Source: an uncultured Clostridia bacterium (GTDB lineage: Bacteria; Bacillota; Clostridia; Christensenellales; Borkfalkiaceae). From it: a stretch of 64,000 nt of DNA. Where the stretch lies: contig CALVXG010000003.1 in the NCBI GenBank assembly GCA_944368925.1, positions 172,472 to 236,471 of the forward strand, read 5' to 3'. Shown one piece after another: positions 1-64,000 of this stretch. Each line of letters begins with the position of its first letter. Position 1 is the stretch's first letter. Below the pieces are notes generated by a model. The model saw only the letters and a program-made list of their open reading frames with translations, made no database searches and had not been told where the DNA came from. A program made the position numbers and the translations under genes.

Positions 1-208
1 GGTAGTCCTGAAACGCAATGATCACGCCGAACATCGGCGCATAACAGAAAATACAGATCAGAACGATCGCCGGCAGGAGCAGAAGATACAGCATCTTGTG
101 CCGCACGATACCCTGCCACGTCTTTCCCGTCAGGAATGCATGCACTCCCGTACGGAACGGGCCGCGACGCACTGACTTGACAAGACGATCAGTTTTCTCC
201 GTTTCCAT
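1..208 (-). CDS. Sugar ABC transporter permease, LplB-like (partial, N-terminal 69 residues)
   Basis: Only the N-terminal end lies in the window; the gene runs off the left edge. The visible protein has a basic cytoplasmic tail of about 40 residues, then one hydrophobic membrane segment followed by a YAPMFGVIIAFQDY stretch. That stretch is typical of the first transmembrane region of LplB-type permeases of CUT1 carbohydrate ABC transporters. The ATG sits 6 bases after an AAGGAGGG ribosome binding site that lies inside the end of the upstream gene, so the two genes overlap by 20 bp and are probably translationally coupled. The role would be membrane translocation of an oligosaccharide. The family call is good; the substrate is unknown. 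Confidence 0.8.
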   Translation of the reverse strand, partial: METEKTDRLVKSVRRGPFRTGVHAFLTGKTWQGIVRHKMLYLLLLPAIVLICIFCYAPMFGVIIAFQDY

Positions 209-1154
209 TCTCTTTTCCCTCCTTGCTCTGCCCCTCACTTTGCAGTATTTTCAGCCCCGCACGGCGGAAATAAACATACACCGCAACGCATAGTCCCACC
301 ACGACCGCCGCCGCGATCCCGATCAGCCAGTACACCGCAGGATCGACATCCTGATCAAAAACTATATACCCGACCAGCATACTCACCGCTTCGTTCGTCA
401 CTTCCGCTTCGAATTTTTCTGTGCCGTTTTCGTCCACAACCAGCTTGTTGCGCAGTACCGTCGCATTGACTTCGCCCGGAAATACTTCGAACGTGTTTCC
501 GCTCAGCAGGTTCACGTTCCCGCCGTACGCGCGTATCTGCCCCGGCACCGTCACCTCCGCCCGCGTCAGACCCTCCAGCCCGAACAGACGGAACAGCAGC
601 ATCTTCGCATTCCCCGCCGACGCGCGGCCTTCCGCCACAAACGCTTCCAGCTCTGTTGCTTCTCCCGCCGCCGTGTACGGCGAGATCCGCTCCGTCGTCG
701 ACCGCGGCACCGTGATCTGCCCCAGCACTCCGTCAAAATGCGCCGAGACCGTGCAACTTAAATTGCCGCGGTCCAGCTTCTCCAAAAGCGCAAGAGATTC
801 ACTCCCTTCCGCTACGTACTCAGACCATCGCTCCAGATAAAAATCTCCGTTCAGCTTGATTTTGTCCAGCCGACGGAACCGCACCGTCACTTCATACCCC
901 GTCTGCGTCTGCTCCACCGCTTCCGCCGTCAGCATGTCGTCGTCCCCCGATACCACGTTGAACCCGTACAGCGCTTCGTCCAGCTCCTCCCGAAATTCCG
1001 CGGGCGCAAGCTCGCTCTCAAACGTCAGCACCGCGCTTCCCTTTCCGTTATAGCCGATCGCCGCGCTCCCTTCCGCACTGAATCCGTACCCCACCGCCAA
1101 CAAGACCGGTACCATCATCAGCGCCAGAAATTGACATACCCTCTTTATGCTCAT
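189..1154 (-). CDS. Secreted, membrane-anchored protein of unknown function
   Basis: About 321 residues. I do not recognise the family. The start MSIKRVCQF is preceded by GGGAG with 9-base spacing and opens a clear signal peptide (hydrophobic core LALMMVPVLLAVGYGF). A long extracellular part of beta-rich character follows, then one transmembrane helix near the C-terminus (VYWLIGIAAAVVVGLCVAVYVYF) and a short basic, Gly/Glu-rich cytoplasmic tail. A TTG or a more upstream ATG could also be read, but the promoter -10 box lies at 1201-1206, which rules out the TTG at 1214. It overlaps the following permease gene by 20 bp, so it may assist a sugar transporter or sense its substrate; that is inference from position. 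Confidence 0.65.
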   Translation of the reverse strand: MSIKRVCQFLALMMVPVLLAVGYGFSAEGSAAIGYNGKGSAVLTFESELAPAEFREELDEALYGFNVVSGDDDMLTAEAVEQTQTGYEVTVRFRRLDKIKLNGDFYLERWSEYVAEGSESLALLEKLDRGNLSCTVSAHFDGVLGQITVPRSTTERISPYTAAGEATELEAFVAEGRASAGNAKMLLFRLFGLEGLTRAEVTVPGQIRAYGGNVNLLSGNTFEVFPGEVNATVLRNKLVVDENGTEKFEAEVTNEAVSMLVGYIVFDQDVDPAVYWLIGIAAAVVVGLCVAVYVYFRRAGLKILQSEGQSKEGKENGNGEN

Positions 1155-1200
1155 TCTCCTCATCTCCCGCCGTCGCTCGCTTTTTTTGCTTTCTTTTTGT

Positions 1201-1264
1201 ATTGTAACAGACAAAAATCGGAAAATCTACTCCGTTCGTTATCGTAAAATTGCAAATTTTTGAC
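1201..1264 (-). promoter_or_regulatory. Promoter module of the 341-aa-ORF/permease operon
   Basis: On the minus strand this holds, in order, GTCAAAAATTTGCAATTT (1247-1264), then TAACG and GGAGTAGA (within about 1226-1242), a poor -35 (TAGATT, 1224-1229) and a -10 TACAAT (1201-1206) with a 17-bp spacer. The same elements occur without gaps at 6702-6765 before the GH78-GH35 operon. A weak -35 with a conserved upstream box is the pattern of an activator-dependent promoter, most simply the divergent AraC at 1384. Confidence 0.6.
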
Positions 1265-1282
1265 CTTTTTTCCGAATTTCCC

Positions 1283-1311
1283 TTGTTTTCACGCGCATTC
1301 TATTATATAAT
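1283..1311 (+). promoter_or_regulatory. Promoter of the AraC regulator at 1384
   Basis: TTGTTT (1283-1288), 17-bp spacer, TATAAT (1306-1311), followed about 70 bp later by the start codon with a GAAGGTG ribosome binding site. Confidence 0.6.
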
Positions 1312-1383
1312 AACATACAGACAGGCAAAAAACACTCTGTTTACATAAAAATTACCCTCTTAATTTAGTCTGAAGGTGTATCC

Positions 1384-2235
1384 ATGATCGAAAATTATAC
1401 TTCCGAAACCGTGGCCAATTCCCCCTATACCACTCTGCTGTTCAACCAGCACATTCCGCCGCACACTCACTTTTTCTGGGAATTTACCTATTCCGTCAAC
1501 GGCACCGTCACAAATTACGTCAACGGCACCCCCGTCGAATGCCACCCCTTTTCCAAAATCGTCCTCATTCAGCCTGGCGTGACCCACGAAATGATCCCCG
1601 TCGATCTGCCCGTGCAGGGCGCCGCGCCCCTCCAGCACCGCGATATCTACGTCACCGTCGACAAGATGAAAAAACTCTGTGCCATGCTCGACAAAAACCT
1701 CTACGCTACCCTCAGCCAGTCCCCCGTCACCGTCATCGACACCATCAACGAAAACATGGAATCTTTCGAATACACACTCAATTACTTCAACGTTTACGAA
1801 AGTTCCTTTTCCAGCCACATGGATCTGTTCGACCAGCTGCACACCACCGTCGTCTTTCAGATCCTCGGAATTTTACTCAAACACAAGATCCGCCAGAAAC
1901 GCGAATACCCCGACTGGATCGAAAATTTCTTCGACAACCTCAAATCCGAATCTTTTCTCTGCCGCGACGTGCAGGACATCATCCGCGATATCCATTACAG
2001 CCACGGCTATATCTGCCGCGAATTCAAAAAGAACGTCGGCAAAACCATGGTGCAATGCCTCAACGAGAGCCGCGTCGTCTACTCCACCATTCTGCTGATG
2101 GACAGCTCCCTCTCCGTGCTCGACATCGCCATGCGGCTCAACTACAACTCCCAGAGCGCCTACATCAACGCATTCAAAAAGGTATACCAGGTCTCGCCGC
2201 ACCGCTGGCGCATGCGCGTGTTCGGCACCGCCTGA
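1384..2235 (+). CDS. AraC family transcriptional regulator
   Basis: 283 residues, the usual two-part AraC plan. Residues 1-100 look like a cupin sugar-sensing domain (paired His around HIPPHTHFFWEF, then IQPGVTHEM), and the last 100 residues are the double helix-turn-helix (VQDIIRDIHYSHGYICREFKK and the conserved SVLDIAMRLNYNSQSAYINAFKKVYQVSPHRW). The ATG follows GAAGGTG with a 5-base gap. It diverges from the membrane-protein/permease operon and lies next to the GH35-GH78 operon, which enters convergently. The matching promoters of those two operons make it the likely activator of both; that target assignment is inference. Confidence 0.9.
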   Translation: MIENYTSETVANSPYTTLLFNQHIPPHTHFFWEFTYSVNGTVTNYVNGTPVECHPFSKIVLIQPGVTHEMIPVDLPVQGAAPLQHRDIYVTVDKMKKLCAMLDKNLYATLSQSPVTVIDTINENMESFEYTLNYFNVYESSFSSHMDLFDQLHTTVVFQILGILLKHKIRQKREYPDWIENFFDNLKSESFLCRDVQDIIRDIHYSHGYICREFKKNVGKTMVQCLNESRVVYSTILLMDSSLSVLDIAMRLNYNSQSAYINAFKKVYQVSPHRWRMRVFGTA

Positions 2236-2248
2236 AACGCGCACATCC

Positions 2249-2272
2249 GACCGCTTCGGCGGTCTTTTTTTT
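2249..2272 (+). terminator. Rho-independent terminator of the AraC gene
   Basis: GACCGC-TTCG-GCGGTC hairpin with a stable UUCG tetraloop (2249-2264) followed by eight T. It overlaps the stop codon of the convergent GH35 gene. Confidence 0.9.
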
Positions 2273-4337
2273 ACGGTTCGAGAAAGACGCGCGCCTGCGT
2301 CTCCGCTTTTACTGAAACCAGCCTGCACGCCCTTCCGTTTTCAAAAACGGGAGGGCGTTCGGTATAGACAAACGCGTCCTGCCGCATTTCATACACGCGC
2401 ACCGTCACGCGTGAAGGATACCCGTACCCGCTTAGGCCGAACACGTACGGCCTGCCCGTGTAATAATCGTCCGCCACCTTTTCCCCGTCCAGCAAAATTT
2501 CCGCACGGTCGCCCTCATAGCCGATCACCAGCCGCGCCCCGTGCACGTCTCCCCGAATCTCCCCGCATTGCAGCGTGTAGTCCGTGTACCCGTCTTTTTG
2601 TTCTTCTTTGCAGATTTGCACGGAAAACGCAGGTACGTTCATCTTTTTTTCGTACAAACCGAACACTCCGTCCTCGCCCGTACAGACAAATCCGCGCGGC
2701 GTAATTTTCGGCTTCGGATAAATTTTCAGCCGCGCGTCGGCCGCGCACAAGAGCGCGATCCCGCCTTCCGTCTCGTACATTTCCCCGTCCGTCATGAACA
2801 GCCGCTCTTTTCCCTCATAACAAAAACGCCAGGCGTCGCGCGCCTCCTGCCTGGTGAGAAGAAGAATCTTTCCGTTAGGGTCGCCCGCCGTTTCGATCTG
2901 CCCCAGTCCTTCGTCCGCCCAGAACACGACGTCCCTGCCGTTGAGCGTGCAAAAGGGCGTGGCGAGCGCATACCGAAAATACGTCCCGCAGATCGTTCTC
3001 TCATACACAAACGCTCCGCATTGCCCGCTTTTGAGCGTAAAATCGGGGAACGTCACCCCTTTTGCGGGCGAAAACGCGTGCAAACGATGTTCCTTCGTCG
3101 GATAATGGCGCACATAGTTGTTGAAAAACACAAACCCGCCTTCCTCTTGCCCGCGCACCGCACAGCGCAGCGATTGCAGGTCGGCAGGATCGGAAGGATT
3201 GCCCGGCATCAGCCGTACGGGCAGCGTGCAGATCTCCCGTCCGAAACCGCGTATGAGACAATTCCACAATTTCAGCTCCCGACCGCTCGGGCGTATCTCG
3301 CCGTATTGCCCGATCGGCGCCTGAAAATCATAGTTGAATTCGGGAAGATCGCAGCAAAACCCCGCCCGCAGATGTTTCTCGTCGCGGTATTCCTGCATCG
3401 TCGTCAGCGCGCCCGTCGGATTGATCCCGCCGTGAAATACGTAATACCCCAGCATCGCCACGCCGCTCCCGATCTTGCAAAGCGCCATCGCCCCGCAGTC
3501 TTCCCCCGTGATCACGGGACGGCGGATCTTCGTCACCTGGATCCCCGATCCCAGTTCCACCGTCGCGTACGGGTACGCCGAATGCGCTATGGTCGCTTCC
3601 ATCTCCTTTCTGCCCGTGTCGCTGCCTATGTTCGCGTCGTTCGGATTGTCCGTAAACAGATATCCGTCCATCGGCGCAAGCTCGCCCGTCTGCGCTTCCC
3701 ACGGCGCTTCGCAATAATTCCCCCATACGGGGATCGCTTCCCCCGTCGCCGCTTGCCCCCAGCCCGTCGCAAAATACAGGGGTACGTCCATCCCTTTTTC
3801 TTTCAGCATGGCGATCAGCGCCGCAATGTGCTCGTCGCCGATCCCCTTCCCCTGCACGCCCCATTGGCTGTATTCGTTCTCCACCTGCACCGCAACGATC
3901 GGCCCGCCGTCTTTGTACGTGAGCCCCGCACATTGCGCGCACAGCTGCGTAAAATACCTGTCTACATCCGCCATGTACCCCGCATCGTTGGAGCGCGCAC
4001 GATATTTCTTGCGCTCCACCCAGTCGGGAAACCCGCCGTTGCGCACTTCCGCGTGCACCCACGGCCCTACCCGCAGACACAAATACATTCCCGCCGCTTT
4101 TACCTCTTGCGCAAAGCGCCGTAAATTCTTGCTCCCGCGAAAATCAAAATGCCCTTCCGTCTCTTCGTGGTGGATCCAACAGCAGTACGAGGAGACAATA
4201 TCCACCCCCAGCGCCTTCATCTTGGCAAGATCTTCCCGCCAGCTTCTGCAATCGCTGCGGCTGTACGGATATTCCCCCATCACGGGAAACCACGGCTCCC
4301 CGTCCTTTTCAAAATACCGCGCATTGTATGTGATCAT
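2271..4337 (-). CDS. GH35-like beta-galactosidase
   Basis: 688 residues, no signal peptide, so probably cytoplasmic. The N-terminal 320 residues carry the GH35 barrel: GEYPYSR, then WREDLAKMKALGVDIVSSYCCW, FAQEVKAAGMYLCLRVGPWVHAEVRNGGFPDW, and VAVQVENEYSQWG, where the Glu of NEY is the expected acid/base. The nucleophile is probably the Glu in TVELGSGIQ, which is less canonical than the usual SEFW context. The C-terminal half is beta-rich, as in GH35 enzymes. The chosen start MITYN follows GAGAGGTG; the longer reading frame overlaps the upstream gene and lacks a better site. It starts 13 bp after the GH78 gene, so both are one operon that would remove rhamnose and galactose from the same glycan. 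The exact sugar specificity is inferred from the family. Confidence 0.85.
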   Translation of the reverse strand: MITYNARYFEKDGEPWFPVMGEYPYSRSDCRSWREDLAKMKALGVDIVSSYCCWIHHEETEGHFDFRGSKNLRRFAQEVKAAGMYLCLRVGPWVHAEVRNGGFPDWVERKKYRARSNDAGYMADVDRYFTQLCAQCAGLTYKDGGPIVAVQVENEYSQWGVQGKGIGDEHIAALIAMLKEKGMDVPLYFATGWGQAATGEAIPVWGNYCEAPWEAQTGELAPMDGYLFTDNPNDANIGSDTGRKEMEATIAHSAYPYATVELGSGIQVTKIRRPVITGEDCGAMALCKIGSGVAMLGYYVFHGGINPTGALTTMQEYRDEKHLRAGFCCDLPEFNYDFQAPIGQYGEIRPSGRELKLWNCLIRGFGREICTLPVRLMPGNPSDPADLQSLRCAVRGQEEGGFVFFNNYVRHYPTKEHRLHAFSPAKGVTFPDFTLKSGQCGAFVYERTICGTYFRYALATPFCTLNGRDVVFWADEGLGQIETAGDPNGKILLLTRQEARDAWRFCYEGKERLFMTDGEMYETEGGIALLCAADARLKIYPKPKITPRGFVCTGEDGVFGLYEKKMNVPAFSVQICKEEQKDGYTDYTLQCGEIRGDVHGARLVIGYEGDRAEILLDGEKVADDYYTGRPYVFGLSGYGYPSRVTVRVYEMRQDAFVYTERPPVFENGRACRLVSVKAETQARVFLEP

Positions 4338-4350
4338 ACGCACCTCTCTT

Positions 4351-6612
4351 TCAGAACGCTTCGCGAACGTCCGCGCGCTCATACCCTTGCGGGATCCGCA
4401 CCTTCTCGACCCCGTCCCTGCGCTCGAACACCAATTCTTGTTTGCCTACGGGTATGCGGATGCGACAATCGATCTTTTCCGCCGCGTCCGTAAACAGGAT
4501 CTTGTTCCCATGCACTCCCGCAAATCCGCTCACGTACCCGACCAGAAGATTCGCCGCATAGGACGCAAATCCGTGATCCAGGCTCCCGCACGGGTTGTCG
4601 TTCTCCCAAAGAGTGCCCGTCCGCTGCGCCATGCCGTAAAAGAAATCTACGCACTCCTGCCGCAGCTGCGCCCGTTTGTCCGACCGCGCCAACATCATCA
4701 GCCGCAGATAGTTCCCGATAAACGCGTTGGATTTGTATACCTGCGGATAGGTCACCTCCACGTCCCGCATCGCACCGAATTTTTCCGTCAGTAATTGAAA
4801 CAGCTTCGGATACGTCTGCGGCGTCGCCACCCCCGAAAAAAATGCGTAGTACTGGCACGTCTCCGTAATGTGCCCGAGAAGTTTCGTCCCGCCTTCACAC
4901 CGCACGCGGTTGTCTTCGAAAAATTCCCCGTCAAACGAATATTCGCGCACGGCCGCGCGTACCTTATCCGCCTTTTCCAGGAGCGCACCGTCCGAATACA
5001 GCCGTCCCGCACTCTCCAACGCCTTCGCATACAACATGTTCGACGGAAAATTGATCCCCTTTATAAACTCTTCGTCGTTCGCCTTGCTCCACTCCACGAA
5101 TACCCAGCTCTCCAAATTCTCCAAAAGCCCGTATTCGTTGCGGTACTTTTCAAAAAACGAAAGAACGCCGTAGACCTTTTCCCTGCTCGCCTGCGCCACC
5201 GAAAAATCACCGCTCCGCAAATACTGGTCGTATAACTCCACCACGTACCACATCGCCCAGTTCGGTATATACTGCGCATTCACAAAATCGGCAGGATAAC
5301 ACATCGGGATCATCTTGTCGGGTATGTACGAAAGATGCGGGCTCATCGCATAATTCTGCAAAAACGCCGCTTCCACCTTGTTTTCCCCCGTGAAAAGCTG
5401 CTCCGCCTTCGCCGAAAAATAAGAATCGCACAACCAGCCCGCCCGCTCCCGCGAAGGACAGTCCGTCAGAAGATCCACCGCATTGTGACGGAACGTCCTG
5501 CACGCCGCGTCCATGATCGCGTTCAGCCGCTCGTCCGCACACTCGAACGCAAACCGCCCCGTGTCCGGATTTTCGTACTTCTGCATATACACCCGCGGCG
5601 TACCCGTCTTCCCCTGCCGCAACAATACCTTCACAAACCGCGCCGTGTACGGCTCAAACGTAAAATGTCTGTATTCCCCCGCCTTCAGACGGTATTCGAT
5701 AATGTTGACGCACGCATTTCGGTACGGCAATACCTCCGCAGGCCCTTCCGGCGTCTTGCGCAGATCCATCTCGTCAAACAATATGTACAGATGCGCGTCT
5801 TCTTCCGCCTTTACCTCTATCCCGATAAAACCCGTTTCGGCCCGCCCGAAATCATACACCGCATACGCACCCGCCTGCAATCCTTCCCGCTTTCCGCTCT
5901 TTTCATAGACAAGATTGCATACGTAATCGGACGGATTGCTCTGCCATTCCCCGATCGGATATATGCGCAGCTCTTCGATCTCCATGCAAATATTGCGGTA
6001 CGGCTCCCCCTCTCCCGCACGAAACGTGCCGTCTTCGATCTTTTCCGCCTCCGCACACGCATAGTCGGGATAATCCGTCACCCGCGGCAACAACTTCCCC
6101 GAAACGACCTCTACGGGCAGCGCCGCATTCTCACCGAACCCGCGCGCATACGTTTCGACGGGCGACTCGGCAAACACATAACTCTCCGTAAACGCCCGCT
6201 GGTAACTGAAACGGCTCACCTTCTGCAACCGCTCCGTATAACGCCGCACATAAAAATCTCTGCCCGTCCAATACCGCGCCTGCCCGTTTTCCGTGATCTC
6301 CGCCTGCAAAAACGCGGGCTGGTCCAATACCCAATAATTCATCGTATTGTACCCCGCCGCCTCGATAAACAATATGTTCTCTTCCTTCAGCCCGCGCAAA
6401 GGGATCCTGTCCACCCGAAAATATCCGTGCGCCGCCCGTGACGGCCCAAACGCAAGAAATTCCCCGTTCAAATACGCCTTGTAACAGTTGCTCGCCGCAA
6501 TCAACAGTTCCGCATTCTCCGCCCTTTTGAAGCGCACACAGAATGCACAGATACTGTTCAACGTCTTTTCTTCCTTTTCCAGCCATACGGGAATCGCTTT
6601 CTGAAATTGCAT
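4351..6612 (-). CDS. GH78-like alpha-L-rhamnosidase
   Basis: 753 residues without signal peptide. N-terminal beta-sandwich features (CYKAYLNGEFLAFGPSRAAHGYFRVD, residues 43-68) and a middle lectin-like region (FTFEPYTARFVKV) lead into the (alpha/alpha)6 barrel. The barrel signature DCPSRERAGW is at about residues 384-393; the acidic residue in this motif supplies catalysis in GH78. The usual wording is DCPQRDERxGW, so this copy is a divergent member. The start is preceded by GGAAGGAGAG. It is the first gene of a two-gene operon with GH35 and has its own promoter at 6702-6765. Expected reaction: release of terminal alpha-L-rhamnose from imported oligosaccharides. Confidence 0.85.
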   Translation of the reverse strand: MQFQKAIPVWLEKEEKTLNSICAFCVRFKRAENAELLIAASNCYKAYLNGEFLAFGPSRAAHGYFRVDRIPLRGLKEENILFIEAAGYNTMNYWVLDQPAFLQAEITENGQARYWTGRDFYVRRYTERLQKVSRFSYQRAFTESYVFAESPVETYARGFGENAALPVEVVSGKLLPRVTDYPDYACAEAEKIEDGTFRAGEGEPYRNICMEIEELRIYPIGEWQSNPSDYVCNLVYEKSGKREGLQAGAYAVYDFGRAETGFIGIEVKAEEDAHLYILFDEMDLRKTPEGPAEVLPYRNACVNIIEYRLKAGEYRHFTFEPYTARFVKVLLRQGKTGTPRVYMQKYENPDTGRFAFECADERLNAIMDAACRTFRHNAVDLLTDCPSRERAGWLCDSYFSAKAEQLFTGENKVEAAFLQNYAMSPHLSYIPDKMIPMCYPADFVNAQYIPNWAMWYVVELYDQYLRSGDFSVAQASREKVYGVLSFFEKYRNEYGLLENLESWVFVEWSKANDEEFIKGINFPSNMLYAKALESAGRLYSDGALLEKADKVRAAVREYSFDGEFFEDNRVRCEGGTKLLGHITETCQYYAFFSGVATPQTYPKLFQLLTEKFGAMRDVEVTYPQVYKSNAFIGNYLRLMMLARSDKRAQLRQECVDFFYGMAQRTGTLWENDNPCGSLDHGFASYAANLLVGYVSGFAGVHGNKILFTDAAEKIDCRIRIPVGKQELVFERRDGVEKVRIPQGYERADVREAF

Positions 6613-6701
6613 AATCTCTCCTTCCGGTCAACCGCAAACGTTCGCTCTCTTTTGTTTCGCTCACGGCCCCTATCCTCGCCTTTTTTCGGTATATCACAGG
6701 A

Positions 6702-6765
6702 ATTATAACAAATCTCTCCCGCCTTTTCTACTCCTCCCGTTAACCAGAAATTGCAAATATTTGAC
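6702..6765 (-). promoter_or_regulatory. Promoter module of the GH78-GH35 operon
   Basis: On the minus strand: GTCAAATATTTGCAATTT (6748-6765), then TAACG and GGAGTAGA, a weak -35 TAGAAA (6725-6730), a 17-bp spacer and -10 TATAAT (6702-6707). It aligns without gaps to 1201-1264, 42 of 64 positions by hand count, with the first 18 bases differing at one. The rest of the 6613-7138 gap holds only this element, two hairpins at 6948-7027 and sequence in which I see nothing. Confidence 0.65.
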
Positions 6766-6947
6766 GTGCCCTTAGCGCTCCGATCTTTTTGATCTTCGTC
6801 ATAACCCACGAAAAAACGCACACTTTTTTCATGCGCTTTGCTTTCCAAAGCACAACCGAAAACGCCGCGGGAGGCGTCTTTTGCAGACAACGCGCGTTTT
6901 TTCGAGCCGCCGTTTGCGGGCGCACTCGCTTTTTTGATCCCAGCATG

Positions 6948-7027
6948 ACGCAAAGCGCCGCCAAAATTTCGGCGGCGCTTTGCGTAAAAAGCAGCCTAGC
7001 CCTGCAAAAATTTGCAGGGCTAGGCTG
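6948..7027 (-). terminator. Tandem long hairpins ending the corrinoid cluster
   Basis: Two perfect inverted repeats. One has arms 6992-7008 and 7011-7027 (17-bp stem) and is followed on the minus strand by TTTTT. The second has arms 6948-6962 and 6971-6985 (15-bp stem). They lie 110 bp after the stop of the PocR-AraC gene and before the next operon's promoter. Confidence 0.75.
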
Positions 7028-7138
7028 TTTAATTTATCCGAAGCGTTTTTTCTTCACCTGTTTTTCCGCAAGAAAAACTCTTACCGCTCTATAAATTTAT
7101 TATCCGAAGGTTTTTCGATAAAAAGCAGAATAATAACG

Positions 7139-8398
7139 TCAGCCGAGGACGCTCTTGCGGTATTTGGAGGGCGTGACGCCCACTATTTTTTTAAAGATCT
7201 TGATAAAATAATTTCCGTCGCGGTATCCCACGCAATCGGATACGTCTTCCACAGACCTGCCTTCCATCAGAAGCTCTTTTGCCCTGCTGACGCGCACTTT
7301 GGTCAGATAATCGCTGAACGTTACCCCCATTTCGCGACGAAACAGGTGGCTTAAATAATACCCGCTCACAAACACGTTCTGCGCCAGAATGTCCAGGTTC
7401 AGATCTTCGAAGTAATGCGCGTTGATGTACTGGATCGCTTTGTACAGATGCTCGCTTGTGTTTTTCTTGCCGCGGCTTTCGTAGACAGCGTCGAGAAACC
7501 CGTCCAGAATTTCCACCGTTTCGCGGCAGATATCCGAAAAATCCGCGTTTTCCAAAAGCAGGCGCGAACTTTTCTTGATCACGCCCGTCAGCGTGGAAAG
7601 GGGCGCGCCCGCCTCGACCGCGCTGCGCGACAAAAACGCCGTAAATTCGTAGAGCTTCGCCTTTACGATCTCCAAATCACCGCTCGCATACGAAAAGATT
7701 TCGTTTAAAAAACGGTTGATGATCTGCTTTGCCTGGCTCTTGTCCCCCATCTGCACGGAAGCGATCAGCTCCTTTTCCAGCTCGATCGGGTATTTGTTGT
7801 AATGCGGCTGCGATTCGCGGATCTGCATTTCTTTCGCCGCGCGCAGCCGCTCCATGTTCATTTTCGTGATTTCCAGCCGCTGTTCTATGTACTTGCGCTC
7901 TTCCTGCAGCATGTACCGTATCAGCATGGTCAGCGTTTCCGCTACGCTCGTCATGCTCTTGCAGTCGATCTGGCGTATGTTCGACGGGTCGCACTTTTGC
8001 GCGTCCAACCCCACCTTTTCACAATTTTTACGGAATTCTTCCGCAAAAAAATCGTCCTTGTCCCACAAGATGACCGGCCCCGTCGTGATGAATCCCAACA
8101 ACTCTTCTTCCAAAAGGATCGGCGTGATACACATGATCAGCCCGCACGGCGTCTCGTAAATGTACGCCGAACGGATCTCCGCCGCCTTCTTTCCGCTGAA
8201 TACGATGCTTTCACGGCACGCAAAATGCCCCTTGCCGTATTCACAGATACAGCCGGGGTTGCGTACGCACAACTGTTCCTCTCCTTCCGCATTGTAAAGC
8301 GCCACGTCCAGCCCGCTCGTCAAAGAAAAGTTCCGCAGCAGTTTTTCCAGTTGTTTGAAATTCAGGATCTGTTTGAGTCCCGCATCATTCAGTTTCAT
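7139..8398 (-). CDS. PocR-type sensory domain AraC regulator
   Basis: 419 residues. Residues 1-170 match the PocR domain: Cys-containing CICEYGKGHFACRES and CGLIMCITPILLEEELLGFITTGPVI are the typical segments. A helical linker with coiled-coil character (about 170-310) connects to a C-terminal AraC double HTH (ILAQNVFVSGYYLSHLFRREMG, SVEDVSDCVGYRDGNYFIKIFKK). PocR domains are thought to bind small ligands and were described for propanediol/cobalamin control. Here the gene is last in the corrinoid methyltransferase operon and overlaps DUF2284 by 14 bp, so it most likely autoregulates that operon. A candidate target is the direct repeat pair at 14362-14419. Confidence 0.88.
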   Translation of the reverse strand: MKLNDAGLKQILNFKQLEKLLRNFSLTSGLDVALYNAEGEEQLCVRNPGCICEYGKGHFACRESIVFSGKKAAEIRSAYIYETPCGLIMCITPILLEEELLGFITTGPVILWDKDDFFAEEFRKNCEKVGLDAQKCDPSNIRQIDCKSMTSVAETLTMLIRYMLQEERKYIEQRLEITKMNMERLRAAKEMQIRESQPHYNKYPIELEKELIASVQMGDKSQAKQIINRFLNEIFSYASGDLEIVKAKLYEFTAFLSRSAVEAGAPLSTLTGVIKKSSRLLLENADFSDICRETVEILDGFLDAVYESRGKKNTSEHLYKAIQYINAHYFEDLNLDILAQNVFVSGYYLSHLFRREMGVTFSDYLTKVRVSRAKELLMEGRSVEDVSDCVGYRDGNYFIKIFKKIVGVTPSKYRKSVLG

Positions 8399-8927
8399 TT
8401 CCGCCTAAAAACACCAATGTAAAATACGTTACCGTATTCTCCCCATTAGTATAATTGATTTTTACCTTTTTGGCAAGGGATACGACGTTGATCCCGCACG
8501 CCTCCACCGAACTTTTTGCCTTTTCGGGAAAACGGCAAGGGGCGGGATATGCACACGTTTTGCACACGTTGCAGCCGCCCGCGCCCAGCATCACGCTTCC
8601 CTTCGGCAGGACGGGGCGGATCAGATCTTCCGTCTTCTCGTGCTCTCCGCGCGCACGCTCCATCCCTTCCAGATCGTAACAGTCCTCGATTTCGTGCTTT
8701 GTCGTGAACACGAACGCCTGCGGATACTTCGAATATTTCGCTTTCAGCTCTTCCAGCGTTCCCACGTTGGGCGGGCATTGCCAGCACTTGTTGTAATTCC
8801 CGCAGTAATTGGCGCGGCACGCCGCCACCACTTCCTCCGAAAATTCGATATCCGCGAAATTCAGCTCCGCGTACTGCCAGATCTCCTTTCCCGCCGCCTG
8901 CAGGATCTCTCTCGTAGAATTACGCAT
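8385..8927 (-). CDS. DUF2284 metal-binding protein
   Basis: 180 residues. Two Cys-rich blocks define the family: CRANYCGNYNKCWQCPPNVG (residues 34-53) and CNVCKTCAYPAPCRFPEKA in the C-terminal half. Together they offer enough Cys for one or two metal or Fe-S sites. The molecular role of DUF2284 is not established; genes of the family are often found beside corrinoid methyltransferases and their activators, as here. It overlaps the RACo gene by 8 bp and the regulator by 14 bp, so it is translated as part of the block. A role in electron delivery to the activator is possible but inferred. Confidence 0.85.
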   Translation of the reverse strand: MRNSTREILQAAGKEIWQYAELNFADIEFSEEVVAACRANYCGNYNKCWQCPPNVGTLEELKAKYSKYPQAFVFTTKHEIEDCYDLEGMERARGEHEKTEDLIRPVLPKGSVMLGAGGCNVCKTCAYPAPCRFPEKAKSSVEACGINVVSLAKKVKINYTNGENTVTYFTLVFLGGNETE

Positions 8928-10389
8928 TTTCCTCTCCGAAATTCATGTTTTCGATGTACGCGTCCATAAACTCGGGCGACGCCGAAAGGTCGATATACTC
9001 CGCTTCCCGCGCGATCCTTTCGGCCGCCTTTATGCTCTCTTTGCGGCAAAGGCACTCCCGCGCCCCTGCCAGCGCCGTGTTTCCGACCGCTTCAATCTTA
9101 CCCGCAAGCGCCGCGGGGAACAACCCCACTCCGACCGCGTTTTTCTTGTCGAGATAAAACCCGAGCCCGCCCGCGACATACAGCTTTTTGAGCGCGTCGT
9201 ACGGCACTCCCGCCGTGGAGAGCAATACGCTGATGCCCGCGCAGATCGCGCTCTTGGCAAGCTGAAACGCGCGCACGTCCGCCTGCGATATATATACCTT
9301 GTCGCTGATATAAAATTTGTTCGTCCCGTCCGTAAAGGCGCCCGTCTCGTCCACGATGCCCTTGCGCACCATGAGCGCGATCGCATCCACCAGCCCCGCG
9401 CCGCAGATGCCCGTCGCTTCGCCGCCGCCGATGACGGTGCAGACGATCTTTCCGTCCCGTTCGCGCACGCTGTCGATCGCGCCCGCCACGCCGCCCGTGC
9501 CGCACTCGATGTTTGCCCCTTCAAAACACGGCCCAGCCGCCGTGGACGTCGCATACAGTTTTCCGTGCGCGTGCAGGATCATTTCTCCGTTCGTGCCGAT
9601 ATCCGCCAGAAGGTTTACCCCCTCTTCCACGCGCGAAGTCAGCGCGCCGACCACCACGTCCGACCCGAAATACGCGGACGTCGAGGGCAATACCACCACC
9701 TCTTCCGCCGAAAGCCCCAACTCTTCGCCCGAAAGGTGCACCGTGTCCAGAAATTCCGCACGGAAAGGATATTGCCCGATCCCGTGCACGTCTTTCCCCA
9801 AAAACAGGTGCAGCATGGTCGTGTTCCCGCACACCGCAAGGCGCTTCAGCTTCTTGAACGCAAACTTTTCGGCAAACCGCGCGATCGCCTCGCGCGTCTG
9901 CGCCAGCACGCATTCCTGCATCTGCTTTCCCTTGCCTTCGTCCGCCGCCGCTATGCGGCTCAATACGTCCGCTCCGTACGCGCCCTGCCTGTTCAGCGTC
10001 CCGAATTTGTCCAGCTCCCGCCCCGATTTGAGATCGGTCAGCGAAAACGCGAGCGTCGTCGTGCCGATGTCCAGCGCCACGCCGTACCCTTCCTCGCCGT
10101 CCGTTTCCGTACGGGTCGGCGCCGTATAGGTGAGGCCGCCCCCTTCCGTCTCGAACACTTCCACAAACGCGTCGCCTTCCACGTTCGCAAGGCAGGACAG
10201 CACGTACCCGTCCTTTTCCCCTTCGAACGTTCCCTCGATCACGCGCACGCGGCACTTGCCGCACTTCCCGTTGCCGCCGCAGCGCGCCGCGATCGCATAT
10301 CCTTTCCCCTGCAAAAAGGAAAGAAGATTTTCCCCCTTTCCGCAGTCGTATTCCTTGATCTTCGAACCCGATAAAACTTTTATAAGCAT
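8920..10389 (-). CDS. RACo-like corrinoid activation protein (2Fe-2S plus ASKHA domain)
   Basis: 489 residues with the start MLIKVLSGSK; the longer reading frame reads through the radical SAM gene and is discarded. Residues 30-70 hold a plant-type ferredoxin site with C37, C43, C46 and C66 (ARCGGNGKCGKC and YVLSC). From residue 110 onward comes the DUF4445/ASKHA ATPase-like part (GVALDIGTTTLAFSLTDLKSG, then ADIGTNGEMIL and later Gly-rich motifs). Such proteins reduce inactive Co(II) corrinoid to Co(I) using ATP. It is shorter than classical RACo, so the linker between domains is reduced. It overlaps the radical SAM gene by 10 bp. Its partner is expected to be the corrinoid protein at 13646-14278. 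Confidence 0.9.
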   Translation of the reverse strand: MLIKVLSGSKIKEYDCGKGENLLSFLQGKGYAIAARCGGNGKCGKCRVRVIEGTFEGEKDGYVLSCLANVEGDAFVEVFETEGGGLTYTAPTRTETDGEEGYGVALDIGTTTLAFSLTDLKSGRELDKFGTLNRQGAYGADVLSRIAAADEGKGKQMQECVLAQTREAIARFAEKFAFKKLKRLAVCGNTTMLHLFLGKDVHGIGQYPFRAEFLDTVHLSGEELGLSAEEVVVLPSTSAYFGSDVVVGALTSRVEEGVNLLADIGTNGEMILHAHGKLYATSTAAGPCFEGANIECGTGGVAGAIDSVRERDGKIVCTVIGGGEATGICGAGLVDAIALMVRKGIVDETGAFTDGTNKFYISDKVYISQADVRAFQLAKSAICAGISVLLSTAGVPYDALKKLYVAGGLGFYLDKKNAVGVGLFPAALAGKIEAVGNTALAGARECLCRKESIKAAERIAREAEYIDLSASPEFMDAYIENMNFGEENA

Positions 10390-11330
10390 GGCACTTCCCA
10401 ACCGTTTTCCGCAAGCAGTTTCACGCAGTCTTCGACGCTGTAACCGCGCCCTCGCGACGTTTCCGTCTCCGTGTCCCGCGGGTTCACGCCGTACTCCGCA
10501 TACAACTGGTTCACCCCCGCGAGCATCGCGACGGGATTCACTTCGTGCACGTTCATGGACACGGGCGGGCGCACCGCGAGCATCGCCACCGCCGCGATCT
10601 TCGCAAGCTCGCGCGAACTGATCTCGCCCTCGCGCTCCTTGCGCGTGCCGCACACCCCCACGCGCCGCATCGCCGCCATGTATTTCACATTCAGACGCTG
10701 CGCGCGCAAAATTTCGTCCGCGATCTCCGCGTACGTGTGCTCTTTTCCGATCGGCTCGACGCAATAGTACAGATCGAGCCCTGCCGAAGCGATCGCTTCC
10801 AGCGTCTTTTCCCGCCGCGCCGCGGGAATATCCGTATCCGTCCCCTCGCGAAGACGCACGATATGATACGCGCCCGTCGCGCCGCTTTCGCGCAATTTTT
10901 CGGCATACGTACCGTCAAAATCGCCCGTGTTCACCACAAGGCGCATCGAGGACGGGATCGCCTTGCGCACCGCTTTGACGACGCCGAGAAACGCTTCTTT
11001 GTCATAACATTCCGTGGTCATCAGAAACAGGTCGCTGACCTGCGGCGTGATCGCTTTCTCTACTTCCGCCAGCGTCTCTTCCGCCGTGCGCGTGAACCTG
11101 CCGCCCACCACGAAGTGCGATTTTGCCATCGAACAGAACGAACAGTTCCCCGGGCACGGATTGCTGTCCAGCCCCACCTGGCAGAAAACGTACCCCCTGC
11201 GGAAAGTGCGGCGCGCATACGCTTCCGACTCCGCCAACAGCTCGTAAAATTCCGCCGAATGCGTATCCAGCGAAAGCAAACGGATAATTTCCGCTTTGTC
11301 CGTCCTCTTTTCTTCCGAAAAATTCAGCAT
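10380..11330 (-). CDS. Radical SAM protein, BioB/HydE-like
   Basis: 316 residues. The cluster motif C59-x3-C63-x2-C66 (CPGNCSFC) is preceded by an aromatic and Gly-rich strand, as in the biotin synthase/HydE/ThiH group, and the length fits a single barrel. Later strands keep MRLVVNTGDFD and GAYHIVRLREGTD. The C-terminal part has MLAVRPPVSMNVHEVNPVAMLAGVNQLYAEYGVNPRD, resembling the BioB-type end of the barrel. The reaction is unknown. Being overlapped by the CobW-like GTPase (7 bp) and RACo genes (10 bp) argues for a dedicated role in making or maintaining the methyltransferase system, but I cannot name the substrate. Confidence 0.8.
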   Translation of the reverse strand: MLNFSEEKRTDKAEIIRLLSLDTHSAEFYELLAESEAYARRTFRRGYVFCQVGLDSNPCPGNCSFCSMAKSHFVVGGRFTRTAEETLAEVEKAITPQVSDLFLMTTECYDKEAFLGVVKAVRKAIPSSMRLVVNTGDFDGTYAEKLRESGATGAYHIVRLREGTDTDIPAARREKTLEAIASAGLDLYYCVEPIGKEHTYAEIADEILRAQRLNVKYMAAMRRVGVCGTRKEREGEISSRELAKIAAVAMLAVRPPVSMNVHEVNPVAMLAGVNQLYAEYGVNPRDTETETSRGRGYSVEDCVKLLAENGWEVPCL

Positions 11331-12214
11331 AACGTATATGCAACCCCGCTCTCTTTTAAAACCTGCCCCGCTCTCTCACGCAGCGAAAACTTCCCCGCCG
11401 CCAGAAGAATGAGAAAATTCCCTTCCTTGTCCGTCTCTTCCCAATGCGGTTTTCCGTCCGCAAATTCGAATACCGTATATCCGTTTTCACGGCGAACGAT
11501 CCCCTTTATCCGATGACAGAACGCCGAAAGCTTTTCGCCCAGCGCACAGAGCTCTTCCGCGGAAAGGATCTCCTGAAATTCCGCTTTTGCCTTCTGCACG
11601 GTGATGTCCTCGATCTGCGCGGGCAGGGTGCGCTCTTTGACCGCAAAGTTTTCGTCTTCCAGACGCGCCCCTGTCGTAAAATACAGCGGCGCGTCCGCAT
11701 TCAGCGCGCGCACCGCGCCTTCCAGCCGCACAAGGCTCGCCTTGTCCGCAAGATCCGTCTTGTTCACCAAAATGACGTCCGCCGCCGCGATCTGCATCTT
11801 GACCGCATTTAGGGCATAGAGTACTTTTTCCGCGTTCCGCGCATCCACGATGCATACCGCCCCGCGCATGCGGTACGGCTCTCTCACCCGCCCGTTGATA
11901 AACGCCAGAATCTTCCGCATCTGAAAAGGATTGGAAAGCCCCGACGTTTCCACGATCACGCGCTCGTACCCCTCTTCCGAAAGGGCGATCATCGCTTCCG
12001 CAAACTTTTCGCTGCGGCAGCTGCAGAACACCGACCCGTCGAAAATACTCTCCACTTTCACCGCCGCGTGTTTTAGCAGCGCGCCGTCTACGTCTTCCGC
12101 CCCGAAATCGTTTACCAAAACCGCGTTCCGCCCCGGGTGCCGCGCCAGAAAATCTTTGACAAACGTCGTCTTCCCGCTGCCCAGATACCCCAGCACAAAC
12201 CACACTTCCGTCAT
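11324..12214 (-). CDS. CobW/COG0523-family GTPase
   Basis: 296 residues from MTEVWFVLG; the start A is shared with the stop codon of the UroD-thioredoxin gene (TGATG). Walker A is GYLGSGKTT (9-17), the base-recognition motif NKTD is at 151-154, and VIVETSGLSNP is the switch region. The family's metal motif CxCC appears here as C64-S-C66-R, so the final Cys is missing. The C-terminal 80 residues form the CobW-C-like part. Family members insert or chaperone metals such as Co or Zn using GTP. In this operon, loading Zn into a UroD-fold methyltransferase or handling cobalamin are the natural candidates; both are inference. Confidence 0.85.
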   Translation of the reverse strand: MTEVWFVLGYLGSGKTTFVKDFLARHPGRNAVLVNDFGAEDVDGALLKHAAVKVESIFDGSVFCSCRSEKFAEAMIALSEEGYERVIVETSGLSNPFQMRKILAFINGRVREPYRMRGAVCIVDARNAEKVLYALNAVKMQIAAADVILVNKTDLADKASLVRLEGAVRALNADAPLYFTTGARLEDENFAVKERTLPAQIEDITVQKAKAEFQEILSAEELCALGEKLSAFCHRIKGIVRRENGYTVFEFADGKPHWEETDKEGNFLILLAAGKFSLRERAGQVLKESGVAYTLC

Positions 12215-13572
12215 CAGAGCTTCGCCTCGATTTCCTTGCTCAGTTCGTCCAGCCCCGGTATGATCGACGAGTATTTCAGCTCCCCGTTGATCAGCATGCT
12301 CGGCAGCTGCTTGATCCCCATCTTCATCACGCGCGCGATGTTCTCTTTCACCGTGAATTTGTATTCCACGACGTCGATCTTGTCGCCGTATTTCTCCTTC
12401 GCCGCATTCGCCATGCCCATCATGTACGTGCACGCCGCACAGCTGGACGAATCCAGCGTGAATACCTCGATCAAAGGCTTTTTCAGATGCGCATAATCGG
12501 GGATCACGATGTCGAATTTACTGTAATCCGTCGCTTCGTAATTTTTGACGAGCTCCTTCACCTTTTCGTATTCGAGCACCGCCTGCGCCGCGCCGATCGT
12601 GTTCTCCACGGGCACGTCGTACGGCATGTCACAACCCGGCGATACGATAAAATTGTGGTTGCTGTCCTTCACGCTGTCGATCAGCTCCACCACGTATTTC
12701 ATGTTGTCCTGCTGCGATCCGTGCAGCATCACCGTCGTCAGCGGTATGTTCCCGCCGACCGCCACGTTGTATTTCTCCGTGATCGGACGTATGTCCGCTA
12801 TGCGGATATTCTCGTCCACCGAGATCGAATCGGGATTCGTCTTGCACATACATTCGATGTTCCGCGTCGCGTCCCCGCAGACAAAGAAAGAACTGTATAC
12901 GCCCATCTTGCGTATCTCTTCAAAAATTTTCGTGTACGGCGCAGTCAAAAATTCTTCAAAATGATCGGAACTGATCTGCGATACCAACGGGTCTACCACC
13001 GCAATGACGTCCATCCCCGCTTCCACGTACAACTTTGCTTCCGCGATGATAAAATCCGCACAATACGCGATCAGATCAGAAACATATTCGGGTTCGTCGA
13101 ACATGTCCATGAATATCTCCGTCCCCCTTAGATGCGACGCCAGCGTGAACGGCCCGCATACCAGCCCGTACAGAGCCGTCGTCTCCCCTACGCTCGCTTT
13201 CAGCCGCTCCATCGTCCGCAGGATCATCGGCAGCCTGCCGCTCTCTTTCGTCGGCATCTTGCAGCGGCACGGTATCAGCCGCGCTTCGTCGTACGGATGC
13301 GTCTTCACCGTCGGAGGCGTGTCCTCCGACCACTGCAATTCGCACCCGAGTATCTCCGCTTCCACCTGCAGATCAAAAAGCACCGGCTGCCCGTCCGGAC
13401 GATACAGCTTGTTCACTTCCATCAGCGCATCGTACAGTTTGTCTTCGTCTTTGAGTACCTGGATCGCCGTCGCCCCCGTCAACTTCCCCGCATGGATCCC
13501 CGCAAACGGCACCCACGCAGGCCGCGCCGCCTTCTTGTGCTCCAATATGTCAAACAAAAGTTGCTTCCCCAT
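12214..13572 (-). CDS. UroD/MtaA-like methyltransferase fused to a thioredoxin domain
   Basis: 452 residues. Residues 1-345 are a UroD-fold barrel related to MtaA-type methylcobamide methyltransferases (LYGLVCGPFTLASHLRG, DVIAVVDPLVSQIS, FFVCGDATRNIE, SPGCDMPYDVPVENTIGA). The two Cys that bind Zn in MtaA relatives are visible at C232 and C314, but the His of the HxC motif is replaced by F230. Residues 366-452 are a thioredoxin-like domain with C378-A-A-C381 and a cis-Pro motif QLPSML (P424). The fusion suggests a redox step or metal/thiol handover linked to methyl transfer. It starts after AAGGAAG and follows the corrinoid gene after a 73-bp gap containing a hairpin. Which of the two UroD proteins is the substrate-specific one cannot be told. 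Confidence 0.85.
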   Translation of the reverse strand: MGKQLLFDILEHKKAARPAWVPFAGIHAGKLTGATAIQVLKDEDKLYDALMEVNKLYRPDGQPVLFDLQVEAEILGCELQWSEDTPPTVKTHPYDEARLIPCRCKMPTKESGRLPMILRTMERLKASVGETTALYGLVCGPFTLASHLRGTEIFMDMFDEPEYVSDLIAYCADFIIAEAKLYVEAGMDVIAVVDPLVSQISSDHFEEFLTAPYTKIFEEIRKMGVYSSFFVCGDATRNIECMCKTNPDSISVDENIRIADIRPITEKYNVAVGGNIPLTTVMLHGSQQDNMKYVVELIDSVKDSNHNFIVSPGCDMPYDVPVENTIGAAQAVLEYEKVKELVKNYEATDYSKFDIVIPDYAHLKKPLIEVFTLDSSSCAACTYMMGMANAAKEKYGDKIDVVEYKFTVKENIARVMKMGIKQLPSMLINGELKYSSIIPGLDELSKEIEAKL

Positions 13573-13595
13573 TCTTCCTTGTCCTTTCTTTATTT

Positions 13596-13634
13596 TTTTA
13601 TAAAAGAAAGGCAGCCCAAAAGGCCGCCTTTTTT
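13596..13634. terminator. Hairpin between corrinoid and UroD-thioredoxin genes
   Basis: Arms 13610-13616 and 13622-13628 (7-bp stem including one G-U) are flanked by a T-run on either strand. For leftward transcription the tail is TTTCTTTTAT, so it is a weak terminator that may lower expression of the genes after the corrinoid protein. Confidence 0.55.
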
Positions 13635-13645
13635 ACACCGATCTC

Positions 13646-14278
13646 TCAGTCAAAATACGAACGCGCTTTCTCCGCCGCGCTCGCCGCGTCCGGCGTGTAC
13701 GCATCCGCACCGATCTCGTCCGCAAACGCCTGCGTTACCGGCGCCCCGCCGACCATCACTTTCACTTTGTCGCGCAAGCCCGCCGCCTTCAGCGCTTCGA
13801 TAATGTCTTTCTGATACATCATCGTCGTCGTCAGAAGCGAGGACAAACATACGATGTCCGCATTGTTGTCCTTCACCGCCTGCACCACTTTGTCCGCATC
13901 GCAGTCAACTCCCAGATCGATCACGCGGATCCCCGTGCCCTCGATCATCATCTTCACAAGATTCTTGCCGATATCGTGCAGATCTCCCTTCACCGTGCAG
14001 ATCACCGCCGTGCCCACAGGCTCTACGCCCGATTCCGCCAATGCAGGTTTCAACACCGCCAGCGCCGCATTCATCGCGCGCGCCGCAATCAAAACTTCCG
14101 GTACGAAAATTTCATTGTTCTTGAACTTTTCCCCGACAATCCCCATTCCGACGATCAGTCCCTGCGTCAGAATATCCTTCGGCGACGTCCCCGCTGCCAG
14201 CTCTTCCGTCACCAGCGCCGCCAGATCTTTCGCCTTGCCGCGCTGCAGCAAAGCCGACATTTCTTCAAATTTTGCCAT
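13646..14278 (-). CDS. Corrinoid (B12-binding) protein of a methyltransferase system
   Basis: 210 residues from MAKFEEMSALLQRG, the usual length and beginning for MtaC/MtbC-type proteins; an in-frame ATG six codons upstream (14296) is also possible. Residues 1-85 are the helical cap domain (GLIVGMGIVGEKFKNNEIFVPEVLIAARAM). Residues 88-210 are the Rossmann-like B12 domain with GDLHDIGKNLV, in which H101 is the lower cobalt ligand, followed by GVDCDADKVV, the SLLTTTM loop and VMVGGAPVT. It carries the methyl group between the methyltransferases of the cluster. It has its own TATAAT promoter and two upstream direct repeats. Confidence 0.95.
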   Translation of the reverse strand: MAKFEEMSALLQRGKAKDLAALVTEELAAGTSPKDILTQGLIVGMGIVGEKFKNNEIFVPEVLIAARAMNAALAVLKPALAESGVEPVGTAVICTVKGDLHDIGKNLVKMMIEGTGIRVIDLGVDCDADKVVQAVKDNNADIVCLSSLLTTTMMYQKDIIEALKAAGLRDKVKVMVGGAPVTQAFADEIGADAYTPDAASAAEKARSYFD

Positions 14279-14311
14279 CTCCCGTATTGCCTCCATGCAA
14301 TTCTTTCCACT

Positions 14312-14419
14312 ATTATACACCCTTCTCTTCCAAAAAGATATGGCTTCCCTTGTCGCAAAAGAGTAATATCTTGCTCTGTATTCGGCCTTGCAACTCTTTA
14401 AATAGTAAAATCTTGCTCT
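14312..14419 (-). promoter_or_regulatory. Promoter of the corrinoid gene with two upstream direct repeats
   Basis: The -10 is TATAAT (14312-14317 on the minus strand) and the -35 position (14335-14340, TATCTT) is poor. Upstream are two 16-bp direct repeats, AGTAATATCTTGCTCT (14362-14377) and AGTAAAATCTTGCTCT (14404-14419), reading on the plus strand, one mismatch apart and spaced by 42 bp, or four helical turns. This fits an activator of the AraC type. The 14279-14460 gap holds nothing else that I recognise. Confidence 0.6.
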
Positions 14420-14460
14420 TTCTGTACTTTTTTGCGGCGGCGCACCCGCATCGCCGTTTT

Positions 14461-15576
14461 TTACGGCTTGATCTTCTTGATCTCGTCGATATAGTACTGC
14501 ACGAGTTCCCATTTCGTCCCCGGCATCAGACGATGGTCGGGGCAAGGAATGTATCCGCCCAGATCGACCAGCCTGCGGATACGCTCGATCTCCGCGTCCA
14601 CCGCCGCCTTGTCCTTGCGAAGCGCCGTTTTGTCCACCGCGCCCACGCCGCGCATCTCTTTCCCGAATTTCTTGCGCGCAGGCTCAAACTGATCGCCCCA
14701 CGTCCCGATCTCGATGGGGAACATCGTGTTCACCCCGTTCTCGAACCAAATCGGCAGAAGTTTTTCCGTCACGCCGTCGCAGTCCAGCGAAATAATGTCC
14801 AATCCGTATTTTTTGCAGAGTTCGTTACGCTTTTTGTAATGCTTCGCACACAGTTCTTCAAACATTACAGGCGAAATCAGCGGCCCGTTCTTGAAACAAA
14901 TATCTTCCCAATAATGCGCAAAATCAAATTTCGCCCCCGTCTTGAGCACCGCTTCCGCTACCTGATACTGCATCTCGGCGTACGTGTCGATGATCTCCGC
15001 AAACAGATCGTAATCGTCACAGATCATGTACGACATCCCGATCACCGAAAGCATGTTCCGTATATCCCCGAGCACGCTCCCCAAATGCAGGCCGATCGGC
15101 GTGTCCCCGCGGTCTTTCTCAAACTGCTCTTTGAAATATTCCACGGGCACCCTGTCCGCCGAAAACTGCATCTTCGGCTTGTATAACTCCTCGAACGCCG
15201 CCCTGTCTTTCAACAGATAATCGTCCTCCGCAGGAATCGAACCCGCTCCGTCGCGCACCCGCTCGATCAGACCCACGCTGTTTTGCACCCGCTTGAATCC
15301 GTCCGGCAGCACTTCCAAAACTTTCGTCTCAAACCCGGGATTCAACCCGAAATTCCCGCACCGCACCCTGTACCAGTTAAAATCCCAGCCCAGAATCTTG
15401 TTCAGCTCCGCATCCGCGTCGTTTCCGTCCGCCCACGCCGCCGCAAGCTCCTTGCTGATATGTCCCTGTTGCGCCCATTCGTCCAAAAGCTCGTTCCAAT
15501 ACCCGAAATGCACCGCAGGCAGCCTGTCTACCCCCTTATAATGCAGCAAATTGTACGCCCTTTCACGGTTCGTCAT
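14461..15576 (-). CDS. UroD-fold corrinoid-dependent methyltransferase (putative)
   Basis: 371 residues, full length for the UroD/MtaA superfamily. The start follows GGGAGAGGAG with 8 bases to the ATG. Conserved pieces include GKPIDRLP-like GVDRLPAVHFGYW near the N-terminus, YWEDICFKNGPLISPVMFEE (222-241), ISLDCDGVTEKLLPIWFENGVNTMFPIE (262-289) and IPCPDHRLMPGTKW (343-356). It lacks the HxC zinc motif of MtaA and carries a D-x-D-G sequence at that place, as does the orphan paralogue at 17782. It is not likely to be heme-pathway UroD, since the corrinoid gene is next to it and no hem genes are near. Probable role: methyl transfer from an unidentified substrate to the corrinoid protein. Confidence 0.82.
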   Translation of the reverse strand: MTNRERAYNLLHYKGVDRLPAVHFGYWNELLDEWAQQGHISKELAAAWADGNDADAELNKILGWDFNWYRVRCGNFGLNPGFETKVLEVLPDGFKRVQNSVGLIERVRDGAGSIPAEDDYLLKDRAAFEELYKPKMQFSADRVPVEYFKEQFEKDRGDTPIGLHLGSVLGDIRNMLSVIGMSYMICDDYDLFAEIIDTYAEMQYQVAEAVLKTGAKFDFAHYWEDICFKNGPLISPVMFEELCAKHYKKRNELCKKYGLDIISLDCDGVTEKLLPIWFENGVNTMFPIEIGTWGDQFEPARKKFGKEMRGVGAVDKTALRKDKAAVDAEIERIRRLVDLGGYIPCPDHRLMPGTKWELVQYYIDEIKKIKP

Positions 15577-15610
15577 CCTTTTGTCTCCTCTCCCTTCTTG
15601 ATTTTTTTGT

Positions 15611-15639
15611 ATTGTATCATCTTTTTTACGCCTTTACAA
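15611..15639 (-). promoter_or_regulatory. Promoter of the UroD-fold methyltransferase gene
   Basis: TTGTAA (15634-15639), 17-bp spacer, TACAAT (15611-15616) on the minus strand, 35 bp before the start codon. Confidence 0.65.
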
Positions 15640-15673
15640 TAGCCGCACTTGCGCAAAAATATGCAGAAATTGC

Positions 15674-15702
15674 TTTTCAAAACCTCGCGCGCGTGTTATA
15701 AT
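15674..15702 (+). promoter_or_regulatory. Promoter of the AraC regulator at 15735
   Basis: TTTTCA (15674-15679), 17-bp spacer, TATAAT (15697-15702), about 30 bp before the start codon. Confidence 0.55.
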
Positions 15703-15734
15703 GGCTGTACGAATACCCTCTTTCGGAGACTGCC

Positions 15735-16580
15735 ATGTTTTTGAAATTTCACAACGACGTGCGCGAACAGCACAACATTTTTGCCGCCACGCAGAACGAT
15801 CTGTACCCGCTTTTGAGCCTCGCGCCCGTAAGCGCGGGCGAATTCCGCTGCGGAGAAAACTATCTCACGGAACGCGAAGGGTATAACTGCTACCTTCTCC
15901 TCTATACCTTCGGCGGGCGCGGAAAACTTATCTATCACGGCAAAGCGTTCGCCGTTTGCCCCGATACCGTCATGCTCATCGACTGCAACGAATGGCAGCA
16001 TTACCGCACCGACGGCTCCCTTTGGCATTTCCGCTTCGTACACTTTGGCGGAACCGCCGCCGCATACCTCTACGAAAACATCACCGCGGGCGAAAATTTC
16101 GTCCTGCCCGTGCGCAATTCCGTCTCCTTCCGCGCTGCCCTCAACGAACTGTTTTCCTGCCCGCGCATCGTCCTGCCGCAGGACTTTTTGAAATGCGCGG
16201 GCGCGCTCGGCGAAGCCTTCGCCCTCCTGCTCGATGAACGAAACCTCGCCGAACCCCACGTTCTCCCCCGCGCACGCATTTTGCGAGCCAAAGAGCTCAT
16301 CGAAAAAAATTACGCGAAACCCCTCTCCCTCGACAGCCTCGCCGCCGAATGCTTCCTCTCCAAATTCTATTTCGTGCGGCTGTTCCGCCTGCATACGGGC
16401 TTTTCTCCCGTCGCTTACCTCCGCTCCTTCCGCATCACCCAGGCACAGACTTTTCTCAAATCTACCGACCTAAGCGTCGAAGAGATCGCCGAACGCGTCG
16501 GCTATGAGGACGTCTCCGCCTTTATCCGCGCCTTCCGCCAGGTCACGGGCATCACCCCCAACCAGTTCCGAAAACTTTGA
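15735..16580 (+). CDS. AraC family transcriptional regulator
   Basis: 281 residues. The N-terminal part looks like a cupin ligand-binding domain (GYNCYLLLYTFGGRGKLIYHGKAFAV, then MLIDCNEWQHYRT and WHFRFVHFGG). The C-terminal 100 residues are the AraC HTH pair (LDSLAAECFLSKFYFVRLFRLHTG and SVEEIAERVGYEDVSAFIRAFRQVTGITPNQF). The start has GGAG six bases upstream. It diverges from the UroD-fold methyltransferase at 14461-15576, with both promoters in a 158-bp gap, so it could control that gene. Its N-terminal family suggests a sugar ligand, which would tie methyl metabolism to glycan use; this is inference. Confidence 0.88.
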   Translation: MFLKFHNDVREQHNIFAATQNDLYPLLSLAPVSAGEFRCGENYLTEREGYNCYLLLYTFGGRGKLIYHGKAFAVCPDTVMLIDCNEWQHYRTDGSLWHFRFVHFGGTAAAYLYENITAGENFVLPVRNSVSFRAALNELFSCPRIVLPQDFLKCAGALGEAFALLLDERNLAEPHVLPRARILRAKELIEKNYAKPLSLDSLAAECFLSKFYFVRLFRLHTGFSPVAYLRSFRITQAQTFLKSTDLSVEEIAERVGYEDVSAFIRAFRQVTGITPNQFRKL

Positions 16581-16653
16581 TTTTCTCTTTCAGAAATTTT
16601 TGCTTTTCCCGTACGCTTTTTTACAGGCAAACGTTTGTCTTTTTTCGTACAGG

Positions 16654-16764
16654 TTTGCCTCCCGCCGCCGCGGTATGCGGCGGCGGGAGGCAAAAACAAT
16701 TCGTAGGGCGTGCGTTTTCAAAAACGTTTCGGGGCGGGCGGCAAAATTGCCGCCCGCCCCGAAA
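16654..16764. terminator. Two 18-bp perfect hairpins between convergent AraC genes
   Basis: Arms 16654-16671/16677-16694 with loop GGTAT, and arms 16727-16744/16747-16764 with a two-base centre. Both stems are perfect over 18 bp. The second is followed on the minus strand by GTTTTT and would end the AraC gene at 16770; the first would serve the rightward AraC gene but lacks a T-run. Confidence 0.6.
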
Positions 16765-16769
16765 GAGGT

Positions 16770-17624
16770 TTATTTGTTTTGGTTTTTCCGATACTGCGAA
16801 GGGGTGACTCCCTTTGCGCGGCGGAAGATGGTGAGAAAGTTGGAGGGGTTGGAAAAGCCGCACCGTCTGCCGATCTCTTGCACGGGGAGATCGCTTCGTC
16901 GGAGCAATTCGCAGCACTTTTCCACGCGCACCCCCGAAAGATAGTCGCAAAAGCGCTTGCCGAGCACCTGCCGGAACACCACCGAAAAATACGCGGGCGA
17001 ATACCCCGCTGCCGCAGCACATTCCGAAAGCGTTACGCGCCTTGCGTAATTTTCGCCGACAAGATCGATCGCCGCTTTCAGCCTGTCGGCATGGCGGAAC
17101 CGATCTCCCGACGATACGCGCAGATGATGCCTGTATAAGAGCGTAAGAAGCTGCAAAAGTTTCGCCTTGATCATCAGCTTATATCCGTCTTCGCGGCGGC
17201 CGTATTCGGCGGCGATCTCGCCGATCAGCCCCGCGATCTCCCGCCCGTACGCCGTGCCCGACGGCACAAGGTTTGCAAACACCTCTTCGCTGTTGAAAAA
17301 ATTTTCTATGTATCGGTAGTCCACTTCGTCCGCGCCCTGCCAGACAAATTCGGGACGGAATCCCAACACGATCACTTCCGCCCGCTCGCTCGTGCCGCAC
17401 ACCGCGTGCGGCTCGATATGATTGACGATGACCGTGTCGCCGTCGCCCGCTTCCACTTCGCGCTCGCCGAAGCGGTACACGATCTTTCCCCCGCGTACCC
17501 CCGTTATTTCCAGATAATTGTGAAAATGCGCGTCTTCCATCACGGTATCCTGCGTGTACACAAATTTTTCCAGAAAAAAACTGAAACCCGATTCCATCTC
17601 CCAGTCGTCGTAAACCGTCTTCAT
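16770..17624 (-). CDS. AraC family transcriptional regulator
   Basis: 284 residues. Cupin-like N-terminal half (MEDAHFHNYLEITGVRGGKIVYRFGE with the usual paired His, then VNHIEPHAV). The C-terminal HTH region is well conserved (LSECAAAAGYSPAYFSVVFRQVLG, PVQEIGRRCGFSNPSNFLTIFRRAKGVTPSQYR). It diverges from the orphan UroD-fold methyltransferase at 17782. The 157-bp gap between them holds a direct repeat with 21-bp period (17661-17693), the usual AraC binding geometry, so it likely controls that methyltransferase and itself. Confidence 0.88.
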   Translation of the reverse strand: MKTVYDDWEMESGFSFFLEKFVYTQDTVMEDAHFHNYLEITGVRGGKIVYRFGEREVEAGDGDTVIVNHIEPHAVCGTSERAEVIVLGFRPEFVWQGADEVDYRYIENFFNSEEVFANLVPSGTAYGREIAGLIGEIAAEYGRREDGYKLMIKAKLLQLLTLLYRHHLRVSSGDRFRHADRLKAAIDLVGENYARRVTLSECAAAAGYSPAYFSVVFRQVLGKRFCDYLSGVRVEKCCELLRRSDLPVQEIGRRCGFSNPSNFLTIFRRAKGVTPSQYRKNQNK

Positions 17625-17660
17625 GCCGCCCCCCTTTTTTCCATTATACCACGCCCGCCG

Positions 17661-17693
17661 AAAATTTGGTATATTTTTTTAAAATTTTGGTAT
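17661..17693. promoter_or_regulatory. Candidate AraC operator (direct repeat, 21-bp period)
   Basis: AAATTTGGTAT (17662-17672) and AAATTTTGGTAT (17682-17693) place their GGTAT cores exactly 21 bp apart, two helical turns, between a divergent AraC gene and the orphan methyltransferase, 31 bp upstream of the latter's -35. Confidence 0.5.
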
Positions 17694-17724
17694 CTTTTGA
17701 TTTTTTCTTTTTTTTCGCTGCTTC

Positions 17725-17753
17725 TTTACTTGTATCTTTCTTTATGCTATACT
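17725..17753 (+). promoter_or_regulatory. Promoter of the orphan UroD-fold gene
   Basis: TTTACT (17725-17730), 17-bp spacer, TATACT (17748-17753). The ribosome binding site GGGGAG follows ten bases before the ATG at 17782. Confidence 0.5.
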
Positions 17754-17781
17754 GAAAAAAAACGAGGGGAGAATTACCGTC

Positions 17782-18774
17782 ATGCAAATGTACGAACGTT
17801 TCAAAAATTTTATGGAAGGAAAACCGATCGACCGTCTGCCCGCTATCGAATGGGCGCCGTTCTGGCCTTTGACCGTCGACCGTTGGAGAAAAGAAGGCCT
17901 GCCCGCTGAATGCGTTTCGGTCTATGACATTCAGAATTATTTCGGGCTCGACAAATGCTGCCAGAGCTACTTCACCTGGCAGACCGCCCAGACGCCCCAG
18001 CCGAAGGAATACGGGCACGGGATCATACGCGACGAGGCAGATTACGAAAAGATCTTGCCCACCCTGTATCCCGAACCTTCTCTGCCGAAAGAACACATCG
18101 AATGGCTGAAAAAGACGCGCGCACAGGGTGATACCCTGCACTTTTTCACCGTGGAAGGCTTTTTCTGGCAGCCGCGCGTTTTGCTGGGAATCGAACCGCA
18201 CCTCTACAGTTTTTACGACCAGCCCGAATTGTACCACCGCATCTGTGAAGACAACGCCGCATGGCTCAAACGCGTTTTCGAATACGCCATGAACGTCTTC
18301 CCCTTTGATTTTATGAGCTATGCCGAGGATATGAGCTACAACAACGGGCCCATGCTCTCCAAGGAGACGTTCGACGAGTTCCTGCTCCCCTATTACAAAA
18401 AGACGATGCCCCTCTTAAAGGGATATACCTATTGCTTCGTGGACAGCGACGGCGACATCACCAAAGCCGTGGACTGGTACGCCGAAGCGGGCGCGGACGG
18501 CATGTTCCCCCTCGAACGCCAGGCGGGCGTGGACGTTTCCCTATACATCCGCAAACAGCCGCAGATGGCGTTTATCGGACACTTCGATAAAATGTGCATG
18601 AAGTTCGGCGAAGAGGCCATGACGCGCGAATTCGAAAGGCTTCTCCCCTCCGCCCGCGCGGGGAAAGTGCTCTTTTCCTGCGACCACCAGACCCCGCCCG
18701 ACGTTTCCATCGACAATTACAGGACGTACGTACGCCTTCTCAAAAAATACGCCGTTCTTGCCGCGCAAAAATAA
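17782..18774 (+). CDS. Orphan UroD-fold methyltransferase
   Basis: 330 residues. It belongs to the same subgroup as the 371-residue protein at 14461: KPIDRLPAIEWAPFW near the start, YAEDMSYNNGPMLSKETFDEF, YCFVDSDGDITKAVDWYAEAGADGMFPLE and CDHQTPPDVSIDNYRTYVRLL at the end. As in that protein, the D-x-D-G sequence stands where MtaA has its zinc HxC. No corrinoid protein is adjacent, so it may share the one at 13646-14278 or act alone. The divergent AraC gene and the operator-like repeat suggest inducible control. The substrate is unknown. Two long hairpins end the transcript. Confidence 0.78.
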   Translation: MQMYERFKNFMEGKPIDRLPAIEWAPFWPLTVDRWRKEGLPAECVSVYDIQNYFGLDKCCQSYFTWQTAQTPQPKEYGHGIIRDEADYEKILPTLYPEPSLPKEHIEWLKKTRAQGDTLHFFTVEGFFWQPRVLLGIEPHLYSFYDQPELYHRICEDNAAWLKRVFEYAMNVFPFDFMSYAEDMSYNNGPMLSKETFDEFLLPYYKKTMPLLKGYTYCFVDSDGDITKAVDWYAEAGADGMFPLERQAGVDVSLYIRKQPQMAFIGHFDKMCMKFGEEAMTREFERLLPSARAGKVLFSCDHQTPPDVSIDNYRTYVRLLKKYAVLAAQK

Positions 18775-18837
18775 GTTTGCGGCAAGCAGGAATGCGGGCG
18801 TTTTGCCCTTTCGGCCTGCCCATCAAAGACAAACAGC

Positions 18838-18924
18838 CGCCGTGCCGCAAATATTGCGGCACGGCGATTTTTCTGCAAAGCCCCCGCGCATCCGCAAAAA
18901 GCAGATGCGCGGGGGCCTTTTTTA
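18838..18924 (+). terminator. Tandem rho-independent terminators after the orphan methyltransferase
   Basis: First hairpin: arms 18838-18850 and 18854-18866, then ATTTTTC. Second: arms 18880-18892 and 18904-18916, then CTTTTTTTATTTT. Both are in the orientation of the gene ending at 18774. The rest of 18775-19030 shows only weaker inverted repeats. Confidence 0.88.
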
Positions 18925-19030
18925 TTTTATGGCAATCGTCGCCGCAAAAAAGACAGCTTTTTCGGGAAAAAGGGAGCCCGAAAGCGCGCTTTTCGGCAGC
19001 GTTTTACGCCCTTTAAAAAGGGCAGTTTTG

Positions 19031-19939
19031 TCAATTTTTCAGCGCACGTTCTACAGATTCCTTGTCGAAACCGCCCACGGCGCCCTTATGCGTGACGGTC
19101 AGCGAGCCGCACACATTGCCCATGCGCAAGATCTTGTTCCAGTCCCGTTCGCCCGCCGCCATTGCGCTGAGTACGCCCGCAAAGAACGCGTCTCCCGCGC
19201 CCGTGGTATCCACCGCGTGTACGGGGCGGATGGGTTCCTTCCAGACCTTCCCGTCCGCACAGACCATGCTCCCGCCCGAGCCGAGCGTGACAAACACGAC
19301 CTTGCCGCCCTTCGCCCGTTCGCGCAGCATCGTCTCCGCGTCCGCCGCCGAAGAAAACAGCGAAAGCTCTTCCTCCGACAATTTCACGATGTCCGCCTGC
19401 TCCAAATACTTGCCGTAAATGGCGACCGCTTCTTCCTCGCTTTTAAAAATATCGTCGCGGTAGTTGACGTCGAAGCTGACCTTCTTGCCCGCCGCGTGCG
19501 CGCTTTTGATCAGTTCGTCCGCAAACGCCCGCCCTTCTTTCTCCGAAAGCATCAGTGAGCCCAAATGCACGATGTCCGCCGCCGAAACGATCTTCTCGAT
19601 CGCCGAATGCGGCAGCGCATAGTCCGCCGTGTGACGGCGGTAAAAACTGAAACGCCGCTCTCCCTTTTCGTCCAGCTCCACGAACGCCAGCGTCGTGTTC
19701 CGCTCCGCGTCTTTTCCTACGTCCAGAAAATCAAAGCCGCGGGCAGCCGCAAAATCTGCAAGAAAATCTCCGATCAGATCCTGCCCCACACGGCCGTAAA
19801 ATCCGCACTCCATGCCCAGATCTTTCATGCCGCATGCAACATTGAAGGGCGCGCCGCCCGCATACCGCTCATACACCGTATGCCCGTTTTCCGTCTTGCC
19901 GATCATGTCGGCCAATATCTCTCCGACGCAAATTATCAT
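19031..19939 (-). CDS. PfkB family sugar kinase (fructokinase-like)
   Basis: 302 residues from MIICVGEILADMIG, after AAAAAAGGAGAACGGT. The upstream extension of the frame lacks a start of better quality. N-terminal GGAPFNVACGMKDLGMECGFYGRVGQDLIGDFL is the first PfkB signature. The second, VDTTGAGDAFFAGVLSAMA, lies in the C-terminal third with the catalytic Asp in GAGDAF. Closest subgroup by wording is fructokinase/ribokinase: the start resembles bacterial fructokinases. It is a single-gene unit, between terminators, downstream of no transporter, so the substrate may be free fructose or another hexose. ATP-dependent phosphorylation in the cytoplasm. Confidence 0.85.
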   Translation of the reverse strand: MIICVGEILADMIGKTENGHTVYERYAGGAPFNVACGMKDLGMECGFYGRVGQDLIGDFLADFAAARGFDFLDVGKDAERNTTLAFVELDEKGERRFSFYRRHTADYALPHSAIEKIVSAADIVHLGSLMLSEKEGRAFADELIKSAHAAGKKVSFDVNYRDDIFKSEEEAVAIYGKYLEQADIVKLSEEELSLFSSAADAETMLRERAKGGKVVFVTLGSGGSMVCADGKVWKEPIRPVHAVDTTGAGDAFFAGVLSAMAAGERDWNKILRMGNVCGSLTVTHKGAVGGFDKESVERALKN

Positions 19940-20039
19940 ACCGTTCTCCTTTTTTCCTCCGCGCCGCGCCCCGAATTCTTCGGACGCGCCGACGAAGACA
20001 ACGCAGAAACCTTTTTGTCCCTGCTCCGTTTTCAACGCT

Positions 20040-20068
20040 ATTATAGCATATTCTTCCCCCCTTTTGCA
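20040..20068 (-). promoter_or_regulatory. Promoter of the PfkB kinase gene
   Basis: TGCAAA (20063-20068), 17-bp spacer and TATAAT (20040-20045) on the minus strand, about 100 bp before the start. The 19940-20246 gap holds only this and the hairpin at 20191-20225. Confidence 0.5.
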
Positions 20069-20190
20069 CGCTTTTTTCCATATCCGCTCCAAAAAATTTC
20101 GCGCGCGTCTCCCCGTCCCCCTGCCAAAGTCCCCCTTTTCCGCAAATTTTTTGCAAAATGCGACGAGAAAACGCCTTTTGAATAAGAAAA

Positions 20191-20225
20191 CGCCCCGCGG
20201 GGCGGTGAAACCGCGCCGCAGGGCG
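20191..20225 (-). terminator. Terminator of the 20-35 kb saccharide operon
   Basis: An inverted repeat with near-complementary 15-base arms around GAAA/TTTC, followed on the minus strand by TTTTCTTATT. It lies 21 bp after the stop of the GH78 gene at 20247. Confidence 0.75.
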
Positions 20226-20246
20226 ACGTTCTCTTTTATTGCGGCA

Positions 20247-22793
20247 TCACACGGCCGATGCGTGCCGCTCTTCTTGCTCTTCCGTGAGGCAATCTTTTTC
20301 GTCGACGGTGATGTCGTATTTCCCGCCGCCGTACGCAAACTGTTTGCCGCCCAGCTCGATTCTCGCCGAGACAGAACACGGGATCTCGAAATGACAGAAG
20401 ATTTTTCCGTCTTTGCGCTCCCAACGGCTCACGATATCGCCGCGCACCGTCGAAAACACAGCGCCCGCGCGTTCCAGTCCCTTCGCAAAGACCGGCTTCA
20501 ACGTGACTTTATCACAGCCGAACGCATCGTCGTCGATGCGGATCCCCGCCAGGAAATGGTAGAAAAACGCGTCGTAGCTGCCGAACATGGGGTGATCGAA
20601 CGAATCCATTTCGTCGCTCATTTCGCTCTCCCAGCGCTCCCAGACGGACGTCGCGCCGTTTGCCAGCATGAAGCCCCAGCCCGGATATTCGGGATTTTTC
20701 AGCATTTTCAGCACGAGATCGGTGTAACCGCCCTCGCCGAGCGCATAGAACAGATGCCTGTACCCGATGTTCCCGCAGGAAGAATGATACCCCAGGCTCA
20801 CTACGTTCTTCGCCAGATTTTCCGTCACTTGCTTTTTGTATTTTTCCGGCACAACGCCCAGCGACAACGCCATCGCGTTCGCCGTCTGCGTTCCGCCCGC
20901 ATAGTTGCAGGTTGCTTTGTCAAAATACTTTTCGTGGATCGCTTCGCGGCACTTTTCCGCTTTCAGCGCGTAACCCGCTTCGTCCTCCGCGTACCCCGCG
21001 ATCGCCGCCAGCCGCGACATCAGTTTAAGGTGCCACAAGAGCGACAGCGTCGATACGTACAGATTGTCCGTATGAATGCGGAAGCAATCGGGCGCGACCC
21101 AGTCCCCGTAATAGGAATACTTCATGATGTACCCCTCGGAACAGGACAAAAGATATTCCGTCCACGCCTTGCAATGCGCATATTCTTCCTGCGCGGGGCG
21201 CTTATCTCCGTAATACACGTACGACCAGTACGGCATCAGCAGATACGCCACGCACACGGGATCCGCCGGCCGCCCGCCCGTATAATAGGGAGCCGTGTCG
21301 CCGATGGCGCCGTTTTCCAGCTGCGTATGCGTAATATCGCGCGTGAATTTCGGGAAAAACCGCTCCATGCCGCAGTTGTACACCGTCTGGTACAGCCGCG
21401 AACTCAGATCGTTCAGCCAGCCGAAACGCTCGTCGCGCTGCGGGCAATCGGTTAAGATCCCCTGCTCGTTGTTCAGCTCCGTCACGACCGCGTTCGCGTG
21501 CAGCTTCGCCAGCGTTTCGTCCGAACACTCAAACGTTCCCGCACGCCGCACGTCCGTATGTACGTGTTCCGCCGTAACGGAAAGCAATTCGACTTCCCCT
21601 TCCGTCTCGATCTGCACGTACTGGAATCCGTGGTAGGTAAACCGCGGCGCGTATTCCTCTTCGCCCTCGCCTTTCAGGATATAAATATCCCGCGCCTTCG
21701 CACAGCGAAGATTGCAGCGGTTCACGCTGCCGTCCTCTTTCAGCCGCTCGGCAAACTTCAATACGACGCGCGCGCCTCTTTCGCCGCGCACGCGTATCCG
21801 CGCCCAGCCCGCTATGTTCACGCCGAAATCGGCGACCCATTCGCGCTCCGCGCGCTTTGTAAGACTCACCGCCGCGATGCGCTTTGTCACGCGCACGGGC
21901 TCGATCGTCTGCGCTTCCAGCTTGCCCGCAGGAGGCGAGGTGTACACCGTAAACATCCAGCCTTTATCCCACGTCGGCACATACTCCGTCGTCGCCCACG
22001 TCTTCGGAACGCGGCTCTCGATGCGCGCATCGTAAACTTCGCCGTCATAAAAACTGTTGTCCACGACGGGACTTCCGCCGACCCACCAGCCGCCGTTTAC
22101 GGACGAATGAAATTCCTCCGTCTCGCCGTCCGCATAGTCCACGTAGATCTGTACGAGCACCTTCTTTGCGCCGAACCAGCCGTGCCCCACTTCCACGCCG
22201 AACACATTGTCGCCCGCGTGCATCAGAGGCGTAAGGTCGTGCGTGCGGTACAACACCCGCTCCGCATATTCCGTGATCGGCGGATCCAGCACCGCGTCGT
22301 CCGTCTTGACCCCGTTGCAGTACACTTCACAACATCCTACCCCGCATACATACGCGCGCACACGGGTGAATTCCTTCCCTTTCACGGGAATCACTTTGCG
22401 GTAAAGCGTCGTGCCGCCCTGGTCTTTCACGGGCATCGACATCCACGTGCCCTTCCAGTCGTCCGCGTCCAGACCCGTTTCGAAAAAGCTCACGCCGCTC
22501 TCCGCCGTTCCGCCCTCGTATCCGACATATACCTTCCAGTAACATTTCTGCCGCGAACGGAGCGTTTCGCCCCTGTATTCGGCGTAAAACGCCGACGAGG
22601 AAAACACGGCGCCCGTATCGTACAGATCTCCCCGTCCGCCGCGAAGCTCCGCTTCGGATGAGGCGACGATCACACGGTACCAGGACTGCGTTTCGCCGTC
22701 CGATTCCGTTTTCCAGAAAAGCCGCGGCTTTCTGCTGTCGATCCCCAAAGGATCGATCTGATATTCACAAGCTGTTTCAGATACTCTCAACAT
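20247..22793 (-). CDS. GH78 alpha-L-rhamnosidase
   Basis: 848 residues, no signal peptide. All parts of a classic GH78 enzyme are present: N-terminal Ig-like region (YEYQIDPLGIDSRKPRLFWK-type wording, residues 10-30, SWYRVIVASSEAEL), the carbohydrate-binding sandwich (WISMPVK/AYVCGVGCCEVYCNGVKTDDAVLDPPITEY), ADFGVNIAGWARIRVRG at 321-337, and the (alpha/alpha)6 barrel with DCPQRDERFGWLND at 449-462, where the acidic residues catalyse. GNIGYRHLFYAL and GATSVWERWES follow. Last gene of a saccharide-uptake operon, 77 bp after the large surface protein gene, with a large hairpin between. Function: hydrolysis of terminal alpha-L-rhamnose from imported material. Confidence 0.93.
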   Translation of the reverse strand: MLRVSETACEYQIDPLGIDSRKPRLFWKTESDGETQSWYRVIVASSEAELRGGRGDLYDTGAVFSSSAFYAEYRGETLRSRQKCYWKVYVGYEGGTAESGVSFFETGLDADDWKGTWMSMPVKDQGGTTLYRKVIPVKGKEFTRVRAYVCGVGCCEVYCNGVKTDDAVLDPPITEYAERVLYRTHDLTPLMHAGDNVFGVEVGHGWFGAKKVLVQIYVDYADGETEEFHSSVNGGWWVGGSPVVDNSFYDGEVYDARIESRVPKTWATTEYVPTWDKGWMFTVYTSPPAGKLEAQTIEPVRVTKRIAAVSLTKRAEREWVADFGVNIAGWARIRVRGERGARVVLKFAERLKEDGSVNRCNLRCAKARDIYILKGEGEEEYAPRFTYHGFQYVQIETEGEVELLSVTAEHVHTDVRRAGTFECSDETLAKLHANAVVTELNNEQGILTDCPQRDERFGWLNDLSSRLYQTVYNCGMERFFPKFTRDITHTQLENGAIGDTAPYYTGGRPADPVCVAYLLMPYWSYVYYGDKRPAQEEYAHCKAWTEYLLSCSEGYIMKYSYYGDWVAPDCFRIHTDNLYVSTLSLLWHLKLMSRLAAIAGYAEDEAGYALKAEKCREAIHEKYFDKATCNYAGGTQTANAMALSLGVVPEKYKKQVTENLAKNVVSLGYHSSCGNIGYRHLFYALGEGGYTDLVLKMLKNPEYPGWGFMLANGATSVWERWESEMSDEMDSFDHPMFGSYDAFFYHFLAGIRIDDDAFGCDKVTLKPVFAKGLERAGAVFSTVRGDIVSRWERKDGKIFCHFEIPCSVSARIELGGKQFAYGGGKYDITVDEKDCLTEEQEERHASAV

Positions 22794-22813
22794 AACTTCA
22801 GAACCTAATTTAC

Positions 22814-22859
22814 GGCACGGTCCGCGGAGAAATGCCTTTTCGGCATTCCTCCCCGTGCC
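22814..22859. other. Intercistronic stem-loop before GH78
   Basis: Nested inverted repeats: outer GGCACGG/CCGTGCC (22814-22820, 22853-22859) and inner GGAGAAATGCC/GGCATTCCTCC (22826-22836, 22842-22852, one mismatch). No T-run on the minus strand, so it is more likely an RNA-processing or stability element than a full terminator. Confidence 0.5.
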
Positions 22860-22870
22860 CGATCGTTATT

Positions 22871-25800
22871 TTACTTTTCCTTACGCGTTTTGCGGAGCAG
22901 CAAAACCGTGCCCGCCATGATCAGTACGGCCGCCGCCGCTGCGCTCACGCCGATCGCCGCGCCGCTGCATCCGCCGCCGTTTACTACTTTGACCGTCAGC
23001 TCGCCGCGCTTGGTCTCGCCGTCGATCGTCACAGCGATGCTGTACGTCTGTTCGCCCGTCGCCGAGGTGTCTACCGTCGTCGAAATCACCACGCGCTCGT
23101 CGCTGAGCTTGATGCTCTCCGTCGTGCCGTCCGAATACGTTACCGTCACTTCGTACGCCGAAGGATCAAACTCGCTGCCAACTTTTACTTCGATGCTGCC
23201 TCCAACCTTGGAAATGCCGCGCTTCACCGTGACCGTGATCGTCTTGACAATGTCCGCCATCGGCTTGCCTTCCGCGTCCACGCCGCCCGAAAGCGTAACC
23301 GTGATCGTAGCCGTGCCGACCTTCATACCGATCATGTTGCCTTGCTGCGTTACCGTAACAATGCTCGAATCGGAAGACTCGTACGAGAACGTTCCGAGCG
23401 TCGCATCGGAAGGTACACGCACCGCGCCCACCGACGCCGTTCCGCCCACCGTGAGCGTCATGCTCTCGTCGACCTGGAAGTCCGTGTATTCCTTGTAAAG
23501 CTGCCACAGGCTCTTCGTCCCGTCTTCTTCATAGCAGTAATAGGTGTAATCTGCATCCAGATACCCTTCTACGATCAGATATCCTTCCCCTTCGATCGGG
23601 CGGTTCGGATCGGACGTCTTGTTCCCGATCCATGCGTAAATCGGCATGCCCGCTTTGAAGGTGATCTTGTCGCCCAGTTTGTAGATGGGCGCATACGTCG
23701 TTCCTTTGTAATGATCTTCCGACGAATATCCCATGTTGGTCGTCGCGCCTTCCGGCTTGATCATGACCAGCATGTTCGTCCCGATCTGCCATACGCCGAT
23801 GCGCTTGTCATCGCCGCTGCCGAGGTATACTTTCCCTTCCGCCGTCGTGTACTCGATGTACGACGCGATCGTGTTCAGTTCGCTCTGCGAAAGCAGGTTG
23901 GTCGTGTTCGTGGAATAGCTCGAAAGCCCGATCATCATGTGCCCGTTCCACGTTCCTTCGCCGGGGTTGCGGTCATCGTCGATATCGTAACCCGATACGC
24001 CGATGCTGTTGAACAGCCCGATCTGCTTGTATTCGTATACGACAACCGTGATCTCCGTTTCGAATTCGTTGTCATCCATGATCGTCAGATGATATTCGCC
24101 CGGTTTTTCGTAGCTTGCGTCCGCTTCCTTGAAAGATCTGATCCATTCGTCCTTGATGTCGAAAAGATCGCTCTCCGATCCGTCCGCATACACGTACTTG
24201 CCCTGCAGATCGAATCCCTGCGTCAGAATGGACGTAGGCTTTTCCGCTGTGCTCACCGGTACATAGTACTTGATCCCGTTATCCGGCTGCTCGATGACCA
24301 GCCGACGCTGTTCTTTTTCGTCCGCCGTCTCGTCGCGCAGGGTGATCTCCACCGTCTTGGAAATATCCTTGTAGCTGACCGTCACCGTGACTTTGCCCGC
24401 CTTTTTCGCAGTCAGTTTGCCCGTGTAATCGATCGTCGCATACTCGCTGTTGTCCACTTTGTAGCTGTAATTGACGTTGACGCCTTCCGCCGCTTCCACT
24501 TTAATCTGCAGCGTCGAACCTACGATCGCTTCCTTCTTCTGATCCGCCGCGATGCTGAAATCCGTCGGTTCGCACAGAATCTCAAACTTCGATCCCGTGT
24601 AAATGTAGCAGACGTCCTCTTTGAGCGCTTCGTTCGCCAGAATACGGAATCCCTTGCTGAACGTGAGCATGCTGCCCTTTTCCACCGTGCCGATGTTGCC
24701 CGAATCATCTTTCTTGCGCACATAGAAACGCGCGACCGTGTTGTTCACGCGGCAATAATGAATGTTGCCCGTCGTTCCGTCGGGGAACGTGAACGTCACA
24801 TAGTTGAGAATATCCGTGTCCGTATAATTCGGATCGCCGAAATTCTTTTCATTGGATGAATCCGTGTTTACAAAGAACACCGTGTCGTTGTTCCCGTTCT
24901 TCGGGTCCGTCGTCGTGACGGAGAGAATCTTCATGTCCGTAAAGGAAGAAAGATCCGCTTCGAAACCGTTGTCACCGTATACAAATACGTAGTCGATGGC
25001 CGTCGTATAAATGGCCGTGCCGGAATTGGAATTGACCGTGAATCCCGCCGCAATGCGCAGCGTGTCACCCTTTTCGGGCGCGTTGAGCGCCAAAGTGAGC
25101 GCATCCGAGCTCTTGAAATAGAAGAGCAGGCTGCCGCCGTTCCCCTGCACCACGCCGACGTTGACGCTGGCGCTGCCGCGCGTATAAGTCACTTTCGAAG
25201 AATCTGCCGTAAGATTGCTCATCGAACCGAGGTTGAGCATGTTCGTGGAAACGCTCAGCGTGACAGGATACGACGCATTTCCGCTGCCCAACGTCACCTG
25301 GGAAAGACGCATCTGCGGCTCGAGAGCCGTGCCTTTGTATTCGATCCATTCGCTCCCGTCATACACGAAAGAAATCTCTTTCTGCACCGCTTCCGTCGCC
25401 AGAATGCGGAATCCGGGTTTGATCGTGATCTTGCTGCCCACGGGCAGAGTGTTGATGTTCAGGTTGGAACCGCCGCTCGGACGAATAAAGAAACGCGCCA
25501 CCGAACCGTTTGCACGGCAAGTCCATACATCCCCCGTCTTCCCGTCGGGGAAGGTGAACGTGATGAAGTTCAGAATGTTCGTAGCCGTGTAATTGTTGAG
25601 GCCGAAATTCGTCTCGTTCGCGGACGTCGTGTTGACATAGAAGATCGAATCGAGATCGTTGTTCACGACGTCTTTCGTCGTGATCGATTCCACTTTGATC
25701 TCCGTGAACGCGCTGAAATCTTCCACAAACTTTGTGCCGTCATAGACGTAGGTGTGCCCCGCGTCGACCGTGTAAATGAACGCGCTGTCCTTGGACTTGA

Positions 25801-26593
25801 AGGAGAACGTTTCGTCAATGATGAATTTGTCCCCTTCCTGCGCGCCTTCCGTCGCCAGATCCAGCCCGCTGTTTCCCACCGCGAAATAGCAGTAGAATTT
25901 CGTGCCGTGACCCTGGATTACGCTGGCGGGAATGGATACGTCGCCGCGCACAAACGTCACTTTGGAAAGATCCGCTCCCAACAGGTTGCCCTGATCGCCC
26001 AGCGAAGAAGTCACGTTCGTGTTCACGTCCACACGCATCGGGAATGAAGCGTTCCCCTTTACCCTCTCCGCCGAGAGAATGTTCGCCGTCGCTTCCTGCG
26101 GTTCGGAAGGAAGCTCCGTGCCCTTAATCCAGGCCGCTCCGTCGTAAATATAGTTGACTTCCTCGTTGATAATGTACGTCGTCGTGCCGTCTACCGTGCT
26201 GAATACAAATCCCGCCGCGATATTCAGAATATCCCCGCGCGCGAGCGTGTTCAGCGTCAAAGGAAGATCGGTACTCGACTTGAAATAGCAATACATCTGC
26301 GTGCCGTGACCTTGTATAGTACCTGCACTGACCGACTTCCCGTTCCGTTGAAATGTAACCTTAGACATTTCCGTCGTATTCAGATTGGTCATCCCGTTCC
26401 CGATGGAACTTTTCACGTCGGTATCGACGTGAATACGAATGGGAAAACTTCCGTTTCCCTTACTCGTCGTCACACTCACCACGTTTGCGGCGGTTTCCCC
26501 TTCCGCAAACGCAGAGAAAGTCAGACACATGATTGCCGAAACTGCCATGCATACCGCAAGAAGCAATACCAGCAATTTCTTAGTCCTGCTCAT
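22871..26593 (-). CDS. Large repeat-containing surface protein with Ig-like domains and C-terminal Cys-Gly anchor
   Basis: 1240 residues. Signal peptide MSRTKKLLVLLLAVCMAVSAIMCLTFSAFAEG. Five repeats of about 115 residues follow (to about residue 700), recognisable by SKVTFxR, IQGHGTxxYCYF, a xGF segment before I/V-Y-DGxxW, and in repeats 3 and 5 NxxTFTFPDGxTG with VARFxxR. Then comes a Big_2-like Ig domain, another larger repeat, and two more Ig-like domains (TLTVGGTASVGAV..., EVKVGSEFDPSAYEVTVTYSDGTTE). The end is GGGCSGAAIG, a hydrophobic segment and RKTRKEK. No catalytic motif is visible. Probable role: glycan binding or display at the cell surface within the operon. Confidence 0.8.
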   Translation of the reverse strand: MSRTKKLLVLLLAVCMAVSAIMCLTFSAFAEGETAANVVSVTTSKGNGSFPIRIHVDTDVKSSIGNGMTNLNTTEMSKVTFQRNGKSVSAGTIQGHGTQMYCYFKSSTDLPLTLNTLARGDILNIAAGFVFSTVDGTTTYIINEEVNYIYDGAAWIKGTELPSEPQEATANILSAERVKGNASFPMRVDVNTNVTSSLGDQGNLLGADLSKVTFVRGDVSIPASVIQGHGTKFYCYFAVGNSGLDLATEGAQEGDKFIIDETFSFKSKDSAFIYTVDAGHTYVYDGTKFVEDFSAFTEIKVESITTKDVVNNDLDSIFYVNTTSANETNFGLNNYTATNILNFITFTFPDGKTGDVWTCRANGSVARFFIRPSGGSNLNINTLPVGSKITIKPGFRILATEAVQKEISFVYDGSEWIEYKGTALEPQMRLSQVTLGSGNASYPVTLSVSTNMLNLGSMSNLTADSSKVTYTRGSASVNVGVVQGNGGSLLFYFKSSDALTLALNAPEKGDTLRIAAGFTVNSNSGTAIYTTAIDYVFVYGDNGFEADLSSFTDMKILSVTTTDPKNGNNDTVFFVNTDSSNEKNFGDPNYTDTDILNYVTFTFPDGTTGNIHYCRVNNTVARFYVRKKDDSGNIGTVEKGSMLTFSKGFRILANEALKEDVCYIYTGSKFEILCEPTDFSIAADQKKEAIVGSTLQIKVEAAEGVNVNYSYKVDNSEYATIDYTGKLTAKKAGKVTVTVSYKDISKTVEITLRDETADEKEQRRLVIEQPDNGIKYYVPVSTAEKPTSILTQGFDLQGKYVYADGSESDLFDIKDEWIRSFKEADASYEKPGEYHLTIMDDNEFETEITVVVYEYKQIGLFNSIGVSGYDIDDDRNPGEGTWNGHMMIGLSSYSTNTTNLLSQSELNTIASYIEYTTAEGKVYLGSGDDKRIGVWQIGTNMLVMIKPEGATTNMGYSSEDHYKGTTYAPIYKLGDKITFKAGMPIYAWIGNKTSDPNRPIEGEGYLIVEGYLDADYTYYCYEEDGTKSLWQLYKEYTDFQVDESMTLTVGGTASVGAVRVPSDATLGTFSYESSDSSIVTVTQQGNMIGMKVGTATITVTLSGGVDAEGKPMADIVKTITVTVKRGISKVGGSIEVKVGSEFDPSAYEVTVTYSDGTTESIKLSDERVVISTTVDTSATGEQTYSIAVTIDGETKRGELTVKVVNGGGCSGAAIGVSAAAAAVLIMAGTVLLLRKTRKEK

Positions 26594-26621
26594 AAATTCT
26601 CCTCTCCTTAAATTTTTTTCT

Positions 26622-28511
26622 TCACATCCCGTACGCGTAACCGAAACGGCCGATCGGCGCGCTGTCTCCGGTGATGTAATAGTCTAAAATGTCATCCTGT
26701 TTTTGCACGTTGTCGCAAACTTTGAACGAAAGCGATACGTTGTCCCCGCTCAGGCCCAGCGCCGAAAGCGGAATCTTGTACACGATCATGTTCCCCGATA
26801 CGTACGTCTCCGCCGTCCCCGCATCCGTCCAGTTAAAACCGCTTTGGGTGCATTTTTCGATGGACGTCGTCCCGTTTTCGCCCGGTTTCCGGTTGATAAT
26901 GTAGTTGAACCCCGCAAAGGACTGCGTCGTGTCGCCCGCGCCGATCAGAAGATTCATCCAGTTGGTGTCCGTCCCGTTATACGCCGTGATCGGGTCTTTC
27001 GTGTCCACACGGAAATACACATATTCCGAATCGTGCACCACTTTAATCGAAACAATATCGTTCCTGTTGGAATTATCGACATACGTATGCGCTACGTTTG
27101 CGGCATTTTCGCCGTCTCGCGCCATCGCATCGCCCGAGAAATCCGCATATTCGAGCAGAATATTCTTCCAGTCGTCCAGATTCTGTATGTCGATCGTCTT
27201 GGTTACCATCTTGTACTTGGTACTCTCGCCCATTTTCAGATTGCGCGTGTTCGCCGCAAGCTGGATATAGAATCCGTCCCCGTACTCGGTTCCCATTTCG
27301 ATGTCGCGCGAATACTCCGCGTTATAATCGTCCACGAACCATATATCTTTGCCCGTGTAGCCGCTCGTACTGTTTCCGCCGCCGGGCTGCCCCGTGACCG
27401 ACTTGATCGCCGTCCATTCGTTCCAGCCCGTCACGAACACGTTCTTCACCATGCCCGCCTTGTCATAGGCGAACGCCTGCTCCCACTGCCAGTTGAAATT
27501 CGCACCCTGACGCCAGTCCTCTTCCACCGTGGAACCGTTGTAGCCGCGCGAAGAATTGGGAAGCTGATCGGAAAAGAATACGCTCGACTCCGAATGCTGC
27601 GCCACGCTCACCGACGCATTCCCGTTCTGATGCGGCGCGGGAGATCCCCACTGCATCCAGGGGAAACCCTTATTATCGTCCACTTTGGACGACGAAGGCC
27701 ACTGCGATTCATAGAAATTGTAATAGCTGTACAGAGGATCGCCGGTCGGCAAGACCGTCGCCGCGCCGGAAGAGAGCGACTGATCCGTCGAGCCGATGTT
27801 CGCGGACGAAATGCCGACGATCACCGGACGCGTGTCCCCTTCAAAGCGGAACCAAAGATTGTCGTACTGCCCCGATACATAGAACGCGTTGTAGATCCTG
27901 CGCACCGTGTCCGCCGAAGAAGAATTCGTGTAGAAAGATACTTTCGGCACGTTCCAGCCCTGATCGGCATACTTTTGCAGAGTTTCCAGAATCAGTTCCA
28001 CGACATCCTCGTAAATAAGCGTGTTCGTGCAATCGAACATGATGTAATCGATGTTCGCCATCGTCAGAAGCTCCACATGACGTGTGATCACCCACGGATC
28101 GCGCATGGAATAGTACCCGTACAAAGGCTCGCTCGCAAAATGGAACTGCCCCGTCGGACTCTGCCCCGTCTGATCGTTCGTATCGTAAAGCGGCGAATCG
28201 TCGCCCAGCTGTTCCAGTTTGTTCACGTCATAGATGCCCGTCATGCTCTGCGAACCCAGCCACAGGAAATAAAACACGCCTACGTATTTTTTTTCGGCGT
28301 TCGTGGGATCGCGCACTTCCACTGTTCTGCCGTAATCATCCGTCGCCACCAGGTTCGCCACACTGTATTCCTGCGGCGTAAGACCGCGCGTATCGTATTT
28401 CAGATCCGTCGTACCGCCGTCTCCGCCATTCCCGCCGCGCGCACAGCCGCATAAAAATGCCGCCGATAACGCGCATACTGTAAACATTTTCAAAAATTTT
28501 TTTCCTTTCAT
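26622..28511 (-). CDS. GH99/GH71-like lipoprotein with C-terminal CBM9-like domain
   Basis: 629 residues. Lipobox FLCGC (Cys at residue 23) after a typical signal. Residues 65-450 look like the GH99/GH71 type of barrel: KYVGVFYFLWLGSQ, YGYYSMRDPWVITRHVELLTMANIDYIMFDCTN, PVIVGIS and VFVTGWNEWTAIK. This is the sequence style of GH99-like proteins, whose typed members are endo-alpha-mannanases. I do not claim that specificity. Residues 470-629 (VSIKVVHDSEYVYFRVDTKDPITAYNGTDTNWMN..., SLSFKVCDN) fit a CBM9-like sandwich. It is the first gene after the permeases, so it probably acts outside the cell on the same glycan. Confidence 0.68.
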   Translation of the reverse strand: MKGKKFLKMFTVCALSAAFLCGCARGGNGGDGGTTDLKYDTRGLTPQEYSVANLVATDDYGRTVEVRDPTNAEKKYVGVFYFLWLGSQSMTGIYDVNKLEQLGDDSPLYDTNDQTGQSPTGQFHFASEPLYGYYSMRDPWVITRHVELLTMANIDYIMFDCTNTLIYEDVVELILETLQKYADQGWNVPKVSFYTNSSSADTVRRIYNAFYVSGQYDNLWFRFEGDTRPVIVGISSANIGSTDQSLSSGAATVLPTGDPLYSYYNFYESQWPSSSKVDDNKGFPWMQWGSPAPHQNGNASVSVAQHSESSVFFSDQLPNSSRGYNGSTVEEDWRQGANFNWQWEQAFAYDKAGMVKNVFVTGWNEWTAIKSVTGQPGGGNSTSGYTGKDIWFVDDYNAEYSRDIEMGTEYGDGFYIQLAANTRNLKMGESTKYKMVTKTIDIQNLDDWKNILLEYADFSGDAMARDGENAANVAHTYVDNSNRNDIVSIKVVHDSEYVYFRVDTKDPITAYNGTDTNWMNLLIGAGDTTQSFAGFNYIINRKPGENGTTSIEKCTQSGFNWTDAGTAETYVSGNMIVYKIPLSALGLSGDNVSLSFKVCDNVQKQDDILDYYITGDSAPIGRFGYAYGM

Positions 28512-28520
28512 CCGTCGCTC

Positions 28521-29408
28521 CTAACCTTTCAGACCGTCCATCGCAACACCTTCGATGAGCTGCTTCTGGAATATAAAGAACAGTACCGCCGGCACAAGAC
28601 TCATGATAACGCCCGCCGCCATGCGGATGTGAACCATATCGTTCCCCGTCGCGCCGTTCTGCAAAAGATAGAACACTTTGTACGCGAGCGTCGCAGGGAA
28701 ACTGTCGTCCAGACGCCACACCAACGGGCCGTAGTAATCGCCCCAGTTGGACGTGAACACGTTGATCATGATATAAATCAGGATGGGCTTGCAGAGCGGA
28801 AGCCCGATAAAGAAATATCTGCGCAATGACCCTGCCCCGTCGATTTTCGCCGCATCGTCGATGTCCTTGGGGATACTCTGCAAAAACGAACGCGCAAGGA
28901 ATATGTAGATCGCACCGCCGCCCGTAATGTTCGGGATCGTCAGCGGATACAGCGTGTTCAGCCAGCCGATCTTCGAGTACAGGACATACAGCGGAACCTG
29001 CGTCACTACGCTCGGAAGCATCAGCGTCGAGAGCATGAACGCAAAAATAATGTTTTTACCGATAAATTTGCAGCGCGCAAATCCGAACGCCACAAACGTC
29101 GCCGAAAGCGGAACCGCGATCAGGTTGAACACGATCACCAGCATCGTATGCCCGAATGCCGCAAGATACCCGCTGTCCTGCAGGATCTGGGTATAGTTCG
29201 AAAACTGCGGAACCGACGGGAAAAGCTTGAACGTGGAAGAAATAACTTCTTCCTGCGTCATCAGGCTCTTCATGACCATGTAAAAATACGGAAACACCAG
29301 GATCAGCGCAATGATGATCATCAGAATGTGCATCAGCACTTTGAAAACGATCTCGCCGCGCTTGACTTTCGTATTGATATCCAGAGATGAATTTTTTATC
29401 GCTTGCAT
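28521..29408 (-). CDS. Sugar ABC transporter permease, MalG-like
   Basis: 295 residues from MQAIKNSSLDINTK; the longer frame upstream runs through the MalF gene. Six hydrophobic segments, and the EAA loop reads IPKDIDDAAKIDGAGSLRRYFFIGLPLCKPI. It ends QKQLIEGVAMDGLKG, the standard MalG C-terminus. It starts 2 bp after the stop of the MalF-like gene. With 29411 and 30351 it makes a CUT1 importer for an oligosaccharide; no ATPase gene is in the operon, so a shared MsmX-type ATPase elsewhere is expected. Confidence 0.93.
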   Translation of the reverse strand: MQAIKNSSLDINTKVKRGEIVFKVLMHILMIIIALILVFPYFYMVMKSLMTQEEVISSTFKLFPSVPQFSNYTQILQDSGYLAAFGHTMLVIVFNLIAVPLSATFVAFGFARCKFIGKNIIFAFMLSTLMLPSVVTQVPLYVLYSKIGWLNTLYPLTIPNITGGGAIYIFLARSFLQSIPKDIDDAAKIDGAGSLRRYFFIGLPLCKPILIYIMINVFTSNWGDYYGPLVWRLDDSFPATLAYKVFYLLQNGATGNDMVHIRMAAGVIMSLVPAVLFFIFQKQLIEGVAMDGLKG

Positions 29409-29410
29409 GA

Positions 29411-30373
29411 TCAGTCCTCCCTGTATATCTTCGAACGGGCAAAGAACAGGACGGCTGTCAGAATACCGATAAAGATCAGCAGGAACCACGACAGCGCGCT
29501 TGCATAACCGTATTTGCTGTTCACAAACGCTTCGTTGTAGATGAGTACCGCAAACATATACAGCGAATTGCGGTAGCCTTGTCCGTTGTACGCATAGGTG
29601 AGCGTACCGTTGTATTGCAGCGTTCCGATCAGCATCGTGACGACGTTGAAAAAGATCATCGGGAAGCTCATCGGAATGGTAACGTTCAAAAATCTTTGGA
29701 TCTTGCCCGCGCCGTCGATCTTCGCCGCTTCGTAAAGCTGAACGGGAATCGCCTTGAACGCCGAAAGCCATAAGATCATGCCGCCGCCGATGCTCCACAT
29801 ATTCATCAGGAAAATGGAGCTGATCGCCGTCCATGAACTTTCGCTTTCAAAAAACTGACTGTGCAGCCCGAACAGCCCCAGAAACTGGTTGAATACGCCG
29901 TTCGCCGCAAACATGTCCTTCCACAAAAGCCCCGATACCACGCCAGGGATCACGCAGGGAAGATAGTAAATCACGCGGAACGCGCCCACACTCTTGTACG
30001 GTAAATTTACAAGCGTCGCCAGCAAATAGCTGGATACCAGCACGATCGGCACACTGACAAACGCATAGAAAACCGTGTTGCCGAGAACTTTCCAGAAAAC
30101 CGGATCGGTCGCAAACATATAACGGAAATTGCCCAAGCCTACCGGATAGTAATAGATGGCGCCCGTATAGTTAAAGAAAGACCAGATCAGCGACTGTACC
30201 ATCGGATAAAGCGTAAAGATAGCAAGACCGATGACCAAAGGTGCCACAAACATCCAGCCTTCCCGGTTCTCTTTCCAGATCTGTTTGATCTTACCGGAGC
30301 GCGGCGACGGCTTTTTCGCCGCACTCTCGGTCACTTTCTTATCTTCTGCCTCAGACGATACTGTTGAATACAT
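29411..30373 (-). CDS. Sugar ABC transporter permease, MalF-like
   Basis: 320 residues. A basic N-terminal tail, then WMFVAPLVIGLAIFTLYPMVQSLIWSFFNYTG, NTVFYAFVSVPIVLVSSYLLATLVN, and the EAA loop IPVQLYEAAKIDGAGKIQRFLNVTIPMSFPM. Last membrane segments follow. Its start lies 22 bp inside the end of the solute-binding protein gene, so the two are translationally coupled. Confidence 0.93.
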   Translation of the reverse strand: MYSTVSSEAEDKKVTESAAKKPSPRSGKIKQIWKENREGWMFVAPLVIGLAIFTLYPMVQSLIWSFFNYTGAIYYYPVGLGNFRYMFATDPVFWKVLGNTVFYAFVSVPIVLVSSYLLATLVNLPYKSVGAFRVIYYLPCVIPGVVSGLLWKDMFAANGVFNQFLGLFGLHSQFFESESSWTAISSIFLMNMWSIGGGMILWLSAFKAIPVQLYEAAKIDGAGKIQRFLNVTIPMSFPMIFFNVVTMLIGTLQYNGTLTYAYNGQGYRNSLYMFAVLIYNEAFVNSKYGYASALSWFLLIFIGILTAVLFFARSKIYRED

Positions 30374-31766
30374 CTTGCACTTCCCCTTTGAACAGGTTGT
30401 ATGCGGTATCTGCCGTTTCCTTCAAAGCATACGCGCCGACGTACGTATTCATTGCATTCACGATCCCGCTCGTAAATTCGGGCTTTGTGTCCGCCAGGAA
30501 CGGAAGTCCCATTTTATAGTCCGCACCCCATACATACGCTTCCATATTGAAAGAAGCACTGTACTGTTTGTGCCAGTTCGCTTCAGGATTCTCGATGGAA
30601 AGATCGCTGCGGATGGAAGGCAGGTTCAGTCCGCCGTCCGAAGCTACTTTCTGCTGTCCGTCATAGCTCATCAGGTACGCAAGGAATGCCGCCGAAGCAT
30701 CCAGTTTCGTCTGATCCGATGTAGTCGCCTTGTTCAGCGCATACCCCGCAATTCCGTTGCCGATCACGGAGTTTTCCCCGTTGATCAGAGGGAAAGATAC
30801 GACGTCGAATTTGGATTCTTTGGTCGCCTGATTGACCAAAGCCGCCATATTGTACAGCTTGTCGATCGACGTCGACTGGAAATACAAAGCACCCGTACCG
30901 CTTTGAAAGCTCGACTGGCCGGAATTTTCGCCCGCCACATATCTCTTGTCCACAAGTTCTTTTACAAACGCCACGATCTCGTCGCTCTTCTCTTTCGTCA
31001 GAGCAAATTCGCCGTTCTCGTTCAGCACTTCGCCGCCAAGACTCTTGATGATCGGATATGCCACCGATTCCCACGTCAGGTTCGCATCCACGGGATAGAA
31101 TTCCCGGTTATTGTAATCCGAATCGGTCGTCGTATCATAGAAATTACGCACAGATTCGCAGATCGTCAGAAAATCGTCCCACGTCCAGCCGTCCTGGATC
31201 AACGTCATGTCCGCACCCGCTTTTTCCAGGATCTCTTTGTTGTAGAAGCATACTACCGAGTCGATCGAACGGGGAATCGCATAACGGTTCTCACCGACCG
31301 TTCCCATTGCTTTGAAATCCGAATTGAAATCGGTTTCATAATTGAACACGCCCGCCTGCGTACCCTGCTCGATAAACTGGTTCAGGTTGAGCGAAATGCC
31401 GTTGCTGATCAGAAAGTAGAAGTTGGATGAGTTCGTCCAGATAATGTCCGCCAGGATTCCCGCCTGCGACTGCTGGAATACGACCGTGTTGTAACGCTCG
31501 ATCGTCAGCGTGTTGATCTGTACCTCGATCAGCGGATACTTCTGGTTGAATCCCGCGATCAGCGCGTTCATGATCTTGCGCTCATATTCGTCGTCGGGGA
31601 TCAGCACTTTGATCGTCGTCTGCGTGCTTGCAGGAAGATCAAAATTTACAGTATATTTCACTTCTTCAGTCGTGTCGCCCGGACGTTTATATGAACATCC
31701 GACTGCCGCAATCACCATTACCAATGCCAAGAGCAAACAAGGGATCACCTTCAAAAATCTTTTCAT
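30351..31766 (-). CDS. Extracellular sugar-binding lipoprotein (CUT1 SBP)
   Basis: 471 residues. Signal MKRFLKVIPCLLLALVMVIAAVGC with the lipid-accepting Cys at 24. The start follows AAAGGAGAAGACA. Mature protein has SBP family 1 wording (KVLIPDDEYERKIMNALIAGFNQKYPLIEVQIN, QSQAGILADIIWTNSSN, RYAIPRSIDSVVCFYNKEILEKAGAD). It delivers the sugar to the MalF/MalG pair encoded directly after it. The ligand cannot be told from sequence, but the operon contains GH78, SGNH esterase and GH99-like genes. Confidence 0.93.
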   Translation of the reverse strand: MKRFLKVIPCLLLALVMVIAAVGCSYKRPGDTTEEVKYTVNFDLPASTQTTIKVLIPDDEYERKIMNALIAGFNQKYPLIEVQINTLTIERYNTVVFQQSQAGILADIIWTNSSNFYFLISNGISLNLNQFIEQGTQAGVFNYETDFNSDFKAMGTVGENRYAIPRSIDSVVCFYNKEILEKAGADMTLIQDGWTWDDFLTICESVRNFYDTTTDSDYNNREFYPVDANLTWESVAYPIIKSLGGEVLNENGEFALTKEKSDEIVAFVKELVDKRYVAGENSGQSSFQSGTGALYFQSTSIDKLYNMAALVNQATKESKFDVVSFPLINGENSVIGNGIAGYALNKATTSDQTKLDASAAFLAYLMSYDGQQKVASDGGLNLPSIRSDLSIENPEANWHKQYSASFNMEAYVWGADYKMGLPFLADTKPEFTSGIVNAMNTYVGAYALKETADTAYNLFKGEVQDVFNSIV

Positions 31767-31818
31767 TGTCTTCTCCTTTATCTTTTTCCGCTGCCGCGGA
31801 TTTTCTGTTAATATGGCA

Positions 31819-31861
31819 GTCAGTGCGTCAGCACTGACTTTTTACTTGGAAAGTAAAAAAC
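31819..31861. other. Inverted repeats upstream of the solute-binding protein gene
   Basis: GTCAGTGC-GTCA-GCACTGAC (31819-31838) and next to it TTTACTT-GGA-AAGTAAA (about 31841-31858), in the 101-bp gap between the SGNH gene and the SBP gene. On the plus strand the first is followed by TTTTTAC. On the minus strand, the operon direction, no T-run follows, so RNA protection or pausing is more likely than termination. Confidence 0.45.
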
Positions 31862-31867
31862 TTTTTT

Positions 31868-33178
31868 TCAGATCGTTTTATAGTCACAGATCGCCGTCAT
31901 GATGTTCATCGCGTATACGCGGTGCATGAAGTCGTTCGGGTGGTTGACGTTGCTCGAAGAAATTTCGCAGTAACGCTTGATCTCCAAAAAATTCTTCCCG
32001 ACTGTCTGCATGTTGATGTATTTCACGCTGCCGTCGTCGTACTTTTGCGAAAGCTCCGCAAGTTTCGCGCCGTAACTGTCAAACAGCCCCGCCTGCTTTT
32101 CGTACAGCGGATTGCAGGGGAACGAGTTCACCAAAATGATGTCGCACGTCGGAGACGCCGCCCGCACTTTGAGCAGGATCTCTTCGATGTTCATCTGGTA
32201 TTTCATCGCCGATACGGGCGTCGCCGCCGTCGCGTCGTTCATGCCGTACGCGATCACGCACAGGTCGGGCTTCGCATCCAGAACCCTGTTAAAGCTCAGC
32301 GTTCCCTCGCCCGTCAGCGGCCATTCGCTCACCGTGCCGCCCTTCGCGCCGCTCGTGTACGTCACGTTCACCCCGTAAATGCGCTCGATCTCCGCACAGA
32401 CCTGCTTCGCATAACAGGGCGTGTTCGGCTCCACGTGCAGGTTGTCCCCCGTCGAAGAGCTCCCGTCCGTGATGCTGTCGCCGATAAACGCCACACTCAC
32501 GTCCTGCCCCGTCTGAAGCTTGCTGCGGAAATTCATCAGCATCGTCCCGTCATAGGTGTTGAACAGCCCCGCGGGAAGTTCGCTTACGTCATAGACGTAC
32601 GTCACCGAAAGATACCTTCCATAGAACAGGCTGCTCTCCGTGTATACGTACGCGCTCGCGTCGCCCGGCTGTCCGCCCCACACCGTGTACTTGCTCACCG
32701 CGTCGGGCGCCGTGCTGTATTCATACCCTTCCGGAATGTCCACTCCGTGCTCCGCATTCTCCGACAAAAGCTCGATCGACGACCCTTCCGGGATCACCAA
32801 CCGCTTGTTCTCCGCATCCACGACGTAGTCCGTTCCCTCTTCGTACGTCTTGGAAAGTTTCTGATCCATCACCGACACCACCTTCAAAGGCGTGTACAGC
32901 AAATTCGCATACGCATCGCCGTTTTCGTACGAAATCGGCAAAGCGATCTCATTGTACATGACGTTCCCCAGCCAGTAAGGCTGCGTCATCGCACTCTCAT
33001 AGCTCTCTTGGGAATACGTAAGCGTCTGATAATCGGCGTTGTAGAGAGGAAACAACGAAAGATCGGTCTTTCCTCCGTCTCCGCCGTCCTTCCCGCTGCC
33101 GTCACAACTCGCCCCGAGTACCCCGACAGCCGCACATGCCATTACACAGGCAATCCAACGAATCAATTTCTTTTTCAA
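31868..33178 (-). CDS. SGNH/GDSL hydrolase lipoprotein (carbohydrate esterase-like)
   Basis: 436 residues, beginning with a TTG codon (33178-33176) that overlaps the preceding gene's stop in TTGA; GGAGGAAG lies 8 bases upstream. Starting at the first internal ATG would destroy the signal peptide LKKKLIRWIACVMACAAVGVLGASC. The catalytic half has VAFIGDSITDGSS (Ser nucleophile), CVIAYGMNDAT and NHPNDFMH (Asp/His), with GAKGGTVSEW as the Gly block. An N-terminal region of about 170 residues before it is beta-rich and unassigned. Family members deacetylate sugars; an acetylated pectin or xylan oligomer is a fair guess. Confidence 0.85.
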   Translation of the reverse strand: MKKKLIRWIACVMACAAVGVLGASCDGSGKDGGDGGKTDLSLFPLYNADYQTLTYSQESYESAMTQPYWLGNVMYNEIALPISYENGDAYANLLYTPLKVVSVMDQKLSKTYEEGTDYVVDAENKRLVIPEGSSIELLSENAEHGVDIPEGYEYSTAPDAVSKYTVWGGQPGDASAYVYTESSLFYGRYLSVTYVYDVSELPAGLFNTYDGTMLMNFRSKLQTGQDVSVAFIGDSITDGSSSTGDNLHVEPNTPCYAKQVCAEIERIYGVNVTYTSGAKGGTVSEWPLTGEGTLSFNRVLDAKPDLCVIAYGMNDATAATPVSAMKYQMNIEEILLKVRAASPTCDIILVNSFPCNPLYEKQAGLFDSYGAKLAELSQKYDDGSVKYINMQTVGKNFLEIKRYCEISSSNVNHPNDFMHRVYAMNIMTAICDYKTI

Positions 33179-35013
33179 TTTGCTTTCTTCCTCCAAACAG
33201 TAAACAGGACTCCCGCCGCAAGCAACACACCCGAAAGAATCAACGCCGAAGATACGGCGGCTCCTCTGCATCCGCCCGCACTTCCGCCCTCCTCTACACG
33301 GAATGTCACACTTTGGCTGACCAGCCCGATTTCGCCTTCCCTGCGGCACACCAGCACCGCTTCGGTTTCCTCATCATTCAGATAGACCACTTTCGCAGGA
33401 ACGGTTGTCGATTCACCCTTATATGTCAGTGCAGGGATCTCGATCGTCTCGCCGTTCTGAGGCTGCGCTTCTACGGAAATTTCCTGTCCGATCTGCAATT
33501 TTTCTATTTTATCGGAAGCATACCGAGGATCGTCCGTCGTGATGCCCGTCACCCCGTAACGGAACGCTTCCGTCATAGAATCCAAATCATATGTCCACAT
33601 CCACAGCGAATACCCTCTGTCCGCAAACGTACGGAATACGTCCAGATATGCGCTGCTCGTCGTGCCGCTGCCGTATTTGGTGCGGATATTCGTCGCTTTC
33701 AGGCTGCTGTCGATATTGAACGCCATATCGATGCCCGCACCGCGCGTTTTCGCCGCCGTCAGTGCCGTGTCGCCGTCCGTCAGGTACTGCAAAAGCGATA
33801 CCGACGTGTTCGGCAGATACTCCCGCGCAAGATCCAGCTGGTTCTCGTAGAACGAGATCACCACGATCCTGTCCGCCATGTCGTACTGCCGCACCTTCGC
33901 CGCAAACAAAGGTACCAGATCTGTTTCCTTGCCTTTCAGCTCGATAATCATCACCAGCTCATCGTTCCCCGACGAAAGCACCGCGTCGAACACCTCTTCC
34001 AGCGTCGGCACTTTGCACCCGTTCGAGTTCGCAAGATCCAGCGATTTGATCTCTTCCAGCGTCAGCGAATTCACGTTCACGTTCTTCCCGTTGTACGGGA
34101 TCTGGTCGTTGTGGAATACCACGATCTGCCCGTCTTTCGTCAGCCGTATGTCAATCTCCACGTGCGTCGCCCCGATCTTCGCCGCTTCCGCCACCGCTTC
34201 CGCGCTGTTCTCCATGTACAGCATGTGATCGCCCTTGTGCGCCGCCACAAACGGCGTCCGCGTCGTCACCATCGGAAGCCCTTCCGCATCGGTATCCGAA
34301 GCCGCCGCGATCTTCACGAATACCTCGCGCACCGCCGCGGCATCACTCGTGATGATCCCGTACGCCCCCGCTCCGATCGCATCCGCAATCTGCACCGTAC
34401 TTCCGTCCGTCTCCACCCACACGCTCTTGAAACGCGCCTGCAGATATCGCACGTTCTCCGCCGTCGCGTCCGCGTGCGAAAGAACCAGCACCTGTATGCC
34501 CAATACGTTCGCATACCCCATCTCCGCAAGACATTCCGCCTCCGTCGCCGCCGATGCGGGAGCATAATAAAGCGCCGTACCGCTCCGCTGCGAATAGGCC
34601 GAATTCAGGATCGTGATGTCCGAAGACATGACCGCCGCGTCGGCTATCAACTTCTCTTGCGCAAAATTCAGGTACAGCGCCAACGTTTGTTCATCCTTTA
34701 TCGCTCCGATCACCGCGGCCCCCGCAGGCATCTTCGCATACGCATCTTCCAGCAGCTCCAAAACGTTCCCCGATTCGTCCGTCACGTTCAATGTCCCGTC
34801 CTGCGAACTTAAAAGGAATTTCACCGAGGCCACTCCCTCCGCTTCCTGCATCGAGCCGAGTACCTCCGCGCTCGCCGCTTCCAGGATCACCGTCGGCTGT
34901 CCGTACAGCAACGATTCACTCTCCGCTTCCGCGTGCGTCTCTATTCTTAAAAATGGTATCCCGCTCAATACGAACGCCAGCACCGCCACCAAAACCAAAG
35001 GCAGCTTTTTCAT
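33175..35013 (-). CDS. Glycerophosphodiester phosphodiesterase-like surface protein with Cys-Gly anchor
   Basis: 612 residues. Signal peptide MKKLPLVLVAVLAFVLSGIP. Residues 255-530 are a GDPD barrel: AHKGDHMLYMENS (H259, E268), HVEIDIRLTKDGQIVVFHND, then LVMIIELKGKE and GITTDDPRYA. Residues 41-240 look like a second, decayed GDPD half (FKSVWVET, GAGAYGIITSD) without the catalytic motifs. A short Ig-like region is followed by GGCRGAAVSS, a hydrophobic stretch and WRKKAN, the C-terminal anchor form. First gene of the saccharide operon; possible substrates are phosphodiester-linked or glycerol-decorated glycans or teichoic acid. The upstream ribosome binding site AAGGAG is twelve bases from the ATG, slightly long. 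Confidence 0.82.
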   Translation of the reverse strand: MKKLPLVLVAVLAFVLSGIPFLRIETHAEAESESLLYGQPTVILEAASAEVLGSMQEAEGVASVKFLLSSQDGTLNVTDESGNVLELLEDAYAKMPAGAAVIGAIKDEQTLALYLNFAQEKLIADAAVMSSDITILNSAYSQRSGTALYYAPASAATEAECLAEMGYANVLGIQVLVLSHADATAENVRYLQARFKSVWVETDGSTVQIADAIGAGAYGIITSDAAAVREVFVKIAAASDTDAEGLPMVTTRTPFVAAHKGDHMLYMENSAEAVAEAAKIGATHVEIDIRLTKDGQIVVFHNDQIPYNGKNVNVNSLTLEEIKSLDLANSNGCKVPTLEEVFDAVLSSGNDELVMIIELKGKETDLVPLFAAKVRQYDMADRIVVISFYENQLDLAREYLPNTSVSLLQYLTDGDTALTAAKTRGAGIDMAFNIDSSLKATNIRTKYGSGTTSSAYLDVFRTFADRGYSLWMWTYDLDSMTEAFRYGVTGITTDDPRYASDKIEKLQIGQEISVEAQPQNGETIEIPALTYKGESTTVPAKVVYLNDEETEAVLVCRREGEIGLVSQSVTFRVEEGGSAGGCRGAAVSSALILSGVLLAAGVLFTVWRKKAN

Positions 35014-35052
35014 ATACCGATTCTGCTCCTTATAACTTTTTCTTACACCCTT

Positions 35053-35081
35053 ATTATAACGCGATCTTCCTTTACTAACAA
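35053..35081 (-). promoter_or_regulatory. Promoter of the 20-35 kb saccharide operon
   Basis: TTGTTA (35076-35081), 17-bp spacer, TATAAT (35053-35058) on the minus strand, 40 bp before the first start codon. Confidence 0.7.
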
Positions 35082-35175
35082 TGAATAATTTTATGGAAAA
35101 ATTGCACTATCTTTCGATTTCATTGTTAAAAATTCCCTATTTATGATATTAATTTAAGAACAAGTGATCGAATTG

Positions 35176-35189
35176 TGAAAACGTTTCCA
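35176..35189. promoter_or_regulatory. cre-like catabolite control site
   Basis: TGAAAACGTTTCCA matches the CcpA consensus TGWAARCGYTWNCW in all positions by eye and lies just upstream of the -35 of the AraC gene at 35262. It is also 95 bp upstream of the saccharide operon's -35, so it could act on either. Confidence 0.6.
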
Positions 35190-35197
35190 CATTTGCA

Positions 35198-35226
35198 TTG
35201 ACAGAATAAATGCTTTGCTGTATAAT
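35198..35226 (+). promoter_or_regulatory. Consensus promoter of the AraC regulator at 35262
   Basis: TTGACA (35198-35203), 17-bp spacer, TATAAT (35221-35226): both boxes are consensus. Confidence 0.85.
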
Positions 35227-35261
35227 GATCCCGAAAAAATAAATTTCTCCCGAGGTCTGCC

Positions 35262-36077
35262 ATGAACGATAAAATCAACCCCTTCGAGAGCATTAAACCC
35301 AAAATTTTAGAGGCCGGCTGCGACAGCGTCGACAGCTCCTGGCACCGCTTCGTCGCCTTCTTCCCCTACTACCGCATCTATTACATCGTCAGCGGCCACG
35401 CCGTCATCTTCTTAGAAAACAACAAAATGCTCGAACTTGTCCCCGGAAATCTCTATTTTATCCCCGCTTTTTCTCTCTTCGACGCACACTGCGACCAGAT
35501 TTTAAAACATTATTGGGTTCACTTCAACCTCGATATCACCACCGCAAGCTACCTCTCCGTCTTCCAGACAAAAAATATCGTCCCCGCACTCCCCATCGAC
35601 GAACCCGTCATCGAACTGCTCACCCAAATCGTCCGAAAACCAGACAAGGGCATCTCTGACCTGCTCGCCAGCGAAGGTCTCCTCCGCTTCCTCCTCTCTA
35701 AATTCCTCCCCGAAGACAGCGACGCCCTCTACGCCAGCTCTGCCCGCTTCGTCCCCGTCCTCAAATACATCGACGACAATATCCAAAACCAGATCTCCAA
35801 TACCAAACTCAGCGAACTCATGTACGTCAGCACGACCTACTTCAGCAGCCTGTTCACCAAACAGTTCAAAATCTCCCCGCAACAGTATATCCTCCAAAAA
35901 CGCCTCAATATGGCCATCTCCATGCTCTTCGAAAGCAACCGCAGCGTCCGCGAAATCGCCTACGCCTGCGGCTTCGAAAGCGAAAATTACTTCAACCGCC
36001 AGTTCAGAAAACTCACCGGCATGCCCCCCGGAAAATACAGAAAAATTTCACAGAACCTCAACCTTTCGCGCCGCTAA
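35262..36077 (+). CDS. AraC family transcriptional regulator
   Basis: 271 residues. Cupin-type N-terminal domain (FFPYYRIYYIVSGHAVIFLENNKMLELVPGNLYFIPAF). HTH pair at the end (LSELMYVSTTYFSSLFTKQFKISPQQY and SVREIAYACGFESENYFNRQFRKLTGMPPGKYR). It diverges from the saccharide operon that begins at 35013, sits under a consensus promoter with a cre-like site, and ends with a GC-rich hairpin. The likely role is sugar-responsive activation of the operon on its left; catabolite repression would limit the activator when better sugars are present. Confidence 0.9.
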   Translation: MNDKINPFESIKPKILEAGCDSVDSSWHRFVAFFPYYRIYYIVSGHAVIFLENNKMLELVPGNLYFIPAFSLFDAHCDQILKHYWVHFNLDITTASYLSVFQTKNIVPALPIDEPVIELLTQIVRKPDKGISDLLASEGLLRFLLSKFLPEDSDALYASSARFVPVLKYIDDNIQNQISNTKLSELMYVSTTYFSSLFTKQFKISPQQYILQKRLNMAISMLFESNRSVREIAYACGFESENYFNRQFRKLTGMPPGKYRKISQNLNLSRR

Positions 36078-36083
36078 TAAACC

Positions 36084-36116
36084 GCCGCCGCCCGCGCTTT
36101 CTGCGCGGGCGGCGGC
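36084..36116 (+). terminator. Hairpin after the AraC gene
   Basis: Perfect 14-bp stem (36084-36097, 36103-36116) seven bases after the stop, with only a short T-run. The remaining 36117-36303 holds two imperfect inverted repeats (about 36174-36208 and 36238-36264) and no gene. Confidence 0.6.
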
Positions 36117-36303
36117 CTTTGGGTTTTAAAGACAGGACGATCTGTCGGAAAAAGGGTGCTTTGCGCGGGGACTTGCCGCATTTCCGCGCAAAGCGGAAAA
36201 GTGCGGCAGACTGGAAAATTTTTCCGTCAATACAAGAGGCGGGATCGCATAAAGCGCTCCCGCCCCTTTACAAAAGAAAAAACATATCCGTGATACAAAA
36301 AAA

Positions 36304-36336
36304 GCGCCGCAGCGCGGATATTCCGCGCTGCGGCGC
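36304..36336. terminator. Bidirectional terminator after the GH106-like gene
   Basis: Perfect 15-bp stem (36304-36318, 36322-36336). It has A-run before it and CGTTTTTTG after it, so it gives a T-run on both strands. Confidence 0.8.
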
Positions 36337-36361
36337 CGTTTTTTGTCTTGGACTGTCTTTT

Positions 36362-39172
36362 TTATTTGGACACGATCCGTTCGATCTTCGTGATGCCGAA
36401 CGGGAACGTCTTATAGGCGGGATCGAACCATTGGCTCTTGCCGTCTTTCCAGCTCATGCTCATCGTGAAGCTGAACGGGGACACCCCGTCCTTTTCGTTG
36501 GCTTTGAGATGGAACGGCCCGAACATGTTGCGCAGGCTCGCCGTGACTTTGAGCGCGACTTTGTTCGTGCCCTTTTTCCATTCGACTTCCGTGCTGTCAC
36601 CGAGCGCACACTTGTACTCTTTCCCGTTCACCGTGAAATGCACCGTCATGTAATCGCCCGTAAAGCGCAGGAGGGAGCGCCCGTCCTCTTCCGATTCGAT
36701 CTGCGCTTCGAACTCCGCGTCGCCCGCAAAGAATGCGTAGCCCTGCCCCGCGATATCCTTTACCGACGGCGTGTGCGTGCAGGCCGCCAGACGGCGCTGC
36801 GCGTCCGTCTCGAATCTGCCGCGCAGATAGACGGGGTAAATATAGGTGTCGTACACGAGGCAGTTACGCACGCTTTCCGTCGCTTCGGGATCGAAAAGCG
36901 CGAAACGCACCTCGGGTTTTTGGTAAAAATCAACCGAATAGGTGAATTCGTTTTCACCCTCGCGGAGAAGATCTGAAATGTCTGCCTCTTCGAACAGCAT
37001 GTCGAACGCGCTCTGCCCGAACGACAGTTCCTTTCCGTTCAGACGGAATTCTCCGCCCCTGTCCTTTTCGCGCATCAGCCGCACCGCGACCTTGTCTTTG
37101 ACCGGAAACGCATAGCGTACGTACAATTTCCCGCGGTAATCTTTGCGGATCAAGTCTTCCGTCACTTCGCTGAAATACCGCTTCTCCCCGTACGTCTTGC
37201 CGTCCGTCGAGATCTGCACGAAATCCAGCGTCAGATTGTTCTCCCCGATCTTCACAAAACGGAAAAGATCGGTGACGTCCTCCGCTTTTCCCGCCGAAAA
37301 CACGCTTTCCCGCGCGTCCCTGTCCGCAAGCAGAACCGCGCTCTCTTCCGCCGCAAGCTCCAAAACGCCCTCTGTCTTTTCCTCGCGCAGCGTGACGGGA
37401 TTTAGCTTCGTGTACTTCCCTTCCAGCTCGATCTTCGACGTATTCTCGCTCTCGTTGAAAAGATACAGCATCGCAAAGTTTTTGCCCTTGCGGAAGGTGT
37501 ATTCCACGGGCACGCTCGCCTTGAATTTCACCGCGCCGTCCGCCGCAATTTCGTCCAGCGTCGCATTCTGCCGCAAGAACGAATAATCGTCTTTCTTTCC
37601 GTCCGTGTACTGCGGAATTCCGTCAAACAGACAGATCTTTCCGCCCTGCGCCGCGTATTCCTGCAAAATTTTCTTCGTCGAAGCGTACAGATTGGACAGG
37701 TACGGCACGATCACATACTTGTACTTCATGCGGCCAAACGCCAGCGCGCTCCCTTCCGCATGCCCGTGACGGCTCAGAAGCGATTCGTCCCCCAAATGAT
37801 AGGCAATGCCTTTCTCCTTGAGAATCGACTGCAATTCCATAAGACGTATATCGAAAATACGCGCCTTTTCCTCGTCGTCGCGCTTGTACTGCAAGTACAC
37901 GCTCGAAAGCGGACTGATCACCAGCGCGTTCACCTGCTCGTCACTGTTGGACAAAAGATACCCCAAATGCGTGAAATAATCGTTGAAATCCGCAAAATCG
38001 TCCCGCCAGGGCATATGCTCCGAAAAGCAAGGCGGATGATCGTATTTTCCCTGCTCCGCCAGGCTGTACGAGTAAAGATGATGGCACATCATCGTCACGC
38101 CGCGCACAAACTGCCCGTCGCCGATCGCCCGCAGACGGCGCGGCGGCGTGTCGTACCCGCTGCAACCGAACGTCTCCGTCAGCGCCTGCCGCTTCCCGAG
38201 CTGCTCGCGCGCACTCCCCAGCTGCTTCGCCGACAGCCGCGCCGAAAAACTGTCCGCAAGATCGTCGATCGCGGGAATCGTCTCATATTCGTACGTCTCC
38301 GTAACTCCCGCGCCGCCCCACATCTGTGTGAACAGCCAGCTCTCTTCCACACTGTGTCCCGTCAGCGCACATCCGTGCCCTTCACACCAGTCGTACAAAC
38401 GCTTGTAAAAATTCCGCACGTACACGCTGTGTATCAGCTTGTAATACCGCTCACGGTATGCAAAATCTTCCTCTTTGTCAAAAAACAAATGAATCAGCCC
38501 GTCGCGCAGCTCTTCCCCGTACATCGCCCTGTACTCGTCGTCCAGAACCACCGAGTACGGCGTCGCATAACGGTAATATTGCGGTTCGTCCGTGAAAAAT
38601 CCCGCAAATTCCTTGCCGAATCTGTCCTTGAACCGTTCATAATACTTTTCATACGTCAGTCCGATGAACTGGTCCATCACCGCAGGATTCAGAATGTCCG
38701 TGTTCGCGGGAGAATAGTTCAGCTTCACCGAATATACCTTTCTGCCCTTTGCCGCGTCCGCCGTATCAATCCGCTCGAATCCGCTGCCCTCCGCCGCAAA
38801 ACTCGCCATCGCTTCGCCGTCAAAGCCCTCTTCCAACGTCAGATACGTCGCAAGATTTTTCTTGTCCTTGAGCAGCTCCCCGCCGACAAACCCGCTCGGC
38901 CAGCCGTTTTCATCGTACACCCACGCGCGCATGTTCAGCTCTTTCGCCTTGTCCAGGCACGCCTCCACACACGCAAACCACTTTTCGCCCAGATACGGCG
39001 TCTTCAGCCCCGTCCGCGCGTGCATGATGAAGCCGCCCAAATGCCGCTTTTTCATCGCCACGATCTGCTTTAAAAGCGCGTCGATCTCCAGCTCGTTGTT
39101 CCAGCTCCAGAACGGGATCCCCGCATATTCTTTCAGATCTGCACTCTTAATCTCTTCTATGATGTCTTTCAT
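36362..39172 (-). CDS. GH106-like glycoside hydrolase (alpha-L-rhamnosidase family)
   Basis: 936 residues from MKDIIEEIKSADLKEYAG, after GAAGGGTGCGGA. The N-terminal barrel begins with IPFWSWNNELEIDALLKQIVAMKKRHLGGFIMHARTGL and AWVYDENGWPSGFVGG (residues 19-98), the characteristic opening of the GH106 and related group. EFAGFFTDEP, LTGHSVEESW, ETFGCSGYDTPPRRLRAIGDGQFVRGV and MMCHHLYSY carry the likely acidic active-site residues. A Rossmann-like and beta-sandwich C-terminus follows (YVIVPYLSNL, FRLNGKELSFGQ, FTGDYMTVHFTVNGKE). No signal peptide. It is separated from the LacI-RpiB unit by a hairpin, so it may depend on read-through. Rhamnosidase is the family-based guess; the assignment to GH106 itself needs a profile search. 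Confidence 0.75.
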   Translation of the reverse strand: MKDIIEEIKSADLKEYAGIPFWSWNNELEIDALLKQIVAMKKRHLGGFIMHARTGLKTPYLGEKWFACVEACLDKAKELNMRAWVYDENGWPSGFVGGELLKDKKNLATYLTLEEGFDGEAMASFAAEGSGFERIDTADAAKGRKVYSVKLNYSPANTDILNPAVMDQFIGLTYEKYYERFKDRFGKEFAGFFTDEPQYYRYATPYSVVLDDEYRAMYGEELRDGLIHLFFDKEEDFAYRERYYKLIHSVYVRNFYKRLYDWCEGHGCALTGHSVEESWLFTQMWGGAGVTETYEYETIPAIDDLADSFSARLSAKQLGSAREQLGKRQALTETFGCSGYDTPPRRLRAIGDGQFVRGVTMMCHHLYSYSLAEQGKYDHPPCFSEHMPWRDDFADFNDYFTHLGYLLSNSDEQVNALVISPLSSVYLQYKRDDEEKARIFDIRLMELQSILKEKGIAYHLGDESLLSRHGHAEGSALAFGRMKYKYVIVPYLSNLYASTKKILQEYAAQGGKICLFDGIPQYTDGKKDDYSFLRQNATLDEIAADGAVKFKASVPVEYTFRKGKNFAMLYLFNESENTSKIELEGKYTKLNPVTLREEKTEGVLELAAEESAVLLADRDARESVFSAGKAEDVTDLFRFVKIGENNLTLDFVQISTDGKTYGEKRYFSEVTEDLIRKDYRGKLYVRYAFPVKDKVAVRLMREKDRGGEFRLNGKELSFGQSAFDMLFEEADISDLLREGENEFTYSVDFYQKPEVRFALFDPEATESVRNCLVYDTYIYPVYLRGRFETDAQRRLAACTHTPSVKDIAGQGYAFFAGDAEFEAQIESEEDGRSLLRFTGDYMTVHFTVNGKEYKCALGDSTEVEWKKGTNKVALKVTASLRNMFGPFHLKANEKDGVSPFSFTMSMSWKDGKSQWFDPAYKTFPFGITKIERIVSK

Positions 39173-39214
39173 TCCGCACCCTTCTTTGTCTTTTTTCAAA
39201 CTTTTCTCGCAGAG

Positions 39215-39249
39215 AAAGCCGCCGCAAAGCACCGCTTTGCGGCGGCTTT
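39215..39249 (-). terminator. Hairpin between RpiB-like and GH106-like genes
   Basis: Perfect stem of about 16 bp (39215-39230, 39234-39249), with TTTCTCTG after it in the leftward direction, so a partial terminator. Confidence 0.6.
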
Positions 39250-39279
39250 TACGGCTTTTGCCGCAACTTTTAAAATTTA

Positions 39280-39858
39280 TCAGAGATTGTCGGGTTTGTC
39301 TTCCAGCTTCAGATCGAAATCGCCCAGCTTTTTGACCTTGAACCCGTTCTTTTTGTACTCTTCGTAGTTGAACGCTTCCAGCTCGTCGATCGCCAGTTTG
39401 TGGAATTCATAGAAATTGTGCCACCATTCGTAGCCCGAACCCAAATGCGCGTTCAGATAGACGTCCACAATGTCTTTCGCCATCTGCGGCGCCACATAGA
39501 ACGCCCCCATCGCCAGAACGTTGACCCCGTTGCCCGTGATCGCACGCAGCGCCGCAGGCACGCTCTCCACCACGCCCGCATGCACGTGCGGACATTTGCT
39601 CGCCGCAATGTGGATCCCCATGCCCGTGCCGCAGAAGATCAGTGCGCGCTCAAATTCCCGCTCCGCAATCATGCTTCCCACGCGAAGCCCTACACGGTGA
39701 AACATCAGATCGGTATCCTTCGGATCGCTGTCTTTCTTCACGCCTACGTCCGTGACCTTCCAGCCCTTGGATGTCAGATACTCCACAACCACCTCTTTGA
39801 GGGGAAATCCCGCAAAATCCGCGCCTACCAGAATCTCTTTGTCCGCAATCGTTTTCAT
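39280..39858 (-). CDS. RpiB/LacA/LacB-family sugar-phosphate isomerase
   Basis: 192 residues from MKTIADKEILVGADF, after AAAGGAGTAAAAAA. The fold is clear: VGADFAGFPLKEVVVEYL at the N-terminus, RALIFCGTGMGIHIAASKCPHVHAGVVESVPAAL in the middle (the Cys of FCGTGMG is the expected catalytic residue), and NVLAMGAF. In RpiB the first motif usually reads DHAG; here it is ADFAG, without His, so the substrate may not be ribose-5-phosphate. It follows the LacI gene by 59 bp, so the regulator may answer to the sugar phosphate it handles. Confidence 0.8.
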   Translation of the reverse strand: MKTIADKEILVGADFAGFPLKEVVVEYLTSKGWKVTDVGVKKDSDPKDTDLMFHRVGLRVGSMIAEREFERALIFCGTGMGIHIAASKCPHVHAGVVESVPAALRAITGNGVNVLAMGAFYVAPQMAKDIVDVYLNAHLGSGYEWWHNFYEFHKLAIDELEAFNYEEYKKNGFKVKKLGDFDLKLEDKPDNL

Positions 39859-39917
39859 TTTTTTACTCCTTTCTTTTCTGTCTTTTTTATCTGCCACAGG
39901 CCCCGCCTTTTCGGCGC

Positions 39918-40934
39918 TCAGCCCTCCGCTTTTCCTTTTTCGTCCGCACTCTGCCCGTACTGCGTACTGCGCCGCGCAATAAATTTCGCGTGCAGGTCGG
40001 TATCTTCTTCCGCTCCGACCCCCGCGATATACTCGACGTACAGCCGCGCTTCTTTCTCCGTGTCCGTCGCCACCGTCGAAAGCTCCGGATCGAACGCCTC
40101 CGCCAGACGTATGTTGTCAAACCCCATCACCGCCGTGTCCTCGGGGATCCGCTTTCCGCCCCGCCTCCACGCGTGCATAAAGCCCAACGCCATCATGTCG
40201 TTCAGACACAGCACCGCGTCTGCCCTGCGCCCGCTCTTTAAAAGCCGCTCCGCCGCACTCTGTCCCACCGCAAACGCATCGCGGATCGGATACTCCCCGC
40301 CGAGAATATCTTCCTCACTCACCGCGTGCCCGCGCTCGGCCATATATTTGCAGAAATACGGGATCCTGCGGTCGTTCACCGCAAAATCGCCCGTCACCCC
40401 CGCCACAAACAAAATTTTCTCCGCCCCGCGGCGCAAGAGAAGATCCAACGCTTCCCGTATCGCCCCGTCGTACGAAAGCGTCATGCGAAAATCTGTCTCG
40501 CCGTCGTCCGCCCGTATCAGCTTCGCCCCGATCTCCTTAAGCATCTTTTTGTACCGCTCCGGAAAGGGCGACGAGTAATTCACCACCCCCGCAACACGAT
40601 TGGATATCACTTCCTCCAAAACTTCCGGCATCTCGTCCCCGTATGCCTTGAAAACAGACAATATGTAACCGTATTTCTTCGCCTCACGGATCATCGCTTC
40701 CACAACCTGCAAATAGTACGGGTTGGACAGCTCCGGCACTATGATCGCCACACGGTTGCTCTTGCGGCTGACCAGCCCCGACGCAATCCGGTTGGGTATG
40801 TACCCCGTCTCCTCGATCACTTTCTGCACGCGCCGCCGCGTCTTCTCCGCCACATATCCTTTCCCGCTCACGACGCGCGTCACCGTCATGGAAGATACGC
40901 CTGCCAGCCGCGCTACCTCTTCCCTGTCAACCAT
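39918..40934 (-). CDS. LacI family transcriptional regulator
   Basis: 338 residues from MVDREEVARLAGVSS, after GGAAGGGAGGAAGCGG. The N-terminal HTH is standard (REEVARLAGVSSMTVTRVVSGKGYVAEKTRRRV), followed by the hinge YIPNRIASGLVSRKSNRVA and a periplasmic-binding-protein-like effector domain (VAIIVPELSNPYYLQVVEAMI, VLCLNDMMALGFMHAWRRGGKRIPEDTAVMGFDN). It heads a unit with the RpiB-like isomerase. Its own promoter has a consensus -35 and a palindromic operator over the -10 (40990-41033), so it represses itself. Confidence 0.93.
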   Translation of the reverse strand: MVDREEVARLAGVSSMTVTRVVSGKGYVAEKTRRRVQKVIEETGYIPNRIASGLVSRKSNRVAIIVPELSNPYYLQVVEAMIREAKKYGYILSVFKAYGDEMPEVLEEVISNRVAGVVNYSSPFPERYKKMLKEIGAKLIRADDGETDFRMTLSYDGAIREALDLLLRRGAEKILFVAGVTGDFAVNDRRIPYFCKYMAERGHAVSEEDILGGEYPIRDAFAVGQSAAERLLKSGRRADAVLCLNDMMALGFMHAWRRGGKRIPEDTAVMGFDNIRLAEAFDPELSTVATDTEKEARLYVEYIAGVGAEEDTDLHAKFIARRSTQYGQSADEKGKAEG

Positions 40935-40989
40935 CCGCTTCCTCCCTTCCGTTTTCACGCGCCGCCTTTCGCATCGGCAATTTCCTCTT

Positions 40990-41033
40990 TATGTTCACGA
41001 GAACATAATAGCACCGACCCGCCCGCTTGTCAA
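40990..41033 (-). promoter_or_regulatory. Promoter with LacI operator
   Basis: TTGACA (41028-41033), 17-bp spacer and TATTAT (41005-41010) on the minus strand. TATGTTCACGAGAACATA (40990-41007) is an 18-bp palindrome with one mismatched pair and a central CG, as in LacI-family operators. It overlaps the -10 end, so binding would block transcription of the regulator gene. Confidence 0.8.
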
Positions 41034-41110
41034 TGCTTTTTTAAAAATTTTTTGCGGAATTTTTGTGAAATGATACGCGGCCTTTTCTCCTTCGCAAGCG
41101 AAAATATGAA

Positions 41111-41204
41111 GGCGTTCCCCGCAAGTTTTGCGGGGAACGCCCCAAATTTGTTTTTCACAAGCGGCCCTCCCTTATCCGCGCAATTTTGCGCGGATAAGGG
41201 AGGG
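41111..41204 (-). terminator. Tandem long hairpins after the GH78-like gene
   Basis: Perfect 14-bp stem (41111-41124, 41128-41141) and perfect 19-bp stem (41165-41183, 41186-41204), in the 3' region of the leftward gene ending at 41239 and upstream of the LacI promoter. Confidence 0.65.
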
Positions 41205-41238
41205 TTTTGCTCACAAAATACAGATACGTCTGTGCATT

Positions 41239-43086
41239 TCAGCGTCGGATACGGTCATCAAAATACCTGCACACAATGGTGAGCGGCGCGCCGCTCCAGG
41301 CATGGTTGCGCGTGCCCAAAAGGTAGAAATCTTCCCACAGGGTCGTGTTTTCGTTCACGATCAGCGGATAGTAGCGCGACAGCATGCGCTTGTAAGCGTC
41401 TTCCCTGTAACCCATGCGGCAGAGCGCTTCCAGAACGTACCCTTCCATGTACGTCGTCGCGTTGAACACCGTCACAAGCACCTCGCGGACGCTTGCGAAA
41501 TGTTCCTCTTTCGCCAGTCCCGAAAGCACCGCCATCGCGTTCGCGCGGTCGTCCGTAACCGAACCCGAAGAATACCCTCTCCCCGTCCAGAACGCCTCGT
41601 CAAACCTCTTTTCGATGCTCTCCGCGCGCGCCGTGAGAAATTCCGTAAAACGCCCGTCCCCAAGCTCTTTTCCCATGTACAGCGCAAACCGCAGCGCACT
41701 GTAATACCAGCAGTTTTCCAAGACCTTTCCGTCTATGTTGTAGTTGTGGTCGAACCAGTTCCAGTTCCCCGCACGGTTGACGATAAACCCGTCTTCCCCC
41801 ATCTGCCAAAGTTTCAGATACGCCACCGAAGGCTCCAACGCAAGCCGCAAGATCTCCTTGTCCTTCGTCTTTTCATAGTAATTCGCCAGCATTCCCAGTT
41901 CGCTGATCGCGTTCAGGCTCTGCGCGGGAAGTTCGCTGTAATTGTCGCCCGGCACATTCCCCACAAGCACGTCGCCCTTGCGCAGCGTGAAGAAATCCAC
42001 GATCGCCTTGCGCAGCAATAATTGCGCGCTCTCGCTTAAACACAGGAACACCTGCGGCGCCTGCACCGATACGTCCCCGATCCATTGGCCTCTCTCGCGG
42101 TCGGGACAGTCCATGAAATTCTCCCGCATGCACACTTTCAGCGTGCGTGCACACTTTTGCAAGAGCTTGTTCAAAAGCGCGTCGTCCGTCTCGGGTACGT
42201 TGACGATCGAACAGTCGTACCCGCTCTCCCGATACCCGAGCGCCAGAATTTCCACGCCCTCCGGTACGGTAAAGAGCACTTTTTCGCCGAATATGTAGTT
42301 ATACCCGCTGTACTCCTGCTCGCCTGCCTTGCAGATGTATTCGTACCGCTGCCCGCGGTAGACGCCCGGATCGCCCGGGCCGCCGTTCACATAGTAGCGG
42401 TCGCTCCGTATCCCGATCCGCTCGCCACCCTTCGCACGCACTTTCAGATAGGGCGAAAACTGCATCGCGTACGGCAATTTTACCTCACAATTCTCCCCTT
42501 CGCGCACGTATTCCGCCGCCACATTCTCCCCGAACGCAAACAACGGGATCGGCCGCTTGCAGGGCGTCCCGTAAATTCCTCCCGCGCCTTCCGCCGTCAC
42601 GCGCGCCTTTTTGTACTCCACCGCGTCTTTGTTCGCGTCAAACCCGACGTTGTATCCGCCGTAAAGATAGGCAGGCTGCTCCCCCTCCGGCTCATAATAC
42701 GCCTGCAAAACACCGCATTCCGTGTTTTCATCGCTGTAAATTCCAAGTTCGTCGCACGCAAACACCACGCCCGCATGCGCAAACGCCGTATTGTTCCGTC
42801 CTCCGTTGCCCCAATACCATACGTCGATCAGCAGCGTGTTCTTCCCCGCCTTCGTATGAAGGGTCACTTCGTCGTAGTACCCGTTCCCGGGGCTGCTCTC
42901 CCGATGAAGTCCGCCGTCAAACACGATCAGCTCCCCGTTCAGGTACATGTAGTATTTCGTCTCCGCCGCAATCTGAAGCAGCGCACTCTTCCCCTCACCC
43001 GAAACGGTAAATTCCGTCTTGAACCGCACAAACTGATCTCTCTTCTGCGCTTCCTGCGCCCATATCCACTTACTCTTTTCAAACAT
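41239..43086 (-). CDS. GH78-like (alpha/alpha)6-barrel glycosidase
   Basis: 615 residues from MFEKSKWIWAQEAQKRDQF; the site GGTGGCAGG is right before the ATG. Residues 1-250 are two beta-sandwich parts (KYYMYLNGELIVFDGGLHR, LPYAMQFSPYLKVRAKGGERIGI). The barrel signature DCPDRERGQWIGD lies at 326-338, close to the GH78 consensus. It is shorter than the enzyme at 20247 and lacks its N-terminal Ig domain. Signal peptide absent. The gene stands alone with a promoter at 43191-43219 overlapping an inverted repeat. Expected to release alpha-L-rhamnose, but it belongs to a divergent branch where substrates differ. Confidence 0.8.
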   Translation of the reverse strand: MFEKSKWIWAQEAQKRDQFVRFKTEFTVSGEGKSALLQIAAETKYYMYLNGELIVFDGGLHRESSPGNGYYDEVTLHTKAGKNTLLIDVWYWGNGGRNNTAFAHAGVVFACDELGIYSDENTECGVLQAYYEPEGEQPAYLYGGYNVGFDANKDAVEYKKARVTAEGAGGIYGTPCKRPIPLFAFGENVAAEYVREGENCEVKLPYAMQFSPYLKVRAKGGERIGIRSDRYYVNGGPGDPGVYRGQRYEYICKAGEQEYSGYNYIFGEKVLFTVPEGVEILALGYRESGYDCSIVNVPETDDALLNKLLQKCARTLKVCMRENFMDCPDRERGQWIGDVSVQAPQVFLCLSESAQLLLRKAIVDFFTLRKGDVLVGNVPGDNYSELPAQSLNAISELGMLANYYEKTKDKEILRLALEPSVAYLKLWQMGEDGFIVNRAGNWNWFDHNYNIDGKVLENCWYYSALRFALYMGKELGDGRFTEFLTARAESIEKRFDEAFWTGRGYSSGSVTDDRANAMAVLSGLAKEEHFASVREVLVTVFNATTYMEGYVLEALCRMGYREDAYKRMLSRYYPLIVNENTTLWEDFYLLGTRNHAWSGAPLTIVCRYFDDRIRR

Positions 43087-43190
43087 CCTGCCACCGCTTT
43101 TTTTCGTTTTTTCCGCACGCTTTTCCCTTATCTCCCGCCGCGGGCCGCACGCATTGCGCCCCTCCTGCAATCGCTGCACGGATTTTTCTT

Positions 43191-43229
43191 ATTATAACTT
43201 TTTTTTGTCCGCAAAGCAAATCTTTTGCT
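43191..43229 (-). promoter_or_regulatory. Promoter with inverted repeat, GH78-like gene
   Basis: TTGCTT (43214-43219), 17-bp spacer, TATAAT (43191-43196) on the minus strand. AGCAAA-TCT-TTTGCT (43215-43229) overlaps the -35 and may be an operator. Confidence 0.55.
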
Positions 43230-43313
43230 CGTTTTTTTCAATAAACGCCCGTTCTTCGCAAAATTGTACGGTTTTTTTGCAATCCTTTGCGATACCGCGC
43301 GGCTTTATATGCC

Positions 43314-43345
43314 ATGCGCCCGACGGGAATTCCCGTCGGGCGCAT
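43314..43345. terminator. Hairpin between the permease chimera and the GH78-like gene's promoter
   Basis: Perfect 15-bp stem (43314-43328, 43331-43345) 26 bp after the stop of the leftward permease gene. The plus strand has CTTGTTTTTT after it; the minus strand has no T-run. Confidence 0.55.
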
Positions 43346-43370
43346 CTTGTTTTTTCGTTTTACGGATTTA

Positions 43371-44714
43371 TCAGCCTTTGCTTTCTTCGGTATAACCGAT
43401 CTCCTCCAGATACTGGCGCATAGACCATTTTTCACCCGACGTATCCAGCTTTGCGTTGCGGACACATTCGCTGAATTTCCGCAGGAAAGCCTCTTTCTCC
43501 TGCGGGCAGTCGGGATAATAAAAATCATAATGATCCGCCAACAGCATGAAAGGCGTCGCTTTTACCCCTTCCAGGCGCATAAAAAGTTCTTGCTTCCTCT
43601 TTTTCGGCAAGTCGCGGGCAAGTATGTCCCGCTCCGCCTTTCCGATGATCCCGACGCATTTTTCCAGCATCTCTTTCGGGTTCGTTTCCGCGGCCGCATG
43701 CGTTCCGCGCGTAATAAACGTGACTTCCGTCCCCGTCTGCTCCAGCCTGCGGTAATTTTCATGGAACAAAGCCATCATTTCCCGCACCGCGTCCGCGCCG
43801 TCCGCATAATAAATGTCCGTGTACTCCTTAAGCAGCGCTTCCGCGGACAAACTGCTGTCCCACATCAGCTTCCTGTAAGCAAGCGCATTGTTACACAATA
43901 TAAACAGAATCAACGGCGGCAGCATGGATATTCCGCACGCCGCATACAAAAGATCGCTGCGGCCGCTGTACATCATGTCCACCCCGAATTGATAGATACC
44001 TACCGCAAGCGTCGGCATCTCCGGCAAATAGATCAGCGCCGTCGCGTACGAGTTCCAGTCGGTGATCCACAGCATCAGAAACAACGCCCCGAACATCGTA
44101 AGCGTCTGCGGAAACATCACCTTGTAATAGATCTGCCAGTCATTCGCCCCGTCGATCTGCGCCGCCTCCGCATAGCTCCACGACATGTTCTTGAAAAATG
44201 CGTAAAAATACATATAGTAGATGGAAAAACCGTTCAGCGAAGTCAGGATCATCAGCCGCGAATTCAGAAAATTCAGCTCGTACAACAGCTTGTACATCGC
44301 CGACTGCGTCCCGTAAATGGGCAGCGTGATCACCACCAGCACTATGAAATAAACGCTCCCCGCTCCGAAAAATTTGTACTTCGACGTCACATAGGCAAGC
44401 TGCGAAGTCACAAAAATGCACAGCAGCGGCCCGAGAAACGAGAAATACATGCTGTTGAAGATCATCTCCAAAAAGCTGCTGTCATTCGCGTTCAGCGTGG
44501 TAAATACTTCGTAATAATGCTCAAAATGCACCGCACTCAGCCCGAACGGACTCTTCGCTATCGCATTGTAGTCCCGAAGCCCCGAATAAAAACACCAGAA
44601 CACCAGATACAGATAACTGAATGCCACCGCACAAAATATCACAAATACGATCGCTCGCACGATCTGCTCGGCAGGCGTCTTCTTGATCAGTTTATGTCTT
44701 TGAATCTTAAACAT
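43371..44714 (-). CDS. MalG-like permease fused to the C-terminal part of a DUF4838-like protein
   Basis: 447 residues. Residues 1-275 are a MalG-type permease with six hydrophobic segments and the EAA loop SWSYAEAAQIDGANDWQIYYKVMFPQ (178-203). A normal permease would end within about 15 residues after ISMLPPLILFILCNN with a GxxKG tail. Instead, from about residue 277 the chain continues LAYRKLMWDSSLSAEALLKEYTDIYYADGADAVREM, the wording of the C-terminal region of DUF4838 proteins (KLMWD...YYG.A), for another 170 helical residues. Those proteins are much larger and normally separate. It reads as an in-frame junction between neighbouring permease and DUF4838 genes. The permease may still work with its MalF partner at 44716, which stops one base before the start. 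Confidence 0.75.
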   Translation of the reverse strand: MFKIQRHKLIKKTPAEQIVRAIVFVIFCAVAFSYLYLVFWCFYSGLRDYNAIAKSPFGLSAVHFEHYYEVFTTLNANDSSFLEMIFNSMYFSFLGPLLCIFVTSQLAYVTSKYKFFGAGSVYFIVLVVITLPIYGTQSAMYKLLYELNFLNSRLMILTSLNGFSIYYMYFYAFFKNMSWSYAEAAQIDGANDWQIYYKVMFPQTLTMFGALFLMLWITDWNSYATALIYLPEMPTLAVGIYQFGVDMMYSGRSDLLYAACGISMLPPLILFILCNNALAYRKLMWDSSLSAEALLKEYTDIYYADGADAVREMMALFHENYRRLEQTGTEVTFITRGTHAAAETNPKEMLEKCVGIIGKAERDILARDLPKKRKQELFMRLEGVKATPFMLLADHYDFYYPDCPQEKEAFLRKFSECVRNAKLDTSGEKWSMRQYLEEIGYTEESKG

Positions 44715-44715
44715 A

Positions 44716-45678
44716 TCAGTACTGCACCTCTTCTACCCTGCTGTTGAGGAACTTCCTGCATACGATCGCGATCGCACACGATATGATCGTCAGCATCAGC
44801 CCCAGCGCCGATACACGGTAAATCGTGTTCGTCGCATACGGATTCGTCGCCTCGTATATGCGCATATACATCCAGTTGGACAGGGTCTGCGTCCCGTAAT
44901 CCCCTTTCGTAAGCAGGAATACGTTCCCCGTCGCCCCGAAAATCGCCGCAAAATTCGTCGTCAGCAACAAAACCAACGTCGGCCAGACCATCGGCAGCAC
45001 GATCTGAAACATCTCCCGCAGCCAGCTCGCTCCGTCCAGCACCCCCGATTCGATCACCGATTCGGGAATCCTCGAAAACGATCCGCCCCACAAGATGATG
45101 TTCGCAGGAAAGGACAGCCAGATTATGTTCAGCATGATCATCTTGTTGGCAAAATCCGAGTCCACCAATGGCGACGCAAGATCATAATCCAGTTTGTACA
45201 ACCTCTCCAGAAGATCGGGGAAGAAACTGGACGACGACATCAGCGCCGTATAAAAATAACTCACGACCACCCCCGAGATGATGGACGGCAAATAAAAGAT
45301 AACACGGAATGCCTTGTAACCCAGTATCTTTTTATAAATAAAATAGGATACGAACAGGCCGACCACAAACATGATGATCTGTACGCAGAAGGTCTTCAGC
45401 GTGTTCCCCAACGCAAATCCGAGATCGTCGCTCAGATTCTCGGAGCCGTGTATGAAACGGTCGATCACCCATTCAAAATTCTCCAGGCCTACAAAAATGA
45501 TCTGGCCCTTCTCCGGACGCTGGAATGCCATGAATACCGAACTGATATTGACATACACATAAAAGAGCAAAAACTGTACGACCGGTATTATAACAAATGA
45601 CAGAATAAATAACAATCGCATCCAGCGTATCTTTTTGTTTTTCAGCGACACTTTCGTGTTCGTTTCGGTTTTTTCCAT
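44716..45678 (-). CDS. Sugar ABC transporter permease, MalF-like
   Basis: 320 residues from MEKTETNTKVSLKNKK, with AAAGG seven bases upstream; an in-frame start ten codons earlier is weaker. LLFILSFVIIPVVQFLLFYVYVN is the first membrane segment, VIFYLPSIISGVVVSYFYTAL follows, and the EAA loop reads IPESVIESGVLDGASWLREMFQIVLPMVWPT. It lies 58 bp after the repeat lipoprotein gene, which takes the place a solute-binding protein would have. Confidence 0.92.
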   Translation of the reverse strand: MEKTETNTKVSLKNKKIRWMRLLFILSFVIIPVVQFLLFYVYVNISSVFMAFQRPEKGQIIFVGLENFEWVIDRFIHGSENLSDDLGFALGNTLKTFCVQIIMFVVGLFVSYFIYKKILGYKAFRVIFYLPSIISGVVVSYFYTALMSSSSFFPDLLERLYKLDYDLASPLVDSDFANKMIMLNIIWLSFPANIILWGGSFSRIPESVIESGVLDGASWLREMFQIVLPMVWPTLVLLLTTNFAAIFGATGNVFLLTKGDYGTQTLSNWMYMRIYEATNPYATNTIYRVSALGLMLTIISCAIAIVCRKFLNSRVEEVQY

Positions 45679-45736
45679 ATTGCAACCTTTCTCTTTTTTA
45701 TCAAACAATATTTACTGCAATGCCTTTCACTGCACA

Positions 45737-48370
45737 CTATGCAACGACGGGCGTTATCTGCACTTTGAACCCGTCGGGCGCCGCTCCGCCTGCCGCAAAA
45801 TGCCCTGCATAGAGCGTGGCCAGCACCAGGTCTCCGCCCGCCGTAAGATCCGCGCGGATGGTCAGCACCTGGTTCGCCGCCGTCGGCGTGCCGCCTGCGG
45901 GCGCGTAGTTGAAGCTGATCCCCTGCCCGTCTTTCGCCGACAGGACAATGTCCACGGCCGTATATCCCTGTGCCATCGCCTGCAATGCCTCTTTCGCGAT
46001 CCATACGCGGTAATCTCCCGCTTTCGCAAGGTCGATCCCCGTGATCGTCCACGTCTTCGTGCTCTCGTCGTACGTCGTCTCCGTTCCCGTCACGATCACC
46101 TGCGTCGCCGCATCTTCCGTCACGGCTTCTTCAAACGCTATGCTCACGCCGAACGAATTCAGCTCCGTTCCCTGCGCCAGCGCCCCGTACTGTACGTACA
46201 CGTACAACCCGTTCGCCGTTATGTAATCACAAAGCGCTCCGTTTTCGTCCGTCAGTCTTACCGTGAATTCCGTAAACGACGTAAATCCGTTCGCCGTTCC
46301 GTTGTTCCCGCTCTGCGGATCCAGTCCGTCCACCCACCAGGTGAACGCGCGCCCCGCCGCGTCGGGACTTCCGAACCGATAGATCGCCACGCCGTAACCC
46401 TGCGCCACGAGCGCATCGATCGTCGCGCGGTCGATCGCCACCGCATACGTGCTGCCCGGCGCCACGCCGATCACGTATCCGAATCCTTCTCTCTGTTCCA
46501 CGGGCTGCGCCGTTCCGTCGCCGCCCACTACATACGCCGATACGATCGGCGCTTCCGTCACGCTCTTGCCGCAGTATTCGCACACACCGTCCACAAACTT
46601 GTGCGCCGTCGCCACCGCGGGAACCGTATTCAGAACTTCCGTCTTTCCGCTGTATTTGCACATACCCTGCGTATATCCTTCGGATATGCACGTCGGCGGC
46701 ACCGTTTCAAGCTCCGTCAGTTCGTGCGCCTGCTCTATCTTCATTTTGAACCCGTCGGGCGCCGCTCCGCCCGCCGTGAAATGACTCATGTACAGCGTCA
46801 GCAGCGAAAGATCTCCGTCCGCGGGAACCTCAACCGTAAACGTCACGGACTGGTTGGCCGCGGTTGCCGTACCCTCCGCGGGTGCATAGTTGAAGCCGAT
46901 CCCCTGGCCCTCTTTCGCCCAAAGAGAAATGCTCACCGCCGTATGATCGCCCGCCGCATTCTTCCACGCCGCTTCCGCGATCCACAGACGATAATCGCCT
47001 ACTTCGGTCGGATCGATGCCCGTCACCGTCCACGTCTTCGTGCTTTCATCGTATGCCGTCTGCGCACCCATCACGCCGACCAGCGTCGCAGGATCCGCTT
47101 CGTCTGCCGTCTTGCCGAACGCAAGGCGGATCGCAAACCTGTCCGCATCCCGGTCAAACGCATGGAACGCCACCAGAAGATTCAACCCGTCTTTCGCATC
47201 GATATATTCGCAGAGACTGCCGTCCTCTTCCGTAAGATAAATGTCAAACTCTCCGCCGCTTCCGAACCCGTACGTCGTATTCATGCTGTTGATCGCATTA
47301 TCCAACGCACCTTTGTATCCGAAACTGAACGCACGCGGCACAGAATCCGGATTCCCCAGATTCGCCGTGATCCTGCCGTAACCCTGCGCCACGAGCGCGT
47401 CGATCGTCGCACGGTCAATGTTCAGCTGGTAAATGTTCCCGCCGCCCGCAGGATCCGCATACACCACGTAACCGTACTTCGCATCCTGCTTGACCAGCTG
47501 CGCCGTTCCGTCTCCCGTCAGGTTCGCGTTCAGTATGTTCGCTTCCGTCACGTACGCACCGCAGCTTTCACACTTGCCGTCCGCTCCGAACGTGTGCGCC
47601 GTACGCGCCTGCGTTACGCTCACTTCCTGCACATGGCAGCGCGAACACTCTTCGATCACGTACGCCGCATGTTCACAAGTCGCCGTCTCTTCCTCTTCCG
47701 CTACCGCAAAATCATGCCCCAATGCTTCCGTCACCGTGTCGCGGTAAGTCTCGCCGCATACGCTGCATACATGCTCCGTATACCCGCCTTCCGTGCAGGT
47801 CGGTTCCACTACCACGTCCTTCCCCGCTTCCGCACTGTGCCCGAGCGCAGGTACATATGTATCTTCATACGTCGTATTGCACTTCTCGCAGGTATGACGC
47901 GTATATCCGCGCTCCGTACACGTCGGTGCCACCACTACGTCTTCCCCCGCTTTGGGCGTATGCCCCTCCGCAGGCGTATACTCCGTATCCGTCGCATCAC
48001 AGCGCGAACACTTGTATTCCGTCTTGCCGGGCTGCGTGCAGGTCGCCGCCACTTCGCTCACTTTCTGGAAATCATGGCCCAATGCCGCCACAATGTCCAC
48101 TTTCTGCGTATATCCGCATTCACACGTCTGCAGCGTGTATCCCGTTTCCGTACAGGTCGGATCCGTCTTCACGCTCGATATAAAATTATGATCCGTCGTC
48201 GCGGGCAAAATTTCCCCGCATTTGATACATTCACGGTCGTGACATGTATAATTATCCGCATATTCATGTTCGCAGACCGTCTCTTCCTTCTGTTCACCGC
48301 ATGCCGTAAAGGCAAAACAGAGGCCCATCAACGCCAAGAATGAACACAGTACCGTCAACCACCTTTTCAT
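45737..48370 (-). CDS. Repeat lipoprotein with CxxC repeats and tandem beta domains
   Basis: 877 residues. Signal MKRWLTVLCSFLALMGLCFAFTAC, Cys at 24. Residues 30-265 consist of about five repeats of 40-48 residues, each with a PTCTExGYTxxTCxxC core followed by a GH motif (ALGHDF, EGHTPK, ALGHSA), a repeat type common in Clostridia surface proteins. Residues 275-520 and 595-877 are a tandem pair with shared wording: IDRATIDALVAQGYG, YDESTKTWTVTGIDPTEVGDYRLWIA and SFNYAPAEGT, then a GGAAPDGFKMKIE end; a short CxxC repeat links them. No SBP family 1 signature is present. I cannot name its ligand; position between the aldolase and permease genes suggests glycan binding. Confidence 0.78.
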   Translation of the reverse strand: MKRWLTVLCSFLALMGLCFAFTACGEQKEETVCEHEYADNYTCHDRECIKCGEILPATTDHNFISSVKTDPTCTETGYTLQTCECGYTQKVDIVAALGHDFQKVSEVAATCTQPGKTEYKCSRCDATDTEYTPAEGHTPKAGEDVVVAPTCTERGYTRHTCEKCNTTYEDTYVPALGHSAEAGKDVVVEPTCTEGGYTEHVCSVCGETYRDTVTEALGHDFAVAEEEETATCEHAAYVIEECSRCHVQEVSVTQARTAHTFGADGKCESCGAYVTEANILNANLTGDGTAQLVKQDAKYGYVVYADPAGGGNIYQLNIDRATIDALVAQGYGRITANLGNPDSVPRAFSFGYKGALDNAINSMNTTYGFGSGGEFDIYLTEEDGSLCEYIDAKDGLNLLVAFHAFDRDADRFAIRLAFGKTADEADPATLVGVMGAQTAYDESTKTWTVTGIDPTEVGDYRLWIAEAAWKNAAGDHTAVSISLWAKEGQGIGFNYAPAEGTATAANQSVTFTVEVPADGDLSLLTLYMSHFTAGGAAPDGFKMKIEQAHELTELETVPPTCISEGYTQGMCKYSGKTEVLNTVPAVATAHKFVDGVCEYCGKSVTEAPIVSAYVVGGDGTAQPVEQREGFGYVIGVAPGSTYAVAIDRATIDALVAQGYGVAIYRFGSPDAAGRAFTWWVDGLDPQSGNNGTANGFTSFTEFTVRLTDENGALCDYITANGLYVYVQYGALAQGTELNSFGVSIAFEEAVTEDAATQVIVTGTETTYDESTKTWTITGIDLAKAGDYRVWIAKEALQAMAQGYTAVDIVLSAKDGQGISFNYAPAGGTPTAANQVLTIRADLTAGGDLVLATLYAGHFAAGGAAPDGFKVQITPVVA

Positions 48371-48397
48371 TCCGCTTTCCTCCCGATTTTTTCTGAT

Positions 48398-49261
48398 CTA
48401 TTCCGCCGCGGATGCCTTGTGCGCAAACACGCGGATCGCCTTCTTTACGTCTTCCTTCATTGCCTCCATTGCCGCATATTCCACGTCGTGCAAATAGTTC
48501 GTACGCCCCGACTCGATCTCACGCCGCGCCGCTTCGTATCCCGCTTTCGACATATAAGAATAATAGTTGATCTTGCGGATCCCCGCTTCGATCGCCTTCG
48601 TGAACCCTTCCGCGCTCACGCCGCTCCCGCCGTGCATGACCAAAGGCAACCCCGTCGCCTCCGCACAGCGCTTCACGACGTCGAAATTCAGCACGGGCGC
48701 CGCTTTGTAAAACCCGTGGCTCGTGCCGAACGCCACCGCCAGCGCGTCGATGCCCGTCTTTGCCGCAAATTCCGCCGCTTCGTCCGCACGCGTATAGAAT
48801 GCCGAGGCATCCGCCGTATCCGTCTGCACTTCGCCGCCTTCGCCCGTCGCCAGTCTGCCGAGCTCCGCTTCCACGTCCGTTCCCATCGCATGCGCGATCT
48901 CCGTGATCTCCTTCGTCACCCGCAGATTCTCCGCATACGGCAGCGCCGACGCGTCGATCATCACCGACGTGAACCCGATGCGCAGCGCGCGGCAGATCAT
49001 CTTCTGCGTCACGCCGTGATCCAGGTGCACGCACACCGGAACGAGCGCATTCTTCGCCGCCGCAAGCATCGCCGGCCCGACATAGGAAATATCGTTGTAC
49101 ACGTTGTGCACCTCGGCGTGCGCGATGATCACCGGCTCGTTCAGTTCCTCCGCCGCGCCGATCACCGCCTGCAAACTGTCAAACCCCGTCGCGTTGAACA
49201 TCCCGACCGCCTTTTTCTCCTGCTCCGCTATCGCAAGGATCTCTTTAAGACCTGCCAACAT
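48398..49261 (-). CDS. Class II aldolase (fructose/tagatose-bisphosphate type)
   Basis: 287 residues. Zn-dependent class II features in order: AVGMFNATGFDSLQAVIGAAEE, PVCVHLDHGVTQKMICRALRIGFTSVMIDASALPYAEN (HLDHG holds Zn-binding His and the catalytic Asp), DVEAELGRLATGEGG, and VMHGGSGVSAEGFTKAIEAGIRKINYYS for phosphate binding. The length fits KbaY/GatY and FbaA-like enzymes. It cleaves a ketohexose bisphosphate into dihydroxyacetone phosphate and glyceraldehyde-3-phosphate. Being next to a PfkB kinase and an amino-sugar deaminase favours tagatose-1,6-bisphosphate, but I cannot exclude fructose-1,6-bisphosphate. Confidence 0.88.
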   Translation of the reverse strand: MLAGLKEILAIAEQEKKAVGMFNATGFDSLQAVIGAAEELNEPVIIAHAEVHNVYNDISYVGPAMLAAAKNALVPVCVHLDHGVTQKMICRALRIGFTSVMIDASALPYAENLRVTKEITEIAHAMGTDVEAELGRLATGEGGEVQTDTADASAFYTRADEAAEFAAKTGIDALAVAFGTSHGFYKAAPVLNFDVVKRCAEATGLPLVMHGGSGVSAEGFTKAIEAGIRKINYYSYMSKAGYEAARREIESGRTNYLHDVEYAAMEAMKEDVKKAIRVFAHKASAAE

Positions 49262-49303
49262 TTTTCTCTTACCTCTCCGTATTTCCGCGCTTTTACGGCC
49301 CGC

Positions 49304-50317
49304 TTACCGCGCCGTGCGCCGCCTTTTGAATTTTGTTTCGAGCGCGAGCGTTTCTTTTATGCTCCGCGCCCCGCCGATCGAATCCGCCGCGCTCAGGTTG
49401 CACGCCGCCGTACACGACGCCAGCCGCAGCCCTTCCTCCGCGTTCATCCCGAACAGGAAGGAATAAAGCATTCCCGCGCAGAACGCGTCTCCCGCGCCGA
49501 CCGCCCCGACTATGTAATCTTTCGGAAGCTCCAAAGACGGCACCACCGTGAAATTCCCGTCCGCATCCAGCGAACACCCGAGCTCCGGACAATGCACCGT
49601 CACCGTGTTCTTTACGCCCGCTTCGCGCAGAAAACAGCATACCGTCTTCAGGTTTTCCGTCAAAAGCCTGTCTCCTTCCCGCAGCGGGATCCCCGCGATC
49701 CTGCCCGCTTCGATCTCGTTGACCACGATGTAATCGCAATAGCGCAGCGCGGGCATCACGACTTCTCTGAACCGCTCGCCCTCCGCGCTCACCACGTCGA
49801 CGGACGTCTTTATCCCGCGCGCCTGCACGTGCGCGAGCAGCCGCGCCATCTTCGTCCCGTACTCTTCGTCGGGCGCGTCCAGAGCGCCCAAAAGGAGCAG
49901 ATACCCGATATGAAAAATTTCACAGTCGAGCGTGTCCACCCCCACGTCCTCTTCACAGAACGCATCGTTCGCCGCCTCCGCACAAAAGATCGTCCTCTCG
50001 CCGTTCGGCAGCGTCATCACGTCCGAAAAAGAGGTCGGCAGATGCGCGTCTTCCGTCAGCCTCTCCGTCCCGATCCCGTACTTTTCAAAGACCGAACGCA
50101 TGTACCTTCCGTTTTCGTCCCTGCCGATGCGCGTCGCCGCGCTTACGTCGATCCCCTGCGGATCCAGACATTTCAGCGTGATCCCCGTGTTCGGCACCGC
50201 TCCGCCGACTCCCGGGATCACGCTGCCGATCTTGCTCAGCATCCCCTTTCGCGGGTACTCGTCGATCCGCTTGATGATGTCGACAAGACTGTTCCCCGCT
50301 ATCGTGATCTTTTTCAT
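49304..50317 (-). CDS. PfkB family sugar (phosphate) kinase
   Basis: 337 residues. N-terminal GNSLVDIIKRIDEYPRKGMLSKIGSVIPGVGGAVPNTGITL matches the first PfkB signature region, with the GG pair. The second signature, IVGAVGAGDAFCAGMLYSF, has the catalytic Asp. It is longer than the kinase at 19031, from which it differs greatly. In the operon it precedes the aldolase by 42 bp and follows the NagB-like gene by 30 bp. The expected step is phosphorylation of a ketohexose or ketohexose phosphate to the aldolase substrate. Confidence 0.88.
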   Translation of the reverse strand: MKKITIAGNSLVDIIKRIDEYPRKGMLSKIGSVIPGVGGAVPNTGITLKCLDPQGIDVSAATRIGRDENGRYMRSVFEKYGIGTERLTEDAHLPTSFSDVMTLPNGERTIFCAEAANDAFCEEDVGVDTLDCEIFHIGYLLLLGALDAPDEEYGTKMARLLAHVQARGIKTSVDVVSAEGERFREVVMPALRYCDYIVVNEIEAGRIAGIPLREGDRLLTENLKTVCCFLREAGVKNTVTVHCPELGCSLDADGNFTVVPSLELPKDYIVGAVGAGDAFCAGMLYSFLFGMNAEEGLRLASCTAACNLSAADSIGGARSIKETLALETKFKRRRTAR

Positions 50318-50347
50318 GCTCTCACCGCCGCGCCTGCCTTATCGCCT

Positions 50348-51298
50348 TTAATTGCACTCCGCAACCAGCGGCCCCGCCAGCTCTTTGAGGAAAAATAACT
50401 TCCCCGGAAGCGTCGGTATGTACGTCGACGTCACCCACGGCGTCTTTCCGTAACGGAGCGTCATCCAAAGGCTCATGCCCTGCCACTGCATCCCGCGCCC
50501 ATACACGCCGTCCGCCCCGCCGATCGCATAGTCCGCCTGCAAAAATAAGCCCGGCCCGATCGTGTTCGCGCGGCACGGCACCAGCGACGTGCGCGATTTG
50601 AAACTCGTCTGCGCGTTCTGCTCGACCGTCAGAGGATGGATCTTCGCTCCCAAACGATAGGGCGCTTTCTCCCAGTCCGCCGCGCTCGCATAGTCCGCCG
50701 CAAAATGCGGTTCCCAAAACGCTATGTGACACATCCTGCCGATCCCGTATACCAGAACAAGCTCCGCTCCTTCCGCTTTGAGCGCCGCTATCTTCTGCGG
50801 ATAGGTCGGCAGATTTTCCTTCGTCGCAAAATTCCGCTGCCCCTTCGGCACCGTGTACTCCCCGAGCGGCCCGAAAAGCGCGTGCGTCATCGCATATTCG
50901 AACGAAGCGGGATTCTCCGACGAGAGCGTGTTCCCGTCTTTGTCCGCCCATTCGTCCATGTTGAACGTCGTCACATGATCACACTTCACCTGCCACTGCG
51001 TCAGAAAATATACCACCCAACGGTACATCCCCATCGGCCCCACCGGCAATATGAACGCGATCTTCTTCCCCGCGTCCCGCGCCTTTTTGATCTTCAGCGC
51101 GATCTCATGCCCCATCAGCACTTCGAAATCCGACAAATTTTCACAACACACCGGGCGGAACCCCTCGTTCCACCCCGCCTGCCGCTCCGTGATCTCCTCA
51201 GGCTTATGCGAACAACATGTGTCTATCTTCGCAAAATCCCATCCCGCAGGGTAAAACCCTTCCAGCATCGATCCCTCTACCGTCGAACGAAAATCCAT
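50348..51298 (-). CDS. NagB-like amino-sugar phosphate deaminase/isomerase
   Basis: 316 residues, NagB/RpiA superfamily with a 60-residue N-terminal extension over NagB. Key motifs remain: [10 protein letters not shown], where the Asp is the NagB proton shuttle, and [15 protein letters not shown], where His and Glu match the GHIAFNEP catalytic triad of Nag[12 protein letters not shown] lies later in place of the usual NagB end. It would convert an amino-sugar phosphate to the ketose phosphate with release of ammonia. Between the PIG-L deacetylase and PfkB genes the N-acetylgalactosamine or glucosamine pathway is indicated; no sugar kinase or PTS is in the operon. Confidence 0.75.
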
Positions 51299-51317
51299 TT
51301 TCCTGTCCTCCTTTCCT

Positions 51318-52022
51318 TTACGGCAACAGCCTCTTCGTCGTCATTCTCCCCCAGCCGCGCATCTGTACAAACCCTTCCGCATATGTAACTCCGCTCTGCA
51401 GGCCCCGCATCCGCGCAAACGTCTTCACCGTCTCCGCAAAATCAATGCCGTCATGCTCCCGCATCCACTTCATCTGGCTCTCATGACACTCCAGCATCTT
51501 CATCTTCAGTTCTATCTGCTTCGTTATGTCCACATACTCCGTAGGCTCGAATTTGAATCCGCCTAAATTGTCCATGTAAAAGATCGGACATACGTCCGCA
51601 ACACCCCTTTCGTCCAGATGATAGTGCGGCAGACTCGCACAGAACGACGCCGCAAATACCAGCTTGCTCGTCGCTACATGATCCGCCATGTAATCGTCGG
51701 GCGTGTGCGTTATGATCATATCCGGCTTCGCATAACGGATCAGATCCGCAAGCTTGTTCCGCTGCTCTTCACTCTCCGCATACAGCTTCAGATCCCCTAC
51801 GTCCATCGTCAGATGCTCCGCTCCCAACAGCGCCGCCGAACGCTCACTCTCCGCGTTCCGTATCTTCCGAAGCTCCTCCGGCATGATCACCACATGCCCC
51901 AGATTCCCGTTGCACAGATTACACATCACAACTTCGTCGCCCCGCTCCCGAAACCGCGCCAACGTCCCGGCACAGTTGATCTCAATATCGTCGGGATGCG
52001 CGCTGATCGCCATTACTCTCAT
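51318..52022 (-). CDS. PIG-L family deacetylase
   Basis: 234 residues. N-terminal [22 protein letters not shown] is the LmbE/PIG-L zinc motif [15 protein letters not shown] supplies the third Zn-binding His. [22 protein letters not shown] and MIITHTPDD are typical too. No signal peptide, so cytoplasmic. It would remove N-acetyl from an imported amino sugar or glycoside. First gene of the leftward operon, starting about 175 bp from the divergent AraC gene and with 19 bp to the NagB-like gene. Confidence 0.88.
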
Positions 52023-52093
52023 GCTCTTTACCTTGCCTTCCCTTTCTTATTTTATAGCATCTTAAGCATAGCACAACCGCCTAAAAAAAGCCA

Positions 52094-52130
52094 TACGATT
52101 TTGTTTGCAAAACTATCATTTTCTTTCATG
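52094..52130. promoter_or_regulatory. Candidate AraC operator (direct repeat, 20-bp period)
   Basis: TACGATTTTGTTT (52094) and TATCATTTTCTTT (52114) differ at three of 13 positions and are 20 bp apart, between the divergent PIG-L operon and AraC gene. Confidence 0.35.
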
Positions 52131-52141
52131 AAAATTTTTAT

Positions 52142-52170
52142 TTGACTTTATTTGATAATTTTACTATAAT
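52142..52170 (+). promoter_or_regulatory. Promoter of the AraC regulator at 52198
   Basis: TTGACT (52142-52147), 17-bp spacer, TATAAT (52165-52170), followed by GGGGGG seven bases before the ATG. Confidence 0.8.
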
Positions 52171-52197
52171 CTTCCTGCCTACTAGGGGGGATCAATT

Positions 52198-53103
52198 ATG
52201 GAAAAAAGTATTTATTATCAGCATAAAATCGAAAATCTTATCAATATAACCGATATCGTCACCATTCACTACTTCGAATTCGACAAAAGTTTCGAATCGG
52301 ACGGCGAAGCGCACGACTTTTGGGAAATCGTCTACGCCGACAAAGACGACATCATCATTCAGGCCGAAGATTCCGTCTCCGTCCTCCACGAAGGGTATAT
52401 GGCCTTCCACAAACCCATGGAATTTCATAAACTTTCCGCGGATAAATCTGTCCCGCCCAACGTGTTCATCATTTCCTTTATCTGCACCTCCAAAGCCATG
52501 TCCTTTTTCGAAGGGAAAATTTTATATATCCCCGAAGAATTGCGTCCCTTCATCGCCACCATCATCGCAGAGGCAAAACAGACCTTCGCTTTGCCCGTCA
52601 ATAACCCCTACATGAAACAGCTCACCCTCCTCCCTTCCCCCAACCTCGGCGGACAGCAGATGATCCGCATCTCCCTCGAACAGTTTCTGATCCTCCTGAT
52701 CCGCCATTCCTCCGCGCAAAACCCTTCGGAAATTTTTGTACCGCACAACCAGCTCAACAGCGAACTGTGCAAATCTATCGTCTCCCTCCTCGAAGAAAAC
52801 GTTTTCGCAGACCTCTCCCTCGACGATATCTGCAAATACACCAATTACGGGAAAACATTCCTCTGCAACGCTTTCAAAAAATCGACGGGAACGTCCATCA
52901 TGCACTACTACATGGAGCTGAAAATCAACGCAGCCAAAAAAATGATCCGCGAAAAATCGCACAGCTTCGCGCAAATTTCCGAACTTTTATACTTTTCCAC
53001 CCCCGCGTATTTTACCTATCTCTTTAAAAAGTACACCCGCATGACACCTTCGCAGTATTACCGTTCCGTTTGCACCCCCAAAACCAAACCGCCGATAGCA
53101 TAA
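52198..53103 (+). CDS. AraC family transcriptional regulator
   Basis: 301 residues. N-terminal cupin-like part (VTIHYFEFDKSF, HDFWEIVYADKDDIIIQ, GYMAFHKPMEFHKLSA). C-terminal HTH pair (LDDICKYTNYGKTFLCNAFKKSTG, FAQISELLYFSTPAYFTYLFKKYTRMTPSQYYRS). The DNA has lower GC than its neighbours in the first 150 bases. It diverges from the amino-sugar operon and probably activates it through a site in the 175-bp gap. Two strong hairpins end the transcript. Confidence 0.9.
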   Translation: MEKSIYYQHKIENLINITDIVTIHYFEFDKSFESDGEAHDFWEIVYADKDDIIIQAEDSVSVLHEGYMAFHKPMEFHKLSADKSVPPNVFIISFICTSKAMSFFEGKILYIPEELRPFIATIIAEAKQTFALPVNNPYMKQLTLLPSPNLGGQQMIRISLEQFLILLIRHSSAQNPSEIFVPHNQLNSELCKSIVSLLEENVFADLSLDDICKYTNYGKTFLCNAFKKSTGTSIMHYYMELKINAAKKMIREKSHSFAQISELLYFSTPAYFTYLFKKYTRMTPSQYYRSVCTPKTKPPIA

Positions 53104-53137
53104 AAATCCGACTATTTGACAATATCCGCCGAAAAAG

Positions 53138-53212
53138 AAGTGAGCGCCGAAGCGAATTGCTTCGGCGCTCACTTTTTCGGGCGGCGGCCGCGCAAAATTT
53201 GCGCGGCCGCCG
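53138..53212 (+). terminator. Tandem hairpins after the AraC gene
   Basis: 16-bp stem (53138-53153, 53159-53174), then TTTCGGG. A second stem of 14-15 bp (53182-53196, 53198-53212) is followed by TTATTTTTG. Both are in the orientation of the gene ending at 53103. Confidence 0.8.
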
Positions 53213-53321
53213 TTATTTTTGCGGGACGTACTGCCGTTTTTCGTGCGAAATGCTGGCGGCCCCGCGGGTTATTTGTTTTTTTCTTCTTCTGTTTTGTCTG
53301 TGTTTTTTCGCACAAAATACA

Positions 53322-53363
53322 GGCGGTGCCCGCGGGAGCAATTCTGCTCCCGCGGGCACCGCC
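53322..53363. terminator. 19-bp perfect hairpin after the GH43 gene
   Basis: Arms 53322-53340 and 53345-53363 around ATTC. It is 58 bp past the stop of the leftward GH43 gene, with TTTTG further on; probable terminator of the 53-64 kb operon. Nothing else is seen in the 53104-53421 gap besides the hairpins at 53138-53212. Confidence 0.6.
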
Positions 53364-53421
53364 AAACGTCTTTTTCGGGCGTTCCCCCGCAATGCCCCTG
53401 AATCGGTGCAATCAAAACACG

Positions 53422-54666
53422 TTATGCGAAAATCAACCGATCAAACCGAAAGCCCTTTTGGGTCCGAAATTCCACGATTAATTCACCTATGCCTCTTACC
53501 TCCTGCAAATCTGCTTTTTTTCGGGATACACCGCCCTCCGAACGCACCTCACACATTACCGTCTCGTGCTTTCCTTTGCGAAACACCAAACGAATGTTTC
53601 CTTCCCCGCTTGCATGGATTTCCGCCGTCTTTTCGCCGTCAAAGCGGATCCAACGATATACCGCTTCACAATTTTTTTCTATTCCGCAAATACTTTCTTC
53701 CTGCCCGCTTTTATACGGCATGCTGTAACATCCGCCCTTAAACCCGCATGCCAAAGCCCCATCAAAGACGACTTCGGAAGCGTTCAGAAAATCGTTTGCA
53801 CCCGAAGATGTCATCGGCACTTCCCGAATCAATCCGTTTTTATCAAAATCGATCTTTTCACAGGCACAACGCCGAAAATGCGGACTGTTGCGCGACGGCC
53901 TATGATAAAATACGTACCATTGCCCGTCTATCTGCTCGATACTGCCATGATTGTTCCATGCTTTCGGATCGCTTTGCGCATTGTCTACGATGACCCCGCG
54001 ATATGTAAACGGCCCCAACGGGCTTTTCGAAGTGGCGTACCCGATACAGGTCGGCACACCCCCATACGGCGTTTTCGGCCCGCGCGAAACGTCCGCAAAC
54101 GTCAGATAATAAATCCCGTTCCGCTTACGCATGCTGCTTCCTTCATGGAAGAAATGCTCTTCCTGCGTAACGATGTTTTTGACGATGCTTTTCTCATCGA
54201 TGGTGCGCATATCTTCGTGCAACTTGCAGCCGTTCAGCGAAAACTGCCCCCAAAAATAATACGCCTGCCCGTCGTCGTCGATAAACACCGCAGGATCGAT
54301 CCCCTTGATCCCCTCGATCTTTTCCGGTTTTTCAAAGGGCCCTGCCGGGCTGTCCGATTCGGCAACCCATTCCGTGTCATCCCTGCAGCAAGTGTAAAGA
54401 TAATACTTGCCTTTCCGGAATACGCAATCGGGTGCATAAATAAACGCAGCCGTATTGCTCTTCAATTGTGAAAGCCGGAAAGAGATTCCGTGATCCCGCA
54501 CATCTTCCATATTGTGCGACGAAAACACTTTATAGATATCGGAACACCATATTCCTTCGTCCCTGTCGTAAGATCCGTAAAAATATACCCTTCCGTCCGG
54601 CATCACATGCGCTTCCGTATCGGGTACATGCTCTGAAACCGGCAGAATCGGATTCTTTAATTTCAT
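53422..54666 (-). CDS. GH43-like glycoside hydrolase
   Basis: 414 residues from MKLKNPILPVSEHVPDTEAHV, with GGAG six bases upstream; the ATG six codons earlier lacks such a site. The five-bladed propeller features are VPDTEAHVMPDGRVYFYGSYD (Asp general base), FIYAPDCVFRKGKYYLYTC, GIDPAVFIDDDGQAYYFWG (pKa Asp) and HFFHEGSSMRKRNGIYYLTFAD (Glu acid). A C-terminal part of about 110 residues (YRWIRFDGEKTAEIHASGEGNIRLV) resembles a small beta-sandwich such as CBM6. No signal peptide, so it acts on imported material. Arabinofuranosidase, xylosidase or galactosidase are the usual activities. Last gene of the operon, 46 bp after the MalG gene. Confidence 0.88.
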   Translation of the reverse strand: MKLKNPILPVSEHVPDTEAHVMPDGRVYFYGSYDRDEGIWCSDIYKVFSSHNMEDVRDHGISFRLSQLKSNTAAFIYAPDCVFRKGKYYLYTCCRDDTEWVAESDSPAGPFEKPEKIEGIKGIDPAVFIDDDGQAYYFWGQFSLNGCKLHEDMRTIDEKSIVKNIVTQEEHFFHEGSSMRKRNGIYYLTFADVSRGPKTPYGGVPTCIGYATSKSPLGPFTYRGVIVDNAQSDPKAWNNHGSIEQIDGQWYVFYHRPSRNSPHFRRCACEKIDFDKNGLIREVPMTSSGANDFLNASEVVFDGALACGFKGGCYSMPYKSGQEESICGIEKNCEAVYRWIRFDGEKTAEIHASGEGNIRLVFRKGKHETVMCEVRSEGGVSRKKADLQEVRGIGELIVEFRTQKGFRFDRLIFA

Positions 54667-54712
54667 GATTTTCTCCGTTTGCATTGTATTATGGACTGTC
54701 CTTTTACGGAGT

Positions 54713-55585
54713 CTAAATTTTTATGCCGCTGAACGTGACCCCGGCGATCAACTGGCGTTGGAACAGGCAAAATATCACCATACACGGCAAACTGAGTATG
54801 ACGCCGCTTGCCATCTGCATATTCCAATATTGCTGTCCTTTGAATTCACCCCGAAACATATTATAGACCGCCAGCGCAACCGTCCAGTTTCTCTCTTTTT
54901 GCAGATACATCAACGGACCCATAAAGTCATTCCATACTCCCATGAACGTACCGATGGCAAAATACAGAATGATCGGAAGCGCCAAAGGAACCACGATGCG
55001 CACGTATATATAAAAGGTGTTTGCACCGTCGATGATCGCCGCTTCATGCAGATCTTTCGGGATCCCTTTCATGAACTGCATGATCAGAAACACCGACCCC
55101 GCACCTCCTCCCAAAAACGCAGGAACGATCAGCGGAAGATTTGTCCTCGTCCAGCCTAACATCGAATAGATGATATACATCGGAATCTGCAACGTGATCC
55201 CCGGCAGCATCATCGTCCCCATCATGAGCGAAAACCAGAACTTCCTGCATTTGAAGTTGATCTTCGTAAACGCAAACGCACACATGGACGCCGTAAGCGG
55301 AGAACCGATCACGTTAAAAGCCAATATAACCAGCGTGTTTTTGAAAAAATAAATCATCTTTACGGAAAAAAGTTCCTTGTAGGCCCCCAGAAACAGAGAA
55401 CTCGGGAATATCCTTTCCGGAAGATCGAACAGCACCTCGTCGCTCGTCATAAAGCTTCGGAACAGCATAATGAAAAACGGGAAAAAGAAAAAGAACGTGA
55501 AAAATATGAGGAAAAAATAAGATATGATTTTTTGAACGGTCAGCATCGTGAATGCGGGCCGTTTCCGCTGCGTTTGTCCGTCCAT
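54713..55585 (-). CDS. Sugar ABC transporter permease, MalG-like
   Basis: 290 residues from MDGQTQRKRPAFTML, with GGGGAGG nine bases upstream. Membrane segments follow the MalG pattern (ISYFFLIFFTFFFFFPFFIMLFRSF), EAA loop IPKDLHEAAIIDGANTFYIYVRIVVPLALPI, end QRQLIAGVTFSGIKI in place of GAVKG. It starts one base after the MalF stop. Partner of 55587 and of the binding protein at 56579. Confidence 0.92.
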   Translation of the reverse strand: MDGQTQRKRPAFTMLTVQKIISYFFLIFFTFFFFFPFFIMLFRSFMTSDEVLFDLPERIFPSSLFLGAYKELFSVKMIYFFKNTLVILAFNVIGSPLTASMCAFAFTKINFKCRKFWFSLMMGTMMLPGITLQIPMYIIYSMLGWTRTNLPLIVPAFLGGGAGSVFLIMQFMKGIPKDLHEAAIIDGANTFYIYVRIVVPLALPIILYFAIGTFMGVWNDFMGPLMYLQKERNWTVALAVYNMFRGEFKGQQYWNMQMASGVILSLPCMVIFCLFQRQLIAGVTFSGIKI

Positions 55586-55586
55586 A

Positions 55587-56498
55587 TCAAAAATCCTCCC
55601 CGTAAAGAACAAACTTATTCAATTTGAACATGAACACGGACAGAACCGCAATGATCACAAAGAGCAGCCAACTCTGTGCACACGCATACCCGAACGCATT
55701 TTTACCGAAAGCAAGCGTATAGATCCCCACAACGAAAAAGTTCAGAGACGATGCGTTTGCATCATTCATCAGGACAAATGCACTCGAAAACGTCTGCAAT
55801 CCACCGATCACGCCGGTAATCAGAGAATAAAAGATCATGGGCGAACAGCAGGGAAGTATGATCTGGAACAGCTTTCTGAAATAACCAGCTCCCTCCACTT
55901 CAGCACTTTCCAACAGACTTTCGGGTATGGCGTTCATCTGTGCGATCCAGATGATCGTGCCTCCGCCGACCCCGAACAAAGACGTGATAAAGAGCGAGAC
56001 GAGCGCCGTATCCGCACTGGAAAACCAATCAAACGGCGGGATTCCCAATTTTCCCAACAACATATTTGCAACCCCGTAATACGGGTCTGTGATATTCTGC
56101 CACAACAATCCCCCAACGACCGCAGGAATCAGGCAGGGTATGTAATAAAGGACACGAAATACACGCACACCTTTGATATGTTTCTGATTCAAAAACAATG
56201 ACATGGAAAACGTCATGACAAAGTTCAACGGAAGCGTGACCAACGTGTATAAAAAAGTGATCGCCAGCGACGAACTGAACCCGTGCCAATCGAGCGTAAA
56301 CGGATTGATATAATTCTGCAACCCGAAATTCTGAGGCGGACTTACAATGTCGTAATCAAAAAAACTGTAATACAGTGAAACCCCCATCGGGAAAAACGTA
56401 AAGCCAAGCAGGCATACGATCAACGGTAAAATGAAGATATGCCCGACAATTTCCCGTTTGATCGCATTCCATTTCTTTGTCTGTGTATTTATCAGCAT
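55587..56498 (-). CDS. Sugar ABC transporter permease, MalF-like
   Basis: 303 residues from MLINTQTKKWNAIKRE, with GGAGAG six bases upstream. HIFILPLIVCLLGFTFFPMGVSLYYSFFDYD is the first membrane part; EAA loop IPESLLESAEVEGAGYFRKLFQIILPCCSPM. Six to seven hydrophobic segments. It is separated by 80 bp and a hairpin (56528-56560) from the solute-binding protein gene. Confidence 0.92.
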   Translation of the reverse strand: MLINTQTKKWNAIKREIVGHIFILPLIVCLLGFTFFPMGVSLYYSFFDYDIVSPPQNFGLQNYINPFTLDWHGFSSSLAITFLYTLVTLPLNFVMTFSMSLFLNQKHIKGVRVFRVLYYIPCLIPAVVGGLLWQNITDPYYGVANMLLGKLGIPPFDWFSSADTALVSLFITSLFGVGGGTIIWIAQMNAIPESLLESAEVEGAGYFRKLFQIILPCCSPMIFYSLITGVIGGLQTFSSAFVLMNDANASSLNFFVVGIYTLAFGKNAFGYACAQSWLLFVIIAVLSVFMFKLNKFVLYGEDF

Positions 56499-56527
56499 GC
56501 TATTCTCTCCATAATGTTTGGTAAAAT

Positions 56528-56560
56528 ACGGAAACCGATCTTTTACACATCGGTTTCCGT
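56528..56560 (-). terminator. Attenuator-type hairpin after the solute-binding protein gene
   Basis: Perfect 12-bp stem (56528-56539, 56549-56560) with a nine-base loop, followed on the minus strand by ATTTTACC. It is placed between SBP and permease genes, where such hairpins raise binding protein over permease. Confidence 0.6.
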
Positions 56561-56578
56561 AATGCAACGCGTTCTGAA

Positions 56579-57982
56579 TTACTTCGCTATTTCCTGTTTG
56601 ATGATATCCAGAAACCCTTTGATTGTTGTATCCAACGCATCCCATCCCGCAGGGATCCTGTACGCATTTTCAGGGATCGGAGTCCTCGTAAGAGGCGAAT
56701 CCTTCCAGGTCGCTTCTCTGCCCAATGTTCCGAAAATAGCACACGTATTTTGCAATATGGTAAGATGCTTCGAAGGATCGTAAACATTGATGCTGTTAAC
56801 GTCCAGAACGCGGCCTTCTTCATCCCCCTCCGTCGTAAAGACGCTATGGTTGAACCCTTCCTCTTCCGTCCTGTAATACTGCTTCCAGTTTGTGGTTTCC
56901 CATTGACTTTCGATGGAAGGAATCCCCATACCGGACTCACCGAAAATATTTTGTCCTTCTTCGCTGATGATGTATTTGATGAATTCCCATGCCTCGTCTT
57001 TCACCTTGCTTACAGAACAGATGCCGTATCCGCTGCATCCTGCCGTTGTCTTTTCAAAAGGGAACGGAAGCACGTTCACGCTGAAACCTAATTGAACAAA
57101 ATTCGGCAAATACGGCCGGATCCCGAATGTAAAAGCGCATTTTTTTGCCGGGAAGTAATCCGTTTCGCTCCCCGAAGGGATCAGCGCATAATCGCGCATG
57201 ACATACTCGCCGATCCTGCGGTACGCCAATTTCGCCTCCCGCTCTTCCAGTCCCAGTTCGCCTTGGGGCCCGTAATCGTAGCCGCCGTACGAAGCAAGAA
57301 TCGCTTTTGCAATCGGATCCCATGCAGCACCCAACTGCAACGGATAGTTCGCCGAATACAGTCCGGCACTGCGGTCCACATCGTTATCCATCGCTTCCCG
57401 CAGCTGCCCGCAGATCTCATAAAAGAGATCTTCCGTAAATTCTTCCGGCGAAGGGATCGCTATCTGCGCCGCGCGCAGCATATCCTCATTTACAAAGGTG
57501 ACGATCTCGTTATAATCGCGCGGGATGAACCATATTCCCTCGTCCTCGTTGTTATAGTGCGTCGAATCTATGGAAATTTTATTGAACGAATCAACCGAGA
57601 TCCCGTCCCGCTCAAGATACGGACGCAAATCCACATAATGTCCGTTCGACGTAAAATTCGCATGTACGTTTCCGCCGACCCAGGTTATATCCGGCATATC
57701 CTTCGCCGCGATCAGCCGCAGCATCTCATTCTGATACGCTCCCGAAAAACTTTCCACATAAATGTTGATCTTGTCGTTTTGCTGTTCAAATCCCCTTTTC
57801 CATTCCATCATCAGTTCGCGTTCGGTCGGATCATCCTGCACGACGATCCTCACCGTCGTTTTTCCTTCCACTTTCATCTGATTGTCTTCATCGTCAAACG
57901 GATCCGTACACGCGGAAAAAGACGCCGCACCGATCAGACACATACACAACGACAATAGAATAACCACTATTTTTCTATACAT
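56579..57982 (-). CDS. Extracellular sugar-binding lipoprotein (CUT1 SBP)
   Basis: 467 residues. Signal MYRKIVVILLSLCMCLIGAASFSAC, Cys at 25, ribosome binding site AAAGGAG. Mature part fits SBP family 1: VRIVVQDDPTERELMMEWKRGFEQQNDKINIYVES, AAKDMPDITWVGGNVHANF, GIWFIPRDYNEIVTFVNEDMLRAA, and the closing DEAWEFIKYIISEEGQNIFGESGMGIPSI. Ligand unknown; followed by its two permeases and GH43. Confidence 0.93.
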   Translation of the reverse strand: MYRKIVVILLSLCMCLIGAASFSACTDPFDDEDNQMKVEGKTTVRIVVQDDPTERELMMEWKRGFEQQNDKINIYVESFSGAYQNEMLRLIAAKDMPDITWVGGNVHANFTSNGHYVDLRPYLERDGISVDSFNKISIDSTHYNNEDEGIWFIPRDYNEIVTFVNEDMLRAAQIAIPSPEEFTEDLFYEICGQLREAMDNDVDRSAGLYSANYPLQLGAAWDPIAKAILASYGGYDYGPQGELGLEEREAKLAYRRIGEYVMRDYALIPSGSETDYFPAKKCAFTFGIRPYLPNFVQLGFSVNVLPFPFEKTTAGCSGYGICSVSKVKDEAWEFIKYIISEEGQNIFGESGMGIPSIESQWETTNWKQYYRTEEEGFNHSVFTTEGDEEGRVLDVNSINVYDPSKHLTILQNTCAIFGTLGREATWKDSPLTRTPIPENAYRIPAGWDALDTTIKGFLDIIKQEIAK

Positions 57983-57994
57983 GAAAATCTCCTT

Positions 57995-60400
57995 TTATCT
58001 GACTTCTATCTTGCAGGAAGCAAACGGCACCGTCACGGTTGCCTGTGACCCGTTCACGGAGAACTCTGCTTTTTCTCCGTCCACATACACCTGCCCGCCT
58101 TTTTTGCAGGGCATCGTGATGCGTATCGTTTTTCCGGATGTGTCGCCTCGAACGGAATCAACGCTTACAAAGTTATGCCCGACCGTCAGATCATAATCAA
58201 TATCCCTGAAACGCAGATTTTCCATTTTCCAATAATCCAACGCGCCCGGGATCTGCGGTTCGACATTAAGACAGTCCAGCCCGTCCGATCCGATGCCGAA
58301 AAATCCCATCGGCATGGCCGCATACAGGAGCGCCGATTCCAAAAATTCGAAGTCCAATCCTATTCCGCCCGCAGTGCCGCCGCCCTGCATCTGTATGCCC
58401 TGTTCACGGTAATACGCACGGTAAAACTCCTGATTGGAAACGGAAACCCCGACCCCCGCGCGTTCCGCCGCCTCCTCGACCTTGTTGTACCACGCCTGTA
58501 TCTCTTTGAGCCTTTCAAAAGCGTTGTCCGCTCCCCGCACGCGGATCCGCGCAAGAAGATCGTAATAACTCGTAAACATGATCGCACCGCCGTCCTGCAC
58601 CTGTTCGCCATACGCAACCATGCTCCCGTTCCAGCCCCAATAATATTGCTTGTCGTTTTTGATCGTCGTCGTCCGCGGCGCAAATTCAAGATCGTAAATA
58701 CCGTACGAACTCGGATTTTCCGCATCGACATAGCCCGATCCCTTTTTCCCCTGCGCAAGATCCCCTTCGATGATCCTGTCTCCGTCGATCCATTCCATGA
58801 TCTTTTCGCTCTGCTCCGGGGTGGGGACGCCGCTCGCCACCGCTTCCAGATTGTAAACCACAAACCCGTAATCGATCTTCTCGCCGCGCGTATTGAACCC
58901 TTCTATGAACCTTCCGTTCTCCGGATCCCAGAACCCGCCTTCGGGATTGTGCGTGTATTTCCCGTCCTCTTCCTGCACAGGTTCTTTGATATCTCTCTGC
59001 ATACATTTGCGGATCTTTTCCGCCAGCTCGTTCAGAGTCTCTGCCGTCCAGTCGTACTCGATCCGCTCGGCATTGGTTTCGGCATAGGGCGCACGGATCG
59101 TCGTCGGGGCCGAAAAATTCAAACCAGCCTGCTCGGCCGCTTTTTCCATATACGCCATGGATTCGATCGCCTTGAGAAAATATACGTTCCCGTAAAAACT
59201 CGTTTCGGGCGCCGCAAAAATATCAAAATATCCGCCGCCGATGCTGGAACCGACTTCTCCGCCCAGGCCCTCGTGCCCCACAAAGTAACTCATATCCACC
59301 AGTCCGCTTTTCCCGTTCAGCGCTTCCAGCATGAACAACGTCATTTTCCGGAATCTGTCCATATTCCGTTCCAACATGGACAGATCACCCGTAAATTCCA
59401 GCATGGTCTTTGCCGCGTTGAGCATCAATGCGTTGTTTTCACCCTTACGGGAATCATAATCCAGCCGAAAATAATTCAGGTCGGCATTCACGGAAAGTTT
59501 TTTCCCTTCTTTCGGACGGATCGATATTTTTATTTTGTCGATATTCTGCCAGTCCGGCAATATATACATCGGAAAGTACATTTTTTCCGCAAAATTGCCG
59601 CGGATCGGATTGGATATCGAAGCAAATTCCGAGTAACTCACTTTCTGCTCTTCCGTAAAATCCGTCTGTCCTTTCTGTCTGTAATAAATATAAATATCGC
59701 CGATCGTCGTGTTTGCCCCGATCCCGACCCTGTCCGTCATGCGAAGATCCATATGTATGTAGGGCGCATGATACGTATCGATCGGGTTTCCCCTGCGGTC
59801 GATCAGAAGATCGGGAGAGATAAAATCGATCGTATCTTCATTGTACGCTGTCAGAGAAAAAAGCCCGTTCGCGCATTTGCTTTTCGCAATGTTTGTCGTC
59901 CAATCGTCTTCATCGGTATTGAATTCGAACCCGAAACTTCTTCCCTCGCTCGTGGTATAATTCGGAAAAGGCCACCCCTGCGCGAACAATGTTCCCGCCG
60001 TCATGGTAGGCGATTCCAGATGATTGAACGCGCACCAGGCATATCCGTAATCGTCCACGGGGATCTGGTCGATGCTCTGCATGACAAGGTCAAAACGATT
60101 GTCTCCTTCGCCGAGCGCCTTTTCCGTCGTATCGAACCAAAGCAGGGACAGCGCCTCGTACTCTTTGTTGAACACCACCGATTCACCCAATCTTCCAGGC
60201 CCGATACTGTAATCGTCATAACGCAGATGACGGTGTAAAAAATCGTTCAGAAAATGATCCAGCTCTTTATCGGAACTTTCAAACCGCAGCATGTTTTCCG
60301 ACGTTTTGCTGTAGTGATAATCATACGTTCCGCTGGAACAGGCAGCAGATCCTATCAGTAAAAGAAGGACAATCAGTAACGCCAAAATTCTCTTTTTCAT
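57995..60400 (-). CDS. Lipoprotein with possible (alpha/alpha)6-barrel hydrolase fold
   Basis: 801 residues from MKKRILALLIVLLLLIGSAAC (Cys at 21). The start overlaps the preceding stop in ATGA. I do not recognise the family with confidence. An N-terminal region (45-330) has aromatic, beta-rich wording (DYGYAWCAFNHLESPTMTAG, IYIYYRQKGQTDF). Residues 330-700 are helical with segments of the barrel glycosidase sort (NAAKTMLEFTGDLSMLERNMDRFRKMTLFML, YYWGWNGSMVAYGEQVQDGGAIMFTSYYDLLAR, GIGLDFEFLESALLYAAMPMGFFG). The end has a beta-sandwich (DYDLTVGHNFVSVDSV, GQVYVDGEKAEFSVNG). This order resembles GH78-like and related enzymes, but no signature motif is present. It would work at the outer face of the membrane before the SBP. 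Confidence 0.6.
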   Translation of the reverse strand: MKKRILALLIVLLLLIGSAACSSGTYDYHYSKTSENMLRFESSDKELDHFLNDFLHRHLRYDDYSIGPGRLGESVVFNKEYEALSLLWFDTTEKALGEGDNRFDLVMQSIDQIPVDDYGYAWCAFNHLESPTMTAGTLFAQGWPFPNYTTSEGRSFGFEFNTDEDDWTTNIAKSKCANGLFSLTAYNEDTIDFISPDLLIDRRGNPIDTYHAPYIHMDLRMTDRVGIGANTTIGDIYIYYRQKGQTDFTEEQKVSYSEFASISNPIRGNFAEKMYFPMYILPDWQNIDKIKISIRPKEGKKLSVNADLNYFRLDYDSRKGENNALMLNAAKTMLEFTGDLSMLERNMDRFRKMTLFMLEALNGKSGLVDMSYFVGHEGLGGEVGSSIGGGYFDIFAAPETSFYGNVYFLKAIESMAYMEKAAEQAGLNFSAPTTIRAPYAETNAERIEYDWTAETLNELAEKIRKCMQRDIKEPVQEEDGKYTHNPEGGFWDPENGRFIEGFNTRGEKIDYGFVVYNLEAVASGVPTPEQSEKIMEWIDGDRIIEGDLAQGKKGSGYVDAENPSSYGIYDLEFAPRTTTIKNDKQYYWGWNGSMVAYGEQVQDGGAIMFTSYYDLLARIRVRGADNAFERLKEIQAWYNKVEEAAERAGVGVSVSNQEFYRAYYREQGIQMQGGGTAGGIGLDFEFLESALLYAAMPMGFFGIGSDGLDCLNVEPQIPGALDYWKMENLRFRDIDYDLTVGHNFVSVDSVRGDTSGKTIRITMPCKKGGQVYVDGEKAEFSVNGSQATVTVPFASCKIEVR

Positions 60401-63312
60401 CTTTTTTCTTTTCTCCTGACCGCAAACAGTGCCGCCGTCATCAGCACAACGGCCGACAATACCAAACAGGATGCCGATGCGGTCGTACCGCATGAACTTT
60501 CTTCCTCCGCTTCCTTTTCCAGATAAAAACGGATCGAATTCTCTTTTGTCCCGCTCGAAGAACGGATCTTAATAACAAATTCGTTTTTGCCCTCTGTCAG
60601 CACCGTATTGCCCTCGACTTCGTATTCCGCTTTCGGATCCTGAAGACCGACATACAACATTGTTTCGTCAAAATTTTCATCCTCCGATACCCGGATCACC
60701 GTTCCGTCCGTGATCGCATGCCCGTTATAGTTGACGTGCGTGACTTCAGCACTGTCTTCCCCTGCCGTTTCTCCTTCTTTCAGCCACATTTTGACCTGCG
60801 GATCGTATGTATAGAACACAGACTCTTTTGTCTCACCGCCAAGCAGCGAACGGAATCCTTTCTCGACCCTGAACGTGAACGGCTGATCCGCATCCGTCAC
60901 CGCATTGATGGATTTATTGGAATAATCCTCCCGATACGGCTGGCTGTCATACGTCCCCGCAATAATGAAACTGAGAAGATTCAGAGCCCCGTTCCCCATA
61001 TGTACCTGTACGGATACCTGCTGGAAACCGAGGTTGGTTTCCTGGTTCAGCATGTCGAATACGGACATTTCCCGGTACTCTTTTACAGCATTCCCCTCTG
61101 CATCGACCGTATCGACGTATCTTCCGAAAAAGATTTTTTCCCGCACGCTCTCGCCCACTCCCGCAAGATTGTTCAGGCGCGCTTCGTCGTAACTGCGTAT
61201 CCCCGCCGCTACCTGCCACCAGGGATCGCCCTGCAAAAACAACTGCGCCCTTTCCGCGATCGGCTTATTGAACGTCACATAAAACTGAAAACTGCCGATG
61301 GTGTCTATCGTCGGCGCTGAGATGCCGACGATCTCCAGCTCCTCGAAAACGACCCCCTCTTCATTCGGCCGCTCCACCCAGCACTCGCGCCCGTCGTTCA
61401 ACGCATGGTCTTTATGCTCGTAGATCTGATTTGTCGCAATACGGTTACCGTTCGGCGTGACAAGGTCGGTCGTAAATTCCAGTTGCTGCGGCACTCTGTT
61501 TTGTCCCGAACTGTCTTGGTTGACCACGTACAGATGCAGACGCCCGCCCAGCCAATGCGCTCCGATCGCAGCACTGCCCAGCTCGTCACGGATCTGCCGC
61601 AGCGGTTTGCCGTCCACTTTGATTCCGTCCAGAACGGATTTGGTCCCGGAAACATCGTAAATATCCGTATCCGATGCCACATCCGAAAACCCGACCTGGA
61701 TCGCATACATTCCCGTTTCCAGCAGCCAATCGTATTCCACCGCATTGACTTCCGTCAGCAAAAATTCTTTGACGGGATACCACCCCCCGTAAGGCTGGTT
61801 GTAATACCTCACCACGGATTGCTGCAAAATACTGCCCCTGTTCGTGGCAAACCCCTGCAAAAGCTCCAAAGACAACCCTTCTCCGCTGGCGGCAAGTTTT
61901 CCGTCCGTCTGCGGGTTGAGCGCACCTTCACTGATATATACGTTCAGTTCACGCAATGTCGCTCCGTTTCGATGCACCTGAACGGCATTGAAAACTTTAT
62001 CATTCAGTTCTTTGACGCTGAAGCCGTTGATTTTAATATAATTCTGCACAAAATAATCGTCGATATGAAGATTGATCTTATACCCGCCCAATATGTTGGA
62101 AAAATTTATCGCAAATACTGCCTGATATCCCTCCACGTCGGTATTTACGGCCGATATCGAAGAAAACGCCAACACAGACGTGCTCCCCTCTTCTATCTCC
62201 GCTAACCATACTTCCCCGGGCATTTCCGTATCGCTTTCCGCCGTTACCGTCAGCCCGGTCAGATCCATGTAATGAAAGTAGGAGAGCTCGGAAAGCATGG
62301 GTACCTCGATATTGTCAACGTAGACCCGCATGTACCCGCCTATTCTTTTGAGCAGCAGGGAATGTACCGCCCATTCCTGGTTTGCAATCTCCCACTGCCA
62401 TCTTCCGCCGAAATTCTCCCGCCAAGGAGACGGATCCGTCTCTTCCATTTCTTCCTCAAAAAGATACTCTACCTCAAACTGCGCAGCCACGCCGTCCTGT
62501 GAGTAATAACGTACACGGATACCTTCATTCTGTGCATTGAGCAGTTGAACCGTGAAAGACTTTGCACCGGCTTGCACCGCCTGCACCAGTACACCGCTTT
62601 CCGCACTCACCTTTTCTCCGTAAACAGCCTCTCCGCCCGTCATCCTCTGCGCAAAAAACGGCAAAGCAGGCGTCTTGTTAAAATCGTAAAAAGCTTCCAC
62701 TCCTCCTGCCGCAGGATCCGATGCTTTCCAACCTCCTTCCTGCACGATTCCGTCCTTCCACCATCTGTCATATTTGAGCACCCACAAGGAATCTTCTGTA
62801 CTCGCCGCCAATCCGCCCGTTGTAAGCCCCGCTTTGAACAGTATTTCGTCGCTCCCGTCCCTGGTCAGAATCGGCCTCTTGTCCGTACACGTGCATTCCG
62901 CATTCGTCGCATGCTCTCCGCACGGAAGGTTTCCGAATGCGTCGTATATGTATATAAGAATATTGGTTGTATAACGGTGCGCCTGCAATGCGATCGAATT
63001 GAACGATTCGATCTCTCCCACCGTATACCCGTTGATCACTACATTCTCCCGAAACGATTCGTCTCCGCTCCCTGCCCATTGCAGATTCGTCTGCCCGGGC
63101 AACGGAAAAGGCTTTTCCATCTCTATGGTCACTACATACGCCGGCTTTCCGTTATAATCGTCCGCAACCGTAAACAATACGTCTTTGACCGCTACCGTGT
63201 CCTCGCTTGCCTTCGCCAATTGTACAGTGGTCAGCATGCCGACGGATACAAGAAAAACCAGAATCAGCACCATTAAAATTCCTTTCCGTTTTATACTGCC
63301 GCATTGAATCAT
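60397..63312 (-). CDS. Large surface protein with repeated domains and C-terminal Cys-Gly anchor
   Basis: 971 residues from MIQCGSIKRKGILMVL, after AAGGAG. Signal helix ILMVLILVFLVSVGMLTTVQLAKA. Four to five repeated domains share the wording I/V-N-G-x-x-V-x-E, followed by AxQAHRxxxxLxIYI (VINGYTVGEIESFNSIALQAHRYTTN; KINGFSVKELNDKVFNAVQVHRNGATL; VDGKPLRQIRDELGSAAIGAHWLGGRL). The end is EEESSCGTTAS, a hydrophobic stretch and RRKEKR. No catalytic motifs are visible. It lies four bases after the Cys-repeat protein gene and overlaps the next gene by four. A sugar-binding or display role at the cell surface is inference. Confidence 0.75.
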   Translation of the reverse strand: MIQCGSIKRKGILMVLILVFLVSVGMLTTVQLAKASEDTVAVKDVLFTVADDYNGKPAYVVTIEMEKPFPLPGQTNLQWAGSGDESFRENVVINGYTVGEIESFNSIALQAHRYTTNILIYIYDAFGNLPCGEHATNAECTCTDKRPILTRDGSDEILFKAGLTTGGLAASTEDSLWVLKYDRWWKDGIVQEGGWKASDPAAGGVEAFYDFNKTPALPFFAQRMTGGEAVYGEKVSAESGVLVQAVQAGAKSFTVQLLNAQNEGIRVRYYSQDGVAAQFEVEYLFEEEMEETDPSPWRENFGGRWQWEIANQEWAVHSLLLKRIGGYMRVYVDNIEVPMLSELSYFHYMDLTGLTVTAESDTEMPGEVWLAEIEEGSTSVLAFSSISAVNTDVEGYQAVFAINFSNILGGYKINLHIDDYFVQNYIKINGFSVKELNDKVFNAVQVHRNGATLRELNVYISEGALNPQTDGKLAASGEGLSLELLQGFATNRGSILQQSVVRYYNQPYGGWYPVKEFLLTEVNAVEYDWLLETGMYAIQVGFSDVASDTDIYDVSGTKSVLDGIKVDGKPLRQIRDELGSAAIGAHWLGGRLHLYVVNQDSSGQNRVPQQLEFTTDLVTPNGNRIATNQIYEHKDHALNDGRECWVERPNEEGVVFEELEIVGISAPTIDTIGSFQFYVTFNKPIAERAQLFLQGDPWWQVAAGIRSYDEARLNNLAGVGESVREKIFFGRYVDTVDAEGNAVKEYREMSVFDMLNQETNLGFQQVSVQVHMGNGALNLLSFIIAGTYDSQPYREDYSNKSINAVTDADQPFTFRVEKGFRSLLGGETKESVFYTYDPQVKMWLKEGETAGEDSAEVTHVNYNGHAITDGTVIRVSEDENFDETMLYVGLQDPKAEYEVEGNTVLTEGKNEFVIKIRSSSGTKENSIRFYLEKEAEEESSCGTTASASCLVLSAVVLMTAALFAVRRKEKR

Positions 63313-63316
63313 TTCC

Positions 63317-64000
63317 TTACTCCTTTTCCCGTCTGCATTTTTTTCTGCAAACAACCGCTGCCCCGATCAGCAAAATCGCCGCAGGAACTGCAAAGCTTCC
63401 CGCGATCGCACCGCCGCAGCCGCCTTCGGATCCTTCCTCTCCCGGCCCTTGCGTCTGTTCTCCGTCCCCGGACTCTTCCCCGCCGGGCTCCTGCGTCTGT
63501 CCACCGTCTCCGGACTCTTCCCCGCCGGGTTCCTGCGCGCCGCAAACACTGCATTCCCCGTCGACATAATCATGCCCGACAGGTGACAACACCGTCGAAG
63601 AAAGGTCAATTTCGTTTTTCCCTTCCGCATCCGAAAAATACTTTCCGCACACTTCGCAGGACCAATATTCCGCGTTCCCCGCTTCCGTGCAGGTCGCAGC
63701 TTCCGCCGCATGATGCGTCAACGTATGCGCCGCCAATGCGCCGTATTTCTCTCCGCACACTTCGCAGACCGCCTGTTCCGTACAGCTTGCCGTGCCTCCG
63801 CGGTGCCCCTGCGCCGCTACCGCCACGCTCGCTTTGTCCGCTATTTCCGCCGTGCCTTCCGCATCCGAAAAATACTTTCCGCACACTTCGCAGGACCAAT
63901 ATTCCGTGTTCCCCGCTTCCGTACAGGTCGCAGCTTCCGCCGCATGATGCGTCAACGTATGCGCCGCCAATGCGCCGTATTTCTCTCCGCACACTTCGCA
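63317..64000 (-). CDS. Cys-rich repeat surface protein with Cys-Gly anchor (partial, C-terminal part)
   Basis: About 227 residues visible; the frame stays open to the window's right edge, so the N-terminus is missing. The visible part has nearly two copies of a 78-residue repeat (CEVCGEKYGALAAHTLTHHAAEA, ATCTEAGNTEYWSCEVCGKYFSDAEG), then DYVDGECSVCGAQ, a Gly/Glu-rich linker with two EPGGEESGDG copies, and the anchor EGGCGGAIAGS, hydrophobic stretch, CRKKCRREKE. The repeats belong to the same CxxC plus GH/HH type as in the 877-residue lipoprotein. First visible gene of the operon. Confidence 0.75.
   Translation of the reverse strand, partial: CEVCGEKYGALAAHTLTHHAAEAATCTEAGNTEYWSCEVCGKYFSDAEGTAEIADKASVAVAAQGHRGGTASCTEQAVCEVCGEKYGALAAHTLTHHAAEAATCTEAGNAEYWSCEVCGKYFSDAEGKNEIDLSSTVLSPVGHDYVDGECSVCGAQEPGGEESGDGGQTQEPGGEESGDGEQTQGPGEEGSEGGCGGAIAGSFAVPAAILLIGAAVVCRKKCRREKE
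63621..64000. repeat. Tandem 234-bp coding repeat
   Basis: The DNA from 63621 to 63768 recurs from 63855 to the window end with only a few mismatches. The period is 234 bp, or 78 codons, inside the Cys-rich surface protein gene. Confidence 0.85.

Follow-up and report, generated by a model that had tools for sequence, protein, structure and literature searches.

We read the eight genes at positions 7139–15576, on the minus strand of a 64,000-nucleotide stretch of DNA from an uncultured gut Clostridia bacterium (the window, meaning the whole stretch analysed), with somewhat better than even confidence, as the hub at the centre of corrinoid-dependent demethylation in an anaerobe, served by several UroD-superfamily ‘spokes’ and with a UroD–thioredoxin fusion (UroD-Trx) as second methyltransferase (MT2). 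In the proposed mechanism, several substrate-specific and exchangeable UroD methyltransferases would load methyl groups, probably from O-methylated sugars set free by adjoining hydrolases, onto a single corrinoid protein that a RACo-type activator would keep as Co(I), perhaps with a DUF2284 protein as electron donor. UroD-Trx would then pass the methyl group of the charged corrinoid protein on to a thiol or to tetrahydrofolate as acceptor. Its altered Cys-Cys metal site is probably filled or maintained by a CobW-type GTPase, and the thioredoxin CAAC of UroD-Trx may either hold this site reduced or carry the acceptor sulfur. A PocR-AraC protein would act as regulator of the hub. The radical SAM protein (rSAM) of the cluster so far has no place in this mechanism.

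Glycans of plants, algae and microbes contain O-methyl sugars, for example 4-O-methylglucuronate in xylan and 2-O-methyl sugars in RG-II, and no description of the removal of sugar O-methyl groups by strict anaerobes was found in the literature searched. More tentatively, a wider picture can be drawn, in which sugar-ether demethylation in anaerobic gut bacteria would rely on many UroD proteins encoded beside glycoside hydrolase (GH) genes and on one shared corrinoid protein, and UroD-Trx would represent a new class of MT2 with a Cys-Cys or Cys-selenocysteine site devoid of His, metallated by a dedicated CobW subfamily and constituting an unlisted selenoprotein family in selenium-using relatives. 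If true, anaerobes would have a route, not described before, to methylated sugars of plant or microbial origin, through a modular hub that couples gut glycan breakdown to one-carbon metabolism. The UroD-family genes next to glycoside hydrolases in these genomes would thereby gain a first hint of function. The UroD-Trx/CobW pair also bears on metalloenzyme and selenium biology; in some genomes a metal-ligand residue of UroD-Trx is probably selenocysteine.

Gene content and constant core of the locus

A preliminary description had named eight genes in one direction and their families, and this is borne out by gene calls together with Pfam profile searches and motif evidence. Read along the minus strand, they encode the first methyltransferase (MT1), a UroD-superfamily protein of 371 aa and putative substrate spoke (14461–15576; URO-D 36.4 bits); the corrinoid protein, or methyl carrier (13646–14278; B12-binding_2 72 bits, B12-binding 94 bits); UroD-Trx, the proposed MT2 (12214–13572; URO-D 173.6 bits, Thioredoxin_3 23.5 bits, slightly below the cut-off of 24.8); a CobW/COG0523-type GTPase, proposed as metallochaperone of MT2 (11324–12214; cobW 114.8 bits, above the cut-off); a BioB/HydE-like rSAM (10380–11330; Radical_SAM 26.8 bits, below the cut-off of 29.5, with the CxxxCxxC motif present as CPGNCSFC); the RACo-type reductive activator of the corrinoid protein (8920–10389; RACo_C_ter 224.5, Raco_middle 138.4 and Fer2 36 bits); a cysteine-rich DUF2284 protein, possibly an electron carrier (8385–8927; Pfam 151 bits); and the PocR sensor–AraC regulator (7139–8398; PocR 78.6 bits, HTH_18 77 bits). 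Five of the seven junctions overlap, by 1–14 nt (UroD-Trx/CobW by 1 nt, CobW/rSAM by 7, rSAM/RACo by 10, RACo/DUF2284 by 8 and DUF2284/PocR by 14), which corrects the six overlapping or touching junctions counted before. The gap between MT1 and the corrinoid gene, which starts at a conserved MAKFEEM (14278), is of ~180 bp, and that between the corrinoid and UroD-Trx genes is of 73 bp. The latter holds a hairpin followed by a T-run on the minus strand (13631–13607; 11 pairs, 6 of them GC), a possible attenuator or terminator; since 12 terminator-like sites were found for 11.2 expected by shuffling, a count not above the shuffles, this hairpin alone proves little. On the plus strand, an AraC regulator (15735–16580; AraC_binding and HTH) is divergent from MT1, a second UroD-superfamily protein, also regarded as a spoke, is encoded at 17782–18774 (URO-D 42.7 bits). 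The window also contains GH35- and GH78-type genes.

The absence of a pterin-binding methyltransferase, first remarked for the cluster, holds there and, as concerns a stand-alone protein, for the whole assembly (93.7% complete), in which the sole Pterin_bind match is a 798-aa frame that also matches B12-binding_2, namely MetH. The methyl acceptor had been left open on this account; the absence stands, but an MtaA-like UroD protein can itself be an MT2, so that the pathway is not left without one despite the missing pterin enzyme.

In the loci of genus relatives, the constant core comprises the corrinoid protein, UroD-Trx, CobW, rSAM, RACo (absent from one locus, L010), DUF2284 and PocR-AraC. 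MT1, previously counted in the core, is not constant in close relatives and had to be discarded as a fixed member, with no match in the L009, L010, L011 and G010 loci, where the DNA visible upstream of the corrinoid gene extends over only 1.5 kb in L009 and 0.9 kb in L011. For these comparisons, L009 and contig 82 of G020, equal in length and in matches, were counted once, and the rSAM, DUF2284 and corrinoid genes of G010, overlain by antisense ORFs, were identified by tblastn. In G005, the corrinoid gene is preceded at 1.8 kb by an 88% orthologue of MT1, with an 86% orthologue of the second window spoke nearby and a 66% orthologue of the divergent AraC regulator right beside this MT1 orthologue. 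The identity of the corrinoid protein amounts to 94–98% in type-A relatives and 88–97% in other genus members. Type-B sister species pair a corrinoid protein 88–97% identical to that of the window with an MtaA-like MT2, and their six loci have no match to Trx, CobW or rSAM. The MT2 gene is thus exchanged between sister species; the UroD-Trx and MtaA-like types of MT2 form one clade (support 0.91). PocR-AraC is found at 77–83% identity in type-A loci and at 59–61% next to four of the six type-B MT2 genes, while a 37–38% relative of DUF2284 also occurs near two of the six type-B hubs. In G002, G005 and G035, a membrane protein encoded next to the corrinoid gene resembles by eye an ECF S-component; as it matched no model of Pfam or NCBIfam, no role in cobalamin uptake is claimed.

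UroD spokes and their neighbours

Besides MetH, the assembly encodes one stand-alone corrinoid protein and, besides UroD-Trx, eight UroD proteins, two in the window and six outside. The six latter genes all adjoin GH95, GH31, melibiase or MGH1/GH63-like genes; the initial cluster reading was thus right in part, having missed these UroD methyltransferases located elsewhere among glycoside hydrolases. In relatives, neighbours of UroD genes include GH38, GH2, GH78, MocA dehydrogenase and PfkB kinases, as well as DUF4838 with an AXE1-like esterase. This neighbour set comprises 84 proteins, each 230 aa or longer and encoded within 4 kb, at 20 loci (two being themselves URO-D), and the comparison of families covers the commonest 25 of 89 (A3) and the commonest 25 of 146 (A4). 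Contig starts of relatives, as opposed to the bacterium's own genome, served as control regions (20 chosen, one nonexistent); housekeeping families predominate among their commonest 25, which also include one GH77 and one rhamnosidase. Because the lineage is rich in glycoside hydrolases, the neighbourhood taken alone is suggestive.

Copy numbers per genome are lower bounds (at most nine candidates were scored in each), and the p values that follow were computed over genomes that are not independent. When at least one URO-D is required, 41 of the 201 relatives have both URO-D and the corrinoid protein, 3 the corrinoid protein only, 10 URO-D only and 147 neither (p = 1.4e-29). As MT2 is counted here too and accounts for part of the co-occurrence, the comparison was repeated with at least two URO-D, giving 39, 5, 1 and 156 genomes, respectively (p = 7e-35). 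Within the genus (n = 40), UroD and corrinoid proteins are both present in 14 genomes and both absent from 26.

Active-site residues also bear on the division into spokes and MT2. At the columns occupied by H, C and C, MT1 has L, C and H, with a PCPDH motif at the last site, and the MT2 types display H-C-C and F-C-C. HxC is kept in 20 of the 27 spokes, none of which has a Cys in the last column (a gap in C10_18155) or the complete H-C-C set (two come close), and a Cys lies within three residues of the last column in seven, including both window spokes; the argument from this last site is alignment-dependent. The table of 27 is without L112 and L130 (ORF from wrong strand), C10_17133 and L010up (both with no Pfam match) and L122 (ORF from wrong strand).

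UroD-Trx and its partners

UroD-Trx, for which sequence suggests the role of MT2, scores 144.4 bits with the MtaA/CmuA model TIGR01463 (cut-off 235.4), and its best PDB match is 4ay7 (E 1e-17). Its F-C-C site aligns to the H-C-C of MtaA, meaning that the zinc-site His is replaced by Phe, and the metal may differ from zinc because this ligand is absent. Residues C232, C314, C378 and C381 are invariant in 19 homologues, and the thioredoxin domain reaches 17.2 bits with the SaoT model of the Sao operon, below the cut-off of 65. In seven other genomes an in-frame TGA occupies the position of the second cysteine, where it probably encodes selenocysteine. A tRNA-Sec of at least 47 bits, the Rfam gathering score, is found in all seven and in 9 of the 15 others (p = 0.07), and also in 5 of 14 control genomes; the split line was set by us at 64 bits. 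The 60-nt folds 3′ of the TGA codons, considered as SECIS, lack a control and were left unused. UroD-Trx is also co-located with MtmB-family MT1s at L184 and L187, for which an MtaB identity was rejected, since Pfam gives MtmB.

That UroD-Trx and the GTPase both belong to the corrinoid cluster, as first proposed, finds support outside the genus, in other families, where CobW directly adjoins UroD-Trx in 10 of the 22 homologous loci and lies ~3 kb off in 2; in the remaining 10 it was not found in the stretch around UroD-Trx. The GTPase displays the cobW G-domain with GxxGxGKT. CxCC, the metal motif of CobW/COG0523 GTPases, is absent from the window protein, which has GSVFCSC in its place, and a GS[IV]xCxC motif recurs in all six genus copies and in 8 of the 10 adjacent partners elsewhere.

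The link of rSAM with the corrinoid genes, also put forward at the outset, holds within the genus, where seven loci have UroD-Trx and six of them have rSAM inside the cluster (the seventh, G002, is truncated), and fails among distant homologues, as none of the 20 stretches around these contains a corrinoid or UroD-Trx gene. The idea of a general partner of corrinoid clusters was abandoned on these 20 loci, and tight linkage is confined to the genus. In G476, rSAM and UroD-Trx are ~23 kb apart on the same contig; the rSAM-homologue locus L220 of this genome has a UroD gene ~1.3 kb off and a CobW gene ~7 kb off, and L226 has a weak CobW match. The CxxxCxxC motif is invariant in five genus sequences. 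With the curated BioB model, rSAM scores 21.9 bits (cut-off 225), and the HydE and PylB models gave no rSAM match among the matches listed.

Known systems and alternative readings

The OdmABCD, MtvABC, VdmABCD and CdmBCA (chloromethane) systems, whose gene contents are given here in part from general knowledge, likewise combine a UroD MT1, a separate corrinoid protein and a RACo-type activator. Unlike them, the window locus has MT1 genes scattered beside sugar genes and seemingly sharing one corrinoid protein, an MT2 that is UroD-Trx and not pterin-binding, and CobW, rSAM and PocR-AraC in addition. An ordinary aromatic O-demethylase, with window UroDs that act on phenyl methyl ethers and deliver the methyl group to tetrahydrofolate, would account for the O-demethylase set of UroD MT1, corrinoid protein and RACo and would agree with MetF, MetH and formate–tetrahydrofolate ligase being encoded in the genome; MtvB, OdmB and VdmB are UroD O-demethylases (PMC13222342). 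This is nevertheless unlikely, given that MetH is the only pterin-binding candidate for MT2 in the assembly, that the six other UroD genes adjoin glycoside hydrolases and that a PDB sequence search with MT1 up to E 1 gave nothing meaningful (one hit at chance level, E 0.26). Doubtful, if slightly less so, is a kinship with type 1 mlp clusters and their sulfur and selenium chemistry. These clusters, defined by Mlp2 and Mlp3 with an almost invariant His-Cys-Cys, usually but not universally occur in genomes with the selenium trait (Kountz and Balskus, PMC10418091), and the preprint links them to selenium and sulfur. They share with the window locus an MtaA-like UroD, a corrinoid protein, an activator and the lack of an H4folate methyltransferase in the cluster, and the thioredoxin domain, the Cys-Cys site and the probable selenocysteine of relatives point the same way. 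The cluster at 7139–15576 differs from them by the Phe-Cys-Cys and the thioredoxin domain of its MtaA-like protein, and perhaps also in having a single such protein; the best tRNA-Sec of the genome scores 42.2 bits, below the gathering score. The spokes, devoid of a complete H-C-C and found next to glycoside hydrolases outside the window, also argue against this kinship. The main text of PMC10418091 does not contain ‘CobW’, ‘radical SAM’ or ‘GTPase’, and has ‘thioredoxin’ in a reference only.

It is rather improbable that CobW and rSAM make or insert a new cofactor of UroD-Trx, which would then be, for instance, a methyl reductase or a methylthiolase. The overlap of the three genes and an altered metal site with four invariant Cys favour such a cofactor, as does the co-occurrence of rSAM with UroD-Trx in 5 genomes versus 1.0 expected among 397 of the phylum, own genome excluded (p = 0.002, kinship uncorrected), but rSAM has no match in any of the 22 stretches around non-genus UroD-Trx, its homologues at 20 loci stand in other contexts, and the sister species run a nearly identical corrinoid protein with a plain MtaA-like enzyme. 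Under the favoured hub reading, UroD-Trx would, by family, be methylated at the expense of the corrinoid protein like the methylcobamide:coenzyme M methyltransferases MtaA and MtbA, from which it differs by Phe in place of His, a C-terminal thioredoxin domain and scores below the family cut-offs. Similarly, the window GTPase has the G-domain and GxxGxGKT of CobW/COG0523 metallochaperones such as YjiA and ZigA, and differs from them by GS[IV]xCxC in place of CxCC and by UroD-Trx as a frequent neighbour.

The cluster and its core in the genus

The corrinoid system of the cluster is real, conserved and modular. It lies on contig C3 of an assembly of 2.70 Mb (93.7% complete), for which three close relatives were found, including Candidatus Gallimonas faecavium. 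The eight minus-strand genes (7139-15576) belong to the families named in the preliminary description, whereas its six overlapping or touching junctions have to be corrected: overlaps of 1-14 bases are present at five of seven, and the two upstream ones leave gaps of about 180 and 73 bp. GH35 and three GH78-type rhamnosidase-domain genes flank the cluster (2271-6612, 20247-22793, 41239-43179), accompanied by ABC transporters and AraC regulators, which makes the window mainly a region of glycan use.

The order corrinoid protein, UroD-thioredoxin fusion (UroD-Trx, 12214..13572, minus strand), CobW, radical SAM protein (rSAM), reductive activator (RACo), DUF2284 and PocR-AraC regulator (PocR) recurs at loci L009 (same contig as G020), L010 and L011 and in genomes G010 and G005, with RACo missing from the L010 core and the G005 core spread over two contigs. 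In G002, CobW is limited to its first 126 residues, beside UroD-Trx and the corrinoid protein, and rSAM, RACo, DUF2284 and PocR had no match there; this truncated locus may reflect decay or an assembly joint. By eye, its CobW frame (L092:7067-8575) continues into the tail of a leucine-rich/Ig-like surface protein.

The putative substrate methyltransferase of the UroD superfamily (MT1, or ‘spoke’; 14461..15576, minus strand) adjoins the core in the window, and in G005 its orthologue (88%) precedes the corrinoid gene by 1.8 kb; no match was found at L009, L010, L011 or the G010 locus. Its place in L010 is taken by a 341-aa UroD-like protein that matches a methylcobalamin:CoM methyltransferase model weakly (E 0.0017) and no Pfam family; a GH43/CBM35-type ORF precedes it. 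The gene directly 3′ of PocR in L010, at 13183-14868, was read by eye as a flavoprotein resembling CoA-disulfide reductase and ending in a rhodanese-like tail. In three genus members a small membrane protein adjoins the corrinoid gene (L092:10643-11353, L021:6039-6596, L099:5038-5592); it looks ECF S-component-like by eye, but has no Pfam or NCBIfam match, and perhaps serves corrinoid uptake.

Two kinds of proposed second methyltransferase

UroD-Trx is the proposed second methyltransferase (MT2) of what we call type A hubs, a hub being the corrinoid protein, MT2 and partners. At six other genus loci (L097-L102), a 336-aa MtaA-like protein without Trx domain is the proposed MT2 (type B). Beside it are RACo and PocR relatives (4/6) and a corrinoid gene (3/6), with DUF2284 relatives near in 2/6, and neither CobW nor rSAM had a match at any of the six loci. 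Identity to the window's corrinoid protein is 88-93% in these six genomes and reaches 97% in others of this type.

The site motif is H-C-C in the MtaA-like protein versus F-C-C in UroD-Trx. Among 27 spoke UroDs, HxC is kept in 20 and none has Cys at the last alignment column; seven, including both window spokes, have a Cys at most three residues from it, two of them also with HxC. In the passages of Kountz and Balskus (PMC10418091) on this superfamily, H-C-C is the mark of S methyltransferases and O-methyltransferases have one or both Cys replaced. Both MT2 types form one clade with the spokes outside (support 0.91). Because of these site residues and the separate MT2 clade, UroD-Trx is placed after, not before, the corrinoid protein.

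Given this MT2 role, we judge the chances that a thiol is the methyl acceptor to be about even. On the same premise, tetrahydrofolate is a somewhat less probable candidate. With MetF and MetH encoded about 1.6 kb apart and a formate-tetrahydrofolate ligase in the genome, methyl-tetrahydrofolate could be used.

One corrinoid protein, many UroD proteins

With stand-alone corrinoid proteins (E up to 8e-44) set apart from MetH-size frames, 41 of 201 genomes had both URO-D and a corrinoid protein, 3 the corrinoid protein only, 10 URO-D only and 147 neither (p = 1.4e-29); in the genus subset (n=40), 14 had both and 26 neither. As MT2 itself matches URO-D, genomes with at least two URO-D were also counted, giving 39 with both, 5 with corrinoid protein but fewer URO-D, 1 with URO-D only and 156 with neither (p = 7e-35; both p-values ignore shared ancestry). 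All 14 genus genomes with both have at least two.

The own genome has nine URO-D matches (UroD-Trx, two others in the window and six on contigs C10 and C11), two B12-binding_2 matches (the cluster's corrinoid protein and MetH) and one Pterin_bind match (MetH), hence eight putative MT1s for one stand-alone corrinoid protein. Each of the six UroD genes on C10 and C11 has a glycoside-hydrolase gene as neighbour (two GH95-type, one GH31, melibiase, MGH1/GH63-like), the GH31 gene being flanked by UroD on both sides (read across two fetched stretches). Around relatives' UroD genes (20 loci, 84 proteins), families with more than one protein each included GH38, rhamnosidase, PfkB, ROK, MocA, LacI-type, sugar-ABC permease, 3-keto-disaccharide hydrolase, DUF4838 and AXE1; regulators of the AraC and GntR types also occurred, as did integrase domains. 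In control stretches, the contig starts of the same relatives' genomes (19 stretches, 95 proteins), the 25 commonest families were mostly housekeeping, plus one rhamnosidase and one GH77, a comparison to be read as a contrast, not a rate.

A DUF4838-UroD-esterase block is found in G010 (type A) and G018 (type B), with UroD 87.5%, DUF4838 72% and esterase 71% identical, and GH38-UroD pairs in G020 (type A) and G004 (type B) are 60% (UroD) and 42% (GH38) identical. Sugar methyl ethers are the best-supported putative substrate. A title and abstract search, covering few subscription journals, found no description of corrinoid-dependent sugar demethylation, nor of CobW, radical SAM or thioredoxin genes as parts of corrinoid clusters.

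Relatives beyond the genus and a probable selenocysteine

UroD-Trx relatives (E <= 1e-60) occur in 20 of 398 phylum genomes, own included; some of the weaker matches have Trx as a gene of its own or no Trx match. The proposed linkage of the GTPase to the corrinoid cluster was borne out: at 22 non-genus UroD-Trx loci, CobW adjoins in 10, lies ~3 kb off in 2 and had no match within the stretch fetched in 10. Its GS[IV]xCxC motif is present in 6/6 genus copies and in 8/10 copies next to UroD-Trx elsewhere, the exceptions being L187 and L195.

Outside the genus, the linkage proposed for rSAM was not borne out, none of the 20 loci fetched around its relatives showing a corrinoid gene within the stretch. 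These relatives occur in 22/398 phylum genomes, five of them with UroD-Trx versus 1.0 expected (own genome excluded, p = 0.002); in G476, rSAM lies about 23 kb from UroD-Trx and 1.3 kb from a UroD. Some are near glycosyltransferases or ABC transporters (ORFs read by eye). Here rSAM perhaps modifies the acceptor or MT2. Contig C2 of G476 (36-76 kb; L220, L194) carries UroD-Trx, corrinoid proteins, CobW copies, further UroD and the rSAM relative within 40 kb.

C232, C314 and both cysteines of the CAAC motif (378 and 381) are invariant in 19 UroD-Trx sequences. In seven Bacillota genomes (L178, L193, L194, L197, L166, L168, L172; in G283, one of two copies), an in-frame TGA stands at C314, the second metal-site cysteine, in a UroD frame otherwise open. 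A tRNA-Sec match was found in all seven (72-81 bits) and in 7 of 15 other genomes searched (64.8-72.5 bits). The chance of 7/7 is 0.02 when matches are counted from 64 bits upwards, and 0.07 when the gathering score of Rfam is the limit. The TGA together with tRNA-Sec in 7/7 makes selenocysteine likely at this position, judging from sequence. The TGA-bearing methyltransferases are probably an unlisted selenoprotein family; a term search of the main text of a 2026 prokaryotic selenoprotein review (PMC13188914) did not return UroD.

At L184 and L187, UroD-Trx occurs together with a corrinoid protein and an MtmB-family MT1 whose ORF was read without internal stop, possibly a non-pyrrolysine methylamine-type system with UroD-Trx as MT2. 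G140 (L095) has 57 URO-D candidates at first look, of which 9 were scored, together with a UroD-Trx protein of 43% identity, a PocR regulator and three corrinoid proteins that stand alone, and would be a rich place for studying many spokes.
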